Source: an uncultured Bacteroidota bacterium
Lineage (GTDB): Bacteria; Bacteroidota; Bacteroidia; UKL13-3
DNA length: 60,769 bases
Direction of reading: 5' to 3'
Assembly: GCA_903883965.1 (NCBI GenBank)
Contig: CAISCU010000013.1
Span: 1-60,769, forward strand
Part shown: in pieces, positions 1-60,769 of the stretch
Numbering within the stretch: the stretch's first letter is position 1
Layout of the letters: each line of letters opens with the position of its first letter
Program-made: the position numbers and the translations under genes
The notes under the pieces: generated by a model
Database searches by the model: none
What the model saw: the letters and a program-made list of their open reading frames with translations, nothing else
What the model was told of the DNA's origin: nothing

Positions 1-1279
1 GTTCCAAATCGTTCCAATTGTCTATACCGAATGAACTTATCTGAAAGTCTTTAAACCCTTCCTTACATACCTCGTAGAAAGCATCAGTCATTTTAATGAA
101 ATATTTAACAATTGCTCCATTTGCTTGAGCTGGAACATTTCCAGACCAAATCATGGTATCATTTGGCCAAGTATTTCTTGTTAGGGTAACATTTGAAAAT
201 TGAGAATTGCCTAATCCAGCAGCATAAAAAACTTCTACTTTGCTAACAGGAAAATCGCCTTGGTTTACTTTTGCAGAAATGGTTACAGCATCAGTTGAAG
301 TAGCAACAGCAGGCATTCTTGTTTTAGAAGCCAATGTTGGAGGCATATAAACAGCAGAACCTAAATCAGATGGAGTTAGGGGAGCCAATACATATTTATA
401 TTCACCAGCAATCAGTGAATGAATGACAACACCTCTGATATAAGATAATTTAGAGCCAATAATTGGAGGTGTAAAACGGTTAGCAGGCAAAGAATCCTCG
501 CTGTTGTTGTCATTTCTATACCATGCTGAAAAATCACTGATATCGATGGCATTACCATTGGCATCAGCTACTGACCAAGTCCAACGTGAACCATTGACAG
601 TTCGGGTGAAAACTGAAACATTTTTCAATTCTACATAAGCACCTTCGTATTTTTCTGTTATGGCAGGATTAGCAACTTGTCCAACATTTACGTTGCCTGT
701 CATGAGTGAATCAACCGTTAATGAAACAGGTACAATTTTGTGAGGGTTTAAGTCCAAAATTTCTACCCCATTGTCCCAAATTGGATTTCCTTTAATGACA
801 TTGATTTGAGTATGCCCTAATTTAGAGCCCGCAGGTGGTGATGAACCTCTGAATTGTTTTAGTAAACCTGTTACACGAACTTTTGTTCCAGGTCTGAGGT
901 TGTCATAAAACGAATTGTCACTCACTAACTGACTAAGAGTGGTTCCCATTCCAGCTGGATCACACATTAATTCTACACCGCCCCAAGGGCCAACATTGGT
1001 ATCAGCTACAATGACAGTTGCTCTTCTTGATTTTGTTGTAGACAATCCATACAATCTTGGATCAAACAACACATACCCTTCGAAACGAATGGTATCTTTG
1101 TAACGAGCACTTTGTAAAGTAGGGTTAATGTAATCAGATGAATCATTAGGAGGCGTTGCTGTCAATTTGGAATCACTCACAAATTGCACATCATGCAATG
1201 GAATAATTGGATAAGGATTTTGTGCATTCAACAGACTTAAAATGCCTGTAAATACTAAAAATAGTAAAAGTTTTTTCAT
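1..1279 (-). CDS. Secreted protein, probable T9SS substrate or surface protein (partial, C-terminus beyond the window)
   Basis: The gene is open from an ATG at 1279 down to the left edge, about 426 codons with no stop, so the C-terminus is missing. The N-terminus (MKKLLLFLVFTGILSLLNAQ) is a classic Bacteroidota signal peptide ending in a Q-type cleavage site. The following sequence is rich in beta-strand-like, Asp/Asn/Gly/Ser/Thr segments, including stretches such as RFEGYVLFDPRLYGL and GTKVRVTGLLKQF that resemble OB-fold-like or DUF5689-like domains of secreted Bacteroidota proteins. It points the same way as the next gene (1380-3500), about 100 bases away. The function cannot be assigned. 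A C-terminal sorting domain is expected but lies outside the window. Confidence 0.8.
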   Translation of the reverse strand, partial: MKKLLLFLVFTGILSLLNAQNPYPIIPLHDVQFVSDSKLTATPPNDSSDYINPTLQSARYKDTIRFEGYVLFDPRLYGLSTTKSRRATVIVADTNVGPWGGVELMCDPAGMGTTLSQLVSDNSFYDNLRPGTKVRVTGLLKQFRGSSPPAGSKLGHTQINVIKGNPIWDNGVEILDLNPHKIVPVSLTVDSLMTGNVNVGQVANPAITEKYEGAYVELKNVSVFTRTVNGSRWTWSVADANGNAIDISDFSAWYRNDNNSEDSLPANRFTPPIIGSKLSYIRGVVIHSLIAGEYKYVLAPLTPSDLGSAVYMPPTLASKTRMPAVATSTDAVTISAKVNQGDFPVSKVEVFYAAGLGNSQFSNVTLTRNTWPNDTMIWSGNVPAQANGAIVKYFIKMTDAFYEVCKEGFKDFQISSFGIDNWNDLE

Positions 1280-1302
1280 GTTTAAAATTGCCATTTAGCA
1301 AA

Positions 1303-1333
1303 CAAAACTACATATTGTAAACAGCAAAAACAA
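1303..1333 (-). promoter_or_regulatory. Possible Bacteroidota-type promoter for the gene starting at 1279
   Basis: On the minus strand TAGTTTTG (1310-1303) matches the -7 consensus TAnnTTTG. A TTG (1333-1331) lies 20 bases upstream as a minimal -33 element. It sits 24 bases before the start codon. This is a pattern match only, and the -33 box is weak. Confidence 0.3.
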
Positions 1334-1379
1334 CCCCTTTTAAACCTGAAACAAAATCATCACTAAAATTTCATTTTGA

Positions 1380-3500
1380 TTATTTGATGATGGCAAAACT
1401 TCCTGATTGAACCATTCCTGAATTTAAGTCTTTAACTGTAAATAAATAAACCCCAGTAGCTATCTGTGTTTTGCTATCGTTGAGCAAGTCCCATGCATGT
1501 TCGCCACCACTGTTAACTGTTTTTGAAACATCACCAAAATTATTGAACCAACGGGAATCACTGCCATTGTAATTTTCAGATTGGTGTTGAATGGTATTGA
1601 TCACATCTCCACTTGCCGTGTAAATAACAATTTCGGCCGATGCAGGTAGGTTGTAAAACATCAATTTCCTGAGTCGGGTATTTTCACCATCCCAAGCAGC
1701 CTTTGTGTTATAAGGATTTGGATAAACCCCAACTTTAAGCTCTTTACCATCAAAATTGTTGGCTAATTTACCAGCAAACGCTCTGTATTCGCTTTCAGTA
1801 AATGATGATTCCTGAGACTCAATACCCATTACTTTATCTCCTTCGTCAAAAGCAGTTACCATTACCAAATGTTGCCAACCATTATTGATATTATTGAATG
1901 TGTATTTGTAAGCATATAAAGTGGTATCGTTATCAAATTTGATGGGTTGGTCAAGCTGAATCATTTTAAATCCATTATTGAAGCCAACATCATTTCCAAC
2001 GCGATCCCACTGACTAATTAAATTAGCTTTCCCGAGCAAATCTGTTCCCATGTCATCTCCAATATTTGTTCTATACAAACGGTATCCTTCAAAATCTTTT
2101 TTACGACTAATTGGATCTATTGAATTTTCAGCATGTCTGTCCCAATACACTTCAATTTTACCATCACTTGTAATAATTTTGGTATGGGGCGAATTTGGAG
2201 GTTCTGGAAGTACATAGCGGTCTAATTTACCATTATTATTCAAATCTAAATCAGGTCTGAAAACTCCTTTTTCGTCTTGATCTTCTCCTAAGTATGTAGA
2301 ACGGGTTCTACTCAAATGTTCAATTAAATCTTGCTCTGACTCAGGTGTGGTGATAATGTTTGAACTACCTAATGGCAAGTAGCTGAGAGGTCCGTTTTGA
2401 GCTGCACAAACAAAAGCAACTGTAAAAGTAAATTTCTCTCCTGGATTCACACTGATCAATGGACCTGCAGACAACAATTGCAACCAATTTGCCGGAGGTC
2501 CATAAATGGGACCATTTGACCCATACAATGATACAGTGTCAATTCCATTTGCGAGTTTCAAATAACGTTCTTGATCAGATGCCGGGCTATTCCAAGGAGC
2601 TGCAACTGAATTGAAATTCCAAAAATTAAAATTTAAACTAGGTTTTGGGTATCCCAAACTCAAGAAAGTATCTGGTTTATTAGGATTAAAAAATAATCCA
2701 TTCCAGTCAATGCCTAAAAACTGAATGGCACCATAGGATTGTGTAGAAGCTATATCATCGCCAAAACTTTGGTAAGAATAAATGCTATTTAACTTTTTGT
2801 TGATGCCATTTCTGCCTTTGTTAAAAAAACTAGTACTTGCATCTCTTGTTACATTGACATTTCTAACTACCAAATCACTAAAAATACCTAAATAAACAGA
2901 ATCCCATCGTTGATTGGAATGGTTGGTAATTTCATAGTTGGCTATTACAAAATAATCTGCAAAAGAATAATTCCAAGCATAGGTTTCCAATTTACAAGCT
3001 GCTTTAAGTGGATTTTGATGACCATTGATAGGAAAACTAGTTCCAGGAATAACCACAAAACTATCTGTAAAATTCATCACAAAATCTTGGTGAGATACCG
3101 CAGAGCTTGTAAAATTAGCACTTGATGGTAACTTTGACTTCTCGGTGATTGTAGTTGTTGGTGTGAATTCAAATCCGCTTCCCCCAGGTGTATATCCGGC
3201 AGAGGCATCTACTGAACTTGAACTAACTCTTACTTGACCATCAACATAAGCCCCAATCCAAAGTCCGGCTTCAAACAAATGCTCTACTCCACTCCCTTTG
3301 GGGAAACACATAGAAGAAGGCCCTTGTGTATTTGAACGCACATCTGGCTTGCCAAAAGTAGCGTAATTGTTTACCGTTAAAGCCAATCTTCCAGCACTGG
3401 TTGTTTTTCTTTGTGAACTCACCTGAGCTATTACCGTAAGGGAACAAAACGATAGAATCAGGAAAAAGAAACAACTATTTTTTGAGCGTTTAAACTGCAT
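1380..3500 (-). CDS. Large secreted protein with probable C-terminal T9SS-like sorting domain
   Basis: This is a protein of about 706 residues. I prefer the ATG at 3500 over an upstream ATG at 3524, because it places the signal peptide (MQFKRSKNSCFFFLILSFCS, cleavage after VIAQ) directly at the N-terminus. The body is a beta-rich extracellular sequence with no enzyme motif I recognise. The last ~100 residues hold a YPNPYN motif followed by a strand pattern ending in GVYLFTVKDL and SGSFAIIK. This resembles the T9SS type A or FlgD-like C-terminal domains that direct export through the type IX system and attachment to the cell surface. The gene lies 100 bases upstream of another secreted protein in the same direction, so the two may form a surface-protein cluster. 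Its specific function is unknown. Confidence 0.85.
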   Translation of the reverse strand: MQFKRSKNSCFFFLILSFCSLTVIAQVSSQRKTTSAGRLALTVNNYATFGKPDVRSNTQGPSSMCFPKGSGVEHLFEAGLWIGAYVDGQVRVSSSSVDASAGYTPGGSGFEFTPTTTITEKSKLPSSANFTSSAVSHQDFVMNFTDSFVVIPGTSFPINGHQNPLKAACKLETYAWNYSFADYFVIANYEITNHSNQRWDSVYLGIFSDLVVRNVNVTRDASTSFFNKGRNGINKKLNSIYSYQSFGDDIASTQSYGAIQFLGIDWNGLFFNPNKPDTFLSLGYPKPSLNFNFWNFNSVAAPWNSPASDQERYLKLANGIDTVSLYGSNGPIYGPPANWLQLLSAGPLISVNPGEKFTFTVAFVCAAQNGPLSYLPLGSSNIITTPESEQDLIEHLSRTRSTYLGEDQDEKGVFRPDLDLNNNGKLDRYVLPEPPNSPHTKIITSDGKIEVYWDRHAENSIDPISRKKDFEGYRLYRTNIGDDMGTDLLGKANLISQWDRVGNDVGFNNGFKMIQLDQPIKFDNDTTLYAYKYTFNNINNGWQHLVMVTAFDEGDKVMGIESQESSFTESEYRAFAGKLANNFDGKELKVGVYPNPYNTKAAWDGENTRLRKLMFYNLPASAEIVIYTASGDVINTIQHQSENYNGSDSRWFNNFGDVSKTVNSGGEHAWDLLNDSKTQIATGVYLFTVKDLNSGMVQSGSFAIIK

Positions 3501-3804
3501 ATGTTCTTCATTAAACAAATGCAAGAAAGTAAATATTGCGGTGAAGTAAAAGATAAATCACAGCAAACTGTGAATTAAAATTAGTTAGTTTATAGACAGT
3601 ACTACGGAAATACAGCGTTTGAATAAAATTCCATTGAAAACGAAAACAAATTGTTGAAAAGAATAAGCTAGTAATCAAGCATTAACACTTTATTAACTTT
3701 AATACTCACAAGTTATCAAGCTTTAGAACAAAATTGTGGATAGATTTAAAGTTGTAAAAAAATAAGACCCACTAACGTATTTTTACAACAGATTCAAATG
3801 GAAC
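3501..3804. other. Intergenic region between divergent genes (304 bases)
   Basis: This is AT-rich spacer between the divergent secreted-protein gene and dnaB, and should hold both promoters. A TATTTTTA at 3778-3785 resembles a Bacteroidota -7 box for dnaB with one mismatch. No convincing -33 partner lies at the right distance. I see no RNA gene, terminator or repeat. Confidence 0.5.
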
Positions 3805-5364
3805 ATGGAAGACAATTACAAACAAGATACCCGAAAAAAGAGAACCATCACCAAAAGCATTTTGCCTGAGGGAGGCAAATTACCTCCTCAAGCTCTTGAA
3901 CTAGAAGAAGCGGTTTTGGGAGCACTCATGCTTGAAAAACATGCCATCACAACTGTTGCAGAAATTTTATCTCCAGCGAGTTTTTACAAAGACAACAACA
4001 GCCTTATTTACCAAGCAATTGTTGATTTATTTAGCAAAGCTGAACCCATTGATATTTTAACAGTTACAGCAGAATTAAGAAAAAAAGGGCAATTGGAATT
4101 GGTTGGTGGCGCCTACTACATTACTATGCTAACCAACCGCATAGCGTCTGCAGCAAATATTGAATCGCATGCCCGAATCATTGCAGAAAAATTTTTACAA
4201 AGAGAACTGATTCGCATTTCTGGTGAAATTCAAAACGAAGCATTTGAGGACAGTTCAGATGCCTTTAAATTGTTAGACTCTGCCGAAAAAAAATTATTTG
4301 AATTGTCTCAAGGCAATATCAAGCGTTCTTACTTGAATATCAATTCAGTTGTTAAACAAACGCTCAAAGACATTGAAGACTTAAAGCAACAATCAGGCAA
4401 ATACACCGGTATTCCTTCTGGTTTTACCAAACTTGATAACCTAACAGGAGGTTTCCAACGTTCTGATTTAATTATTGTTGCCGCCAGACCTGGTATGGGT
4501 AAAACTGCATTTGCATTAAGTGTTGCTAGAAATGCCTCGTTTGAGGGTTTAGGGGACAATCAAAAACCCAGGGCTGTTGCTATATTTTCTCTTGAAATGG
4601 GAAACAAGCAAATGGTAAGCAGGATGATCAGTTCTGAAGCTGAAATTTCTGGACACAAACTCAGAACTGGCGAATTAAAAGATTACGAGTGGGAACAATT
4701 GAATGCAAAAATTGCCAGCTTGAGTGATGCCCCTATTTTTATAGACGACACCCCTGCTCTTTCAGTTTTTGAATTGCGTGCAAAATGCCGCAGATTGAAA
4801 CAACAGAACGACATTTCTATGATATTAATTGACTACTTGCAATTGATGAGGGGTGATGATACTGGAAATAAAAACGGTAACAGGGAGCAAGAAGTGAGTT
4901 ATATTTCAAGGTCATTGAAAGCATTGGCAAAAGAATTGGATGTGCCTGTAATTGCATTGTCACAATTGAGTCGTCAAACTGAAAGAAGAACAAATTCTAA
5001 CAGACCCATGCTTTCTGACTTAAGGGAATCAGGCTCTATTGAACAAGATGCCGATATGGTAATGTTTATTTATAGGCCAGAATATTACAATATAACAGAA
5101 TGGGAAGAAGGCGAACCAACAACTGGACAGGCAGAGGTAATGATTGCTAAAAACCGACATGGTGCCATTGAAAACATTCGTTTGCGTTTCTTAAAAGACT
5201 ACACCAAATTTACCGACTTAATGGAAGACCGTTATGGCTTTGATTCTCCTAGTTCTAAGGATGCCTTGGGCACCATTACCATGAGTTCAAGGTTAAATGA
5301 CTGGAGCATAGATGACGATGAGCCTGAAAATGATTCAAAGTTACCACCTATTGCTCCCTTCTAA
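3805..5364 (+). CDS. dnaB: Replicative DNA helicase DnaB
   Basis: This is a 519-residue hexameric replicative helicase that unwinds DNA ahead of the polymerase and loads primase. The N-terminal DnaB domain spans about residues 26-130 (PPQALELEEAVLGALMLEKH). The RecA-like C-terminal domain starts near residue 200. It contains a Walker A loop AARPGMGKTAF with the catalytic Lys at about 233, and a Walker B segment LIDYLQLM near 341-348. The later motifs ALSQLSRQTERR, SDLRESGSIEQDADMV and IAKNRHGA are all intact. The length is normal for Bacteroidota, and there is no intein although this family is a frequent intein host. Its stop codon overlaps that of the convergent TPR gene. Confidence 0.97.
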   Translation: MEDNYKQDTRKKRTITKSILPEGGKLPPQALELEEAVLGALMLEKHAITTVAEILSPASFYKDNNSLIYQAIVDLFSKAEPIDILTVTAELRKKGQLELVGGAYYITMLTNRIASAANIESHARIIAEKFLQRELIRISGEIQNEAFEDSSDAFKLLDSAEKKLFELSQGNIKRSYLNINSVVKQTLKDIEDLKQQSGKYTGIPSGFTKLDNLTGGFQRSDLIIVAARPGMGKTAFALSVARNASFEGLGDNQKPRAVAIFSLEMGNKQMVSRMISSEAEISGHKLRTGELKDYEWEQLNAKIASLSDAPIFIDDTPALSVFELRAKCRRLKQQNDISMILIDYLQLMRGDDTGNKNGNREQEVSYISRSLKALAKELDVPVIALSQLSRQTERRTNSNRPMLSDLRESGSIEQDADMVMFIYRPEYYNITEWEEGEPTTGQAEVMIAKNRHGAIENIRLRFLKDYTKFTDLMEDRYGFDSPSSKDALGTITMSSRLNDWSIDDDEPENDSKLPPIAPF

Positions 5365-5699
5365 CTGAACTCAATTTCATCTAACAATGCCCTGAATTCA
5401 TTGAGGGTTTTGCGGTCGTTTCCTGCTGTCAATAGCTCTATGCCTTCATTTAAAAGCGAAATTGCCTGTGAATGATTGCCTATTGCTTGAGCCATTTTTG
5501 CCAATTGAAACCTTGCAGGTATATGGTTTGGATTGATTTCAATACATTTTTGAAAACTACAGACAGCTGATTGTAAATTTTCTGATGCCAATTCTTCCAT
5601 GGCCAAGGCAAAGTTTAAAAAAACATCATTGGGTGTTTCTGTCAGCATTTCAATGAGTTTGGCTTTTCTAATGAGTTTTAAATCGGACATTCTTCGCAA
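5361..5699 (-). CDS. Small TPR-repeat protein
   Basis: This is a 112-residue protein with no signal peptide. The sequence carries about two tetratricopeptide-like helix pairs, for example NFALAMEELASENLQSAV and IPARFQLAKMAQAIGN, with the alternating Ala/Leu/Gly pattern of TPR repeats. Such proteins act as protein-interaction scaffolds. No partner can be deduced. It converges on dnaB with overlapping stop codons and is divergent from etfB, so it appears to be monocistronic. It could also be classed simply as a conserved hypothetical TPR protein. Confidence 0.75.
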   Translation of the reverse strand: MRRMSDLKLIRKAKLIEMLTETPNDVFLNFALAMEELASENLQSAVCSFQKCIEINPNHIPARFQLAKMAQAIGNHSQAISLLNEGIELLTAGNDRKTLNEFRALLDEIEFS

Positions 5700-5818
5700 T
5701 TTTAATTTTTCAAAGATGACTATTTTTTAAAAATGGGGACAAGATGGTTATTCAAATTAGAAAAAAATCAATTATTTGCAGGATATTTCGACCATTAAAT
5801 CCGTGACATAAATAAAAT

Positions 5819-6556
5819 ATGAAAATCTTAGTTTGTATTAGCAATGTTCCCGACACTACTACCAAGGTAGCGTTTATTGAAAACGAAACAAAATTCAACA
5901 CTTCAGGCGTGCAGTACATCATCAATCCGTATGATGAATTGGCCTTAACAAAAGCCCTTGAAATCACTGAAAAAGTAGGTGGTACAGTTACTGTTATTCA
6001 TGTTGGAACAGCTGAAAGTGAAGCCAGCATTAGAAAAGCTTTGGCTATTGGCGCAAATGATGCGGTAAGAATCAATGCAGCAGCCAACGATGCTTCTTTT
6101 GTAGCCGATCAAATTGCTCATTATGCAGCCAATCAAAACTTTGATCTCATTTTTACAGGTAGAGAAAGTATAGACTACAACGGTGGTATGGTTTGTGGCT
6201 TATTGGCTGCAAAATTAAAATTACCTAGTGTTCAGGTTATTACCAGTATTGAAATAGATGGCAATACCGCTATAATGGACAGAGACATAGATGGTGGAAA
6301 AGAAAAAGTGAGTTGCCCACTTCCAATGGTTGTAAGTGCGCAAAAAGAATTAACTGAACCAAGAATTCCAAATATGAGAGGAATTATGGCAGCAAGAACC
6401 AAACCTTTACAAGTAATTGAACCTACTGCATCAAACCAACTAACGGCTGTATTGTCTTACCAATTGCCTCCCGCTAAAGGATCTTGTAAAATGGTTGAAG
6501 CAAGCAATGCCAAAGAATTAATTAGGTTATTACATGAAGAGGCTAAAGTAATCTAA
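5819..6556 (+). CDS. etfB: Electron transfer flavoprotein beta subunit
   Basis: This 245-residue protein forms a heterodimer with EtfA. The dimer carries electrons from acyl-CoA dehydrogenases and related flavoenzymes to the quinone pool. The N-terminus MKILVCISNVPDTTTKV is typical. The AMP-binding region and the family signature near the C-terminus (PRIPNMRGIMAARTKPL, about residues 180-197) are present. Its partner etfA lies 565 bases downstream but is separated by an inserted secreted-protein gene, which starts on the last base of the etfB stop codon (TAATG). Co-transcription of all three genes is likely. Confidence 0.95.
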   Translation: MKILVCISNVPDTTTKVAFIENETKFNTSGVQYIINPYDELALTKALEITEKVGGTVTVIHVGTAESEASIRKALAIGANDAVRINAAANDASFVADQIAHYAANQNFDLIFTGRESIDYNGGMVCGLLAAKLKLPSVQVITSIEIDGNTAIMDRDIDGGKEKVSCPLPMVVSAQKELTEPRIPNMRGIMAARTKPLQVIEPTASNQLTAVLSYQLPPAKGSCKMVEASNAKELIRLLHEEAKVI

Positions 6557-7110
6557 TGCAAAAAATTGTTTTTTTTAGTTGTGTATTTTTGATGCTACTT
6601 GGGGGCTTATTCTCCAATTGCATAGCCCAACAAGTTCAATTTAGAAATGAGCAGGGGTATACAATTACAATCAAACATGGCGATCAGATTTCACTTTTTT
6701 ACAATGGATATCTTGGACAAAAACAATTCAGCAATGTTGACTTTTTGTACGGAACAGATTCAAGTATTTTTGTAGGAAATAGCTACAATGGGTTGAACGA
6801 AAAGGCAGCTGATTACTTGCTTATTCGAGGTTTACAGCAAAAGGAAATCTTGTTCAAAGACATCATCGCTTTCAGAAGAATCAGTTTAGCAAGAAAAACA
6901 ATCAAATCAACACTTAATATAATGGCTTACACAGGGTTTGCTTTAGCCTTGTCTGATATAAGCGCCAATGAAAAATTAAACTATGGCCAATCGCTGCTTT
7001 ATTCATTGGCAGGTGGAATTGGTATTTCTTTAATCATGAATTTAGCCTTGCCAGAAAACCCAAAATACAAAATGAACGAGGGTTGGCAAGTTCAAACCAT
7101 TAATAAATAA
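6556..7110 (+). CDS. Hypothetical exported or membrane protein between etfB and etfA
   Basis: This is a 184-residue protein of no family I recognise. It has an N-terminal signal peptide (hydrophobic stretch VFFSCVFLMLLGGLFSNCIA, then QQ). A soluble beta-rich section follows (GYTITIKHGDQISLFYNGYL), then a basic segment (FRRISLARKTIKSTLN). Two hydrophobic helices follow around residues 118-130 and 147-163. The start codon overlaps the etfB stop by one base, and etfA begins 10 bases after its stop, so it sits inside the Etf operon. No catalytic motif is visible. A link to electron transfer is only suggested by position. Confidence 0.8.
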   Translation: MQKIVFFSCVFLMLLGGLFSNCIAQQVQFRNEQGYTITIKHGDQISLFYNGYLGQKQFSNVDFLYGTDSSIFVGNSYNGLNEKAADYLLIRGLQQKEILFKDIIAFRRISLARKTIKSTLNIMAYTGFALALSDISANEKLNYGQSLLYSLAGGIGISLIMNLALPENPKYKMNEGWQVQTINK

Positions 7111-7120
7111 TTTATTAGAT

Positions 7121-8089
7121 ATGTCAGTTATTGTATTTGCAGAAAACAGTGAAGGTCTCTTTAAAAAATCAAGTCTAGAGGCCGTATTTTATGCTCATGA
7201 ATTGGGTAAACTTGTTCAACAAAAATGTATAGCCATTTCTATTGGACAAGTAAACGAAGAGCAATTGAAATTATTGGCAACTTATGGTGCCGATCAGGTA
7301 TTCACTTTTGACCAAGCAGAAACAAGTACTTTTAATTCAGAATTGTACTCAGAGTTACTTGCTAATACTGCTCAAAATTGCAATGCCAAACAGGTGGTAT
7401 TTGCAAACACCTATTCAGGAAAATTAATTGCGCCAAGGGTTGCAGGCATCTTAAATGCAGCTATGGCAAGTAATGTCATTAGCTTACCAACACTGGAAAA
7501 CGGATTTGTTGTAAAAAGAACTGTTTTCTCTGGAAAAGCCATTGCAAATGTTGAATTAAAATCAGACATAAAAGTCATATCTATTGCACCAAATACTTTT
7601 ACCATAACAGCAGTTAACAAAGGTGCAGAAATAGAAAAAATGCAATCAACTGTAAGCCTAGAAATTGCCAAAACCAAATCATTGGAATTGAGTAAACAAG
7701 CAGGCAAAATTGCCCTTACAGAAGCTGAATTGGTAGTGAGCGCTGGTAGAGGAATGAAAGGCCCAGAACATTGGGGAATGGTTGAACAATTGGCTGATTT
7801 ATTAGGTGCTGCAACTGCATGTTCTAAACCAGTGAGCGATATGCATTGGAGACCACATAGTGAACACGTTGGCCAAACAGGCATTACCATTAAACCCAAT
7901 TTATATATTGCAATTGGCATTTCAGGTGCTATTCAACATTTGGCAGGTGTTAGTTCTTCAAAAGTAATTGTTGCCATTAACAAAGATCCAGAAGCACCAT
8001 TTTTCAAAGCGGCAGACTACGGCATTGTAGGCGATGCCTTTGAAGTGTTACCTCAATTAATAGAGGCGGCTAAATCTATTCAAGCCTAA
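7121..8089 (+). CDS. etfA: Electron transfer flavoprotein alpha subunit
   Basis: This 322-residue subunit binds FAD and pairs with EtfB. The N-terminal ETF domain covers about residues 1-185. The C-terminal FAD-binding domain (about 200-322) shows the expected motifs: VVSAGRGMKGPEHWGMVEQL, then PVSDMHWRPHSEHVGQTG, then YIAIGISGAIQHLAGV, and AINKDPEAPFFKAADYGIVG. The length and motif order are normal. The start follows an A-rich stretch 10 bases after the inserted hypothetical gene. Confidence 0.95.
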   Translation: MSVIVFAENSEGLFKKSSLEAVFYAHELGKLVQQKCIAISIGQVNEEQLKLLATYGADQVFTFDQAETSTFNSELYSELLANTAQNCNAKQVVFANTYSGKLIAPRVAGILNAAMASNVISLPTLENGFVVKRTVFSGKAIANVELKSDIKVISIAPNTFTITAVNKGAEIEKMQSTVSLEIAKTKSLELSKQAGKIALTEAELVVSAGRGMKGPEHWGMVEQLADLLGAATACSKPVSDMHWRPHSEHVGQTGITIKPNLYIAIGISGAIQHLAGVSSSKVIVAINKDPEAPFFKAADYGIVGDAFEVLPQLIEAAKSIQA

Positions 8090-8109
8090 AAGAAGCATCT
8101 AATCAAACA

Positions 8110-8760
8110 ATGGGTAGGGTTAAATTAATCATTTCAGGTTTGAGCACTGGACAAAGCAGTGGCTCCTACACGCTGATATTAAGCGAAGAGCAAGGCAAAA
8201 GGAAATTACCTATTGTCATTGGTAGTTTTGAAGCGCAAGCTATTGCTATTGAAATTGAAAAGATTGCACCCTTTAGACCCATGACCCATGATTTATTTGT
8301 GAATTTTTGTAAAGCATTTGACATCATCGTGCATGAGGTGGTTATTTTCAACCTTCATGAAGGCGTTTTTCATGCCAAATTGATTTGCGAACAACTTGGT
8401 GAAATTCGTGAAATTGATGCAAGAACATCTGATGCAATTGCTATTGCTGTGAGGTTTAAATGTCCAATTTTCACTTTCTCAGAAATAATGGATATTGCAG
8501 GAATAGACTTAAACGATGACGATGAGTTGGACGAGTATGATGAAGATGATGACATAGACTCTGAAATTGACATTGATGAATTGATGCTCAATTCAGACAT
8601 GGACATTGAAGTAGGAAGTGAGCCCAAAAAGAGCAGTGCAACAAATTTTTCAAAATTTTCACTTCAACAATTGAATGATTTACTTGAAAAAGCAATTGAA
8701 CAGGAAGAATACAGCTTTGCTGTTCAAATCAGAGATGAAATAAACAAAAGGACCAAATAA
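8110..8760 (+). CDS. Bifunctional nuclease family protein (DUF151) with UVR motif
   Basis: This 216-residue protein opens with a DUF151/BFN domain (about residues 1-135; motifs LPIVIGSFEAQAIAIEIE, RPMTHDLF and DARTSDAIAIAVRFKCPIF). A very acidic linker of roughly 25 Asp/Glu-rich residues follows around 139-165. It ends with a UvrB/UvrC-type UVR motif (LNDLLEKAIEQEEYSFAVQI, near residue 185-205). The family is named from proteins with reported nuclease activity, but its role in Bacteroidota is not settled. It follows etfA by 20 bases and precedes the nucleoside transporter by one base, so it is probably in the same transcript. Confidence 0.9.
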   Translation: MGRVKLIISGLSTGQSSGSYTLILSEEQGKRKLPIVIGSFEAQAIAIEIEKIAPFRPMTHDLFVNFCKAFDIIVHEVVIFNLHEGVFHAKLICEQLGEIREIDARTSDAIAIAVRFKCPIFTFSEIMDIAGIDLNDDDELDEYDEDDDIDSEIDIDELMLNSDMDIEVGSEPKKSSATNFSKFSLQQLNDLLEKAIEQEEYSFAVQIRDEINKRTK

Positions 8761-8761
8761 T

Positions 8762-10042
8762 ATGGAAAGATTTACAGGGCTTATTGGGATTGCAGTATTG
8801 TTAGGCATTGCATTCTTATTTTCAAACAACAGAAAAGCAATTAACTACCGATTGGTTGTTAGTGGACTTTTGCTTCAATTGGCATTGGCCATATTTATTT
8901 TAAAAACGAGTATTGGTCAACATTTATTTGCATGGGTCGGCAGTAAAATTGAACAATTGTTACAACTGGCCGACCAAGGTGGTGAATTTGTATTTGGAGG
9001 GCTCATTAAACCTGAATTGCTGAAGCCAATTTTTGGCGATAGGTACAGCTTTCTATTTATGTTTAAAATTATTCCTACCATTATTTTTGTAGCAGTGCTT
9101 GTAAACATCGCATACCATATTGGTTTGATGCAACGCATCGTTTCATTTTTTGCAGGTATTGTTCACAAGTTGATGCGCGTAAGCGGTAGTGAAGCATTGT
9201 CAAACGTAGCGAGTGCATTTGTTGGGCAGGTTGAAGCACAAATCATGATTAAGCCATACATTAACACCATGACTAAAAGTGAGTTATTGGCTAGTATGAG
9301 CGGAAGCATGGCAACAATTGCAGGTGGTGTAATGGCCGTTTATATTTCTATGGGTGTACCAGCACCTTATTTATTAGCTGCAAGTATCATGGCAGCTCCT
9401 GGGGCATTGGTAATTTCTAAAATAGTATGGCCTGAAACTGAAGAGTCTCCTACAAAAGGAGACATTAAATTAGAAGTAAAACAAGCACATGTAAATTTAT
9501 TAGATGCAATTTCTCACGGAGCATCTGACGGATTAAAAGTTGGATTAAATGTGGTAGCCATGTTAATTGGCTTTATTGCATTGATTGCATTGGCCGATTT
9601 GTTGTTACTCAAATTGGGTGCCATTTTGGTGATGATTGGTTTAACCCCTGAAACCATCGGCTTAGATTTAAATCAATTGAGTTTAGATAAACTATTTGGA
9701 GTGGTATTTTCAGGATTGGCATGGACCATGGGAGTTCCATCTTCTGATACAGTAGTGGCAGGCTCATTAATGGGGACCAAAATGGTCATCAATGAGTTTG
9801 TTGCTTATTCTAAACTTTCACCAATGATTGCCAGTAATTTATTACAAGCAAAATCAGTTATGATTATCAGTTTTGCGCTGTGTGGATTTGCCAATTTCAG
9901 TTCTATTGCCATACAGGTTGGAGGCATCGGAGAATTGGCACCTGAAAGAAGAGCAGACTTAGCCAAATTGGGTTTTAAAGCATTAATGATTGGTACAATG
10001 GCTTCTTATTTGAGTGCCACTATAGCAGGTATTTTATTTTAA
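8762..10042 (+). CDS. Concentrative nucleoside transporter (CNT/NupC family)
   Basis: This 426-residue inner-membrane protein imports nucleosides by cation symport. Many hydrophobic helices are visible. Family motifs are present: SNVASAFVGQVEAQIMIKPY (nucleoside-binding region near residue 145-165), SMSGSMATIAGGVMAVYISM, and AWTMGVPSSDTVVAGSLMG then VINEFVAY in the C-terminal half. The length is normal. It begins one base after the bifunctional-nuclease gene. The substrate preference cannot be read from sequence. Confidence 0.92.
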   Translation: MERFTGLIGIAVLLGIAFLFSNNRKAINYRLVVSGLLLQLALAIFILKTSIGQHLFAWVGSKIEQLLQLADQGGEFVFGGLIKPELLKPIFGDRYSFLFMFKIIPTIIFVAVLVNIAYHIGLMQRIVSFFAGIVHKLMRVSGSEALSNVASAFVGQVEAQIMIKPYINTMTKSELLASMSGSMATIAGGVMAVYISMGVPAPYLLAASIMAAPGALVISKIVWPETEESPTKGDIKLEVKQAHVNLLDAISHGASDGLKVGLNVVAMLIGFIALIALADLLLLKLGAILVMIGLTPETIGLDLNQLSLDKLFGVVFSGLAWTMGVPSSDTVVAGSLMGTKMVINEFVAYSKLSPMIASNLLQAKSVMIISFALCGFANFSSIAIQVGGIGELAPERRADLAKLGFKALMIGTMASYLSATIAGILF

Positions 10043-10046
10043 ACCA

Positions 10047-10481
10047 TTGAGGTTGAATTTGCCGGCTTTTGAGCCTAAAATAAACCAAAGTCCAAATGGG
10101 CCTCAAATTTTTGACCCCATCAGAAAAATATGGGTTCAATTAACCAACGAAGAATGGGTAAGGCAACATATTATAAATACGTTGACCAAACACATTGGCA
10201 TTTCAAGGAATTTAATTGCCGTTGAAAAAACACTCCAATTTAATACACTCAAAAAACGATTTGATATTTGTGTTTACAACAATGAAGCTAAGCCAATTTT
10301 ACTAGTTGAATGCAAAGCATTTGATATTGAATTGAGTCAACAAACCATTTTACAAATCATTACCTACAACCAAGTTTTGCAGGTACCCGTTCTCTGGATT
10401 TCGAATGGGCTCAGGCACATGACTTTTAAAATGAATGTCAATCAAAACTTTGAATTCCATTCAGATGATTTAATGTTATAA
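10047..10481 (+). CDS. Orphan HSDR_N-like protein (type I restriction R-subunit N-terminal fold)
   Basis: This 144-residue protein resembles the stand-alone Bacteroidota proteins related to the N-terminal nuclease-like domain of HsdR. It opens with an IFDPIRKIWVQLTNEEWVRQ block and later shows a PD-(D/E)XK-like core: FDICVYNN then PILLVECKAF. I use the TTG at 10047, four bases after the nucleoside transporter stop, because it gives the usual LNLP-type N-terminus; no in-frame ATG precedes the conserved block. No HsdM or HsdS genes lie nearby, so it is not a working type I system. The function is unknown. Confidence 0.8.
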   Translation: MRLNLPAFEPKINQSPNGPQIFDPIRKIWVQLTNEEWVRQHIINTLTKHIGISRNLIAVEKTLQFNTLKKRFDICVYNNEAKPILLVECKAFDIELSQQTILQIITYNQVLQVPVLWISNGLRHMTFKMNVNQNFEFHSDDLML

Positions 10482-10509
10482 AGCTCATAAAATCTTTTAA
10501 ATTGTAAGC

Positions 10510-11097
10510 ATGTTAGAAGCCGCTGATTTTTTTATTCACGAAACTTCCATCGTTGATGAAGGATGCCAAATTGGAAGCAATACCAATATATGGCACTTTA
10601 CTCATATCATGAAAAACTGTCAAATTGGAAGCAACTGTGTATTGGGTCAAAATGTAATGGTTGCTCCTACTGTTCAAATTGGCAATGGGGTGAAGATTCA
10701 AAACAATGTAAGTATTTACAGTGGTGTTACTTGCGAAGACGATGTTTTTCTTGGCCCAAGTATGGTATTTACCAATGTTATCAACCCCAGAAGTTTCATA
10801 GAAAGAAAAGATGAATTTAAGGCGACGCTGGTTAAAAAGGGAGCTAGCATAGGCGCCAATGCAACCATACTTTGTGGAATTGAAATTGGAGAATATGCCA
10901 TGATTGGAGCTGGAGCAGTGGTTACTAAATCAGTTCCGGCATACGGATTGGTAGTGGGTAATCCATCTCAACAAATTGGATGGGTTTCTAAAGCAGGAAT
11001 GCGTTTAAAATTGGATGAAAATGGCTTTGCTGTATGCGAGCAGTCTAACGAACAATACAAATACAGTAATGGTCATTTGAAATGCCTCAATCCATGA
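10510..11097 (+). CDS. wbpD: WbpD-like UDP-amino-sugar N-acetyltransferase
   Basis: This 195-residue left-handed beta-helix acyltransferase resembles WbpD/WlbB, which acetylates the 3-amino group of UDP-2-acetamido-3-amino-2,3-dideoxyglucuronic acid. The hexapeptide repeats run from about residue 8 to 160. Signature segments include [50 protein letters not shown] and [20 protein letters not shown]. It overlaps the following WbpE-like aminotransferase by ATGA. The two therefore form a translationally coupled 3-amination/acetylation pair, on the opposite strand to the rest of the polysaccharide locus. The 6-dehydrogenase of this pathway is not in the window. Confidence 0.88.
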
Positions 11098-12230
11098 CAA
11101 ATAGCATTCAATTTTTTGATATCAAGCGACAAAACCAACAGCTCAAACAAGAGCTAGATACCGCTATACAATCTGTAATTGAACAAGGACAATTTATAAA
11201 AGGCAAAGAAATAACCGCTTTTGAAAACCAACTTGCTACACATTTAAATGTAAAGCATGTGATCAGTTGTGGCAATGGCACTGATGCATTACAAATTGCT
11301 TTAATGGCTATGCAGTTGCAAGCAGGTGACGAAGTCATTGTTCCTGCATTTACATACATTGCAACCATTGAAGTTATTGCACTCTTGGGATTGACTCCTG
11401 TATTGGTAGATATTGATTTAAGTACTTTTTGTATTTCAATTGAAAGTATTCAAGCCAGTATTGGACCTAAAACAAAAGCAATCATTCCGGTTCATTTGTT
11501 TGGCCAATGTGCCAATATGGAAGCAATATTAGCAATTGCTCAAACAAACAAATTATATGTATTAGAGGATGCTGCACAAGCAATTGGCAGTAGTTATACA
11601 TTTAACTCTGGGAAAAGTGCTTTTGCAGGCTGTATGGGAGACATCGGAACCAGTTCATTTTTCCCTACTAAAAATTTGAGTTGTTTTGGAGATGGGGGGG
11701 TAATGTTTACAAACAACGACCTATTTGCCAAACAAATTAGAATGATTGCAAACCATGGCCAACAACAACAATATATCCATGAAATGGTTGGTGTAAATTC
11801 AAGACTAGATACCCTTCAAGCAGCTATATTACAAGTAAAGTTGAAACAGTTAACTAGTTTTCAATTGAAGCGAAAAGCAAATGCCGATTTGTATTCGAAT
11901 GCATTCAAAGATTTGGCAGAAATAGTCATTCCTTTTGAGGCTTCAAATTGTTCGCATGTATTCAACCAATATACCTTGCGTATTAAAAGTGGCAAGAGAG
12001 ATGCTCTGAAAAATTACTTAACTCGTAAAGGAATTGCCACGGCTATTTACTATCCTATGCCCGTAGATCAACAACTTGCCTATCAAAGTAAATGCAACAT
12101 TAGAACCAGTTTAAAAAATGCAGAACAGGCCTGTAATGAAGTGCTTTCATTGCCGATATACCCAGAGTTAAAAACAGAAGAAATAGAACAAGTAATTAAT
12201 GCACTAAAATTGGGCTTAGGCGAGCTTTGA
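11094..12230 (+). CDS. wbpE: WbpE-like sugar nucleotide aminotransferase (DegT/DnrJ/EryC1/StrS)
   Basis: This is a PLP-dependent aminotransferase of about 378 residues. I prefer the ATG at 11094, which overlaps the wbpD stop as ATGA, over an ATG at 11082. The N-terminus ([20 protein letters not shown]), the [12 protein letters not shown] phosphate-binding loop, the [10 protein letters not shown] segment and the PLP lysine in [14 protein letters not shown] (about Lys193) are all present. In the WbpA-B-E-D-I pathway it would transaminate UDP-3-keto-GlcNAcA to the 3-amine. It converges on the acetyltransferase at 12216 with a 15-base overlap of the two 3' ends. Confidence 0.88.
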
Positions 12231-12815
12231 TCCTGCAGCTAACACGCTACTTTTTCGGATCAAGTGTTTGCCGTTTACAACACTAGAAGGCCCAATGAGC
12301 ACAGCTTCTTCAACAGTAACCATCCCATTCAACACACAAGATTGCATAACCATGGTATGTGATCCGATGACAGAATCATGCCCAATGACTGTATTGGTAT
12401 GAATTAACACATTGGCGCCTATTTTTGTATTAGGTCCAATAAACGTATTCCCAAATAGTATAAACCCACTATTGGGTTCAATACCTGCATAACTGCTCAA
12501 TTGGGCTGTTGGATGTATTAAATTAATCAGTTCTTTTTGGTGGTTTCGCAACTGTTCGTACACTTTTAACCGAATACTTGGATTGCCAATTGCAATTACA
12601 AATTGTACCTGTTGCATTTGCATACATTCGGCAAGTGAACCTAAAATTTTGTACCCATTGATTAAAAAACCTTTGGGTAAAGCATCGTCAGAAAAGCCTA
12701 AAATTTGAAACTGCCTATCAAATTTATTAATGAGCTGAACCAAATCGAGCACTTCTCTGCCTAACCCGCCTGCTCCAATAATAATTAGTTGTTTGGTAAT
12801 TGATTGGGAAGACAT
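12216..12815 (-). CDS. PglD-like sugar O/N-acetyltransferase
   Basis: This 199-residue protein is a two-domain acyltransferase. An N-terminal Rossmann-like nucleotide-sugar binding domain (QLIIIGAGGLGREVLDLV) is followed by a hexapeptide beta-helix (IGPNTKIGANVLIHTNTVIG and later repeats). PglD/NeuD-type enzymes acetylate 4-amino-4,6-dideoxy sugars or sialic-acid-like sugars. It is the last gene of the long minus-strand block and overlaps the preceding glycosyltransferase by 31 bases. It could supply the N-4 acetylation missing near the LegB/LegC pair, but that is inference. Confidence 0.85.
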   Translation of the reverse strand: MSSQSITKQLIIIGAGGLGREVLDLVQLINKFDRQFQILGFSDDALPKGFLINGYKILGSLAECMQMQQVQFVIAIGNPSIRLKVYEQLRNHQKELINLIHPTAQLSSYAGIEPNSGFILFGNTFIGPNTKIGANVLIHTNTVIGHDSVIGSHTMVMQSCVLNGMVTVEEAVLIGPSSVVNGKHLIRKSSVLAAGSKLA

Positions 12816-13984
12816 GCTAACATGGATTGAGCGAGTTGAACATTGATACTTTCTCTTTTAAAAGTATGTATAAATTGACTGCGTTTTTCTTTGTAATACG
12901 AATACGAATTGAGTAGACTAACCAATTCTTCTGCTTGACATGGCTTAAACAGCAGTAAATTGGGAACATGTTGTTGAAGGAATTGAGCAGCATAGCCACC
13001 AACTCCTGCTATGATTGGTTTTTGTTGAGCAGCCAATTCAAATATCTTTGATGGCAATACTTTTTCAAATGCAGGGTAATCGTTTAAATGAATAAAATAA
13101 AAATCTGCTTCCTGATACGCCTTTAATAAATCTTTACGCTGAATGGGTTTATTAATGACTATATTATTGATTTGTAACTTTTTGATTTGGTCTTCTAATA
13201 ATTGTTTACAGCCTCCATCTCCATAGATAACAAATTGGTAATCGGAACCTAACTTTGCAGCAGCAGCTGGTAAAATTTCATGCAAGCCCTGCCCTTCTCC
13301 TATATTGCCTGCATACAAAATGGTATATGGTTTTGTTGCTGTTTTGGTATCTGTTTCTCCTAGTTCAATAAATTCATCATCTACCCCATGTGAATAATAA
13401 GTAAAATTGGGTTTGGTATAATGCTTATTAAAATACGGTTCAAAACCTTGAGAAATTAAATTGATGTGTGCCGCATTTTTAAAACTGAATTTTTCTATGC
13501 GTTCAAGCATTGGAATCAATACCCATTTAATTGGTTTAGGCAAACTCACATCTTTCATAGTATCTGAAAAAATATCTCTGATATCTAAATAAAGTTTACA
13601 GTTGTTATGTTTGGCTAGCAACCTAGCTAAGAATGCAGTAAATAGACGTGAAGAGGATGCTATAACTAAATCGTACGGTTTGCCTTTGGTATGCTTTTTT
13701 ACAAATTGATAATAGGCATAAAATGAAAATATTTGATCTAAGAAACCACTCTTGTGTTTTGGAATTTGGGCCCTTCTGATACTTAAATTTCCTATGACTT
13801 CAAACTCATCTGCACCTACTTCAAAACTTTTGTACCTATTGGGCAATGTTGTCAGTAAATCTATGTGGGTATTGAGTGCTGCTGCCTGTTTTGACAATTC
13901 ATGAACCAAAGGAGAATTGCGAAAAGAACCAGCACACAAATCGGGTTCAAAATAAAAACTCAAATACAAAATACGCCTGCTCAT
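12785..13984 (-). CDS. Glycosyltransferase, GT4 family (WbuB-like)
   Basis: This 399-residue protein has the two Rossmann-like domains of GT-B enzymes. The N-terminal part begins RRILYLSFYFEPDLCAGS, as in WbuB-like transferases acting on amino sugars. The C-terminal donor domain contains TILYAGNIGEGQGLHEILPA and the nucleotide-sugar region FEKVLPSKIFELAAQQKPII, which carries the conserved Glu of the GT4 family. It overlaps the upstream heparinase-like gene by four bases (ATGA) and the downstream PglD-like gene by 31. It is cytoplasmic or membrane-associated and adds one sugar to the lipid-linked repeat unit. Donor and acceptor are unknown. Confidence 0.88.
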   Translation of the reverse strand: MSRRILYLSFYFEPDLCAGSFRNSPLVHELSKQAAALNTHIDLLTTLPNRYKSFEVGADEFEVIGNLSIRRAQIPKHKSGFLDQIFSFYAYYQFVKKHTKGKPYDLVIASSSRLFTAFLARLLAKHNNCKLYLDIRDIFSDTMKDVSLPKPIKWVLIPMLERIEKFSFKNAAHINLISQGFEPYFNKHYTKPNFTYYSHGVDDEFIELGETDTKTATKPYTILYAGNIGEGQGLHEILPAAAAKLGSDYQFVIYGDGGCKQLLEDQIKKLQINNIVINKPIQRKDLLKAYQEADFYFIHLNDYPAFEKVLPSKIFELAAQQKPIIAGVGGYAAQFLQQHVPNLLLFKPCQAEELVSLLNSYSYYKEKRSQFIHTFKRESINVQLAQSMLACLPNQLPNN

Positions 13985-15594
13985 GGTTTAATAGAAATAA
14001 TGGTTTGCAATTTAGTTTGGAAATGAACTTTGGCCCTCAAAGCTGGTTGGGTTTGATTAAAAGCCTCTGCATAAGAGTAAGACTCCAATTCTATTTTAGA
14101 TGCTCCTTCAAAATTCAAATCTGCTACAGAGGTATTGATGATCAGTTTTTGAACATCTAATTGAGGCAATATAGATGGATGAAAATGGAAATAAGCAATC
14201 ACTGAATGTAATGGTTTAGAGGCCTGTACTTCATCTAAAATAATCAATTGATTGCTCAATTGAAATTGACTTTGAAATTGTCTTTGAAATTGTTCGACTC
14301 CAAATTTCCTGTATGCATTGTGGTTCAAACAAATAGTTTTTTCTGTTTCATTTTTAATTTTAACCAATGGTCTTTTGCCTACTCTAAAACCTCCCCAAAC
14401 ATCTGCTGAATTGGTTTGGTTAACCACAACAACATTGTGTGCAGCAGAACTTCTTTCATTGCTCCTGACGGCACCAATCTGATAGGTTGACGTTCCTGTA
14501 TCAACTAAAAAAGGCAATTGCTTTACATAACAAATAAAGCTAGTAGAATCGGCATGTGCATGACCAGGTTGATAGCTCGGCTCTATGCCGCATACATCTA
14601 TAATGGTTTCAAAGTGCGCTGAGCAGAATTTCCTATACCCTGATTCATTTAGTTGAATTGTAATGGGCTGCAACTGCAATTTTAGGGCATAGTTAAACAA
14701 TTCTTTGGGTTGAGCACTGATGCCAAATGCCGCATCGTTGAAGAGCGGTATATCTCCATTATGGAAACAAATTACTTTTAACCAACCCAACATCAACTCT
14801 GCTTTTTTTACCAAAAATTCTTTGAATGGTTTAGTTTGATTGGTACTGTTTTTTTCTAGTAAATTGATGCAATCCAATAAACGCTCTAAAAGAATGCAAT
14901 GGTACATGGCCGATCGTTCAAAATGTGCACCATCCTCTAAAATTTGTTCGTTCAGTTCTGTTAGTAGTAATTGTGAAGCTGAATTGTACAATTGCTTATT
15001 CTGTGTAACCAATGCGGCAGCCACTAATGCAAATGCATTTTCAAGTAAATGATTACCTAATATATGGTATTCTTTATGGGTATTTAAGTATTGTATTTGT
15101 TGAAATAACAACGTGGTAACAATAGCATTGGCATGATTGGTTCTATGAATAAATTTAATTAAATTAAAAATTCTGAGCGAGGCCGGATAAGGTTCGTTTT
15201 GTATGGCTCCCAATTGCAATGCTTCTTTAAAAGACTGAATGATTTCTAGAGCAGTAGCTATAGCCATATTGGGCTGGTTGATACAATCTAGGTATTGTAA
15301 ATTGTAATTCCAGAGCTTGCCAAATTCATTTTCATTCCAGTTAATTTGGCCTTCGAATGTTTTACTGAGATTGAGAAATTGAAATGTATTGCCCTCTGTG
15401 TATTTAGGAGATGGAGCAATAAAAGGAATTGCAAAAAAATCAGTACCCAGTAATAGATCCTGCTTAGAAAAATGAACTGAGTTCAAAAGTCCAAATTGAT
15501 TCAAAATGCGGTACCAAATCTGAAAAAAAACCTGTTTGAATTTCAGGTAGCGAACCGTTTGAAATATTCTTATGATTTTGTAGATGAAATTCAA
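13981..15594 (-). CDS. Heparinase II/III-like (alginate-lyase-type) protein inside the glycan locus
   Basis: This 537-residue protein has an alpha-helical N-terminal half (alginate-lyase/heparinase toroid type) and a C-terminal heparinase II/III beta domain. The latter shows QPGHAHADSTSFICY, LVDTGTSTYQIGAVRSNERS and AAHNVVVVNQ. These hold the His/Arg/Asn-rich motifs of the family. There is no signal peptide: the N-terminus (MNFIYKIIRIFQTVRYLKFK) is basic and helical. Proteins of this type recur in O-antigen and EPS loci beside WecB-like epimerases and bi-domain oxidoreductases, as here. The role could be lyase, epimerase-like or turnover of stalled uronic-acid intermediates; none is proven. 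Confidence 0.85.
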   Translation of the reverse strand: MNFIYKIIRIFQTVRYLKFKQVFFQIWYRILNQFGLLNSVHFSKQDLLLGTDFFAIPFIAPSPKYTEGNTFQFLNLSKTFEGQINWNENEFGKLWNYNLQYLDCINQPNMAIATALEIIQSFKEALQLGAIQNEPYPASLRIFNLIKFIHRTNHANAIVTTLLFQQIQYLNTHKEYHILGNHLLENAFALVAAALVTQNKQLYNSASQLLLTELNEQILEDGAHFERSAMYHCILLERLLDCINLLEKNSTNQTKPFKEFLVKKAELMLGWLKVICFHNGDIPLFNDAAFGISAQPKELFNYALKLQLQPITIQLNESGYRKFCSAHFETIIDVCGIEPSYQPGHAHADSTSFICYVKQLPFLVDTGTSTYQIGAVRSNERSSAAHNVVVVNQTNSADVWGGFRVGKRPLVKIKNETEKTICLNHNAYRKFGVEQFQRQFQSQFQLSNQLIILDEVQASKPLHSVIAYFHFHPSILPQLDVQKLIINTSVADLNFEGASKIELESYSYAEAFNQTQPALRAKVHFQTKLQTIISIKP

Positions 15595-15601
15595 ATCAAA
15601 T

Positions 15602-16693
15602 TCAATTGTAAATAGACATGAGTTTGGCTACAATACGCTCACTTGCCTTCCCATCCCATAATGGTGGTATGGCACCTTTCTTCCATTTGCCAGATAATAA
15701 ATTTTGCAGGGCTGGTTGAATGGCATTTGGATTGGTTCCAATGAGTTCATTGGTTCCTATACTTACAGTTTCTGGCCTTTCGGTATTGTCTCTTAAAGTC
15801 ATACAAGGCACTCCCATTACGGTAGTTTCTTCTGTAATGCCACCACTGTCTGTAATAACGCCCACTGCATTTTTAACGAGGTAATTGAACGCCAAATATC
15901 CTTGAGGTTCTACCATTTTTAACTGAGGAAATTCCATATTAATTTGTTGCAACATTTTTGCAGTTCTTGGGTGAACAGGAAAAACAACAGGCAACTGATT
16001 TGAGTTTGCAGTAATTTGAATTAACAACTCTTTTAATTTTTCCGGATCGTCTACATTGGCCGGACGGTGTAATGTCAACACCAAATACTGATGGTTCACC
16101 AATCCCAAATCATCCCAGAAATCAGGCTTCTTAAACCTGCTCATTTGTTTGAGCAAGGTATCAATCATGGTATTGCCTACAAAGTGTATTTTATGATCTG
16201 AATTACCCGCTAATTTTAAATTTTCATTTGCCTTTTCAGAAGTGGTAAAAAAATGATCGGCCAAAGCATCTGTCACCATTCTATTGATTTCTTCAGGCAT
16301 GCTTAAATCAAATGAGCGAATGCCTGCTTCAACATGCACTACCTGAATATTGAGTTTTTTTGCAACAATAGAACAAGCCATGGTAGAGGTAACATCACCA
16401 ACAACCAAAACTATATCTGCCGGATTCTCTATCAATTCTTTTTCGTATTTAACCATAATTGCAGCAGTTTGTTCTGCTTGAGTTCCACCCCCACATGCCA
16501 AATTCACATCTGGTTCCGGGATTCCTAATTCTTGAAAAAAGCTTTCTGACATTTTGTGGTCAAAATGTTGTCCGGTATGAACCAACCTGAATGAAATGAG
16601 TGCTCCACTTTGTTGTACAACTTTAATTGCATCAATAATTGGAGCTATTTTCATGAAATTAGGCCTTGCGCCTGCTATGATTGAAATATGCAT
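15602..16693 (-). CDS. wecB: Non-hydrolysing UDP-GlcNAc 2-epimerase family (WecB/WbpI-like)
   Basis: This 363-residue enzyme interconverts the C2 epimers of UDP-GlcNAc (to UDP-ManNAc) or of UDP-GlcNAc3NAcA (WbpI). Family motifs are HISIIAGARPNFMKIAPII at the start, LVHTGQHFDHKMSE, VVGDVTSTMACSIVAKKL, VEAGIRSFDLSMPEEINR, TLHRPANVDDP and ITDSGGITEETTVMGVPC. All key residues seem intact and the length is normal. Given WbpD/WbpE-like partners in the locus, a WbpI role is possible. Sequence alone does not decide between the two substrates. Confidence 0.92.
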   Translation of the reverse strand: MHISIIAGARPNFMKIAPIIDAIKVVQQSGALISFRLVHTGQHFDHKMSESFFQELGIPEPDVNLACGGGTQAEQTAAIMVKYEKELIENPADIVLVVGDVTSTMACSIVAKKLNIQVVHVEAGIRSFDLSMPEEINRMVTDALADHFFTTSEKANENLKLAGNSDHKIHFVGNTMIDTLLKQMSRFKKPDFWDDLGLVNHQYLVLTLHRPANVDDPEKLKELLIQITANSNQLPVVFPVHPRTAKMLQQINMEFPQLKMVEPQGYLAFNYLVKNAVGVITDSGGITEETTVMGVPCMTLRDNTERPETVSIGTNELIGTNPNAIQPALQNLLSGKWKKGAIPPLWDGKASERIVAKLMSIYN

Positions 16694-16705
16694 GTATACT
16701 TTTTT

Positions 16706-18832
16706 CTAAAGGTGAATGACATTGCCTGTTTTGAGACTTTCTATGGCTGCAAAACCTGCCTTAGTAGTATTGACTATTTCTTCAAATGAAATAGGAGCTT
16801 TGGCGCCTTTTTTAACTGCATCTACCAACAATTTAAACTGAGCTTTGTGACCCTTGTCTTGTGTACCAGAACTTTTTGAAAAACCTTTGCATCCAAATGC
16901 TTCAATTTTTCTAAAATTATCAACTACAATTGTTTTTCCTTGGCTGTGAATTTCTATTCTTTCTTTAGGATAGGCTTTGTTCCCATTTGAGAAATAATTG
17001 ATAACCCCTTGTGATCCATTTGCGAATTTAAGTGTAAGTATGGCATTGTCTGTATTCTCAGCTGGATTGCTGCCTAAGGCACTCATGTGCACCGATTGCA
17101 CCAAACTGCCCGATAAGTAGGTCATTAAATCAATAAAATGGCAAGCCTCACCTATAATTCTGCCTCCTCCAACTTGCATATCTTGAACCCAAACACTTTC
17201 ATCAATAAACCCAGCATTCATGGTAGCAATCATGTTCAATACAGGTGTGTTTTTTTCACCTAAGAGTTGTTTTGCTTTTACAACGTGCGGTGCAAATCTT
17301 CTATTAAAACCAACTGTTACAAACCTATTTGGATTGTTCAGCTGGGCATCAATGACCATTTGCAATTGTTCTTGTGTAATGGCTAGTGGTTTTTCTACAA
17401 AAACATTTTTACCTGATTCTAAACATGCTTTCACCATTTGTGCATGCGAATTGTGACGGGTAGTAACCATTACTAGGTCTACCTCTGGGTCTTTTAAAAT
17501 GGTTTGATAATCGGTGGTACTGATATCGAAACCATATTTAGACGCAAGAGATTTAGCAGACAAACCTCCTGCACTCGCTATGTATTTGTATGTTGCAGGT
17601 AAACCTTTCATTGCAGGCAGCATGGTCATTTTAGTAAAATTACCAGCTCCAATAATGCCTATAACTCCTTTTTGCGATTGGTATGCACCTTCCTTCAATA
17701 CAAACTGACTAGATGGCAAATTGCTGTCTTGTTTGTATCTCAATAAGGAAGCAATTTTATTCCCGCCCATTTGGCCATACACTTGCATGTAATTTTCAAA
17801 ATCAACAATTTCAGTAATTAAATCTTTGACTGAAATTTGGCCAGATGACATCGCTTGCAAAATGGCTTCAAAGTTTCTTTTTTGGGTCCATCTTACAAAT
17901 GCCAATGGATAATCTTGGCCTTTGTTTTCATAATTTTCGTCATACCTTCCAGGACCATACGAACAAGATACTTGAAAGCTCAATTCCTTTTTGTAAAAAT
18001 CGGAACGGTCTATTGACAACCCTATCACTCCTACCAAAACAATACGTCCTCTTTTACGAGACATTTTGGCGGCTTGCCCAATGACATCGTTGCTTTTGGT
18101 TGATGCTGTAATGATGACAGCATCAGCTCCACCAGCCTGTTTGGTAAGTTCCTGAACTGTTGCCACTACATCTAATCCATTAGAAGAATTGTATGCCGTA
18201 ATGCCTCTAGCAATTGCCAAATTCACTTTATTTTCATCAAAGTCAAATCCAATGACCCTGCAACCATTTGCTTTCAACAAATCGGCAGTGATTAAGCCAA
18301 TTAAACCCAATCCAATTACTACAACAGTTTCACCAAATGTTGGTTGAACCAATCTAATACCTTGCAAACCTATTGCACCAATTACAGTAAACGAAGCTTC
18401 TTCAAAAGAGGTGTTTTCAGGGATATGTGCACACAAATTTTGAGGCACACATACAAATTCTGCATGTCCTCCATTTGAAATTACACGGTCACCAACTTTA
18501 AAATCAGCTACACCATCTCCAACTTCAATAACAGTTCCTGCATTACAATAACCCAGAGGAAGTGGCTCATCTAATTTGTTAAAAACGGCTTCTAACGTTG
18601 GCAACAAGCCATCCGTTTTAATTTTATCTAACACCTGTTTTACTTTTTCAGGTTGTTGTCTTGCTTTTGCAATTAAATTGGAACGCCCAAACTCAACAAG
18701 CATTTTTTCTGTACCCAAGGAAACCAAAGAATGGTGAGTTCTAATGAGCACATGACCTTTTTTTACCAATGGGGCTGGAATTTCTTCCAATACGGTTTCA
18801 CCGCTTCTTAAATTTTGTATCAGTTGTTTCAT
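16706..18832 (-). CDS. Bi-domain oxidoreductase: alcohol-dehydrogenase-like plus Gfo/Idh/MocA
   Basis: This 708-residue fusion has two parts. Residues ~1-370 are a medium-chain dehydrogenase-like half (LGYCNAGTVIEVGDGV near 93; NAD loop VIGLGLIGL at 172-180). Residues ~390-708 are a Gfo/Idh/MocA oxidoreductase (GIIGAGNF at 392-399; KNVFVEKPLAIT; VGGGRIIGEACHFIDLM). Fusions of this kind are known from O-antigen and capsule loci and are thought to act on sugar nucleotides, possibly by two linked redox steps. It lies between the asnB and wecB genes with 5- and 12-base gaps. The exact substrate is unknown. Confidence 0.9.
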   Translation of the reverse strand: MKQLIQNLRSGETVLEEIPAPLVKKGHVLIRTHHSLVSLGTEKMLVEFGRSNLIAKARQQPEKVKQVLDKIKTDGLLPTLEAVFNKLDEPLPLGYCNAGTVIEVGDGVADFKVGDRVISNGGHAEFVCVPQNLCAHIPENTSFEEASFTVIGAIGLQGIRLVQPTFGETVVVIGLGLIGLITADLLKANGCRVIGFDFDENKVNLAIARGITAYNSSNGLDVVATVQELTKQAGGADAVIITASTKSNDVIGQAAKMSRKRGRIVLVGVIGLSIDRSDFYKKELSFQVSCSYGPGRYDENYENKGQDYPLAFVRWTQKRNFEAILQAMSSGQISVKDLITEIVDFENYMQVYGQMGGNKIASLLRYKQDSNLPSSQFVLKEGAYQSQKGVIGIIGAGNFTKMTMLPAMKGLPATYKYIASAGGLSAKSLASKYGFDISTTDYQTILKDPEVDLVMVTTRHNSHAQMVKACLESGKNVFVEKPLAITQEQLQMVIDAQLNNPNRFVTVGFNRRFAPHVVKAKQLLGEKNTPVLNMIATMNAGFIDESVWVQDMQVGGGRIIGEACHFIDLMTYLSGSLVQSVHMSALGSNPAENTDNAILTLKFANGSQGVINYFSNGNKAYPKERIEIHSQGKTIVVDNFRKIEAFGCKGFSKSSGTQDKGHKAQFKLLVDAVKKGAKAPISFEEIVNTTKAGFAAIESLKTGNVIHL

Positions 18833-18837
18833 TGGTA

Positions 18838-20760
18838 TTATCCTATTTTTCTGCCATCTTTAAATTGTGTGAGCCAACTTTCTATTGCTAACAAACTCCA
18901 TATTGTAAATGAGGCATCAATTTTTCCTTGTTTATTGTCTTTAATTAATTTTGTAACTTCAAATGGATTAAACAGACCTCTTTCTTTCACCTTCGTTTCT
19001 GATAACCTATCGGCAATTAATTCATTCATATCTTGAGAAATCCATTGCCTAACAGGGCCTGCAAATCCAGCTTTGGGTCTATAAATGAGTTCTCTTGGTA
19101 AATATTTTTCTGCCACCTTCTTTAAAATATATTTAGTAGTATTTCCATGCATTTTATAAGAAACTGGAATACGGGTACTGTAGTTTACAAGGTCTAGATC
19201 TAAAAAGGGCACTCTACTTTCTACACCAACAGCCATACTCATTTTATCATTGTAGTTCATATTGTGATCTACTAAAAATGATTTCATCTCCAAATAAAGC
19301 ATTTGGTTCAACAAGCTTTTTTCTTCAGGAATTGCATGCAATAAATGAGACAAAGTATGCAGTGAATTGTAGTTGCCAATATGGTTTAATGAATCAGCAG
19401 AAAATAATTTGTGAGCTGTATGTTGAGGTAACCATGAAAAATAACCTGTCATTCTATTCAAAGGTGTATTCTCAATATCTATAGACAATTTTTTTAACCT
19501 TCTATTAAATGGCTTCTGAATATCTATACCCTCAGCATAGAGCTTTAACAGATGTACAATAGGCTTTGGTACATTTTTAATCCATTTTTCTAAATTGAGG
19601 GCTTGATGCCTTCTGTAGCCACTAAACAAATCATCTCCACCGGCTCCACCTAATAAAACTTTAATACCGTTTTCTCTTGCACCTTTTGCAATATGGTATA
19701 CATTCAAAGGAGCAGAATCAGCTTGTGGTTCATCTAGGTGCCAAATCATTTTATCAAAATCTGCTAAAATATCCAATTTGGCATCAATGATATTGAGTTT
19801 AAAATCGAGCTTTTTAGAGATGAGTTTTGCATAGTATAAGTCATCAGAAAAGCCTTCTTTTTTCATAGCATTTTCGCCAGAATTAATGGTAAAAGCATTG
19901 ACTTTTTGACTAGGGAAAATTTGCTGTGAAATGGCTGCAATTAAAGTTGAATCTATTCCTCCTGAAACAAAAAAACCAACAGGAACATCACTCATCATTT
20001 GCCTTTCAAGTGCATCAAACAACTTTTGTTCGGTTTCAATGACAAACTCCTTTTCGTTGCCAACATGCATGCGCGAACCATTGAATGGAATATCATAAAA
20101 CTGAACAGTTTCAGACTTTAATGTACGCACATCAACAGTCATGTAATGACCAGGCAATAATTTCTGTATATGTTTGAAAGGTGTTTTTTCTCTGGGGCTC
20201 CATAACAACGTAATGTAATTCATTAAGGCATTATGGTCTATTTCTTTGTCTACATCTTCAAAGCAAACAATACTTTTTAATTCAGAACCAAAGAGGAAAA
20301 CATCGTCTTTTAAATAATAATAAAGGGGTTTAACACCCATTTGATCTCTTGCCAAAAAAAGGGATTGGCTAGAACGGTCATAAATACTAAATGCAAATAT
20401 GCCATTGAGTTTGGTTAAAACATGTTTGCCATATTCTATAAAACCGTACAATAAGGTTTCTGTATCACTGTTTCCTTTAAATTGATAACCTTTTGCTATT
20501 AAATCTTTCCTTAATTGAAAGTGATTGTATATTTCTCCATTGAAAACAATTACAAAATTGCCACTGCTATCAAACATGGGTTGATTGCCGTTTTCTGATA
20601 AATCTAAAATAGCCAATCGGGTATGCACCAAACCAATATTATTTTCAACAAAATGGCTTTGAGAATCTGGACCACGGTGCGCAATACTGTTTTGCATCCG
20701 CTCAATTAAGCTCAGATCAATACTTTTATTTCTATTTATAATGCCTGCAATTCCACACAT
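18838..20760 (-). CDS. asnB: Asparagine synthase (glutamine-hydrolysing) family amidotransferase
   Basis: This 640-residue two-domain enzyme has a complete class II glutamine amidotransferase domain. It shows N-terminal MCGIAG with the Cys2 nucleophile, HRGPD near 28-32, Arg49 and the NGE loop at 74-76. The ATP-pyrophosphatase loop SGGIDST lies at 266-272. In surface-glycan loci such homologues (for example WbpS and WbmI relatives) amidate uronic acids to uronamides. That role fits the WbpD/WbpE/WecB-like genes here better than housekeeping asparagine synthesis, but it is inference. It starts one base into the stop of the upstream glycosyltransferase (overlap at 20760). Confidence 0.92.
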   Translation of the reverse strand: MCGIAGIINRNKSIDLSLIERMQNSIAHRGPDSQSHFVENNIGLVHTRLAILDLSENGNQPMFDSSGNFVIVFNGEIYNHFQLRKDLIAKGYQFKGNSDTETLLYGFIEYGKHVLTKLNGIFAFSIYDRSSQSLFLARDQMGVKPLYYYLKDDVFLFGSELKSIVCFEDVDKEIDHNALMNYITLLWSPREKTPFKHIQKLLPGHYMTVDVRTLKSETVQFYDIPFNGSRMHVGNEKEFVIETEQKLFDALERQMMSDVPVGFFVSGGIDSTLIAAISQQIFPSQKVNAFTINSGENAMKKEGFSDDLYYAKLISKKLDFKLNIIDAKLDILADFDKMIWHLDEPQADSAPLNVYHIAKGARENGIKVLLGGAGGDDLFSGYRRHQALNLEKWIKNVPKPIVHLLKLYAEGIDIQKPFNRRLKKLSIDIENTPLNRMTGYFSWLPQHTAHKLFSADSLNHIGNYNSLHTLSHLLHAIPEEKSLLNQMLYLEMKSFLVDHNMNYNDKMSMAVGVESRVPFLDLDLVNYSTRIPVSYKMHGNTTKYILKKVAEKYLPRELIYRPKAGFAGPVRQWISQDMNELIADRLSETKVKERGLFNPFEVTKLIKDNKQGKIDASFTIWSLLAIESWLTQFKDGRKIG

Positions 20761-21923
20761 TAGATATAAGCATTGACTTTTAAAATAGCAGCAATTTTTT
20801 CACAATGAACAGATCCTGTAAATTTTTGATTGTAACTGAGTATTGCCTGTTTGCTTAATGAAGCATATTTGGCTTGATCCTGAACACAACCGATGATTTG
20901 ATTTACAATATCATTTGCATTTGGCACTTTGATCAATAATCCATCTACATCATGTTGGATCATTTCTGGAATAGCCCTGTAGTTTGTAGAAACAACAACA
21001 CAACCATGACTCATGGCTTCAATAATAGAGAGTGGTTGGCCTTCATTTGTATACGCAGTGGGTAATACAAAAAAGTGGGCCTTAGCCAATAAATCATCTT
21101 TTGCTTGACCCCTCACTAAACCCAAATAATGAACACAATCGTTCAGTTGATACGAATCTATTCTATTTAAAAAATCTGCTTCAGCATGTTCTGGAGAGTC
21201 ATAAGAACTGTGGTCGTTTTCTGCTCTGAATAATCCACAAAAATTGGCTTCAAAAAAAACGCCTTTATCTTTAAGCAATTTCAAAGCTTCTAAAAAAATT
21301 AAATAGCCCTTACTTTCAATTAAATTTGACAGGTACAACAATTGAATTGGATTTTCTTTGCTAGTATTTTCAATTGTTTTCCCATTCATATGGGGATCAA
21401 TTTCGCCAACCCCATTAGGCACTGTGATGATTCGGTGCCTCATCAATGGTTGAAAATCAAACATAGGTTTTAAATTGGAACTCAATACAATTGTTTTGTC
21501 AAAGTCTAACAAGAAATTTTTAATTGCTTTTTTGTAAACAGCAGATTGTTCTTCATAAAATTGGTTATAGTTGCCCCCATGCAAATGACCTATAACTTTT
21601 GCCCCAAAAAATTTTGAAATAGAAACAATGAGTTTATCTCGTAAAAAACCCATTTTACTCTGTGAAGTTTGAATGTACACAATACATTTCCCGTAGAAAA
21701 AATATACAAGCAATTGAATTGCAACCAGTGTGTAATCTATTACTCTATTTAAATGATTGAACCTATTTTCTCCAAGGATATTTCTATTGGCAATGTTTAC
21801 AATTTTAACTTGAGTATTGTTCTCCTTTAACCAATCTACAATGATTTTAAATGCCATTGATTGACCGTTTACAGGCGGAGGCAGCGTACCTATTAAAATT
21901 ATTTTCCTTGAAGCGGTATCCAT
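20760..21923 (-). CDS. Glycosyltransferase, GT4 family
   Basis: This is a 387-residue GT-B protein. The N-terminus IILIGTLPPPVNGQSMAFKI is typical of GT4 enzymes with a glycine-rich acceptor loop. The C-terminal half has LLYLSNLIESKGYLIFLEAL and a donor-binding region FFVLPTAYTNEGQPLSIIEA, whose Glu residues match the EX7E pattern of the family. It sits between the DegT aminotransferase (one-base gap at 21924) and asnB. It adds one residue to the lipid-linked oligosaccharide. Specificity is unknown. Confidence 0.9.
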   Translation of the reverse strand: MDTASRKIILIGTLPPPVNGQSMAFKIIVDWLKENNTQVKIVNIANRNILGENRFNHLNRVIDYTLVAIQLLVYFFYGKCIVYIQTSQSKMGFLRDKLIVSISKFFGAKVIGHLHGGNYNQFYEEQSAVYKKAIKNFLLDFDKTIVLSSNLKPMFDFQPLMRHRIITVPNGVGEIDPHMNGKTIENTSKENPIQLLYLSNLIESKGYLIFLEALKLLKDKGVFFEANFCGLFRAENDHSSYDSPEHAEADFLNRIDSYQLNDCVHYLGLVRGQAKDDLLAKAHFFVLPTAYTNEGQPLSIIEAMSHGCVVVSTNYRAIPEMIQHDVDGLLIKVPNANDIVNQIIGCVQDQAKYASLSKQAILSYNQKFTGSVHCEKIAAILKVNAYI

Positions 21924-21924
21924 T

Positions 21925-23037
21925 TTAATCAGCTAATTCAAAAAAATGGTTGATGGTATTTACTACATGTGTTATATGATCGGGAGTGAGTTCAGGAAAC
22001 ATCGGCAAAGACAGTATTTGGCTACTATATGCTGATGAGATTTCAAAATCAGATGCTTGGTGATTTAAATAACTATAAGCAGGTAACAATGGCAAAATTT
22101 CTGGGTAATGGATGGCTGTTTCAACCCCATTTTCTTTTAAGAACTTCATCAATGCTTCTCTTTTAGAAACGCGAATGACATACAAATGAAAGGTATGCTT
22201 GGTTTGTGGACGAACTTCAGGACAAATTACATTGGTATTGCCTTTTAACAACGAAGAATACAAAGCTGCATTTGCAATTCTTTGATCGGTCCAGTTTAAA
22301 ATATGAGGCAATTTAGCCTTTAAAATGGCCGCTTGTAAACCATCGAGTCGGCTGTTAATGCCTTCAATTTCATGTTGGTGTTTTTTGAGCGCACCATGTC
22401 TGGCATACATTTTACATTTTGTAGCCAATTCATCAGAATTGGTTATGATACAACCCGCATCTCCATATGCACCCAAATTTTTACCAGGATAAAAACTAAA
22501 TGAACCTGCAATTCCCATAGTTCCTGCTCTTTTGCCTTTCCATTCAGAAAAATGTGATTGCGCACAATCTTCAATAACAGGAATCTGGTGCTTTTCTGCA
22601 ATTGCCATGATACGATCCATGTCGCACATTTGTCCTTGCAAATGAACTGGAATTATGGCTTTTGTATGAGATGTAATTGCTGCTTCTAATTGCGCTACAT
22701 CAATGGTATAATATTGTGGCTCTATGTCTACAAAAACTGGCTTTGCACCTGTTTGGCTAATCGTTTCTGAACTACTGATCCAGCTGTTAGCAACTGTTAT
22801 AACTTCGTCACCAGGCCCTATGCCTAGCATTTTCATGATAATGTACAAAGAATCCGTACCGTTTGCTACTCCAATACAATGTTTAACGCCATATAGTGAC
22901 GCAAAATTGGATTCGAATGCTTCTACATGCTTTCCGCCAATGAATGCGGTTTCTTGAATGACAGTTTGAATAGCAGAATCAATTTCTGATTGAATTGATT
23001 GGTATTGACTGTATAAATCTACAAATGGTACTTTCAT
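21925..23037 (-). CDS. DegT/DnrJ/EryC1/StrS sugar aminotransferase (second WbpE-like copy)
   Basis: This 370-residue PLP enzyme has KVPFVDLYSQYQSIQSEIDS at the N-terminus, GVANGTDSLYIIMKMLG as the phosphate loop, VIEDCAQSHFSEWKG and the PLP lysine Lys186 in SFYPGKNLGAYGDAG. It belongs to a contiguous trio with the acyltransferase at 23039 and the Gfo/Idh oxidoreductase at 23504. Oxidation, transamination and acylation of a sugar C3 or C4 would follow in that order. This is a second module of the same type as the 10510-12230 pair. Confidence 0.9.
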   Translation of the reverse strand: MKVPFVDLYSQYQSIQSEIDSAIQTVIQETAFIGGKHVEAFESNFASLYGVKHCIGVANGTDSLYIIMKMLGIGPGDEVITVANSWISSSETISQTGAKPVFVDIEPQYYTIDVAQLEAAITSHTKAIIPVHLQGQMCDMDRIMAIAEKHQIPVIEDCAQSHFSEWKGKRAGTMGIAGSFSFYPGKNLGAYGDAGCIITNSDELATKCKMYARHGALKKHQHEIEGINSRLDGLQAAILKAKLPHILNWTDQRIANAALYSSLLKGNTNVICPEVRPQTKHTFHLYVIRVSKREALMKFLKENGVETAIHYPEILPLLPAYSYLNHQASDFEISSAYSSQILSLPMFPELTPDHITHVVNTINHFFELAD

Positions 23038-23038
23038 G

Positions 23039-23500
23039 TTATTTTCTAATCAATTTTGCAGGATTGCCTGCGTATACTCCAGGTTCAGTTATATTTTTTG
23101 TGACAACAGCGCCAGCGCCAATAACAACATGACTACAAATTTCAACCGGTAAGATGGTTGCATTTGAGCCAATGGATACATGGTTGTGTATTTGGGTTTG
23201 CTTCCAAAGATTTTTATCTCCCCTGGCTGGTCCACCATTTTGAAACAAGTCATTGATAAACATCACACCATGACCAATAAAACAATCATCTCCAATGGTT
23301 ACCAATTCGCAAATAAATGTATGTGATTGAATTTTAGTTTGATTGCCAATGGTCACATCTTTTTGAATTTCTACAAAAGGACCAATAAAACAATTGTCTC
23401 CAATTGAACAACCATAGATGTTTACCGGTTGTACAATTTTCACATTTTCGCCAAACTGAACACCTTTGATGGCACTTTCAAATAAAATTGGGGCACTCAT
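23039..23500 (-). CDS. Hexapeptide-repeat sugar N-acyltransferase
   Basis: This 153-residue left-handed beta-helix protein shows repeats such as IGDNCFIGPFVEIQKDVTIG and IGDDCFIGHGVMFINDLF, and closes with [20 protein letters not shown] then GNPAKLIRK. It resembles the short WbpD/FdtC/QdtC-type acyltransferases that acylate amino sugars made by a neighbouring DegT aminotransferase. It sits between that aminotransferase (one base away) and a Gfo/Idh oxidoreductase (three bases away), so the three probably make one acylamino sugar nucleotide. Confidence 0.88.
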   Translation of the reverse strand: MSAPILFESAIKGVQFGENVKIVQPVNIYGCSIGDNCFIGPFVEIQKDVTIGNQTKIQSHTFICELVTIGDDCFIGHGVMFINDLFQNGGPARGDKNLWKQTQIHNHVSIGSNATILPVEICSHVVIGAGAVVTKNITEPGVYAGNPAKLIRK

Positions 23501-23503
23501 GAA

Positions 23504-24508
23504 TTATAATTTAGACTGGTAAATTTTATCTATAATTTCAACTGTTTTTAAAGCTTCAAACGAATTTGTAGCAATGCTTGCGTTGTGGTTCAATACTTCT
23601 AAAACATTTTCGTAAACTTTATCGTGATTGCTCATTGAACCTTGATAATTGCCATAATTATTGGCTGTATTTCCAGCAGGTAAATTTTCAATTTTATAGC
23701 CTTCTATTTCTTGGTATTCCAATTCGTTCAAATATTGTCCACCAATTTTAACAGTTCCCTTTTCTCCGAAAATGGTCAAAGATCCTTCCATGTTCTTGTT
23801 GTAACTATTAACTGTATAGTTGATGGTACCTATGGCACCGTTTACAAATTCTAAAATAACAACACCCGTATCTTCAAATTCGATGATGCCTTGATGGGCA
23901 AAATTCCCCATTAAAGATTTGGCTTGTTTTACATCTCCAATGAGCCAATACAATAAATCCACAAAATGACTAAATTGGGTATACAAGGTTCCACCATCTA
24001 AATCTTTGGTTCCTTTCCATGAATTGTGGTAATAATCTTCGTTTCTATTCCAGAAACAACTCAATTGAACACTCATGATTTTACCTAATTTGTTTTCATC
24101 AATGAGTTTTTTTACTGCTGCTACTGGTGGGTTGAAACGATTTTGCTTAATGGCAAACAAGCGTTTATTCATGCGTTCTGCTGTTTTTATCATTTCACCA
24201 CAGTCTTGCACATTGATGGCCATTGGCTTTTCACAGAGAACATGAAAACCTGCTTCTAATGATTGAATTGAATGCTTTGCATGCAGTCCATTGGGAGAAC
24301 ATATTGATACCACATCTATGTCCTTTTCTTTGGCAAGCATGTCTTCTATATTTTGATAAGCGTTGCAATTAAATTTTTCAGAAAAAGTAGTTGCTTTGGC
24401 AGAATCAATATCGCACACTGCAACCAATTTGGCTAATTTCTGAATGTGTTCGGCATGCCTCATGCCTATTCTTCCACAACCAACTATAGCAAATTTTCGT
24501 AAATTCAT
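23504..24508 (-). CDS. Gfo/Idh/MocA oxidoreductase (WbpB/WlbA-like sugar nucleotide 3-dehydrogenase)
   Basis: This 334-residue NAD(P)-dependent oxidoreductase has the Rossmann motif KFAIVGCGRIGMRHAEHI at the start and the CSPNGLHAKHSIQSLEAGFH segment. The catalytic HVLCEKPMAI holds the family Lys. A C-terminal substrate domain follows (SWKGTKDLDGGTLYTQFSHF). The WSWKGT-type segment occurs in WbpB/WlbA proteins that oxidise C3 of UDP-GlcNAcA before transamination. Neighbouring acyltransferase and aminotransferase genes support this role. A second, non-adjacent Gfo/Idh gene lies at 54431. Confidence 0.88.
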   Translation of the reverse strand: MNLRKFAIVGCGRIGMRHAEHIQKLAKLVAVCDIDSAKATTFSEKFNCNAYQNIEDMLAKEKDIDVVSICSPNGLHAKHSIQSLEAGFHVLCEKPMAINVQDCGEMIKTAERMNKRLFAIKQNRFNPPVAAVKKLIDENKLGKIMSVQLSCFWNRNEDYYHNSWKGTKDLDGGTLYTQFSHFVDLLYWLIGDVKQAKSLMGNFAHQGIIEFEDTGVVILEFVNGAIGTINYTVNSYNKNMEGSLTIFGEKGTVKIGGQYLNELEYQEIEGYKIENLPAGNTANNYGNYQGSMSNHDKVYENVLEVLNHNASIATNSFEALKTVEIIDKIYQSKL

Positions 24509-24520
24509 TTGAATATTTAA

Positions 24521-25696
24521 TTAATCTTCGAGTAAAAAGTCCTTCAATTTATTCATCTTTTGGGTCCAATCCAAGAAATATTTGGCATATGTTCTCATCT
24601 CCTCCGTTACATTTTCAGCAAAATGCATTTTCCTATTGAATTCTTCAAGTAATTCATAGTCAAAAGGCAAATCATTGTCTGCCAATTTCAGGTGATAGGG
24701 AAAATCATCTGGAAAATCAATGTCGTCACCTGCGTAAAAAAATGGGATCCCCCTTGAACAATATTCTCTTAATTTTAAAGTTGAAGCAGAATGCAGTCCA
24801 ATTCTAGAAAAAGATAGGGTTCCCATTGCCATATGACTAGTATTGAACAAATGTTCGTAATCTTTATGTTTTTGAAATCCATAAAACACAAACTCTTTCT
24901 CCAAACCATATTTTAACACCAAATCCTTGTTAAACTGCATTTCATTGCTGTCACCTACCACATGAACCAATAATGATTGCGAATTGCCCTTACTAATGGC
25001 AATTTTTCTTGATTCAATGAGTCTGTGCAATCCATTGGTTCTATAACCAGCTCCTACAAAAATAATTTCTAAATCTGAACTACTTTGTAATGGTATTCTG
25101 GCAGGAAAAGCCCCCACATGAATGCCGTTTCCAAGGGTTAGATATTGCTTTACATGATGCCTTAAATAACTGGCTTCAAAATCAGTAATATCTTGACATA
25201 CACCCACAAAACCATCAATTAACTTACGAATGGGTTTACCATATAAAAAATCAAGAACAGCTATTAAAAAATAGCCCTTTATAAAATTGAATTGTCTGTA
25301 AGGATTTTCGATTTGTTGGTGCTCAGTATACAATTTAAAACCAGATTGCTTCACCTGTTTAAAAAAAAGATAAGAAGCTGGATCAGCAGCAGGAAATCGC
25401 ATATAAATTGTAGTTTCCGCTGGCTTGTATTGACTTAAATGATTGAGTATAAATTCAAATTTCTTAAACCTTTTTTGTAAGAAGTTAGTCTGAACATTGA
25501 ATAACAAATGAACAATTCCAGGCCTGCTTTCTATTTGGTGTCTGAACACTTCACTCAAAGGCCTGTTCGAAACCAATACCAAATGAATTGAAACACCGTG
25601 AGCCTTTAGTGCATCAAATTGACCTAAAATTTTTTGCTCAACTCCACCAATTTCGTGGTCAACCAATGCAATGTAAACCAGTTTAGACTCTGCCAT
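24521..25696 (-). CDS. Glycosyltransferase (GT4-like, GT-B fold)
   Basis: This 391-residue protein has no signal peptide. An N-terminal acceptor domain starts KLVYIALVDHEIGGVEQKIL, with a glycine-rich loop. The C-terminal donor domain contains EIIFVGAGYRTNGLHRLIES and later KLREYCSRGIPFFYAGDD, which fits the nucleotide-sugar binding end of GT4-like enzymes. Its start overlaps the end of the Wzy-like gene by 14 bases. The EX7E motif is less obvious than in the other glycosyltransferases here, so it may be a divergent subfamily. Confidence 0.8.
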   Translation of the reverse strand: MAESKLVYIALVDHEIGGVEQKILGQFDALKAHGVSIHLVLVSNRPLSEVFRHQIESRPGIVHLLFNVQTNFLQKRFKKFEFILNHLSQYKPAETTIYMRFPAADPASYLFFKQVKQSGFKLYTEHQQIENPYRQFNFIKGYFLIAVLDFLYGKPIRKLIDGFVGVCQDITDFEASYLRHHVKQYLTLGNGIHVGAFPARIPLQSSSDLEIIFVGAGYRTNGLHRLIESRKIAISKGNSQSLLVHVVGDSNEMQFNKDLVLKYGLEKEFVFYGFQKHKDYEHLFNTSHMAMGTLSFSRIGLHSASTLKLREYCSRGIPFFYAGDDIDFPDDFPYHLKLADNDLPFDYELLEEFNRKMHFAENVTEEMRTYAKYFLDWTQKMNKLKDFLLED

Positions 25697-27029
25697 AATT
25701 AACCTCCTTTTCTAACACTCCTAATTCATTCAAACTTTTAAATAACAATACAGCCATTAACACATAAAATTGAGCGTACTTAAAATTTTCTAAGGGATCG
25801 GCAGTACTTTCAAAATAAATAGAAGAGGTTAAAATCATAAAAAATATCAATGGATGCGTAACCCATTTACTCACTTTTTTAACGGGCTTGTACTGCTTTA
25901 ATATGATAAAAATAAAACCTAAATGAAAGTACAAACCTACAATACCTAGATTCAAAAATGTACCTAGGAAACCATTGTCTGCAAAATCTTCAATGATTTT
26001 GGTATAGCCTAATCCTATAAAAATGGAGGCTGGATTTGCATATTTTACAAAGTCATCTATTCGGCTTTGCCAAAACTCATCTCGTCCGGCAACAGCAGTT
26101 ACACTCTTTGTATCGTCATATTCTTCAACTGTAGAAATAATTCTTCCTTGAATCAAATCAGCAGATAGCAATACCAAAAATAAGAATACTGTAGCCGCAA
26201 TAATACTGGCTCCTTTTACCGTTACTGCTGTTTTATCTTTTTGGTTCAAATACAAAAACAAAAGTGTGTTAAAAACAAAAACCACAATAGAAGTTCGGGA
26301 TCCAAAAACCGTTAAAATAGCTGTCAAAGAAGCAAATAAAAATACCAAGCTTACAATTGTATTAACAAGCTTTTTTGAATACATGATGTTTGCAAACAAA
26401 ATACTACTGGCCATGGCGTATAAAATGGCCGACATGTTTGCATTGCCTGTAAAACCTACTGCTCTATAGGTAAATACCTCCCTTTCAAACGAATAAATAT
26501 ATTCATCAGATGCAATGACACCTCCACCCAATACAGGTAAATAGGTACTAACTATAAAATACTTGACATTGAACAAATCATAAAACTCAAAATACACAAA
26601 TGGCAAATACACTATGAGCATGATCACAAAAAACCGGATCAGTTTTTCATAATCTTCTTTTTCCATTTTAATGTTGGTAACTACCATCAAAATCAGAGTA
26701 AACCGATACCACCTATAAAAATGGGCAAAAATTTGAGGTTTAATTGGTGCAGCTAAATACAAATATTCAAACAACGTTGAAATGAATGCAATGCTACCCA
26801 AAGCTATACCTAAATTATATAGCACTTTATACCCTTTGTAATTGGTAATGCTTCTCAGAGAACTTTTAGCTTGAAACATCAAAGCCAAGAACAAAAGCAA
26901 ATCTGAAAACCTAAAGGCATACAAAGCAACGTTTGTTGGCTGAAAAAATACCACAAAAATGAAAAAAGCAACGAATTTCCAGGTATTATAAAAACTAGGT
27001 CCTTTATCTACTAAACTATGCTGCTCCAT
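25683..27029 (-). CDS. wzy: O-antigen polymerase/ligase-type membrane protein (Wzy-like)
   Basis: This is a multi-pass protein of about 448 residues. I prefer the ATG at 27029 over 27098, because the upstream extension lies wholly inside the flippase gene. Roughly ten to twelve hydrophobic segments are visible, with a long hydrophilic loop around residue 300 (VAGRDEFWQSRIDDFVKYAN). In Wzy and WaaL-like proteins the large periplasmic loop carries catalytic residues. Wzy proteins polymerise lipid-linked repeat units in the periplasm. The gene overlaps wzx by 14 bases, the usual Wzx/Wzy pairing. Sequence conservation is low in this family, so the call rests on topology and position. Confidence 0.8.
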   Translation of the reverse strand: MEQHSLVDKGPSFYNTWKFVAFFIFVVFFQPTNVALYAFRFSDLLLFLALMFQAKSSLRSITNYKGYKVLYNLGIALGSIAFISTLFEYLYLAAPIKPQIFAHFYRWYRFTLILMVVTNIKMEKEDYEKLIRFFVIMLIVYLPFVYFEFYDLFNVKYFIVSTYLPVLGGGVIASDEYIYSFEREVFTYRAVGFTGNANMSAILYAMASSILFANIMYSKKLVNTIVSLVFLFASLTAILTVFGSRTSIVVFVFNTLLFLYLNQKDKTAVTVKGASIIAATVFLFLVLLSADLIQGRIISTVEEYDDTKSVTAVAGRDEFWQSRIDDFVKYANPASIFIGLGYTKIIEDFADNGFLGTFLNLGIVGLYFHLGFIFIILKQYKPVKKVSKWVTHPLIFFMILTSSIYFESTADPLENFKYAQFYVLMAVLLFKSLNELGVLEKEVNYGRV

Positions 27030-28287
27030 GGAAATACTTTTTTGAAACGATTTTAAATGAAATCCAAGAAGCCAAATAGGCAAAAGAACCAAGGGCAATC
27101 TTCACATACAAGGCGCCCTGCATTCCCAAATTAGAAACTACTATATAATACAAGGGTATTGACAGGAGTAGCAAAACTACCGAAATGTAAAAATTGTAAT
27201 TGAATGCACCTAATCCCATCACTGCTGTATCCTTGATATTGTTCATATAATTGAGTGCCCATGCAATTACCAGTCCTCTGAAGTATATAAAGGCCGACTG
27301 GTGATACTTTCCGTCAAAAACAAAATCTATCATGAATGGAATTACAAAATAAACGAAAACCAAGGAGAATAAAGTGACTAAATGGTTTAATTTATTGTAA
27401 TGACTATAGGTACTCTTCCATCTTGAGTACTGATTGGATATGCCTGCAAAATGAGGAAAAGCAATTTGCTGTATGGTTTGCGGAATGACATTTAAAATTG
27501 AAATTAATGTAATTGCAAATGCATATTGACCAAATACGCTTAAATCCAATACAAAGTGATTGATAAACAAAATGTCTAAAGAAGAATATAAAAAACCAAT
27601 AAAATTAGTCATCAACGCAAATTTAGACAAGTGCCAAAGCGCATTCAATTTGCTTGAAAAATCTAGTGGTTTCACAAACATTCTATTCTCCTTAGGAATT
27701 GACAAAAAGAGGAATCCCAATGAAACAAATCCACCTAATAATACCGCCCAAACATATCCATTTAAATGAAAAAAATACGTGAATAGTACTATCAATAAAA
27801 CCGATACGAATTTAATGACGCTCTGTAATTTGGCATATTGTTTTATTTTATTGATGCCTTGGTAATAGCCGCCCAATACACTCTGAATGGCCAAAGGAAA
27901 TAAAAACACCATATAAATAGGAAACAGCAACTTTATTTGAGTGTCTGTTGAAATCAAATTCAAATAATTGGCGCCAATTAAACCTAGCCAAACTGCTAAA
28001 AAGACTATACTTGCTACAACAATTGAAATTGTTAAATAAGCACTTTGATCCTTGGTGTTGGTTTGCTGTGCTGTTAATTTTACAATAGAAACATTCATTC
28101 CCAATGCACACATGGTAGTTGCCAAGCCAACATAAGTCTGCATAATGCGTATGGCCCCAATATCTGATGGGTTTAAAAATTTTGCAACAAATAACTGAGA
28201 CGCAAAACCGGCCAACAATATGAGTCCATTAGCTCCAAGTAAATGAAAGAAGCCTTTTTCAAAAACCTTCTTAATTTCAGCTTTCAT
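27016..28287 (-). CDS. wzx: Oligosaccharide flippase (Wzx, MOP superfamily)
   Basis: This is a protein of about 423 residues with some twelve hydrophobic helices. I prefer the start at 28287 (MKAEIKKVFEKGFFHLLGAN), because the upstream 20 residues from 28347 overlap the previous gene and look non-native. The N-terminal block FFHLLGANGLILLAGFASQL followed by KFLNPSDIGAIRIMQTY is typical of polysaccharide flippases that move undecaprenyl-linked oligosaccharides across the inner membrane. The basic residues at 2-8 suit a cytoplasmic N-terminus. It overlaps the asparagine-synthase-like gene by 11 bases and the Wzy-like gene by 14. Confidence 0.88.
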   Translation of the reverse strand: MKAEIKKVFEKGFFHLLGANGLILLAGFASQLFVAKFLNPSDIGAIRIMQTYVGLATTMCALGMNVSIVKLTAQQTNTKDQSAYLTISIVVASIVFLAVWLGLIGANYLNLISTDTQIKLLFPIYMVFLFPLAIQSVLGGYYQGINKIKQYAKLQSVIKFVSVLLIVLFTYFFHLNGYVWAVLLGGFVSLGFLFLSIPKENRMFVKPLDFSSKLNALWHLSKFALMTNFIGFLYSSLDILFINHFVLDLSVFGQYAFAITLISILNVIPQTIQQIAFPHFAGISNQYSRWKSTYSHYNKLNHLVTLFSLVFVYFVIPFMIDFVFDGKYHQSAFIYFRGLVIAWALNYMNNIKDTAVMGLGAFNYNFYISVVLLLLSIPLYYIVVSNLGMQGALYVKIALGSFAYLASWISFKIVSKKYFHGAA

Positions 28288-29998
28288 GTATTTCTGGGAA
28301 TAAAAGTTTGAAAGCACAGAAAAAATTAAACACCAACAGTTTTTCAAAAGTACTGCCCTGCTCGCTCAATAATTTTAAATCGGCAGCTAGTTGTTTGTTT
28401 TCTATGGCGTTCAATTGATATTGTTTATATAAAAGGGCAGTTAAAGAAGGATTGCTTTCAAACCATTTTTGAACAGGAATAGCTACTGCATCTTTTTTAC
28501 CAAATATGATTTTGAGCCTATTTTGAATACGGGCAGCCAATAATCTGTGTTTATTTGAAGTGGGCAAAGCATCGTATTTCCAGCGGTATTGATTGACCTT
28601 TGGGTGTTTAAAATTCATCCAGTCAATTGTAAGATTGCCGTTGACTCTGTATTGGGGATCTATTGAAAATGCAAAGTCTGCAAAGTCGGGCTCCATGTAA
28701 GTATACACACTTGAGGTAAATGGCTCCGTCATCCAGGTGCCGTTGTGTATGGCATTGAACCCTCTATTGTAAAGCGCAAAAAGCTCATCATTGGTTTGTT
28801 GTGCTATTGCTTCAACCTCTGATTGAATTCTACTCAACAAGGTTGTAGATACGCCCCATCTATTTGCATGTGCAGGTTCATGGTAGGCATTTTTTAAATA
28901 CCCCCCCTTGCTACTTTCTGCTAAAATCCCATTGTGTGTTAATCCAAAAACATCAAAATTCAATTGTTGATTGGCCAATAATGTTTGTGCGGCACCAAAA
29001 TAATAAACAGAACAATTATTGAGTATCAACGGCAAAGTAGGCTGTTGCAAATAATTGCCATCACCCAATTTGACAATTAAATGAAGGTGACCTAAATCAT
29101 TGGTTATTTCGCGTGCAATTTGCTCATCACTTGATTGGTCTTGTCCAAATGTAATATTGGTTTGATTGGTATACCCCAACTCATTTGCCAACATAACATT
29201 TAAGCGTGAGTCTAAACCCCCACTGATATGTCCAAAATGACTGAAGCCATATTGTAAATCTTTGTTGTATTCTAATTTGATGGAGCGTACAAACAAGTCA
29301 TCCAATTGCTCAAAAACAGCTGCATTGACTTGATTGATTTGAACCTGGTTATTAAATTTATAATAGGTTTGAATAGTTGACTGGGCTGCAATAGAAGCGT
29401 TGAGCAGTTGTGCGGGTTCAAGTTTTTTAATTTCTTGCACCAAGGTATGATTGGCCAATAAATAACCAAATGTAACAAACTCATATGCAGCAATGGTATT
29501 TAAACTGGTTTTGATTCCCAAATAAACCAACATTTCTTTCACAAAAAACAGTGATGAAGAAAAAATAAAAACCGTCTCGTCTTCAAAATAAAAAAAAGGT
29601 TTTGAACCAGTATGGTCAGTTACCAATGTTAAACTTTGGCGTGCTTCATTGTAATAAAAAGCTTGAAATGTGCCTTTCAAAGGCCTAAAATAGGTAGCTA
29701 GTGAATTGGTAGCTGCCGCCATTTCAATTGCTTGCAAATTGTCTTGATTGATCCAATTTTCCTTTGAAGTATCTTTGGTTAAGTTGATACCATCAAACCC
29801 AAACACAATGGATTTGTTTTGAACCAACCCTTTGTCTCTTTTAAATTTTTGATTAGAATACCAGGCCACCCTTAACTGAGGAGTTTGGATTTCGCTTTGG
29901 TAGGGGAATAATTCATTTTGGGTTGAACCAAATGTAAAAGCATCTAATTGTGCTTGAAACACTGGCGACTTAATCATATATCCACTAAACCCACTCAT
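28277..29998 (-). CDS. Asparagine-synthase-like protein lacking the glutaminase nucleophile
   Basis: This 573-residue homologue of AsnB starts MSGFSG where active enzymes have MCGIAG, so residue 2 is Ser and the Cys nucleophile is missing. The expected HRGPD segment of the glutaminase domain is also not recognisable. The ATP-pyrophosphatase domain is kept: HISGGLDSRLNVML with SGGLDSR at 259-265. It would therefore adenylate a carboxylate and use free ammonia or another amine, rather than glutamine. Similar AsnB-like proteins make beta-lactams or lasso peptides by acyl activation. It lies just upstream of wzx, and its role in the glycan is unknown. Confidence 0.85.
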   Translation of the reverse strand: MSGFSGYMIKSPVFQAQLDAFTFGSTQNELFPYQSEIQTPQLRVAWYSNQKFKRDKGLVQNKSIVFGFDGINLTKDTSKENWINQDNLQAIEMAAATNSLATYFRPLKGTFQAFYYNEARQSLTLVTDHTGSKPFFYFEDETVFIFSSSLFFVKEMLVYLGIKTSLNTIAAYEFVTFGYLLANHTLVQEIKKLEPAQLLNASIAAQSTIQTYYKFNNQVQINQVNAAVFEQLDDLFVRSIKLEYNKDLQYGFSHFGHISGGLDSRLNVMLANELGYTNQTNITFGQDQSSDEQIAREITNDLGHLHLIVKLGDGNYLQQPTLPLILNNCSVYYFGAAQTLLANQQLNFDVFGLTHNGILAESSKGGYLKNAYHEPAHANRWGVSTTLLSRIQSEVEAIAQQTNDELFALYNRGFNAIHNGTWMTEPFTSSVYTYMEPDFADFAFSIDPQYRVNGNLTIDWMNFKHPKVNQYRWKYDALPTSNKHRLLAARIQNRLKIIFGKKDAVAIPVQKWFESNPSLTALLYKQYQLNAIENKQLAADLKLLSEQGSTFEKLLVFNFFCAFKLLFPEIHES

Positions 29999-30004
29999 AT
30001 TGCT

Positions 30005-31168
30005 TTATTTGGTGTATAAATTTAGCCAGTTGTTTTTGTTCGCATCCCAAGAAACCAATTGTTGGATGATGTTAAAATTAGTTAAACTGGCAGTTTGTTC
30101 TTCAGAAAGTTGGCACAATACCTGATTCAACTGAGCAGTTAAATTTTCTGGTGCAATACGGTGATAGTTTGTTTTCAAGTTGTCGAGATGCTCATAGGGC
30201 AACCAGTTACCAGTAATGACAACTGAACCCGCTAATAAATGTTCGTATAAGGCTGAAGCAGCTTGATCTCTTCTCGATACCAAGACAAAAATATCTGTAG
30301 CGTATCGCAACGCGGTTACTTCTTCATTGCTCAAATAATTTTTATAAATTTTAAAGGGCAAATTGCCACTTTGCATTTTTTGATTGACATGTACTTGATT
30401 TTGTTCAAAATCTCTTCCGTAGGTCATTGGAAAAATAACTTGAATAGTTTTTCCATCTATACCTGTAGTAGCAAGTTTTTGGAGGCTATCAATCATTAAA
30501 TCAAATTGCATAATCTCATCTCCGCAATACCCACAGGTAATTAAAATGTCTGTTTCACTGAACCCAAGAAAAAGTTTGGCCTGCAAGCGGGTTTGGGTGG
30601 CATGCTGTTTAAACATGTTTTCCATTACAGGCATGAGTGGAATGAGCTGTATCGATTCTATTTTTTTGTTTGGATCGTACTTTGCCTGTACCTGATTTAA
30701 AAATACCCGATTCTCGGCTATTAAGGTATTGGCTAATGAGCAACTCAGTTGATTAAAGAAATGCCTCATTTTTCCAACCTGATTGAAATCACTCCCATAA
30801 AAAGTGAGGTATATAAACCTTGATTTTAACCTGAACAGCAGCACCAAAAATGCATAGTAATAATGCATGAATTGAAAATGTACATAATCGTATTTGGGCA
30901 ACTTTGCGCCTAAAAACAACAAACGTAGCAGCTGAATAAAAACCCTCAATTTGGGTATTTGATGGTACCACTTGGTGGCATTTGGCAACACATACAACTG
31001 ATTAAAATAAGGCCTTAGAAAATCTATATCTGCCGGATTTTTTACAGAAGTAATGAAACAGTCCATTTGAGTTTGACAGCCTTCCTCCTGCATTTTTTTG
31101 AGGGTTCGAACAACAAATGTTTTTACCAAATGGCTTTCCGAAACAATCAATAATTTCTTGTTCATCAT
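30005..31168 (-). CDS. Glycosyltransferase, GT56/WecF-like or divergent GT4
   Basis: This is a 387-residue GT-B-like protein. KKLLIVSESHLVKTFVVRTL opens an N-terminal domain. The C-terminal part carries IQVIFPMTYGRDFEQNQVHV and a segment LRYATDIFVLVSRRDQAASA. The first matches the PxTYG region of TDP-Fuc4NAc transferases (WecF, GT56), and the second the donor-site region of that family. Its start ATG overlaps the upstream stop (ATGA at 31168-31165). It is a likely transferase of an amino sugar such as a 4-amino-4,6-dideoxyhexose, but donor assignment is uncertain. Confidence 0.8.
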   Translation of the reverse strand: MMNKKLLIVSESHLVKTFVVRTLKKMQEEGCQTQMDCFITSVKNPADIDFLRPYFNQLYVLPNATKWYHQIPKLRVFIQLLRLLFLGAKLPKYDYVHFQFMHYYYAFLVLLFRLKSRFIYLTFYGSDFNQVGKMRHFFNQLSCSLANTLIAENRVFLNQVQAKYDPNKKIESIQLIPLMPVMENMFKQHATQTRLQAKLFLGFSETDILITCGYCGDEIMQFDLMIDSLQKLATTGIDGKTIQVIFPMTYGRDFEQNQVHVNQKMQSGNLPFKIYKNYLSNEEVTALRYATDIFVLVSRRDQAASALYEHLLAGSVVITGNWLPYEHLDNLKTNYHRIAPENLTAQLNQVLCQLSEEQTASLTNFNIIQQLVSWDANKNNWLNLYTK

Positions 31169-32295
31169 TTGGCAATAAAAAGTTCAGAAATGTATTGATT
31201 GTACAATTGAGCAGTACCTGATGCCGAACGTTCTTGCACATTCTTTTTACTAATTACTCCATGCAGGTCTATCAGTGCAGGATTGTTTATGTAATTAGCT
31301 AATGCCTTTTTCATGGCATGTATTTCCAAAGGTTCAATGTATCCGTTTACTTGATGGCTGAGGTATTCTGAAACATTTAAAATTTGGTCACTGATGACTA
31401 CACCCATTCCTGATGCCATCCCTTCTATGAGGGTATTGGGGCCATTTGAGTTTTTAGCGGGTATAAATAATATGTCTGCATTTTTGTATATCAGGTGTAA
31501 ATCGTTCCAATTATCTATGCCATCTATAAAATGAATGGCATTTTGTAAGCCTTTTGTTTGAATGAAATCTTCGCATTGTTTTCGCAGAGAACCATGGGCA
31601 TTCATGCGCATACGTACACCCGGATATAATTGATTGAGTTCTAAAAAAACGTCAATTGCAAAAAGTGGGTTATAGGCATCTTCTAGCCTTCCGGGAAACA
31701 ATATTGTTAAATTATCTGATGCATTTTTACTGCGTTTTTCATGCTTCAAATGCATGTCAATGTCTTGTGGGTATCTGGTTAACCTCACTTTAGAAGCAGG
31801 ATACTTGTACAATTCTATAAATTGATTAACCACATTTGGCCCCATTGCAAACAAGCGATCCATTGGTCTAAAAAATAACAAGGTAAATTGTCTCAATGCC
31901 CTTTTTATCTGGAACAAAAATGGGTGAATTGAAAACCTATTTAGTTCCAATGTTTCTGTATAAAATATGACTTTTTTATGATTGATTTTTGCCCATAACA
32001 AAACCATTAAATGCATGGGAATAAAAAAACCTCCCATAATAATTATATCTGGATTGAACGCGTTTAATTTTTTAAATACACTGCTATTGAAATAGCCAAA
32101 AAACCGAATATTTTTTGAGCCTTCCAAAATTTCACAATGGTCGCCTAATGGAATTTTCCAAAACTCGGGTCTGTCTTTTTCTAAATGCACATAAAACCAA
32201 AACTTAGCTTGGTAATAGACCTGCAAAGCCTCGCAAAACTTCACTTGATAAGGCGCGGCCATATTGCTCAGAAATACCAGTTTGGGTTTACTCAT
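31165..32295 (-). CDS. Glycosyltransferase, GT4 family
   Basis: This 376-residue GT-B protein begins KLVFLSNMAAPYQVKFCEAL and has an acceptor region IIIMGGFFIPMHLMVLLWAK. The donor domain shows LTILFPGRLEDAYNPLFAID and LFIPAKNSNGPNTLIEGMAS, whose Glu fits the EX7E region of GT4. It overlaps both neighbours by four bases, as expected for translational coupling. It transfers one sugar in repeat-unit assembly. Specificity is unknown. Confidence 0.88.
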   Translation of the reverse strand: MSKPKLVFLSNMAAPYQVKFCEALQVYYQAKFWFYVHLEKDRPEFWKIPLGDHCEILEGSKNIRFFGYFNSSVFKKLNAFNPDIIIMGGFFIPMHLMVLLWAKINHKKVIFYTETLELNRFSIHPFLFQIKRALRQFTLLFFRPMDRLFAMGPNVVNQFIELYKYPASKVRLTRYPQDIDMHLKHEKRSKNASDNLTILFPGRLEDAYNPLFAIDVFLELNQLYPGVRMRMNAHGSLRKQCEDFIQTKGLQNAIHFIDGIDNWNDLHLIYKNADILFIPAKNSNGPNTLIEGMASGMGVVISDQILNVSEYLSHQVNGYIEPLEIHAMKKALANYINNPALIDLHGVISKKNVQERSASGTAQLYNQYISELFIAK

Positions 32296-33299
32296 TTTTG
32301 TTTGTGTAATGAAATTCCTTTGGCAATAACCGCGCCGTATGCTATTGTTAAATCAGCTGGCGAAGGTTGTTCGTTATTGAGCCATTTTTTATACAATTCC
32401 GGCACATTCAAGCCTGACAAATGCGAAAACGGATAACCTCCTCCAAAGCGAGGATTTAAATCTATTAAAAATACCTCTCCCTCATTGGTTATAATAAAAT
32501 CGGCATCTAACATGCCAATGTGTTTTGTATGTGAAGCAATTTCTTTTGCAACTTTTTGCAATTGTTCATTTTCTACTATTTCAGCCATATCCGTTTCTCC
32601 GGCACGCATAGCTAATTTCCTTTTTGCTAATGCTGTAAAAAAATTACCTTCCAAATCATTTACAATATCAATTCCATATTCTTGTCCAATGGCCATTTGC
32701 TGAATCAACATTTGGTTTTTTTGATTGGAAGGAACTGGGTCTTGTAAAAATGACTCACCCAATTGTGCATTCAAATGGTTAAAAGTATTGGTTAAGGAAT
32801 CTAAATTCTCTACTACACTTGTGGCAATTGAACCAGTACCCCACCTGGGTTTTACAATAACTGGGAATTTTAACAAACCTGTTTGTATGGCTTTATTTGC
32901 GTCCTCTAATGAAGTATATGTTTTAGGAATTTGAATGGTTTTTAAATTGGAAAAGCCAGAATAGGCCAATTTATCAAAACAGTTTTCAATGGTTTCTGTA
33001 TCTGAAACTATAATATGGGTTCCAATTTTCTGAAACTGTTCTTTTTCTTTTGAAAGCACACTCAAGTCCATGTCAAAAAGCGGCACTATCAACTGAATTT
33101 GATGGGTTTGACAGAGGTCTAACAAAAATGGAATATAGGCACTGCTTTTAATTGGAGGAGACACAAACGCTTGATCGGCCTCGAACATACCAGAAGTTTG
33201 CGCTATGCTATTGGAGGCAAATAATTTGCCACTGAAACTTTCCCTAAAAAAGGGAATCATGTAATTTCTTCTACCAATACTTGTAAACAGCACATTCAT
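32292..33299 (-). CDS. ATP-grasp carboxylate-amine ligase
   Basis: This is a protein of about 335 residues. I prefer the ATG at 33299 (MNVLFTSIGRRNYMI) because relatives begin that way; an ATG at 33308 would add three residues. The pre-ATP-grasp Rossmann domain is followed by ATP-grasp motifs: FPVIVKPRWGTGSIATSVVE, MLIQQMAIGQEYGIDIVND and the metal-binding LIDLNPRFGGGYPFSHLSG near the C-terminus. These enzymes activate a carboxylate as acyl phosphate and couple it to an amine. Next to a DegT aminotransferase, the amine is plausibly an amino sugar. The substrate is not known. Confidence 0.85.
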   Translation of the reverse strand: MNVLFTSIGRRNYMIPFFRESFSGKLFASNSIAQTSGMFEADQAFVSPPIKSSAYIPFLLDLCQTHQIQLIVPLFDMDLSVLSKEKEQFQKIGTHIIVSDTETIENCFDKLAYSGFSNLKTIQIPKTYTSLEDANKAIQTGLLKFPVIVKPRWGTGSIATSVVENLDSLTNTFNHLNAQLGESFLQDPVPSNQKNQMLIQQMAIGQEYGIDIVNDLEGNFFTALAKRKLAMRAGETDMAEIVENEQLQKVAKEIASHTKHIGMLDADFIITNEGEVFLIDLNPRFGGGYPFSHLSGLNVPELYKKWLNNEQPSPADLTIAYGAVIAKGISLHKQK

Positions 33300-33300
33300 A

Positions 33301-34389
33301 TTACCCATAGTTCTGAATTCTTAAAATGAGTCTGGCTATTAATTGAACTTCTTCTTCGCTCAAAGTATAAAACAATGGCAAACACATAACCCTTTCGGAG
33401 ATACTATGTGAATGTACCAATGATGGATCTTCTTTCACGTAAGGTATTCTATCTAAAGAAGGATAGAAGTATCTTCTAGGGAAAATATTGGCAATATTTA
33501 ATTCAGTTAATGTTTTATGAAATTGAGCTTCATCATTAAACACTATTGGATAGTATGAACAGTTGTAATCTGTTTGGTCATAAATTTTAGGCCTGTATGC
33601 ATTGAGTTGAGGAAACAACAAACTGTCGTACAAATGGCTCATTTTTTTCCGTTGTTCCAAAATGGAATCAATGTATTCTAAATTTACTAAGCCCATAGCC
33701 GCATGAAATTCAGAATTTTTCCCATTGATCCCTACCATTGCAAATTTCTCTGGACCATCATGTCCAAAATTCCTGTGAAAAGCCATTCTGGCAATAGTTT
33801 CAGAATCATTTGAAAAAACTGCTCCACCTTCAATGGTATGGAACAATTTGGTTGCATGGAATGAAGTTGTTGTAATGTCGCCAAATTCAAACAATGAATT
33901 GCCTTGCACTTTGGTTCCAAATGCGTGGGCTCCATCATAAATGACTTTCAAATTGTACTTTTTTGCAATTAGATCTATTGCGTCAACATCACATGGATTG
34001 CCATAGACATGGGTTGCCAATATAGCAGAGGTTTTATCAGTGATTGCCGCCTCAATTAAACGCGGGTTGATGTTCAAACTTTCAGGATCTATATCAACAA
34101 AAACAGGGGTACATCCTTCCCATACAATGCTACTAGTGGTTGCCACATATGAAAAAGGTGTGGTAATTATTTCTCCCTTTAGGTCTAAAGCTTTAATTGC
34201 AATTTGAATGGCAATGGTACCATTATTGGTATACAAGAGATGCTTTAAATTTAAATATTTCTTTAAAGACAATTCAAGATCGTTTACCAATGGTCCATTA
34301 TTGGTTAACCATGCCCTTTGCCAAATACCATTTACTTTTTCTTGGTATTTTTCTATCGGAGGTAAAAAAGGTTTTGTTACTGGAATCAT
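33301..34389 (-). CDS. DegT/DnrJ/EryC1/StrS sugar aminotransferase (VioA-like)
   Basis: This 362-residue PLP enzyme has IPVTKPFLPPIEKYQEKVNG at the N-terminus, YTNNGTIAIQIAIKALDL as the phosphate loop, IYDGAHAFGTKVQGNS with Asp152, and the PLP lysine Lys181 in TTTSFHATKLFHTIEGGA. The DGAHAFG and FHATK forms resemble VioA/FdtB-type aminotransferases acting on 4-keto-6-deoxy or 3-keto sugars. It lies four bases inside the nucleotidyltransferase gene downstream of the Leg trio. The next gene is the ATP-grasp ligase, which suggests that its amine product is acylated. Confidence 0.88.
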   Translation of the reverse strand: MIPVTKPFLPPIEKYQEKVNGIWQRAWLTNNGPLVNDLELSLKKYLNLKHLLYTNNGTIAIQIAIKALDLKGEIITTPFSYVATTSSIVWEGCTPVFVDIDPESLNINPRLIEAAITDKTSAILATHVYGNPCDVDAIDLIAKKYNLKVIYDGAHAFGTKVQGNSLFEFGDITTTSFHATKLFHTIEGGAVFSNDSETIARMAFHRNFGHDGPEKFAMVGINGKNSEFHAAMGLVNLEYIDSILEQRKKMSHLYDSLLFPQLNAYRPKIYDQTDYNCSYYPIVFNDEAQFHKTLTELNIANIFPRRYFYPSLDRIPYVKEDPSLVHSHSISERVMCLPLFYTLSEEEVQLIARLILRIQNYG

Positions 34390-35468
34390 GATAAATTCAT
34401 ATTGGTTAAACCCAATCGGCGCATTGAGTCGTTGTACTTATCCCATTCACCAATATCAAACCACGAACCTTCACTTACAGGGTATACGCCTACCCTTTTG
34501 TTTTCGTTTTTTAGTTTGAGCATGAGTTCGGTGATATGAAAAAATTCGTTGTGTGGGATATCATTTAAAACATGTGGCTCTAAAATATACATACCTGCAT
34601 TGACCAAGAAATGAAAACTTGGTTTTTCACGCATATCTGTTAAAATACCATCTTTGGTAGTTTCTAGAGTTCCATAGGGTATTTCATAATTCTTAACCAC
34701 AGCAACAGCTGTTAAATCATTCTTATTTTGCCTATGAAAATCAAGCATCGCTTGGTAATTGTCTTTGATCAAGATATCGCAATTAGAAACAAAAAATGTT
34801 TCATTGAGTTCTCCCAAAAGCAAATGTAAACTACCTGCAGTTCCTAATGGTTTGTCTTCTACAAAGTATGCTATATCGTATGAATGGTCGTCAAAATATT
34901 GTTTGATCATTTCTTTTTTGTAATTCACCGAAGCGTAAAATTTTCGACTACCTAATTTGTGAAATGATTCTATAATCCATTCCATGATTGGTTTATCGCC
35001 AAGTGGAATTAAAGGTTTAGGAATGATATTGGTAATGGGTTTGAGTCGGCTTCCCTGTCCTCCTGCCATGATCACCATCGGACATGTAAAATTCTTATTC
35101 TCTTCTGGCTGTGGCAATTCATTAAAAACATCTTCCCAAAAAATGATTTCGTGAATTTGGTTGTTATCAGATAAAACAGGCATAAACTCCATTCGGTGAA
35201 GCTGAATCAATTGATGGATCTCTTCTTTTGACTGTGTTACCTGCGCCACCAAAATATCTTTTCTTAAAATATCAGCAACAGGAGTTGTTAAATCTTTGCC
35301 TGCAATAATGGCTCTTTGAATATCTCCAATGCTCAACAGAGAAACAAACTGGTTATTGGCTAAAACAAGCAATAATTTTTTCTCTATGGAATCCATTTGC
35401 TTCAAGGCATCTATGAGTATTGCAGAGGGATGAATTGAAATTTGGGTGATTCTTTTTGATTGCAGCAT
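34386..35468 (-). CDS. ptmE: CBS-domain nucleotidyltransferase (PtmE-like, glucosamine-1-phosphate guanylyltransferase type)
   Basis: This 360-residue protein has two CBS motifs in about residues 1-118, then a sugar-1-phosphate nucleotidyltransferase domain. The latter shows MVIMAGGQGSRLKPITNIIP at 131-150, then KPLIPLGDKPIMEWIIES, with a FFVSNCDILIKDNY metal-site segment. This domain order matches PtmE of the GDP-linked legionaminic acid route, which makes GDP-GlcN from GlcN-1-phosphate. It overlaps the aminotransferase downstream by four bases and follows legC by five. The GDP specificity is inferred from the company of LegB and LegC, not from residues. Confidence 0.85.
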   Translation of the reverse strand: MLQSKRITQISIHPSAILIDALKQMDSIEKKLLLVLANNQFVSLLSIGDIQRAIIAGKDLTTPVADILRKDILVAQVTQSKEEIHQLIQLHRMEFMPVLSDNNQIHEIIFWEDVFNELPQPEENKNFTCPMVIMAGGQGSRLKPITNIIPKPLIPLGDKPIMEWIIESFHKLGSRKFYASVNYKKEMIKQYFDDHSYDIAYFVEDKPLGTAGSLHLLLGELNETFFVSNCDILIKDNYQAMLDFHRQNKNDLTAVAVVKNYEIPYGTLETTKDGILTDMREKPSFHFLVNAGMYILEPHVLNDIPHNEFFHITELMLKLKNENKRVGVYPVSEGSWFDIGEWDKYNDSMRRLGLTNMNLS

Positions 35469-35473
35469 GTTGT

Positions 35474-36637
35474 TTATTCTTGAATGAGGCTATCTTTTAC
35501 CAAAACACTACTAGGAAGATTTACCAAGGTATCTGCAACTTTTCCTGAAACAGTTAATGGACCACAAATGGCGTTTTTAAACATGTCTAATTTGTGCATG
35601 AGTTGCCAAGCTGGACGGGTCATCACATGGTTATCATTGGAGTATGTTAAAAAAGCGTCTCTTTCAATTTTGTCTGCAAACAAAACCGCATTCAACCAAT
35701 AATTTGATTTGGCATATGTGGGCTCTTCTACAAATGTTGCTGGCAATTCTTTGAACAAAACTGCATACTGAATGGCCAATTTCCTTTTACTTTCCAAAAA
35801 GGCATCTAACAATTCTATTTGCGCGCAGGCCAAAGCCGCATTCAAATTTGGCATTCTATAATTGTAACCAATATGGTCATGTTCGAAATTCCAACGGTGT
35901 GGAATTTTAGCTTGAGTAGTTAAGTGCTTTGCTAGTTTAGCCTGTTTTTCGTTATTGGTAACAATGACTCCCCCACCACCACAAGTAATGGTTTTGTTGC
36001 CATTGAAACTAAATGCTCCAAAATCGCCAAAGGTTCCAGTATGTTTTCCTTTAAAAAAAGACCCCATAGACTCAGCACTGTCTTCAACCATCGGCAAAAA
36101 ATACTGCTTACATATTTCAAGCATCTTATCTATTTGTACCGGATGCCCAAAGGTATGCATTGGAACTACTGCGGCTATTCTTTTACCTGTTTTAACATGG
36201 TAGCAATTTTGATTTTTAACCTCACATTCTGTTGCTAAAAAATCAGACAAAGCATCGGTACACAAGCCTAAATTTTGGCTATCAATATCTACAAAAACAG
36301 GTTCTGCACCTATGTAACTGATGGCATTACAAGTGGCAATAAATGAAAGCGCTTGTGTAATTACTAATTCATTTGATTTGACTCCAGCCAACAACAAACT
36401 CATATGCAATGCCGCTGTTCCATTTACGGTGGCTACAGCATAATTTGCACATGTATAATCTTTGACCATGTCTTCAAACTGGTCTACATATTTACCTACA
36501 GAGGAAACAAAAGTTGAGTCAATTGCATCTAACACATATTTACGGTCATTCCCAATAAATCTAGGTTCATGAAGTGGAATAAAAGCCGCTGGCTCATTGT
36601 AGTAATTCCTAACAAAAGATACAATTTCGTTAAACAT
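35474..36637 (-). CDS. legC: LegC-like sugar nucleotide aminotransferase
   Basis: This 387-residue DegT-family enzyme opens with VSFVRNYYNEPAAFIPLHEP then RFIGNDRKYVLDAIDSTFVS, the typical LegC N-terminus. The PLP site includes TVNGTAALHMSLLLAGV, VEDSAESMGSFFKG and the lysine Lys215 in SFNGNKTITCGGGG. It would aminate C4 of the 4-keto-6-deoxy product of LegB. It overlaps legB by eight bases and precedes the PtmE-like gene. LegG, LegI and LegF homologues (2-epimerase/hydrolase, synthase, CMP transferase) are not in the window, so the product may remain a hexose. Confidence 0.9.
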   Translation of the reverse strand: MFNEIVSFVRNYYNEPAAFIPLHEPRFIGNDRKYVLDAIDSTFVSSVGKYVDQFEDMVKDYTCANYAVATVNGTAALHMSLLLAGVKSNELVITQALSFIATCNAISYIGAEPVFVDIDSQNLGLCTDALSDFLATECEVKNQNCYHVKTGKRIAAVVPMHTFGHPVQIDKMLEICKQYFLPMVEDSAESMGSFFKGKHTGTFGDFGAFSFNGNKTITCGGGGVIVTNNEKQAKLAKHLTTQAKIPHRWNFEHDHIGYNYRMPNLNAALACAQIELLDAFLESKRKLAIQYAVLFKELPATFVEEPTYAKSNYWLNAVLFADKIERDAFLTYSNDNHVMTRPAWQLMHKLDMFKNAICGPLTVSGKVADTLVNLPSSVLVKDSLIQE

Positions 36638-37628
36638 TGTAGATGAGTGGTTTATACTGTGCTAAATTGTTAGGATTTCTAAACCATTCAATGGTTTCAG
36701 CCAATCCTGTTTGTATGGTATAATCAGCTTTCCAGTCTGTATATTGTTTTAATTTTTCGTTAGAACCAAAAAGCCTAAACACTTCACTCTTTGCTGGGCG
36801 GAGTCTTTGTTCATCTTCCAAGATGCTTGCCTTTGGGTTAATTTGTTGGATCAATTCGTTGGCTAAATCTCGGATAGAAATTTCTGATTGGGTAGCTATG
36901 TTCACTTCATGGCCTATGAGTTCAGGTTGCTTGGCAATTGCTATAAAACCTTTTACGGTATCTTTCACAAATAACAAATCACGTGTTGGCGTTAAATCTC
37001 CCAATTTAATTTCTGTAATTCCCGACAGTAACTGAGTTATGATGGTTGGTATAACTGCTCTAGCCGACTGCCTAGGACCATAGGTATTGAATGGCCTTAC
37101 AATAGTAATTGGTGAATTGAAACTTCGGTAAAAAGAATCGGCTATACAATCGGCTCCAATTTTAGAGGCAGAATAAGGAGATTGAGGTTGTTTAGGATGG
37201 AGCTCGGTAATTGGTACAAATTGAGCAGTACCATATACTTCAGATGTTGACGTAACCAATACCCTTGACACATTTAAATCTTTGGCTGCCTGAACAATGT
37301 TTAAGGTTCCTTTGATATTGGTATCTATGTAAGAATCTGGAGAATGGTAGCTATATGGAATGGCAATCAATGCCGCTAAATGAAAAACAATATCAATGTC
37401 TTTCATGGCTGTTCTCACACCATTTGGATCTCTGATATCACCAGAAAAAATTTCAATTCTGTCGAGTTGTTCTTTGGGTAAAGTGTCTAACCAACCCCAG
37501 GTATTGAACGAATTGTAATACACAAAAGCCCTTAAATGACAACCTTCATTTAACAATGCCTCTGCCAAATGACTGCCTATAAAACCATCAGCACCTGTTA
37601 ACAATACTTTTTTTCCTTTGATATTCAT
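36630..37628 (-). CDS. legB: LegB-like NAD-dependent 4,6-dehydratase
   Basis: This 332-residue extended short-chain dehydrogenase has the Rossmann motif LLTGADGFIGSHL (GADGFIG at 12-18). It also has FVYYNSFNTWGWLDTLP, which is characteristic of LegB, and the SDR catalytic YSASK with Tyr152 and Lys156. PFNTYGPRQSARAVIPTI and LTPTRDLLFVKDTVKG follow. It catalyses 4,6-dehydration of GDP-GlcNAc in the legionaminic acid route. It is the first gene of the 21-gene minus-strand block, with a 265-base spacer to the divergent exosortase operon that must hold the promoter of the block. Confidence 0.9.
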   Translation of the reverse strand: MNIKGKKVLLTGADGFIGSHLAEALLNEGCHLRAFVYYNSFNTWGWLDTLPKEQLDRIEIFSGDIRDPNGVRTAMKDIDIVFHLAALIAIPYSYHSPDSYIDTNIKGTLNIVQAAKDLNVSRVLVTSTSEVYGTAQFVPITELHPKQPQSPYSASKIGADCIADSFYRSFNSPITIVRPFNTYGPRQSARAVIPTIITQLLSGITEIKLGDLTPTRDLLFVKDTVKGFIAIAKQPELIGHEVNIATQSEISIRDLANELIQQINPKASILEDEQRLRPAKSEVFRLFGSNEKLKQYTDWKADYTIQTGLAETIEWFRNPNNLAQYKPLIYNV

Positions 37629-37893
37629 TTTTGATTCAATTCTATGTCTGTCAATTTAATTAAATTCCCCTTAAAACAAAAGCAACATTTCAATTATTTA
37701 TTACAACTTTACCCCTATTTTAAAAAAAACAAATAGGTAGTGTGATGCGCTTATTTACAAGTGGTTTGATTGGCGTGTAAATATAAATAAATAAGCATTT
37801 AATTGCAATTTAAAGTGAGCATAAATTGGCATTAACTGACAAAATTTAGCACATTATTACACATTCTCATTTAAATCCGCTTATTTTAGCATC

Positions 37894-38403
37894 ATGTCAG
37901 GCTCTTATAAATTTGTACTCTATTTTCTATTGTGCTTCTTAGGACTAAATGTCGCTTATCATTTTTTGCTCATCAACCAAGGCAACTCGCTTGACTTTTT
38001 TACGAAATTTATAGCAAACACAACAGCCAATATCTATGGCTTACCTACTCAAATAAACCCATTCAAACCTGGAGTTCAAATTATGAACCAATTTGAACCA
38101 GTTGTAAATATCATGGAAGGATGCAATGGACTAGCCGTTTGGTTTACATTGCTTTCTTTTGTTGTTGCATTTGGTGGAAAAATAGCTCAGCTTGTATGGT
38201 ATATTCCTCTCAGTTTTGTATTGCTGCAAGTGGGAAATTTATTGCGTTTATTGGCTTTGATAGCAATAAAATTGAACAACCCCGCCTATTTTGTTTTTTT
38301 TCATACATATGCATTTCCAGCTATTCTTTATGCTTTTGCATTTGGTTTGATGTTGTTTTGGATCAAATTACAGTCTAATAAACCCAATGAAAAAACCAGC
38401 TAA
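37894..38403 (+). CDS. Small exosortase (XrtF/XrtX-type Bacteroidota family)
   Basis: This 169-residue multi-pass inner-membrane protein carries the exosortase/archaeosortase catalytic triad. Cys77 lies in NIMEGCNGLAVW, Arg118 in GNLLRLLALIAI, and His137 in FFHTYAFPAILY. It is much shorter than proteobacterial EpsH-type exosortases, matching the compact Bacteroidota variants XrtF and XrtX. Exosortases cut proteins at a C-terminal sorting tail and probably transfer them to an anchor, usually in EPS-producing bacteria. The gene heads a plus-strand operon divergent from the glycan locus and overlaps the next gene by 17 bases. No substrate with a recognisable sorting tail was seen in the window. 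Confidence 0.85.
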   Translation: MSGSYKFVLYFLLCFLGLNVAYHFLLINQGNSLDFFTKFIANTTANIYGLPTQINPFKPGVQIMNQFEPVVNIMEGCNGLAVWFTLLSFVVAFGGKIAQLVWYIPLSFVLLQVGNLLRLLALIAIKLNNPAYFVFFHTYAFPAILYAFAFGLMLFWIKLQSNKPNEKTS

Positions 38404-38809
38404 TTTTTATGGGATGATTGCCTTAATAGGACTCAATTTTTTGTTGCAGAATGTCAATCCACTTACATTTTCTTCTTGCAACTTTTATGAATTTGACTCA
38501 TCGTGCGCAAGCCCTGTTGCTGCCATATTTAACAAACTCATTCGTTTGGGCATTCATTCTTGGATTATTTGGCTCTGTGTAAAACCAGAATTTCAAACAC
38601 CTTCAAATTTGTCTGCTATTTTGAAGTTTTCTTTTGTTGGCACTGTGGTACTTCTGAATTTGATTTACTTTATGACTTATTTTGACAAAGTTTCTCTGTT
38701 CCACATTCCCTTCCACAAAATTCTAAATGGGCTATTATACAGTCCAATGATAGGTATTGGATTGCTAGCCAAACGTTTTATCGACCTTCAAGAATCAGAT
38801 AAACCATGA
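38387..38809 (+). CDS. Exosortase-associated membrane protein
   Basis: This 140-residue protein has about four hydrophobic segments (for example MIALIGLNFLLQNVNPLTF and FVGTVVLLNLIYFMTYF). Small membrane proteins of this size are the regular downstream partners of XrtF and XrtX exosortases in Bacteroidota, and that placement is the main reason for the call. Its start lies 17 bases inside the exosortase gene, and its stop overlaps the next gene by four bases, which supports a functional unit. No catalytic residues are evident. The identification is moderate, because the sequence itself is divergent. Confidence 0.7.
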   Translation: MKKPANFYGMIALIGLNFLLQNVNPLTFSSCNFYEFDSSCASPVAAIFNKLIRLGIHSWIIWLCVKPEFQTPSNLSAILKFSFVGTVVLLNLIYFMTYFDKVSLFHIPFHKILNGLLYSPMIGIGLLAKRFIDLQESDKP

Positions 38810-40524
38810 TTGCGCTCATCCCATTTTATTTATTCATTGGTATGCTCAGTTTTATTTGGGCCCAACCCATTTTGTATATCACTAAGCCAAGCCAAGCTAT
38901 AAACCCCATTTTAGCAATGCTTGTTGGCCTTTGCTTCATGAGCATCATTGCCATGTTGATGGTATTCGGAGGCCCCATTCATTTAAGCAGTCAGGTATTG
39001 TTTTGGCTTACTAGTGCATTTATAGCTTGGCTTAGCCAATCAAACCTCAAACAACAATTACAATTGTTCATTAGGCAAATAAAGGCGTGGAGTAAACTTC
39101 AAATTACAAGTTTTATTTTATTGGCAATTCCTATTTTATACCAATCAGCTCAGGCGAGTAAAATTCATGACAATGGAGCCTATTACCAACAAACCATTCA
39201 ATGGATGGAACAATTTGGATTGGTTAAAGGCTTGGCTAATTTGTATCCAGCATTGGGCTTGTATTCAAACTGGCATGCCTTAACAGCCTTGTTAGATTTG
39301 AACCAGATAGGGTTGGGTTCTTTTCACCAAATAAATGGTTGCTTGATGTTGTTGTTTCTTACTTGGGCATTGAACGAATATTTTATTCAAAAGAAATTCA
39401 TTCAATTAAGCTGGATTGCAATTTGTTTGTGCTTGGGATTTTTCTACCTTACGGCCCCATCTGCAGACCTCCCAGTTTTATTGTTATCAGGCATATTGGT
39501 TTACTATTTTATAAAAGGAATTGAACCCGAGCAAAGTGTATTATTTGCTATAATTGCCTTGGCCATTTTCTTGATCAAACCTCCTGCAATGATTAGCATT
39601 GGCATGAGCGGATATTTGGTTTATTTAAATAGAAAAAAACAGAGAAACACTATACTCTTGGCCTTGTTAGGAATTGCTATGATTGGCTCTTTTTTTTATA
39701 AGAATACCGTCTTAAGCGGATACTTATTTTATCCAAACAACCAACCCGATTGGTTTCAAGTAGAATGGAAAGTACCTAAAAATTGGAATGAGATCTATAC
39801 CAAAGGCATTGTAAGTTGGGGAGTATCCGACAAACAGCAAGTCTCAACCTGGAACAAAATTAGCAAACAAGAAAAAACTAACAGATTGGTACTTTGGCTG
39901 AACCGACCTGGATACAAAGGTTTCATGAATCAGCTTTTATTAGCCAATTGGCTACTAGCAATTATAGGCATGGTGGTTTTTGCAAATAGCATTTGGAAAC
40001 ATCAAAAAGCATGGTGGTTTTTACTCCTATTTTTAATTGCTGCCCACTATTGGGAATGGCTCAAGTTGAGCCAATACCGCCTAATGCTGCCTACAGGTAT
40101 GGGCTTGTTGTTAATTTGGCTATCTGTATATTCCAAATTTGGCAAACAATTATTGGAAATCAAATGGGTTCATCAGATATTAATGGTGACAACAATTGCA
40201 TTGATTTGGGCCTTGAGCTTTTTTCCATTTCAACTGTTTCAAGAAGGTTCTAGAAACAAGCAAATAACGGCATCTACCGGATTTAACAGCAACTATTTGG
40301 TAGAACCCTTCCACCAATTTGAATACGGACCTATGTCTTTTATTCGCATCAACGGAAAAACATTTTACCATTACCAACAAACCAAATTGAGTTGGAATTG
40401 CGCATTGCCTTGTGTGAGTAAAAGCCACCACGACTTTTTGCTAGAAAACTTAGGATATGAAGTTCAAATGTTAGGAGACAATCCGGCTACTGGGTTTAAA
40501 CTCGTTCAACAAACCAAGCCCTAA
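38806..40524 (+). CDS. Large multi-pass membrane protein, GT-C-like (LIC_10190-type)
   Basis: This 572-residue protein has about a dozen hydrophobic segments and a hydrophilic C-terminal part. The segment IHDNGAYYQQTIQWMEQF followed by GLVKGLANLYPALGLYSNWH resembles the LIC_10190 family. Its layout, an acidic loop after the first helices and then many transmembrane segments, recalls GT-C glycosyltransferases. The acidic residue in the first loop (Asp near 127) would be the catalytic candidate. It is the third gene of the exosortase operon (four-base overlap), so it may modify the exosortase substrate or the glycan carrier. That role is inference. Its 3' end overlaps convergent dxr by four bases. 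Confidence 0.7.
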   Translation: MIALIPFYLFIGMLSFIWAQPILYITKPSQAINPILAMLVGLCFMSIIAMLMVFGGPIHLSSQVLFWLTSAFIAWLSQSNLKQQLQLFIRQIKAWSKLQITSFILLAIPILYQSAQASKIHDNGAYYQQTIQWMEQFGLVKGLANLYPALGLYSNWHALTALLDLNQIGLGSFHQINGCLMLLFLTWALNEYFIQKKFIQLSWIAICLCLGFFYLTAPSADLPVLLLSGILVYYFIKGIEPEQSVLFAIIALAIFLIKPPAMISIGMSGYLVYLNRKKQRNTILLALLGIAMIGSFFYKNTVLSGYLFYPNNQPDWFQVEWKVPKNWNEIYTKGIVSWGVSDKQQVSTWNKISKQEKTNRLVLWLNRPGYKGFMNQLLLANWLLAIIGMVVFANSIWKHQKAWWFLLLFLIAAHYWEWLKLSQYRLMLPTGMGLLLIWLSVYSKFGKQLLEIKWVHQILMVTTIALIWALSFFPFQLFQEGSRNKQITASTGFNSNYLVEPFHQFEYGPMSFIRINGKTFYHYQQTKLSWNCALPCVSKSHHDFLLENLGYEVQMLGDNPATGFKLVQQTKP

Positions 40525-41681
40525 ACCAACATAGATTTGGCCAAGTTTCTGACTTCTAAGTCTGATTGAATGTAATCATCAATACTAGGTTGCTTCACAA
40601 AAGTTGCTTTGTTTAAACAGGCCTCATTTAACTCAGCTATACCCAAAAAGCTCAATTTATTTTCTAAAAAAGCCTGTACCGCAATTTCATTTGCAGCATT
40701 CAAAATACAGGCCGCGTTCCCTCCCTTTTCCATGGCATAGTAAGCCAGGTCTAAATTCTTAAAAGTAGTTTTATCTGGTGCTTCAAAAGTCAACTGTTTT
40801 AAATCGGCAAATGAAGTTCTTGGCCAGTTGTTTTGTTTGCGCTCAGGGTAATAAAATGCATATTGAATGGGTAATTTCATATCTGGCAAACCCATTTGCG
40901 CTTTGATACTGCCATCTGTAAATTCAACCATTGAATGGATGATGCTTTGTGGATGCACCACCACATCTATTTGCGACTGTTCCAACCCAAACAGCCATTT
41001 GGCTTCAATTACCTCAAAACCTTTGTTCATGAGCGTTGCCGAATCAATGGTAATTTTTGCCCCCATTGTCCAATTGGGGTGTTTCAAGGCTTGTTCTCTG
41101 GTAATTTGGGTCAACTCATGGTATTGTTTACCCCTAAATGGCCCTCCAGAAGCAGTTAAAATAATGCGTTCAATGCTGTCCATTTTTTCACCAGTCATAC
41201 ATTGGAAAATGGCGGAATGTTCGCTGTCAACTGGCAACATTTCTACTTGGTACTCATTGCACAATTGGGTAATTAGTTCACCAGCAACCACCAATGTTTC
41301 TTTATTGGCAAGAGCAATGCGTTTTTTGTTTTTAATGGCGGCAATTGTAGGCAGCAAACCACTGTAACCAACCATTGCTGTCAACACCATATCAGCAGAA
41401 GTAATTCCCATTAAATCGGCAATGGCTTTTTCACCTGCAAAAACTTTTACATCTTCATGAATGAGCGCCTCTTTTACCATTTTGTATTTTGATTCATCGG
41501 CAATCACTACATGATTGGGCTTGAATTCCAAAGCTTGTTGAATGAGCTTCTCCGCACTTGTATTGGCGGTTAATACTTCTACTTGAAGTTCGTGTGTATT
41601 TTCTCTAACAATATCCAGTGCTTGGGTTCCTATTGAACCTGTACTTCCTAAGATGGCAATTTTTTTCTTGTTCTCTTCCAT
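40521..41681 (-). CDS. dxr: 1-deoxy-D-xylulose-5-phosphate reductoisomerase
   Basis: This 386-residue enzyme catalyses the second step of the MEP isoprenoid pathway, from DXP to MEP with NADPH. It has the NADPH motif IAILGSTGSIGTQALDIV, a VLTAMVGYSGLLPTIAAIKN segment, the metal-binding region ANKETLVVAGELI and DSEHSAIFQCM, the flexible loop (HPNWTMGAKITIDSATLMNK) and the C-terminal CILNAANEIAVQAFLENKLS. All are intact. It supplies isoprenoids including undecaprenyl phosphate, the glycan carrier, but this is a housekeeping gene. It is nine bases downstream of the GH3-family gene. Confidence 0.97.
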   Translation of the reverse strand: MEENKKKIAILGSTGSIGTQALDIVRENTHELQVEVLTANTSAEKLIQQALEFKPNHVVIADESKYKMVKEALIHEDVKVFAGEKAIADLMGITSADMVLTAMVGYSGLLPTIAAIKNKKRIALANKETLVVAGELITQLCNEYQVEMLPVDSEHSAIFQCMTGEKMDSIERIILTASGGPFRGKQYHELTQITREQALKHPNWTMGAKITIDSATLMNKGFEVIEAKWLFGLEQSQIDVVVHPQSIIHSMVEFTDGSIKAQMGLPDMKLPIQYAFYYPERKQNNWPRTSFADLKQLTFEAPDKTTFKNLDLAYYAMEKGGNAACILNAANEIAVQAFLENKLSFLGIAELNEACLNKATFVKQPSIDDYIQSDLEVRNLAKSMLV

Positions 41682-41690
41682 TTGTTTTTC

Positions 41691-43184
41691 TTAATTGACC
41701 AAACCCATTGTCTCCAATTGATCTGCTATCTCTCTGTTGTTACTTAACCTAGGCACTTTGTTTTGACCTCCCAATTTGCCATTCATTTTCATAAGATTGA
41801 TAAATGCCCCTTTTGGGAGCACTTTCATTTTGAGTTTTTGCAAAACAGCTCCCTCAATGAGGTCTTTGTAATAGGTGTTTTTCTCACACAACATTGCATC
41901 CACTTCAGCGGCAAATGATGCTGGTACAATTGTATTTTCTGTAAACTCAACATACCATTCATGATAAGGCAAACCTACCTCTGGATTCACCTGCGGAGCA
42001 ACAGTAAATTCAACCATTTCAAGGTTATACTTATGCGCCACCTGTAATATGGCAAATTCTACTTCTTCTCCTATCACATGCTCTCCAAATGCCGATATAA
42101 AATGTTTGAGCCTACCAGTTACTTTTATTTTATACGGATTGAGCGAAACAAACTTAACTGTATCGCCAATATTGTATCCAAACAAACCCGCATTGGTATT
42201 TAAAATTAACACGTAATTTTTATTCAATTCTACACCCGCCAATGAAACCCGAGTTGGCTGTTCATTGTAAAATTCATCTACCGGTATAAACTCGTAAAAA
42301 ATGCCATTGTTTACTAATAACAATAAACCACTGTCATTTTGGTTGTTTTGAAAAGCAATAAATCCTTCAGATGCTGGATAAGTTTCTATGCTGTCAATTT
42401 TTTTTCCGATTGATTTTTCAATTTTCAAACGGTAAGGTTCAAAATTTACGCCACCATATACAAATACTGAAAATGAAGGAAAAATCTCTGAAATTGATTT
42501 ACCCGTTTTAGCCATCAGTAAATCAAAATACATTTGTACCCATGGAGGAATGCCACTAATTAAACTCATGGGTTGATGAATGGTTTCAGCCACAATTGCT
42601 GCTACTTTTTGCTCCCAGTCATCTATACAATTGGTTGCATAAGATGGCAATTGATTTGATTTGAGATAAGCTGGTATATGGTGGTTAACAATGCCACTCA
42701 ACCGACCTGTATGTACCCCATTTTTTTGTTCCAATATTGGACTTCCCGATAAGAAAATTAATTTACCATTCAAGAAACGGGCATTGCCTGTTTCTGCAAT
42801 GTAACAGAGCAAGGCATTTCTGGCAGAATGAATATGGTACTTGATAGATTGTTTTGAAATAGGAATGTATTTGACACCAGATGTGGTACCAGATGTTTTG
42901 GCCCAATACAATGGTTTACCCGGCCATATAACATTAAGCTTTCCAGCTACAGCTTCATCAATGTAGGGCTTTAGTCCTTCGTAATCTCTTACAGGAATTT
43001 GTGTTTTAAAAGCAGTATAATCTTGAACCAAATGCATTTGATGGTCCTTACCAAACTGAGTTGATTTTGCTTTGGCCAACAAATCTAGCATCAAATGATG
43101 TTGAATTTGCAATGCGTTTTGCTGTTCTCTGTTTAATTGACGCAGCACCCATTTTGCAAGTAATTTGGCTAAAATTGATTTCAT
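41691..43184 (-). CDS. GH3 auxin-responsive-promoter family protein (acyl-adenylating ligase)
   Basis: This 497-residue protein belongs to the bacterial branch of the GH3 family, a group of ANL-superfamily acyl-adenylating enzymes that in plants conjugate amino acids to hormones. Visible motifs are LYWAKTSGTTSGVKYIPIS (phosphate loop, around residue 95-113), VFVYGGVNFEPYRLKIEKS, ETYPASEGFIAFQNNQN and GLFGYNIGDTVKFVSLNPYK. C-terminal LIEGAVLQKLKMKVLPKG completes the fold. Bacteroidota copies are common and their natural substrates are unknown. It lies seven bases downstream of the DUF4139 gene and nine upstream of dxr. Confidence 0.9.
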   Translation of the reverse strand: MKSILAKLLAKWVLRQLNREQQNALQIQHHLMLDLLAKAKSTQFGKDHQMHLVQDYTAFKTQIPVRDYEGLKPYIDEAVAGKLNVIWPGKPLYWAKTSGTTSGVKYIPISKQSIKYHIHSARNALLCYIAETGNARFLNGKLIFLSGSPILEQKNGVHTGRLSGIVNHHIPAYLKSNQLPSYATNCIDDWEQKVAAIVAETIHQPMSLISGIPPWVQMYFDLLMAKTGKSISEIFPSFSVFVYGGVNFEPYRLKIEKSIGKKIDSIETYPASEGFIAFQNNQNDSGLLLLVNNGIFYEFIPVDEFYNEQPTRVSLAGVELNKNYVLILNTNAGLFGYNIGDTVKFVSLNPYKIKVTGRLKHFISAFGEHVIGEEVEFAILQVAHKYNLEMVEFTVAPQVNPEVGLPYHEWYVEFTENTIVPASFAAEVDAMLCEKNTYYKDLIEGAVLQKLKMKVLPKGAFINLMKMNGKLGGQNKVPRLSNNREIADQLETMGLVN

Positions 43185-43191
43185 ATTACCT

Positions 43192-44784
43192 TTAAAAAGG
43201 GTTCAGTTGTCGGTTGCTTGGATAGCTCACATCAAAAGAAAAATTCAATTTCATTGTTTCATTTGGTTTCAAATTGAGCTGCCAGCTTAACTTACCCTGT
43301 TCTGCCTCTACTTGTGCGGCACCAGACTCTTTTAAAACAACAGCAATTTCTTTATCGGTACTCACCGGAATTTGGTCTTCAATTTTTAACTGAATACTTT
43401 GAGCAGCACCATTGTGAATGAGCAATTCATATTTGCTCGATTCTGTTTTGGTTCCTCCAAAAAATGATTTAGAACTGAACTCTTTTACTTTGGTTCGTTT
43501 GCAGCTTAGCCTTTGGTCTTTTCCCAAAGTTAGAACCAAAGAATCGTTTGGAGTAGGCTGTATGTATACTGTTCCCGAATACAAATTGTTGTAATAAATT
43601 TTGGCTTCAGCATTCAGTTGAGCAAGCATTTCATCCATAGGTAATTTGGCCAACACATAAACTGCTTCACTTAATTTGGGAACTGCCGCGTAGCTCAATT
43701 CAACAGGTAACTGAAATTGTTTCAATTGAACGGTATAAGGCTTGTTATCTGAAAGTATTGTTTGCAAACCTGAGATCTCAAAAGTCAATGCAATTTCATT
43801 TTGAACCAGCTGTACATCCTCATTTATACTGCGCTCATTAGATGCTGCCATTGGTTGATCGCTGCGGTAAGCCATACTCAATTTGGGCATTGGCACAGGG
43901 TTATAATAGCCTGCATACAAGGTACTCAACTCAGGCTTTTCCATTCCTACAACTGGATCATTGGTGGCCAATTGCAAACGAACCGCATCCCAGTTTTCAC
44001 CACTCGATTGGGAAATAGCAGCATTGAGCACAAATTGAGCTGGTGCAGTGGCTTGTGCAATTGAAATATCATACAAAGGCCTCCAACTGACATGGTCTAC
44101 TAAGTACTGCACTTCTATATTTCTTAGCGCCAAAGGTCCTGACACTTCCAGAGTAATGAGTATTTCATTGTGTAATGCCACATCTCCTTCTTGAACAGCA
44201 TTGAGTTGTAAATTTAATTTTTCGAGCAGTGTAGTCAACCTTGCTTTTGATTGATTGATTTGACTGATTTCTGTTTTAAACTCTGCCATTTTTTTATGAA
44301 AAACCAACAACACATCTTCTAACTCATCTGCCTTTAACCCAGTTTGAGCACCACCAATTACCTTATTACTCATCAACACCTCTTTTTGCATTTGTATAGA
44401 TTCTAAATCGGCAGTTAATTCGTTTAAAGCTGTTTGAACTTGCTGAATAGAGTCTTCTAACTCTTGCACCGCAGGCAATTTGCCTTTTTCGTTTAAATAA
44501 TTATTGAGCAACTGTACAGCTAATACTTTACCTGATTCTGCAATGGCTTCAACATGGTGATTTACAATATATGGCGAAACCTGCTCAACAACTAATTGGT
44601 GAACACCCGCCTCTAATTCAACCTGAATTGTTCTGTGAACCAATGCTTGTGTTTTAAAAACATGAACACGCGCTATAGGTGCTTGCACCTGCTGCTTCTC
44701 TTTGGCCATTAAATTGCTCCAACAAGACAAAGCCAATAAAGGTAATACCAGCCTAAAATATCTACTATACAACACTTGTTTCAT
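43192..44784 (-). CDS. DUF4139/MuiA-like exported protein
   Basis: This 530-residue protein has a signal peptide (basic start then VLPLLALSCWSNLMAKE). A DUF4140-type N-terminal beta domain follows (RVHVFKTQALVHRTIQVELE), then a coiled coil around residues 105-200. A DUF4139 domain runs to the C-terminus (VQYLVDHVSWRPLYDISI, SSGENWDAVRLQLATNDPV). The family includes 'mucoidy inhibitor A' from Rhizobium, but its biochemical role is unknown. It is periplasmic or surface-bound. Its stop lies seven bases before the GH3-family start. Confidence 0.85.
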   Translation of the reverse strand: MKQVLYSRYFRLVLPLLALSCWSNLMAKEKQQVQAPIARVHVFKTQALVHRTIQVELEAGVHQLVVEQVSPYIVNHHVEAIAESGKVLAVQLLNNYLNEKGKLPAVQELEDSIQQVQTALNELTADLESIQMQKEVLMSNKVIGGAQTGLKADELEDVLLVFHKKMAEFKTEISQINQSKARLTTLLEKLNLQLNAVQEGDVALHNEILITLEVSGPLALRNIEVQYLVDHVSWRPLYDISIAQATAPAQFVLNAAISQSSGENWDAVRLQLATNDPVVGMEKPELSTLYAGYYNPVPMPKLSMAYRSDQPMAASNERSINEDVQLVQNEIALTFEISGLQTILSDNKPYTVQLKQFQLPVELSYAAVPKLSEAVYVLAKLPMDEMLAQLNAEAKIYYNNLYSGTVYIQPTPNDSLVLTLGKDQRLSCKRTKVKEFSSKSFFGGTKTESSKYELLIHNGAAQSIQLKIEDQIPVSTDKEIAVVLKESGAAQVEAEQGKLSWQLNLKPNETMKLNFSFDVSYPSNRQLNPF

Positions 44785-44812
44785 AAGCTAAAATGAATTC
44801 AATAAAATTAAA

Positions 44813-46351
44813 CTACAATGGAATATTGCCATGTTTTTTCCTAGGCAATTTGTCAACTTTGTTTTCAAGCATTTTAAACGCTTTAATGAGTTTATAACGT
44901 GTTTCTTCAGGTAATATTACTTCGTCTACAAAACCTCTTTCAGCAGCGCGGTATGGGTTGGCAAACAAATTGGCATATTCAGCTTCTTTGGCTTTTAAAG
45001 CCGCTTCTTTGTCAGCTGCCGCATCAATTTCCTTTTTGAAAATAATTTCAGCGGCACCTTTGGCTCCCATTACTGCAATTTCAGCCGTAGGCCATGCAAA
45101 ATTCATATCAGCACCTATGTGCTTGCTATTCATTACATCATAAGCCCCACCATACGCTTTTCTAGTAATTACGGTAATTCTTGGCACAGTTGCTTCACAA
45201 AAAGCATACAGCAATTTAGCCCCATTGGTTATAATACCATTCCATTCTTGGTCAGTACCAGGTAAAAAACCTGGCACATCTTCAAACACCAACAAAGGCA
45301 CATTGAATGCATCACAAAAACGCACAAAACGAGCTGCTTTTTTAGAAGCATTGATATCCAATACACCGGCTAAAAAAGAGGGTTGATTGGCAATAATACC
45401 AATACTTTTACCAGCCAAACGAGCAAAACCAACTACTATGTTTTCAGCATAATTTTTGTGCACTTCAAAGAAAGAATCTTCATCGGCAACCTGTTCAATT
45501 ACTTCTCTGATATCGTATGGTTGATTGGCATTTTCAGGAACAATATGTGATAATTTTGGTCTGTCTTCATCAGCTGTTTCGTATGGAATTGAAGGGGCTT
45601 GCTCTTCACAATTTTGAGGAATATAGCTCAATAAAGTACGCAGTTGTTTGATGCTTTCAACCTCATTTGCTGCCGTAAAATGAGCCACCCCACTTTTTGA
45701 GGAGTGTACAGATGCACCACCTAAATCTTCAGAACTCACTTCTTCATGGGTAACTGTTTTTACCACATTCGGCCCAGTTACAAACATGTAGCTGGTATTT
45801 TCTACCATTAAAATAAAATCGGTAATGGCAGGGCTGTAAACCGCACCACCCGCACATGGCCCCATAATCATTGACAATTGCGGAACAACTCCTGAAGCAA
45901 TGGTATTCTTATAAAAAATATCAGCATATCCACCCAAGGAAACAACCCCCTCCTGTATGCGAGCACCACCACTGTCATTTAAACCAATAACAGGTGCGCC
46001 ATTTTTCATGGCCAGGTCCATTACCTTACATATTTTTTCGGCATGGGTTTCAGATAATGATCCTCCAAATACAGTAAAGTCTTGAGAAAACACATATACC
46101 AATCGGCCATTTATGGTTCCATAACCTGTTACAACGCCATCCCCTGGTATGAGCTGGTTTTCCATGCCAAAATCTTTGGAACGGTGCTGAACAAAAGCGC
46201 CAATTTCTTGGAAACTTCCCTCATCTAACAGGAAATGCAAACGTTCTCTGGCGGTTAATTTCCCTTTTTTATGTTGCGACTGTATTCTGTCTTGCCCACC
46301 GCCCTCAAGCGATTTTTCACGCATTTGTACTAACAAAGTTCTTTTGTCCAT
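44813..46351 (-). CDS. Acyl-CoA carboxylase beta (carboxyltransferase) subunit
   Basis: This is a protein of about 512 residues. I prefer the ATG at 46351 ([20 protein letters not shown]); a further five residues would follow from 46366. It has the two crotonase-like carboxyltransferase halves: [80 protein letters not shown] and the acyl-CoA-binding C-terminal half with [16 protein letters not shown]. It transfers carboxyl from biotin to propionyl-CoA or a related acyl-CoA, making (S)-methylmalonyl-CoA. The biotin-carboxylase and carrier subunits are not in this window. Confidence 0.95.
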
Positions 46352-46525
46352 ATTGGTTCCAATCAATTAGGCAACTAAGATAAAGAGGATTTATTAGAGA
46401 TTGAAATCAAAGCAAAAATTCAGTTAAATAGCTGCGCTCAGCTCTTAAAATTTTGTTTAAAGTTAATGGAAGGCTTTAACAAGCAAAAAAAAATGTATTT
46501 TTACGCCTAAATGCGCATTTTATCT

Positions 46526-47968
46526 ATGAATAAACTATTTGCAATTCTTACTTTTTTAAGCTTTTCTTTTTATGGTTTGGCCAAAGAAGCCCCAAAAGAA
46601 AATGGGTTCAATATTTCAATCCAATTAAATTGTAAACCCGGTCAAAAATACTACTTGGGTTACTATTTTGGAGACAAACAATACCTCAGAGACTCCTCTT
46701 TTTCTGACAAAACTGGAAAAATTCAATTCAAAGGCAAAGGCCCATTAGAAGGTGGGGTATACATGCTTGCCAGTGCCGATAAAACCTTGCTGTTTGATTT
46801 TGTTGTAACTGAACAAGTTTTTTCACTTGAAACCGATACATCTGACATGGTGAACCATATGAAAGTAAAGGGATCTGCCGAAAATGATATTTTCTTCAAC
46901 TATACCCGATTCACCAATAAAATGGGTCGCGAAGCCATGAAATTAGAGGCTCAAATGAAAGAGGCTCAAGAGAAAAAAGACAGTTCAAAAATAAATGCAC
47001 TCAATAGCAGTTATACAAAAATAACTGAATCATTAGACGCCTTTAGAGACACGCTTATTCAAAACCACCCGAGCAGTTTGTTGGCTAAAATATTCCGCAT
47101 CATGAACGATATCAATGTACCGCCTGCACCCAAAGACGAAAACGGAAACATCATTGATTCAAACTTCCAATACAATTATTACAAAGCGCATTTCTTTGAT
47201 AATTTTGATTGGGCCGATGAACGCATTGTAAGAACCCCTGTTTTTCACCAAAAAATAGAATCTTACATGACCAAATTAACCCCTCAATTGCCTGATAGCA
47301 TTTGCCATTCGGCAGACATCTTGCTCAAACAAGCAGAAGCAGGTAAAGAGAATTTCAAATACTGTTTGTATTGGATCACCAACCATTACGAAACTTCTAC
47401 TTATATGGGTATGGATAAAGTATTTGTATACATGGTTGACAATTATTACAAAAAAGGCAAAGCATTTTGGTTAGACGAAACCTTGTTGTTTAAAATGAAA
47501 GACCGTGCCGACCAATTGAGAAACAACCTCATTGGCAACAAAGCCCCAAACCTTACAATGCTCGACACCAACAATGTTTACCACAGTTTGTACAATATAA
47601 AAAGCAAGTACACCCTATTAATATTCTGGGATGCCAATTGTGGCAAATGCAAAGAAGAAATGCCTAAGTTGGTAACTTTGTATGATGAATTGAACAAAAA
47701 CAAAAAAGAACAATATTTTGATGTATTTGGGGTAAGCTTAACACCCGATTCAAAAGACTGGTTAAAGTACTTAAGAGAAAAACATTTGAAATGGTTAAAT
47801 GTATATGACCCCAATAATGAAACCAATTTCAGAAGACTGTACGATATTTATTCTACCCCTGTTTTGTTCTTGTTAGATGCCAACAAAACCATCATTGCCA
47901 AACGCATTGGGGTTGAACAACTCAAAACGTTCATTGCTGATTTTGAAGCAGGAAAAGTGAAATTTTAA
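46526..47968 (+). CDS. Exported thioredoxin-like protein (DUF4369/TlpA type)
   Basis: This is a protein of about 480 residues, read from the ATG at 46526 (MNKLFAILTFLSFSFYG), which gives a direct signal peptide; another ATG lies at 46511. The N-terminal half is DUF4369/DUF5106-like (GQKYYLGYYFGDKQYLRDSS) with a helical middle. The C-terminal thioredoxin fold has LLIFWDANCGKCKEEMPKL with the CGKC redox pair and IYSTPVLFLLDANKTIIAK with the cis-Pro. It probably acts in the periplasm or outer membrane as a disulfide exchanger. A TATTTTTA at 46496-46503 is a possible -7 box. An intrinsic terminator follows the stop. Confidence 0.88.
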   Translation: MNKLFAILTFLSFSFYGLAKEAPKENGFNISIQLNCKPGQKYYLGYYFGDKQYLRDSSFSDKTGKIQFKGKGPLEGGVYMLASADKTLLFDFVVTEQVFSLETDTSDMVNHMKVKGSAENDIFFNYTRFTNKMGREAMKLEAQMKEAQEKKDSSKINALNSSYTKITESLDAFRDTLIQNHPSSLLAKIFRIMNDINVPPAPKDENGNIIDSNFQYNYYKAHFFDNFDWADERIVRTPVFHQKIESYMTKLTPQLPDSICHSADILLKQAEAGKENFKYCLYWITNHYETSTYMGMDKVFVYMVDNYYKKGKAFWLDETLLFKMKDRADQLRNNLIGNKAPNLTMLDTNNVYHSLYNIKSKYTLLIFWDANCGKCKEEMPKLVTLYDELNKNKKEQYFDVFGVSLTPDSKDWLKYLREKHLKWLNVYDPNNETNFRRLYDIYSTPVLFLLDANKTIIAKRIGVEQLKTFIADFEAGKVKF

Positions 47969-47987
47969 TTGATTTAATTTGATCAAT

Positions 47988-48016
47988 AAAAAACGCCGCA
48001 ATTGCGGCGTTTTTTT
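47988..48016 (+). terminator. Intrinsic terminator after the thioredoxin-like gene
   Basis: A perfect GC-rich palindrome (ACGCCGCAA/TTGCGGCGT, 47993-48010), flanked by A5 and T6 runs, starts 20 bases after the stop codon at 47968. The stem of nine pairs plus AT extension and the T-run downstream fit a rho-independent terminator. Confidence 0.9.
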
Positions 48017-48142
48017 GTCACTATTGGCAAGCAGAGCATAACTAGAATTTTGTTCTGTCGGGCGTCTGATCAGCAGCCGAAGCCTTACTGTATATGAACC
48101 ACGTCGTCTGTGAAAGGTCGCTTGAGAATGGTAGTTTGATGC

Positions 48143-48168
48143 TACCTTTTTTCTTGACAAAAAAGGTA
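48143..48168. repeat. Hairpin, 10-base perfect arms
   Basis: TACCTTTTTT (48143-48152) and AAAAAAGGTA (48159-48168) form perfect arms around a six-base loop CTTGAC. It is the first of a row of inverted repeats and resembles the TTGACAAAAAAG-type motif commonly seen between Bacteroidota genes. Confidence 0.7.
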
Positions 48169-48182
48169 CCCAAAATTATTAT

Positions 48183-48205
48183 CCTGACAAACTAGTTTCG
48201 TCAGG
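48183..48205. repeat. REP-like hairpin, copy 1
   Basis: CCTGAC at 48183-48188 pairs with GTCAGG at 48200-48205, with an inner CTAGTTTC/AAACTAG-like partial match. The second and third hairpins nearby have the same CCTGA..TCAGG design. Confidence 0.7.
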
Positions 48206-48212
48206 GAGTAAT

Positions 48213-48236
48213 CCTGATAAGCAAAGCTTCATCAGG
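48213..48236. repeat. REP-like hairpin, copy 2
   Basis: CCTGAT at 48213-48218 and ATCAGG at 48231-48236 form the outer arms. The inner AAGC/GCTT segment pairs as well. The design and size match the hairpin at 48183. Confidence 0.75.
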
Positions 48237-48270
48237 GCAAGACCTACGCCAATCTGCTTAAAATGTAAAT

Positions 48271-48315
48271 GCTGACAAGCTGTATATATTTGGTGCCAGA
48301 GTCTGCTTCGTCAGC
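48271..48315. repeat. REP-like hairpin, copy 3 (longer loop)
   Basis: GCTGAC at 48271-48276 and GTCAGC at 48310-48315 pair, with AAGC near the left arm and GCTTC near the right arm. This is the same family as the two preceding hairpins, with a longer central part. Confidence 0.65.
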
Positions 48316-48640
48316 ACATCTTCGTAATTGTTTTAAGCGCGAATAACGCAACAAGTCATTTTTTATTTTTTTAACTAATATTTTCTTCTTGCTGTCGGAT
48401 TCACTTCCTCAGGGCTTGCCCACAACAATTACTAGTGATTTTGTGCGCCGCTTGTCAATGGTCGGGGCTCCCGGACTAAAAAGGTTTGAGGATGAAATAT
48501 TGGTGGTTCGATTGAGAAGAGTCGTCCGCGTATTCTTGTTCTGTCGGGCGGCTGAGCGTTGCTTAAACGATATTGTTAAATAGGGCGGCGGAGCGGCAGC
48601 CGAAGCTTTGTTGTATTGTAATCAGCTGCTACTTATTAAA

Positions 48641-48772
48641 CCAACTCCGTATGAGTTAAATACGCTTAAGACCTTCACACTACGTTAGGAGTGTCATATT
48701 TAAAGAGGAGTCGAAATGATATTGTGTTTTAGCAAAATCATTGCTTCCCACAATTCCAAAGGAGTTACATAT
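48641..48772. repeat. Three degenerate copies of an AACTCCGTTGGAGTT-type palindrome
   Basis: Copy one (48641-48662) reads CCAACTCCGTATGAGTTAAA then TA. Copy two (48677-48699) has ACACT and AGTGT arms and ends GTCATAT. Copy three (48752-48772) ends GGAGTTACATAT. All resemble CCAACTCCGTTGGAGTTG at 51222-51239, which is itself followed by CATAT. They look like diverged copies of one short palindromic element. Confidence 0.6.
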
Positions 48773-48853
48773 CACCTAACAAAAAGGCTATTACGCACCC
48801 ACATTTATGACATGTTAAAAAGACCAGAAAAGACTAATTTAAATTTCTACCAA

Positions 48854-50944
48854 TTATCTTGTAATAAATATTTTTTTTACGGCTATTGTACCTTCCTCAT
48901 TTACTAGGTTTATAAAGTACATCCCATTTGATAAACTTTCTATATTTAAGGATACCTTGATATTATTTTCAATTGATGAAATCCGTCTAACTTCATTACC
49001 AAGGATGTCAGTTAAGGCAATACTGAAATTTGAATTAGTCTTTTTTGAATCAACTGATACATGAACCAAGTCTTGTGCTGGATTAGGGTATACCTCAATA
49101 TTTACATTTTCTTTTAAGTCATAGATACCTGCTGGAAAATTAGATAAGGAGATTTTTTTTGCATTGAGAATATCACCAGTATATTCATCTACTATCATCA
49201 CAATAGCATATGCTTTATTAATATCTTTAACTACACTAGAAGGTATTGGTTCAAATGTATATGAATGAGTACCCATTGGCACCTCACCAGGTGGTAAACT
49301 ATTTGGGTTTCCTAATAAATCACTATTAGACAAATATCGTGCTACATGGTCAAAGCCACCCCAACCCGAAGGATTTGCAGGATTTTGCGCTTGAGCAAAA
49401 TCAAAACCATTGTTTACGTTGCTTGGAAATTTGGCAGGGCCACTTGATCCACCTGCAAATGCATTTGCTTGAAACCAACTTGAAGATGTTCCTACTAAAT
49501 CATCTTCTACTATAACACATGAAAGACGGTAATCACCATGTATATCACCAATCCATTGTGTCTCACAAGAAATGTTAATACTATTTGTCAAACTATTGAT
49601 GCTTTTTGAAAGACTTTTAACTTCACAGGGAACCGCAAAAGCTTTACGGTTATTAATTATTTTAAGCAAAGTTGTTGATCCAATAAATCCAGATTCGTCT
49701 ACACGATCAAAGACTAAACTTGGATGACCACCACCTTTAATATAGGTTCCAAAACGATCATAACTCGATATTTCCATAGGATCTGAACTGTGTACTGCAA
49801 TTCCAATAAAGTCTGAGCCTAGATCTAATTCTAATTGTGCCATTCCAATAGCACTACTTGGACAATACCCACACCAAGTTCCAGTTCTTTCCTCCAGAAC
49901 CACATATTTTTTTGGCGTGTTAGTTAAAACAGTAACTGGTATCTCATAAGCATTGTTTAATGAATCAAGGTCACCTGTTGTTGTAACCGTTAATGTAATT
50001 AACTTTTGAGGACCTGCTTGAGCATTCCATTGATTGCTGCAGTTGAATGTGTAAATACTATCCGGAGCAATATTCACACTGATTTTTTCAGAAACCGGTC
50101 CCGACCCATCGTTCCAAGTAACATCTAAATTAGTAACAGTATTAGTACCTACATTGTGAATGGTACCCGTTATAGCTTTGTTACCTGGAGTGGTAAAATA
50201 AGGCATATTAAAATCAATTAATTCAATATCTACTTGAGGCCTTATACCAGGGGCAAAACGGTGGTATTTATCGTCTGCCCTTAAAAAATTATATTTAGAG
50301 AAAACAGGTACCGATGGAGAGAGGGGGTCTGAGAAAGCCAAACTTGAATTGATTTGAATTCCAACCGAAAGCGCTGAAACCCCACCTGCACCATTCCATT
50401 GTTCAACCAGATAAATATTATTTGAACTTTCTTCTAATACTATTGACCAAGTAGATCTTGCAATAGTTCCATTGGGACAAAATGAAAACATTACCCAATA
50501 TTGTCTATTCCCTATTTTACCAAATGTCTTATGAGAAATAAAACAAGAAGCCCAAGTTGGAGCAATGTTAGGTTTCATGCCCCATAGACAAATTGAATTG
50601 TCAGGAATAGAAGCAGAAGGCAGAGCAGTTGGAATTGCACCAGGTATAATTGTTGTTTCAGTATTAAAAGTAAGTACACCAGTGGAAGAAACTTTGTAAC
50701 TGTCTACAGGACTGCCATTAAATAGAAAAGTAAATGGTAAGGTTTGTATTGATGACCATGCAGCTGCAGTTGGATTACTATGAATAGTTGTCCAATCTGG
50801 ATCAATATCCAGTTTATTATTTACACGATCTTTATTCAAGTTTTTGGGTGTATTGCCAATAACAGTTGTTCGGTAGTACTGTGCAGAACCGAAGTAGGGA
50901 AATAGAAGAAAAGTCAAAACTGTGACTAGTATTGAAGCTTTCAT
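48854..50944 (-). CDS. Omp28-like exported protein with T9SS sorting domain
   Basis: This 696-residue protein has a signal peptide (hydrophobic VTVLTFLLFPYFGSA, cleavage before QYYRT). The N-terminal ~280 residues form a beta-rich ligand or lectin-like part. A thioredoxin-fold segment resembling Omp28 follows (VVLEERTGTWCGYCPSSAIG, about residues 344-363) with a CGYC pair, then HPSLVFDRVD. A C-terminal T9SS type A domain closes it: NVNIEVYPNPAQDLVHVSVD, then LTDILGNEVRRISS, ending GMYFINLVNEEGTIAVKKIF. The C-terminal domain targets it to the surface through the type IX system. Function is not known; a redox or thiol role is possible. Confidence 0.88.
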   Translation of the reverse strand: MKASILVTVLTFLLFPYFGSAQYYRTTVIGNTPKNLNKDRVNNKLDIDPDWTTIHSNPTAAAWSSIQTLPFTFLFNGSPVDSYKVSSTGVLTFNTETTIIPGAIPTALPSASIPDNSICLWGMKPNIAPTWASCFISHKTFGKIGNRQYWVMFSFCPNGTIARSTWSIVLEESSNNIYLVEQWNGAGGVSALSVGIQINSSLAFSDPLSPSVPVFSKYNFLRADDKYHRFAPGIRPQVDIELIDFNMPYFTTPGNKAITGTIHNVGTNTVTNLDVTWNDGSGPVSEKISVNIAPDSIYTFNCSNQWNAQAGPQKLITLTVTTTGDLDSLNNAYEIPVTVLTNTPKKYVVLEERTGTWCGYCPSSAIGMAQLELDLGSDFIGIAVHSSDPMEISSYDRFGTYIKGGGHPSLVFDRVDESGFIGSTTLLKIINNRKAFAVPCEVKSLSKSINSLTNSINISCETQWIGDIHGDYRLSCVIVEDDLVGTSSSWFQANAFAGGSSGPAKFPSNVNNGFDFAQAQNPANPSGWGGFDHVARYLSNSDLLGNPNSLPPGEVPMGTHSYTFEPIPSSVVKDINKAYAIVMIVDEYTGDILNAKKISLSNFPAGIYDLKENVNIEVYPNPAQDLVHVSVDSKKTNSNFSIALTDILGNEVRRISSIENNIKVSLNIESLSNGMYFINLVNEEGTIAVKKIFITR

Positions 50945-51221
50945 AATTTTTAGTCTTAAAATATTAAATACTTGTTGTCCAATTTAAGCTTATTAATCTA
51001 AAAAATAGGTAATTACATCAATTATCAAATTTTACTGTTTCGTTGAAGGAGAAAATCTCAATATGCCTAGCTTCGTCTATATATGGTAGCAACTTGCGAT
51101 CAATAAATTTTAAAGGATAAAATGGTTTTACTTAGTATCTGCTCTGCAAACATTTTTGAATAATCGGGCGGGTTTGCAGCAGCATTAGCCGGTTATATTT
51201 TCAACAAAACCAATGCTTCAA

Positions 51222-51262
51222 CCAACTCCGTTGGAGTTGCATATTACTAGCACCGCAGGTGC
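51222..51262. repeat. Palindromic repeat pair (CAACTCC/GGAGTTG and GCACC/GGTGC)
   Basis: CAACTCC (51223-51229) and GGAGTTG (51233-51239) flank GTT. GCACC (51250-51254) and GGTGC (51258-51262) flank GCA. The first palindrome is the best-preserved member of the family seen at 48641-48772. Confidence 0.75.
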
Positions 51263-51263
51263 G

Positions 51264-51290
51264 AAAAAAAATCCCGAAAACATCGGGATT
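51264..51290 (-). terminator. Intrinsic terminator downstream of tRNA-Ala
   Basis: Read on the minus strand, AATCCCGA (51290-51283) pairs with TCGGGATT (51277-51270) around a five-base loop, and a T-run follows (51271-51264). It lies 10 bases after the tRNA 3' end and fits a rho-independent terminator. Confidence 0.85.
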
Positions 51291-51299
51291 AAAATATTG

Positions 51300-51373
<74 letters not shown>

Positions 51374-51380
51374 AATTGTA

Positions 51381-51418
51381 AGTAAAAAAGGCAGATAAAA
51401 TTATCCGCCTTTTTTACT
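51381..51418 (-). terminator. Hairpin with A/T flanks between rpmA and tRNA-Ala
   Basis: AAAAAAGGCAGATAA (51384-51398) and TTATCCGCCTTTTTT (51401-51415) pair, with one mismatch and a two-base loop, and have T-runs on either strand. It is placed 14 bases after the rpmA stop, as expected for an operon terminator. The tRNA lies just beyond it with no obvious promoter of its own, so partial read-through is likely. Confidence 0.7.
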
Positions 51419-51432
51419 GTGTAATCAATATA

Positions 51433-51696
51433 TTAAGCTTGAGCTACTGGAACTACAGAAACAAATGAACGATTGTTCGCTTTTTTTCTGAATTCAACTT
51501 TTCCGTCAACCAAAGCAAACAAGGTATGGTCTTTTCCAATGCCTACGTTTAAACCTGGGTGATGCTTAGTACCTCTTTGGCGTACGATGATATTACCTGC
51601 AATAACTGCTTGACCACCGTAGATTTTAACACCTAATCTTTTACTATGGGATTCACGGCCGTTTTTGGAACTACCTACCCCTTTTTTGTGTGCCAT
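51433..51696 (-). CDS. rpmA: 50S ribosomal protein L27
   Basis: This 87-residue protein begins [20 protein letters not shown] and continues [20 protein letters not shown] and [20 protein letters not shown], the standard L27 sequence. L27 sits near the peptidyl-transferase centre. It lacks the N-terminal extension that is cleaved off in some Firmicutes L27 proteins. It follows rplU with a 17-base gap, the usual rplU-rpmA operon. Confidence 0.98.
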
Positions 51697-51713
51697 TTTC
51701 TTTTATCTCCTAA

Positions 51714-52025
51714 TTAAGCGTGAATAGAATCAATTTTAATTTTTGTAAACGACTGACGGTGACCGTTTTTCTTGCGGTAACCTTTACGGCGTTTCTTTTT
51801 AAATACAATTACTTTGTCACCTTTCAAATGACTGATAACTGTAGCTTTTACTTTGGCTCCAGCAACTACTGGGGCACCTACTTGAATGGATCCGTTGTTA
51901 TTTAACAACAATACATTACTAAGTTCAACGCTGGCGCCTTCTGCTTCTGGCATTCTATGCACATAAACAGTTTGGTCTTTTTCAACTTTAAATTGTTGGC
52001 CAGCTATTTCAACTATTGCGAACAT
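51714..52025 (-). CDS. rplU: 50S ribosomal protein L21
   Basis: This 103-residue protein begins [20 protein letters not shown] and has the conserved [20 protein letters not shown] region that contacts 23S rRNA. It is the first gene of the rplU-rpmA operon. A strong Bacteroidota-type promoter lies just upstream at 52048-52078. Confidence 0.98.
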
Positions 52026-52047
52026 GTTACAAAAAATTTAGGAACGC

Positions 52048-52078
52048 GAAGATAGCAGATTTTTTAATAAGTGCAAAT
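52048..52078 (-). promoter_or_regulatory. Promoter of rplU-rpmA (Bacteroidota type)
   Basis: On the minus strand TTTG (52078-52075) is followed, after exactly 19 bases, by TATCTTCG (52055-52048). The spacing and boxes match the Bacteroidota consensus TTTG-N19-TAnnTTTG with one mismatch. The -7 box ends 22 bases before the rplU start codon. Confidence 0.75.
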
Positions 52079-52096
52079 GATTTTGGTATATTTTTT

Positions 52097-53521
52097 TTAC
52101 TTGCCCCTGCCCTGCAAAATAGTTAATACTGTGTAAATCAATACCCTAAGATCAACTGCAATAGACCTATTTTCTATGTATAAAATATCAAACTTCAGTC
52201 TTTCAACCATTTGCTCTACGTTTTCAGCATACCCATATTTGACTTGCCCCCAAGAAGTAATTCCAGGTTTAACCCTATGTAAATGTTTATAATGAGGGGC
52301 AATTTTTACAATTTGGTCGGCAAAAAATTTGCGTTCAGGCCTAGGGCCAACCAAACTCATCTCTCCAACAAGTACGTTGAGAAACTGTGGTATCTCGTCT
52401 AAACGGTATTTCCTTAAAAACTTCCCAATGGGAGTAATTCTCGGATCATGTTTAGAGGAAAGCTGCGGCCCAGCTTTTTCAGAATCAGTAAACATAGTTC
52501 TGAATTTCAGTATATTAAAAGGTTTAGCTCTGTAACCCAATCGCTCCTGCTTAAAAAATACCGGACCTTTAGAAGAAAATAAAACCAATAATGCTATTAG
52601 AGCAAACAGGGGTAGAAAGCACACCAAAACCAATAATGAAACCATGATGTCTAAAAACCGCTTGAGTACCACTTGCCATTGAGGCATCACTTCTTGGTTA
52701 ATTTCTATCAAGGCTGTTCCGATGATATTGTTCATGCGCACCTGCCCACTCACCATATCATATAAATCAGGTATGATTTTTAAACTCACCGGCAAGTCCT
52801 CTAAAATATTGGTAACATGGTTTAGTTCTTCGTGGTTTTTACTGTCTATGCCAATGATCACTTCTTCTATATGGTATTGATTGACCAATTGGGGTAAGTG
52901 TTCGTATTGACCCAAACAAGGCATCAGTTCAAGCAAACGCTTATTGGGTTGATCGGAGTTGTTGCAAACAAATCCTTTAAAGAGATAGCCCTCGTTAAGT
53001 GTTGACTCTTTGAGTTCTTTAACTATTTGATAAGATTTAGCATCATTGCCCACTACCAAGGTATGGAAACCAATTCGCCCGGATTTGATGGCATTTTTAA
53101 CATAATAAGCCTGTAAAAGCCTGTTAAAAGTTGTCAATCCAAAATGGAGCAAAAACAAAGTTAAGGTGCTCTTGTAATACGATTGGTAGGATTTTACCTC
53201 ATCGTCAATCAACAATAAAAAAAACAAACATATAACACCAATTAAAGTAGCGGTAAATGTTTTAGAGATTTCATGTATGCGAGATTTACGCCAAACATCT
53301 TTATAATGACCCGACAAAAAATACAGCACGAACCAGTACACTGGAACCAAACAAAGTGCTAAGTAAAAATTTTGATCCAGCTCAAGTGGAATTTTATACC
53401 CAAATTTATCTGGCTCTATGATGGTTTTCCTGAATGCAAAAAACAAAGTCCAAGCAACAGAAGCACTCAAGGCATCTGTTAAGACAAACAATTTGGTATG
53501 GATTTTTCTTTTGTTAATCAA
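52097..53521 (-). CDS. Undecaprenyl-phosphate sugar-1-phosphate transferase (initiating, WcaJ/WbaP-type)
   Basis: This 474-residue polyprenyl-phosphate hexose-1-phosphate transferase has several N-terminal transmembrane segments, a CoA-binding-like Rossmann middle domain (TLVVGNDAKSYQIVKELKES), and a C-terminal catalytic domain. In the latter, GPVFFKQERLGYRAKPFNIL, KFRTMFTDSEKAGPQLSSKH, then TPIGKFLRKYRLDEIPQFLN and MSLVGPRPERKFFADQIVKI are standard motifs. It starts glycan assembly by loading the first sugar on the lipid carrier in the inner membrane. It lies 15 kb from the main glycan block. Its 5' end overlaps the 3' end of the lipoprotein gene by 8 bases. Confidence 0.93.
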   Translation of the reverse strand: MINKRKIHTKLFVLTDALSASVAWTLFFAFRKTIIEPDKFGYKIPLELDQNFYLALCLVPVYWFVLYFLSGHYKDVWRKSRIHEISKTFTATLIGVICLFFLLLIDDEVKSYQSYYKSTLTLFLLHFGLTTFNRLLQAYYVKNAIKSGRIGFHTLVVGNDAKSYQIVKELKESTLNEGYLFKGFVCNNSDQPNKRLLELMPCLGQYEHLPQLVNQYHIEEVIIGIDSKNHEELNHVTNILEDLPVSLKIIPDLYDMVSGQVRMNNIIGTALIEINQEVMPQWQVVLKRFLDIMVSLLVLVCFLPLFALIALLVLFSSKGPVFFKQERLGYRAKPFNILKFRTMFTDSEKAGPQLSSKHDPRITPIGKFLRKYRLDEIPQFLNVLVGEMSLVGPRPERKFFADQIVKIAPHYKHLHRVKPGITSWGQVKYGYAENVEQMVERLKFDILYIENRSIAVDLRVLIYTVLTILQGRGK

Positions 53522-54392
53522 GGTATATCAATTTAAAATTATCGATGAGCATTTTAGGATTTTGAATAGGCTCATTTAAATTGTTACTGAATCTGAGAAA
53601 AAAACGAAACTGTGTACCCAATGGATGATAAGCAATTTCTGTTTCTAAATCGAGGTACAGCTTGTTCCATTTTGTTTTGGGAGTAAGCACAATCAATGGA
53701 ATTTGTTTCACACTGCCGTCTATCTCTGTGGCATACATACCCAGGGTAAAGGGCAAATCATTTCGGTAATCCAATTCCACATAGGTTGGGGTAAATTTGG
53801 GCATTGTATTCAAAACGGGCGTATAAAGCTCCAAAATACTGCTGTCATTTGCCAGAATGATTTTACCTGAATTGTTTCCTTTTATAAAAGCATCCTCCCC
53901 ATTGTATTTGATGAGGGTATCTCCTGCTATTTTAAAAGAAGGATTGAATTCCAATGACAAGCCATTTTTATCAAAATCTTCCATCAATTTAAAAACGGTA
54001 TTGTCCTGATAAGTAAATACCGGTGAAATGGTATCGGTTTGATTGGGTTTGAAATCAATGGTATCGATAAAATTTTTAACCAATGGATAAATGATGCGCT
54101 CTTGGTCTTGACCAGAATGTTTGATTCCTGCTCCTATTCTGACAATTGTTTTACCTGTTTTTTGCAAAGGAAATTCTGATGGTATGCCGTAACTCCCTTT
54201 AAAAATTCCTGATTCAAAAACCCAGTAATCTTTAAAGTCTGAAGAATTGAGTCCTTGTGTGCCATCGGCTTTGGTTACAAACTGTGGCGCTTTAATATGA
54301 AGATAAGCAGGTACCATCACTTGGTCTGTTTTACACATTGAAAACAGCAACAAGCTAAGAAAACCTATACATACGAATTTGTATTTGACCAT
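53514..54392 (-). CDS. Predicted lipoprotein, hypothetical
   Basis: This is a protein of about 292 residues. I use the ATG at 54392; the alternative at 54401 would be a TTG start. The N-terminus YKFVCIGFLSLLLFSMCK has a lipobox-like LFSMC with Cys about residue 20, so it is probably a lipoprotein. The rest is beta-rich (KTIVRIGAGIKHSGQDQERI, TPTYVELDYRNDLPFTLGMY). No family is recognised. It overlaps the 3' end of no other gene on the left but lies directly upstream of the initiating glycosyl-phosphate transferase, with an eight-base overlap, which suggests a role in surface polysaccharide biology. Confidence 0.8.
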   Translation of the reverse strand: MVKYKFVCIGFLSLLLFSMCKTDQVMVPAYLHIKAPQFVTKADGTQGLNSSDFKDYWVFESGIFKGSYGIPSEFPLQKTGKTIVRIGAGIKHSGQDQERIIYPLVKNFIDTIDFKPNQTDTISPVFTYQDNTVFKLMEDFDKNGLSLEFNPSFKIAGDTLIKYNGEDAFIKGNNSGKIILANDSSILELYTPVLNTMPKFTPTYVELDYRNDLPFTLGMYATEIDGSVKQIPLIVLTPKTKWNKLYLDLETEIAYHPLGTQFRFFLRFSNNLNEPIQNPKMLIDNFKLIYLD

Positions 54393-54430
54393 TTTAACCA
54401 ACTGCTTCTAACGCAGCAATCGCAAAAGTA

Positions 54431-55366
54431 TTACCTTTTGGTCAGATTTAATTTATCAATTATTGCATGTGCAACTTCTAAAGTATCAAAATTATCGAAG
54501 TTGGTTCTCAGTTGAAGTCCATGGTTATTGATTGACTGTGCAAAGAATTCCAACTCTCTTTTTACCATATCAGGGCTTTGTTTGGCTTTAATCATAGACA
54601 ATTCTTGTTCAGAAGCTTCTGTTTCGCCCGATGAGGCATTGAGCATAGAAATTTTAAAATTGTCGAGATCTAACCCAAAGGTTTTATTTTTTTGAAAGAA
54701 ACGCACTTTGTTGCCCTGTTCAGATTCAAAATTACCGCCTACCATGTTCAATACACAACCATTTGCAAATTCAATTCTCACATTTACAAAATCAATCAAT
54801 GAATTGTGCAAACAAGCCCCTGTTGCTCTTACTCTCATTACTTTTGATTTGACCATGCTAAATATCAAATTCAAATCAGAAAGGAGTAAATCAAACACCA
54901 AATTGTCTGTGCTGTAATTTAAAACCGTCGCATCAAACCTTGAATGTTCTATATAAAATGGTTGATCAACCAGCTTTTTAATCAATTGGTAATTGGGGTG
55001 AAATTTATGTTGGTGAGATACATACAATTGCACATTGGCTTCTTCTGCCAGTTTGTTCAATTCTTTGGCCTCTTCTAAATTTTCACTTAGAACCTGTTTT
55101 ACAAATACATGTTTTAAATTGCGAATGGCAGTGGAAGCGTATTCAAAATGTGTACCTGTTGGCGAGTGAATGGAAACAGCCTCAGACCTCTTGATTAAAT
55201 CGTGCACATCATCGAACCTATTAATGGGCAAGCTATTCTCCATTAACTGGGCACTTGCTTCGTCATGGTCATAAAAACCAATTAGCTTAAACTCCTTTAC
55301 TTCAAGAAGTTTTTCTATTTGCTTTTTACTTTTATCGTTAGCACCTATTATGGCGATGTTTATCAT
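54431..55366 (-). CDS. Gfo/Idh/MocA family oxidoreductase
   Basis: This 311-residue protein opens with the NAD motif INIAIIGANDKSKKQIEKLL (G-A-N variant) and shows the IHSPTGTHFEYASTAIRNLK region. The usual EKP motif is replaced by VKQVLSENLEEAKELN, so the family lysine is present but in an altered context. It heads the minus-strand group with the lipoprotein and the initiating transferase. This suggests sugar-nucleotide oxidoreduction, but activity is uncertain. It is divergent from pcm. Confidence 0.8.
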   Translation of the reverse strand: MINIAIIGANDKSKKQIEKLLEVKEFKLIGFYDHDEASAQLMENSLPINRFDDVHDLIKRSEAVSIHSPTGTHFEYASTAIRNLKHVFVKQVLSENLEEAKELNKLAEEANVQLYVSHQHKFHPNYQLIKKLVDQPFYIEHSRFDATVLNYSTDNLVFDLLLSDLNLIFSMVKSKVMRVRATGACLHNSLIDFVNVRIEFANGCVLNMVGGNFESEQGNKVRFFQKNKTFGLDLDNFKISMLNASSGETEASEQELSMIKAKQSPDMVKRELEFFAQSINNHGLQLRTNFDNFDTLEVAHAIIDKLNLTKR

Positions 55367-55544
55367 GCGAAGGCTTTACAAAACAAAAATATCCCTTCAT
55401 GCACCCATAATTGCGACATTGGAGAATTAGATTTTAACAGCATTGAACCTATTTATCAGATAAACTATACACTTTCTATTTTTACTTGATGGATTGTTAA
55501 AAAAAGCCTCCAAATTCTTGTCCTTTTCTACCTTAATTCGTATC

Positions 55545-56210
55545 ATGATAGAACTGAGCTTAGAGCTGGACAGCTACAAAGACAAAGGAGCCCGAAGAAG
55601 ATTGGTAGAAGAACTACAGCAAAAAGGAATCGTAGATAAACAAGTGATACGTGCATTGAATGCGGTTCCCAGACACCTTTTCATTCATAAAGATTTCAGG
55701 TCGCATGCTTATTTAGACAAAGCTTTTCCAATTGGGGATGGACAAACCATCTCTCAGCCATATACTGTTGCTTACCAAACTCAAATGTTACATATACAAA
55801 AAGGCGAAAAAGTATTGGAAATTGGAACCGGCTCAGGCTACCAAGCTGCAATTATTGCCGAAATGGGCGCTCAATTAACCAGCATTGAAAGGCATATTGG
55901 CTTACATGAAAGTGCTAAAAAAATGCTTGATCAACTTGGGTTAAAAGCCAATTTATTAGTAGGTGATGGTTCTTCAGATTTGGCAAATGAATTAGGACCT
56001 TTTGATAAAATTATTGTAACAGCTGGCGCACCCAAAGTACCAATGAGTTTAGCCAATCAGTTAGCAATTAGTGGTACCATGATTATTCCAATTGGCAACG
56101 AAAAAGAGCAAATCATGCATAGCCTCATTAAAAAACCAAACGGGGAGTTTGAAGTAATTCCACTAACCAAATTCAGATTTGTACCTTTAATTGGTGAACA
56201 AGCTTGGTAA
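55545..56210 (+). CDS. pcm: Protein-L-isoaspartate O-methyltransferase
   Basis: This is an enzyme of about 221 residues that methylates L-isoaspartyl residues with SAM, starting repair of damaged proteins. I use the ATG at 55545 (MIELSLELDSYKDKGARRRL); a TTG at 55494 would add 17 residues. The signature VPRHLFIHKDFRSHAYLDKA is followed by PIGDGQTISQPYTVAYQTQM, and the SAM motif is VLEIGTGSGYQAAIIAEMGA. The C-terminal IPIGNEKEQIMHSLIKK is also typical. The length is normal. Confidence 0.94.
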   Translation: MIELSLELDSYKDKGARRRLVEELQQKGIVDKQVIRALNAVPRHLFIHKDFRSHAYLDKAFPIGDGQTISQPYTVAYQTQMLHIQKGEKVLEIGTGSGYQAAIIAEMGAQLTSIERHIGLHESAKKMLDQLGLKANLLVGDGSSDLANELGPFDKIIVTAGAPKVPMSLANQLAISGTMIIPIGNEKEQIMHSLIKKPNGEFEVIPLTKFRFVPLIGEQAW

Positions 56211-56211
56211 A

Positions 56212-56673
56212 TTATGACAGATGGGTATTTCCTCTTCTTAAATTGCGTTCTACATCTCTGGTTTTGATTGCCTCTCTTTTGTCAAATGCTTTTTTACCTT
56301 GAGCCAAAGCAATCTCCATTTTAAGGTACCCTCGCTCCGATTCAAAAATTTTGAGGGGAACAATGGCTGTTCCCTTTTCGGCTATTTTATTTTTGAGTTT
56401 TTGCAGTTCAGCTTTCTTTAACAACAACTTGCGAATTCTTAGGGTTTCGTGGTTATTGTAGCTTCCTTGTTTGTATTGACCAATGTTAAAACCTCGCACA
56501 AATAGTTCATCTCCTTTAAAAAAACAATAGGCTTCATTGAGATTGCCATTGCCCAATCGAACCGATTTTACCTCAGTTCCTGTCAATTGCATTCCTGCAG
56601 TAAATTTTTGTAAAATATGGTATTCGAATCCTGCTTTTTTATTCAGGATTTCTACTTTGTCATGTTTAGCCAT
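56212..56673 (-). CDS. smpB: SsrA-binding protein SmpB
   Basis: This 153-residue beta-barrel RNA-binding protein delivers tmRNA to stalled ribosomes in trans-translation. The motifs NKKAGFEYHILQKFTAGMQL, TGTEVKSVRLGNGNLNEAYC, VRGFNIGQYKQGSYNNHETL and LKMEIALAQGKKAFDKREAI are complete. The C-terminal tail ends RNLRRGNTHLS. It overlaps the thioesterase gene upstream by eight bases and ends one base from the pcm stop (convergent). The tmRNA gene itself is not in the window. Confidence 0.96.
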   Translation of the reverse strand: MAKHDKVEILNKKAGFEYHILQKFTAGMQLTGTEVKSVRLGNGNLNEAYCFFKGDELFVRGFNIGQYKQGSYNNHETLRIRKLLLKKAELQKLKNKIAEKGTAIVPLKIFESERGYLKMEIALAQGKKAFDKREAIKTRDVERNLRRGNTHLS

Positions 56674-57067
56674 TTTGTGCCAATTGGTTGAAAATACGTT
56701 CCAACTTTTCCTTTTTTAAAATTTTCTGACCTTGTTCACCAGATGCAATGAGTCGGCCATCTTGTTTGGCCTCATAGGTGCAAATGATTTCATTGCCATT
56801 GATTGTTTTCACTTGGGCCGTAAACAATACAGTTGTACCTAATAAAGCTGGTGTATGGTGATGGATGGTTAAAAAAGTACCAACCCCTTCTTCATCTTCT
56901 TCTTTCATCTCCAACACAAACAACCTGCAACACCATTCTGCGTCTCTTCCCAAAGCAAATGTTGCGTATACAGGATGCACCATTCCTTCTTTAAATGCAG
57001 CAATATCTGATGCAGTTACTACATGCTGGTATTGCTTTTGATCGCCGGGGCTAAACAGGTTAATCAT
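56666..57067 (-). CDS. Hotdog-fold thioesterase-like protein (FlK-type)
   Basis: This is a protein of about 133 residues. I use the ATG at 57067 (MINLFSPGDQKQYQHVVTAS); an ATG at 57082 is possible. The pattern VHPVYATFALGRDAEWCCRL followed by GTFLTIHHHTPALLGTTVLF matches hotdog-fold acyl-CoA thioesterases of the fluoroacetyl-CoA thioesterase type. These hydrolyse short acyl-CoA thioesters; the natural substrate here is unknown. It overlaps smpB by eight bases, so the two are probably co-transcribed. Confidence 0.82.
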   Translation of the reverse strand: MINLFSPGDQKQYQHVVTASDIAAFKEGMVHPVYATFALGRDAEWCCRLFVLEMKEEDEEGVGTFLTIHHHTPALLGTTVLFTAQVKTINGNEIICTYEAKQDGRLIASGEQGQKILKKEKLERIFNQLAQNG

Positions 57068-57102
57068 TGGGCAAATATACAATACTAATTGGGCAGTACA
57101 CC

Positions 57103-58962
57103 TTAAACAACCAAAACAGGTATTTTTAAGCGGTGTCTAACAGCATCTACTGTAGAGCCAAACAACCAATCTTTAAGCGTATGATGACCATGTGCACCCA
57201 TTACCAATAGTTCACAATTTTCGTCTTTTACAATCTGTAGGATTGATTGAGTCCGATCCCCAAACCCTAAACAAGGTTTTACTTGATAGCCCAATTGACT
57301 AAGTTCTTTGGCATAAAATGCAAGAGATTCTCTGTCGAGCTGGGTTTCTTTGTCTTCAACATGGCTATTGTATTGCCTGGCTGCAGCCGATTCTACAACA
57401 TGTATCAATACATAAGCAGCTTGTTTACCTCCTGTATGAATGGCATGTGAAATACTTTGTTCGTCTTTAGAACTGAAATCAACAGCAATGGCAATTTGTT
57501 TAAATGGCACAATTTGTTGTAAGTTGATTGTAGATAAACTGGCATGCGGAATGATTTGTCTTTTTTCCATTCGTTTGAACAATGGTGAAAAAACAAGCCA
57601 AAACAGCAATACCATCACATAAATTAAAACCCCAAAAATTAAAATTTTAACTCCAAAAGGCATGTCTGAATGGTTGGTAAAAAAGTCGTGTAATTCTTCG
57701 TATACCAATTTAACATTCAAGCCAATAATTAAAATGGCAACTAGCCATGCCAACCAAACAATGTGTTTTTTAATAGCAAAACCACCCATTATTTTCTCTG
57801 AAGATGTAAAATGAATTAAGGGAACAATTGCAAAAGCCAATTGTAAGCTCAATATGACTTGACTTAAAATTAATAAACGGCCTAGTTCTTTGTCTCCAAA
57901 ATACAAAATGGTAAAAATTGCTGGACCAACAGCTACTATTCGGGTTATGATTCTCCTAAACCAAGGGCTAATGCGCAAATTCAGGTATCCCTCCATTACA
58001 ATTTGCCCAGCCAAAGTGCCTGTCACTGTTGAACTTTGCCCTGCTGCTATTAAAGCAATGGCAAATAAAGTTGGGGCTAGGCTTCCAAACAAACTCGCCA
58101 GCATTTCATGCGCGTTAGAAATATCAGTTACCTCGTGTAAACCATTTGTGTAAAATGCACTTGCAGCTAAAATTAAAATAGCAGCATTCACAAAAAATGC
58201 GGCATTGAGTGCAATAGTGGAATCTATCAAATTAAACTTCAATGCTGTTTTAATTCCCTTTTCGTCTCGGCTAAATCTGCGGGTTTGCACCAGTGAAGAA
58301 TGCAAATACAAATTATGGGGCATTACCGTAGCGCCTATAATACCAATGGCTATGTACAAAGCATTTCCATTTAAATCAGAAGGTATAAAACCCATGGCAA
58401 CTTGATTCATGTCTGGGCTTACAATGAGCAATTGAATTAAAAAAGCACCTCCAATAATACTCACCAAACCGATCACAAAAAGTTCCATTTTACGAATGCC
58501 TAAATTCATTAAAAACAAGAGTAAAAATGTATCAAAAAGTGTGATGAGCACTCCCCAAACCAAGGGCAAATGAAACAACAATTGTAAACCTATAGCCATG
58601 CCAATTATTTCAGCCAAATCAGTAGCTGCAATGGCTATTTCCGCTAAACCATACAAAGACCAGTTGACCCAATTGGCATACTGTTGACGACTGGCTTGAG
58701 CCAAATCTAAACCACCAACTATACCCAATCTGGCGGCTAAACTTTGCAACAATAAAGCCATTAAATTACTCAATAACAAAACCCATATCAGCTGGTAACC
58801 AAACTGGCTACCTCCTGCTATGTCGGTTGCCCAATTGCCTGGGTCCATATAGCCTACACTTACCAAATAAGCTGGGCCTAAGAACGATAATATTTTCTTG
58901 AATTTGCTGGTATGTTGCCTGGTGTCAACACTTTCATGAACTTCTGCCAATGATTTTTTCAT
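57103..58962 (-). CDS. mntH: Nramp divalent metal transporter MntH fused to a universal stress domain
   Basis: This 619-residue protein has two parts. The N-terminal ~450 residues are an Nramp/MntH proton-coupled Mn2+/Fe2+ importer, with the metal site VSVGYMDPGNWATDIAGGSQ (DPGN near residue 41-44) and the MPHN helix IIGATVMPHNLYLHSSLVQT. The C-terminal ~145 residues form a universal stress protein (UspA) domain: FKQIAIAVDFSSKDEQSISH and the ATP loop VMGAHGHHTLKDWLFGST, which keeps the GxxG-GST pattern. The USP part is cytosolic and may sense nucleotide or stress. It starts four bases inside the 3' end of mntR (ATGA), so both form one operon. Confidence 0.93.
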   Translation of the reverse strand: MKKSLAEVHESVDTRQHTSKFKKILSFLGPAYLVSVGYMDPGNWATDIAGGSQFGYQLIWVLLLSNLMALLLQSLAARLGIVGGLDLAQASRQQYANWVNWSLYGLAEIAIAATDLAEIIGMAIGLQLLFHLPLVWGVLITLFDTFLLLFLMNLGIRKMELFVIGLVSIIGGAFLIQLLIVSPDMNQVAMGFIPSDLNGNALYIAIGIIGATVMPHNLYLHSSLVQTRRFSRDEKGIKTALKFNLIDSTIALNAAFFVNAAILILAASAFYTNGLHEVTDISNAHEMLASLFGSLAPTLFAIALIAAGQSSTVTGTLAGQIVMEGYLNLRISPWFRRIITRIVAVGPAIFTILYFGDKELGRLLILSQVILSLQLAFAIVPLIHFTSSEKIMGGFAIKKHIVWLAWLVAILIIGLNVKLVYEELHDFFTNHSDMPFGVKILIFGVLIYVMVLLFWLVFSPLFKRMEKRQIIPHASLSTINLQQIVPFKQIAIAVDFSSKDEQSISHAIHTGGKQAAYVLIHVVESAAARQYNSHVEDKETQLDRESLAFYAKELSQLGYQVKPCLGFGDRTQSILQIVKDENCELLVMGAHGHHTLKDWLFGSTVDAVRHRLKIPVLVV

Positions 58963-59636
58963 GCTACTTGATGGGTAAATTGTACAAGAATATTTTTTAC
59001 AACTTCATTGCTCAAATTGAGCTGTTGTTTTTCGTTCAATAACAAATCAATGCTTCTATCAAATGCATTGATCTGCAAAATGCTCAGTTTTGAACCTATT
59101 TCAATCCCATATTTTGAAAGGTATTTCAAAAAATCAGGGGTATGGTTGAGCACACCACATACAACTAACTGATTTTGGGGCTTGGTTTGATCTAAAGTAA
59201 AAAAAGGAGATGCCGCTATTTTGCCGTCTAATTGTGGAATAGGATCACCATGTGGGTCGTGTTTAGGAAATCCTAAAAATGCATCTAACTGACGGATCAA
59301 TTTATCTGACTGAATGTGTTCCAATTGTTCTGCAATTTCGTGCACTTCATCCCATGAAAAAGACAAGGTATTTACCAAGAATGTTTCCCATAAACGGTGT
59401 TTTCTCAATGTACTTACTGCAACACTTTTTCCTAAATTGGTTAAAATGCAACCCCTATATGGCTCATACTTTAATAGTTTTTTGCCTGCTAATTTTTTTA
59501 TCATGTCTGTTACCGAGGAAGCTTTGGTCTGCATGGATTCAGCCAATACATTGGTAGAAATAACCTGAGTGCCCCCTAAATGCAGTTTCAGAATGGTTTT
59601 TAAATAATTTTCTTCGGTAAAAGAATACATGGTCAT
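58959..59636 (-). CDS. mntR: DtxR/MntR-family metalloregulator
   Basis: This 225-residue protein has an N-terminal winged helix (FTEENYLKTILKLHLGGTQV, STNVLAESMQTKASSVTDMI), a helical dimerisation and metal-binding domain (LRKHRLWETFLVNTLSFSWD, then HEIAEQLEHIQSD), and a C-terminal FeoA/SH3-like domain (GIEIGSKLSILQINAFD). The His/Glu metal-ligand pattern of DtxR relatives is kept. It probably represses mntH when Mn2+ or Fe2+ is high. The ATG at 59636 lies directly beside a palindromic operator that overlaps its own promoter. A second in-frame ATG is at 59630. Confidence 0.9.
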   Translation of the reverse strand: MTMYSFTEENYLKTILKLHLGGTQVISTNVLAESMQTKASSVTDMIKKLAGKKLLKYEPYRGCILTNLGKSVAVSTLRKHRLWETFLVNTLSFSWDEVHEIAEQLEHIQSDKLIRQLDAFLGFPKHDPHGDPIPQLDGKIAASPFFTLDQTKPQNQLVVCGVLNHTPDFLKYLSKYGIEIGSKLSILQINAFDRSIDLLLNEKQQLNLSNEVVKNILVQFTHQVA

Positions 59637-59637
59637 T

Positions 59638-59674
59638 TTTAGACAAGTCTAAATATTTTTTTAGACTATTCAAA
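59638..59674 (-). promoter_or_regulatory. mntR-mntH promoter overlapped by a palindromic operator
   Basis: TTTAGACAAGTCTAAA (59638-59653) has seven-base perfect arms around AA and ends two bases from the mntR start. On the minus strand a -33 TTTG (59674-59671) and a -7 box TAGACTTG (59651-59644, one mismatch to TAnnTTTG) are separated by exactly 19 bases. The palindrome therefore covers the -7 box, as expected for DtxR-type repression. A further half-site TTTAGAC lies at 59660-59666. Confidence 0.65.
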
Positions 59675-59697
59675 TTAATTGAATATTAATTTGAATA
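59667..59697. repeat. Long AT-rich inverted repeat between mntR and the DUF6728-like gene
   Basis: ATTCAAATTAAT (59668-59679) and ATTAATTTGAAT (59685-59696) are perfect 12-base arms around TGAAT, extended by one T/A pair. It overlaps the -33 box of mntR and may be a second regulatory site for the divergent genes. Confidence 0.6.
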
Positions 59698-59729
59698 GAA
59701 ATGCGTAAATTTGATTCAAATCAAATCCT

Positions 59730-59903
59730 ATGTGGGCAAAATTTTTCAGCTATTTAAAATTTTGGGAGAAAGCATCTCCTGACAGTCCGTCATCGTTTAA
59801 CTTAAAAATCATGCACGGAATTAATAGAATCAGTATTTTACTATTTACCCTTGCACTTTTTGTCATATTGTACAGATTGGTGCATGGTTTGTTTACTTCA
59901 TAA
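59730..59903 (+). CDS. DUF6728-like small membrane protein
   Basis: This is a 57-residue protein too short for most gene callers: MWAKFFSYLKFWEKASPDSP opens it, NLKIMHGINRISILLFTLAL follows, and it ends HGLFTS. The PDSPSSFNLKIMHGINRIS core and a single C-terminal hydrophobic helix fit the DUF6728 family of small Bacteroidota proteins. A TAAATTTG at 59706-59713 is a possible -7 promoter box, and TTTGATT/AATCAAA (59710-59725) forms a short palindrome just before the start. It lies 14 bases upstream of the YugP-type peptidase gene and is probably co-transcribed with it. Confidence 0.7.
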   Translation: MWAKFFSYLKFWEKASPDSPSSFNLKIMHGINRISILLFTLALFVILYRLVHGLFTS

Positions 59904-59917
59904 TAAATTAAAATCAC

Positions 59918-60586
59918 ATGGTATATATCATTCTTCCTCTTTTGTTAAGCTTATTGGTAAGCTGGAGATTTAAATCAAAAATTAAAACCTATTCTGAAGT
60001 TGCATTGAGCAATGGATTATCGGGTAGTGAAATTGCCGAAAAAATGTTACGCGACAATGGTATTTACGACGTAAAAGTATTGAGTACAGAAGGACAATTA
60101 ACAGATCATTACAACCCACAAGAAAAAACTGTCAACTTGAGCCACGATGTATTTTATGGCAGAAGTGTAATAGCAGCAGCCATTGCAGCACACGAATGTG
60201 GACACGCTGTTCAACATGCCAATGCCTATGCTTGGTTAAACTTGAGGTCAAAATTGGTACCTGCAGCAAGCTTTGCTTCTAAATGGGTTCAATGGATTTT
60301 ATTAGCCGGAGTATTAATGATAAATACTTTTCCTAATTTACTATTGGCCGGAATTATTTTGTTTGCTTTAACTACTCTATTTACGGTTGTTACTTTACCT
60401 GTTGAATTTGATGCCAGCAGAAGAGCTTTGGCTTGGTTAAGTGACAAAGGAATGGTAAGAGACAACGAATACCCAATGAGCAAAGATGCCTTGAAATGGG
60501 CTGCCATGACTTATGTAATTGCGGCTATTGCTTCAATTGCAACTTTGTTGTATTACCTACAACTGTTTAACGGCAGACGCGACTAA
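59918..60586 (+). CDS. Zinc metallopeptidase, YugP family
   Basis: This 222-residue membrane-bound protein has an N-terminal hydrophobic helix, a zinc motif AAIAAHECGHAVQHANAYAW (HECGH, about residue 90-94) and several C-terminal hydrophobic segments (QWILLAGVLMINTFPNLLLA, GIILFALTTLFTVVTLPVEF). The family, founded on Bacillus YugP, comprises putative inner-membrane zinc proteases. Substrates are unknown. The segment EFDASRRALAWLSDKGMV is conserved in relatives. An intrinsic terminator follows at 60609. Confidence 0.92.
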   Translation: MVYIILPLLLSLLVSWRFKSKIKTYSEVALSNGLSGSEIAEKMLRDNGIYDVKVLSTEGQLTDHYNPQEKTVNLSHDVFYGRSVIAAAIAAHECGHAVQHANAYAWLNLRSKLVPAASFASKWVQWILLAGVLMINTFPNLLLAGIILFALTTLFTVVTLPVEFDASRRALAWLSDKGMVRDNEYPMSKDALKWAAMTYVIAAIASIATLLYYLQLFNGRRD

Positions 60587-60608
60587 GAGTTAGGCGATTA
60601 TGAAAAAT

Positions 60609-60641
60609 AAAAATGCGCGCAGCAAAGCTGCGCGCATTTTT
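60609..60641 (+). terminator. Intrinsic terminator after the YugP-type gene
   Basis: AAAAATGCGCGCAGC (60609-60623) and GCTGCGCGCATTTTT (60627-60641) are perfect arms around AAA. It is GC-rich with a T-run at the end, 22 bases after the stop codon at 60586. Confidence 0.9.
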
Positions 60642-60651
60642 GTTTTGAAAC

Positions 60652-60769
60652 TGTCTAGTCCTGAAATAGCGATACATAAAATTTATCGTTATGAAAAAAA
60701 TAGAAAAAAGCGTTTATGAAAAGCGTAGCCAAAAGGATTACTCAATGTCCTTTAAGTTAGGAGTAGTCA
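60652..60769 (+). mobile_element. Left end of an IS3-like insertion sequence (cut by window edge)
   Basis: The sequence from about 60652 (TGTCTAGTCCTGAAATAG) precedes the transposase start at 60691 and has the TG-beginning terminal region usual for IS3 elements. The right end is outside the window, so the exact boundaries and inverted repeat cannot be confirmed. Confidence 0.55.
60691..60769 (+). CDS. IS3-family transposase OrfA, N-terminal fragment
   Basis: A partial gene of 26 codons begins KKIEKSVYEKRSQKDYSMSF and continues KLGVV before the window ends. The VYEKRSQxDYxxxFKLxVV pattern is typical of the helix-turn-helix OrfA of IS3-type transposases in Bacteroidota. Nothing can be said about the frameshift or OrfB, which lie outside. 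Confidence 0.65.
   Translation, partial: MKKIEKSVYEKRSQKDYSMSFKLGVV

Follow-up and report, generated by a model that had tools for sequence, protein, structure and literature searches.

Why should a glycan locus that already encodes an intact glutamine-dependent AsnB also carry an AsnB-like protein that has lost the glutaminase Cys? Both genes lie in one stretch of 60,769 nucleotides from an uncultured Bacteroidota bacterium (the window), and the first-pass annotation read the second protein (the query) as an AsnB relative with a meaningful Ser-for-Cys exchange, probably activating a carboxylate for an amine other than glutamine-derived ammonia; it took the presence of both proteins as a hint of two different amide-forming steps. 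What is new here is the membership of the query in a clade of such proteins and the near-fixed Wzx-type flippase partner of that clade. The pair points to a hitherto unstudied amide-forming step in cell-surface sugar synthesis.

The query gene and its locus

The query begins MSGFSG where the paralogue has MCGIAG, lacks HRGPD and keeps SGGLDSR at residues 259–265, just as the first-pass annotation had described, and the MSGF[ST]G start is identical in four genomes. The paralogue reported in the same locus is indeed intact, with an MCGIAG start, HRGPD and matches to Asn_synthase in Pfam (E 1.4e-83) and asn_synth_AEB in NCBIfam (461.5 bits, cut-off 267.1). The query gene lies within a single long run of minus-strand genes, from 37628 down to 12216, which contains LegB, LegC, a nucleotidyltransferase that we take to be PtmE-like, two further DegT aminotransferases, an ATP-grasp ligase and several glycosyltransferases, as well as the flippase, Gfo/Idh oxidoreductases, WecB and the intact AsnB (Table 1). 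As listed, the flippase reading frame extends to 28347 and opens with TTG; its likely ATG, read by eye at 28287–28285, falls inside the end of the query gene and gives an 11-base overlap. No gene of the LegI or LegF type was seen among the window genes scanned, though LegB and LegC exceed their NCBIfam cut-offs, and the pathway may thus have a nucleotide diamino sugar as its end product and not reach legionaminic acid.

Table 1. Query gene, neighboring genes and intact AsnB paralogue in the window
Feature	Coordinates	Strand	Basis or remark
Glutaminase-dead AsnB-like protein (query)	28277..29998	-	573 aa, ATG start
Codons of SGGLDSR pyrophosphate loop, query residues 259–265	29204..29224	-	Sequence and alignment numbering
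Wzx-type MOP flippase	27016..28287	-	Pfam PF13440 2.2e-13, PF01943 8.5e-10
Glycosyltransferase-like partner, 387 aa	30005..31168	-	Remote GT56-type relative: probability 91, E 1.1e-6, 125 columns
Glycosyltransferase group 1	31165..32295	-	PF00534 5.8e-19
PylC / carbamoyl-phosphate-synthase-like ATP-grasp ligase	32292..33308	-	NF009404 316.7 bits, cut-off 316
DegT aminotransferase	33301..34389	-	Best NCBIfam match DesI-like, below cut-off
CBS + sugar-1-phosphate nucleotidyltransferase	34386..35468	-	Domain and NCBIfam profile scans
LegC-family aminotransferase (4-amino sugar)	35474..36637	-	NCBIfam 528.7 bits, cut-off 420
LegB NAD-dependent 4,6-dehydratase	36630..37628	-	NCBIfam 494.7 bits, cut-off 475
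Intact glutamine-dependent AsnB-type amidotransferase	18838..20760	-	Pfam, NCBIfam, residue alignment

Inside this biosynthetic locus, near WecB and a heparinase II/III-like protein (13981–15594), a single 708-residue protein (16706–18832) joins an N-terminal zinc-dependent dehydrogenase to a C-terminal Gfo/Idh oxidoreductase.

In the query, Pfam recognized only the end portion of GATase_7 (E 1.7e-7, residues 98–150); at E ≤ 0.01 it gave no match to the Asn_synthase domain. Two relatives, L068 (2.3e-12) and L067 (1.3e-10), do reach the latter domain, and a profile of 12 relatives aligned with a profile of seven intact AsnBs over 247 columns (probability 99.9, E 2.5e-33), which indicates that the homology of the query to AsnB is not due to chance; its family shares with the AsnB superfamily the SGGxDS loop and AsnB-like sequence over these columns. 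An AlphaFold2 model of the query, built from a four-row alignment (A2), had a mean pLDDT of 36.6, too low to serve as a structure.

A clade without a glutaminase site

Scanning a genome collection with the query returned three relatives, at 94, 71 and 38% identity. Profile searches of 395 phylum-sampled genomes revealed nine full-length matches at E ≤ 3e-49, the window's own counted, with a wide score gap between these members and ordinary AsnBs (E 3e-49 versus 2e-21). Further profile searches found members in 3 of 147 close relatives (own genome counted) and matches in 56 of 246 genomes of family f21, 14 of 92 of family f71 (one of the 14 being a sister protein), 1 of 79 of family f64 (a member) and 4 of 395 in a class sample (one of the four an ordinary AsnB); f21, f64 and f71 are labels of genome families only. 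L130 (G091), an ordinary AsnB with MCGIAG and HRGP, was rejected as a member. The viral contigs searched held no relative of the query, and plasmid and phage searches with it gave distant AsnB-family matches only.

Placement in an AsnB-family tree, the check suggested in the first-pass annotation, separated 28 members from nine AsnBs at a 100/100 branch. The members (pseudo-AsnBs hereafter) are a single clade of Bacteroidota proteins, apart from ordinary AsnB, and all features of the clade were found: one tree group, absence of Cys2, Arg after SGGxDS and a flippase neighbor. A sister protein with an MPGIFG start and SGGLDSR is encoded at L088 1501–3204, in a gene cut by the contig end; the other ORFs of that cluster include sulfotransferase-like starts (read by eye), and no flippase was seen up to the contig end.

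Alignment of 48 distinct members with 21 intact AsnB controls revealed that Cys2 is present in every control and in no member, and the same is true of three glutamine-binding residues in the glutaminase site, Asn74, Glu76 and Asp99 (each 0/48 versus 21/21); His28, the His of HRGPD, is likewise missing from all 48. Judged from these residues, the glutaminase site is dead across the whole clade. Residue 2 is Lys in 23 members, Ser in six, Ala and Gln in five each, His and Thr in three each, and Pro, Tyr and Arg in one each. Ser2 as an Ntn nucleophile or Cys substitute was therefore rejected, the position being mostly Lys and open to nine residues, and one would not expect Ser2Cys by itself to bring back activity. 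The exchange that the first-pass annotation had stressed is thus incidental; the important facts are the dead-glutaminase clade and its almost fixed flippase partner.

The ATP site and the synthetase half

SGGLD is retained in all 48 members and the following Ser in 46 (SGGLDA in two). Arg stands directly after SGGxDS (Arg265 in the query) in 48/48 members and 0/21 controls. A His with the same distribution (48/48 members, 0/21 AsnB controls) lies two residues ahead of the Gly conserved in the Mg motif. At the Mg site, Asp (D376 of the window AsnB) is kept in 42 members and replaced by Glu in four, the query among them, and by Gly or Asn in one each. The family-specific invariants R265, H355, E405, G420 and W460 (48/48) and K553 (46/48) suggest a putative working active site.

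Other parts of the synthetase half have changed. D505 is replaced by Gly and R516 is lost in all 48 members. Position 373 of the window AsnB, presumably the site of the beta-lactam synthetase Tyr (Tyr–Glu dyad) near the Mg site, is Gln in 34 members, Met in seven, Ile in three, Gly, Ala, Ser or His in one each, and Tyr in none. PMC6748925 gives the Lys essential for AsnB synthetase activity as Lys466 in human ASNS; at this position, where the alignment is gappy, Lys occurs in 4/48 members, the query included. Loss of the AsnB Glu348 equivalent was discarded as a marker, since the position varies in the intact controls (Asp in eight, Glu in five, Gln in four, Leu in three, Ala in one).

Pairing with a Wzx-type flippase

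Of the 29 member loci with sufficient flanking DNA, 28 have a Wzx-type flippase gene as immediate neighbor and L120 has one at a distance of one gene, a feature that the first-pass annotation had missed, as it had the Arg after SGGxDS. Ordinary-AsnB control loci, which were the top-scoring non-members of the 395-genome search with contig-end matches skipped rather than a random draw, have an adjacent flippase in 1/20, or in 2/20 if L147 is counted, whose adjacent 10-TM ORF has no Pfam match and was scored as no flippase. The difference between 28/29 and 1/20 corresponds to a Fisher p of 2e-11, or 7e-6 after hand thinning to ten lineages. The count took 12 of the 56 f21 matches and 10 of the 14 f71 matches; from one set of 20 regions it left out L087 (3.2 kb contig), L129 (sister protein truncated at the end of its contig) and L130 (ordinary AsnB), and L074 is the L004 locus. 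Nine partner flippases were confirmed by Pfam and the others by a profile made from ten partners.

Pseudo-AsnB precedes the flippase in the window group, Cecembia (L005), L128 and most of f21, and follows it in f71, L066 and L127. By our own reading of the gene lists, 25/29 loci have a glycosyltransferase-like gene next to the pair. The partner flippases form four deeply separate clades in a tree, mirroring the pseudo-AsnB clades; a dedicated flippase subfamily was rejected, since other flippases interleave with these four. No description of the pairing was found in the parts of the literature searched. In L121 (6294–11585) and L132 (6241–11512), two different flippase genes flank the transferase and pseudo-AsnB, and the outer one is related to the f71 partners.

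Gene context and substrate

The four large clusters (window group, Cecembia L005, L066 and L127) combine the pair with LegC, WecE or PseC type aminotransferases, which exceed the NCBIfam cut-offs for 4-amino-sugar aminotransferases in the window, L005 and L066 and stay below them in L127. The transferase by the pair is GT56-like in L066, as is one sequence of alignment A4 that is probably the L127 transferase; that of the window group is a remote relative. WecF, the transferase for the 4-amino-4,6-dideoxy sugar Fuc4NAc, belongs to family GT56. The L066 cluster also contains a PIG-L deacetylase and a WbqC-like gene. The context of the large clusters favors an amide on a 4-amino sugar. No 4-amino-sugar genes were seen near the f21 stand-alone modules or the f71 export clusters, and the amine is therefore not fixed by context. 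A seryl-tRNA synthetase gene in f21 was taken to be probably a conserved chromosomal neighbor rather than a functional one.

Proposed function

With the glutaminase lost family-wide and the ATP-pyrophosphatase loop kept, a glutamine-independent ligase distinct from the intact AsnB is the natural reading of the sequences, in line with what the first-pass annotation had proposed. The best explanation, to which we assign a probability of about 0.4, is that pseudo-AsnB is an ATP-dependent, glutamine-independent carboxylate–amine ligase that would modify an undecaprenyl-linked glycan before flipping, on the cytosolic side of the membrane. The N-terminal Ntn domain would be a shrunken scaffold only, and the C-terminal PP-loop domain would bind ATP–Mg and adenylate the carboxylate. 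A 4-amino-4,6-dideoxyhexose, through its 4-amino group, or an amino acid would probably provide the amine for the amide, and the modified lipid-linked glycan would then be exported by the neighboring Wzx-type flippase. The rarity of the AsnB catalytic Lys (4/48, gappy alignment) and the absence of the dyad Tyr (0/48) count against a ligase. That the protein is an enzyme is what we infer, on well-founded grounds.

Beta-lactam synthetase and the carbapenam synthetase CarA are AsnB relatives that do without glutamine and whose N-terminal domain is dead. They combine an antibiotic context with the dyad Tyr, whereas the pseudo-AsnBs have a glycan context and lack this Tyr throughout; CarA_N is touched by only one of 12 members, below the cut-off (E 0.0082). 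The lasso-peptide cyclase is an AsnB-family isopeptide-forming enzyme, and against its profile NF033535 the query scores 55.4 bits, far from the cut-off of 525.

The flippase pairing could instead reflect a role other than ligation, in which pseudo-AsnB is an ATP-binding subunit or checkpoint that recognizes the finished lipid-linked glycan and permits its export. The near-constant flippase neighbor, which is drawn from four lineages and can precede or follow pseudo-AsnB, is consistent with such a subunit. So are the absence of the AsnB catalytic Lys from most members and the loci L073, L125, L126 and L131, where flippase and pseudo-AsnB form a module of two genes that no transferase adjoins. 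We consider it unlikely, because the strictly kept PP loop and the new polar invariants R265, H355, E405 and K553 look catalytic and we know of no AsnB-fold transporter subunit.

WbpS, WbqG and PGN_1234 are glutamine-dependent AsnB types. These uronamide amidotransferases (TIGR03108 class) share AsnB homology and a glycan locus with the query, which differs in lacking the Cys and in its score of 55.7 bits against TIGR03108 (WbpS/XrtA amidotransferase; cut-off 816.9). Pseudo-AsnB might accordingly amidate a uronic acid as WbpS does, but from free ammonia. PMC7468200 offers a Bacteroidota precedent for uronic acid amidation by an AsnB relative: deletion of PGN_1234, which itself lies downstream of wzx (porS) in P. 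gingivalis, abolishes the glucuronamide of the linking sugar. An ammonia-dependent uronamide synthase seems quite improbable here, given that an intact AsnB is already in the window and that the synthetase half is altered too, with the D505 and R516 changes in every member, a pattern that differs from mere loss of the glutaminase.

The Arg after SGGxDS and the His before the Mg-motif Gly, found in all members and no control, could also indicate other PP-loop chemistry on the glycan, such as adenylyl or sulfur transfer or amidine formation. No sulfur-carrier or similar partner gene was recognized beside pseudo-AsnB in the loci scanned, and we give this chemistry a small chance.

The query gene is under purifying selection, with dN/dS of 0.12 against L003 (full-length open frames), where four operon neighbors gave 0.04–0.11, and of 0.04 against L004, where synonymous sites are saturated. 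Despite its eroded N-terminal domain, a decaying paralogue or pseudogene, an outcome the first-pass annotation had allowed for, is thus extremely improbable.

The Arg marker beyond the clade

Among 103 distinct AsnB-family ORFs with an exact SGGxDS, a set biased towards the members searched for, all 52 with Arg lack MC and HRGP, whereas of the 51 without Arg, HRGP is present in 51 and MC in 49. Fourteen further plasmid records were analyzed, 13 of them one per genus from 24 evenly spread matches, plus H41. Two have the Arg, both without Cys2, and ten without Arg keep Cys2 or HRGPD; L160 has neither Cys2 nor Arg, and L170 has no recognizable loop and no Cys2. The Arg is thus a marker for one type of glutaminase loss and not for all.

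Haloarchaeal "asparagine synthase-related proteins" of glycan loci resemble the query in having no Cys2, no HRGPD and SGGxDSR; they differ in length (about 610–660 residues) and share about 20–24% identity with it among the matches listed. A flippase-like gene, by annotation name only, is adjacent in Natronococcus (L157) and separated by two genes in Haloferax (L154, L155). The haloarchaeal plasmid proteins L154, L155, L157, L164 and L171 are annotated as asparagine synthase-related or hypothetical; since the glutaminase Cys is absent and SGGxDSR present, an asparagine biosynthesis label is probably wrong for them.

If the ligase reading is right, glycan assembly has an AsnB-derived ligase class besides the uronamide synthases, easily recognized by an Arg that follows SGGxDS and a missing Cys2, with "asparagine synthase-related" as its database annotation. 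The constant flippase partner would tie chemical modification to export, with a bearing on Wzx cargo recognition. A wider proposal, which we regard as doubtful, is that the transferase, pseudo-AsnB and Wzx-type flippase make up a widespread, undescribed export module of two to three genes, in which an obligatory ATP-driven glycan mark licenses flipping and enzymes of the SGGxDSR type have this part in glycan export in both Bacteroidota and haloarchaea.

Elsewhere in the window, a protein encoded at 48854–50944 carries a C-terminal sorting domain for type IX secretion (PF18962), which suggests that the source organism probably has a T9SS and, with it, a possible need for a Wbp-type linking sugar.
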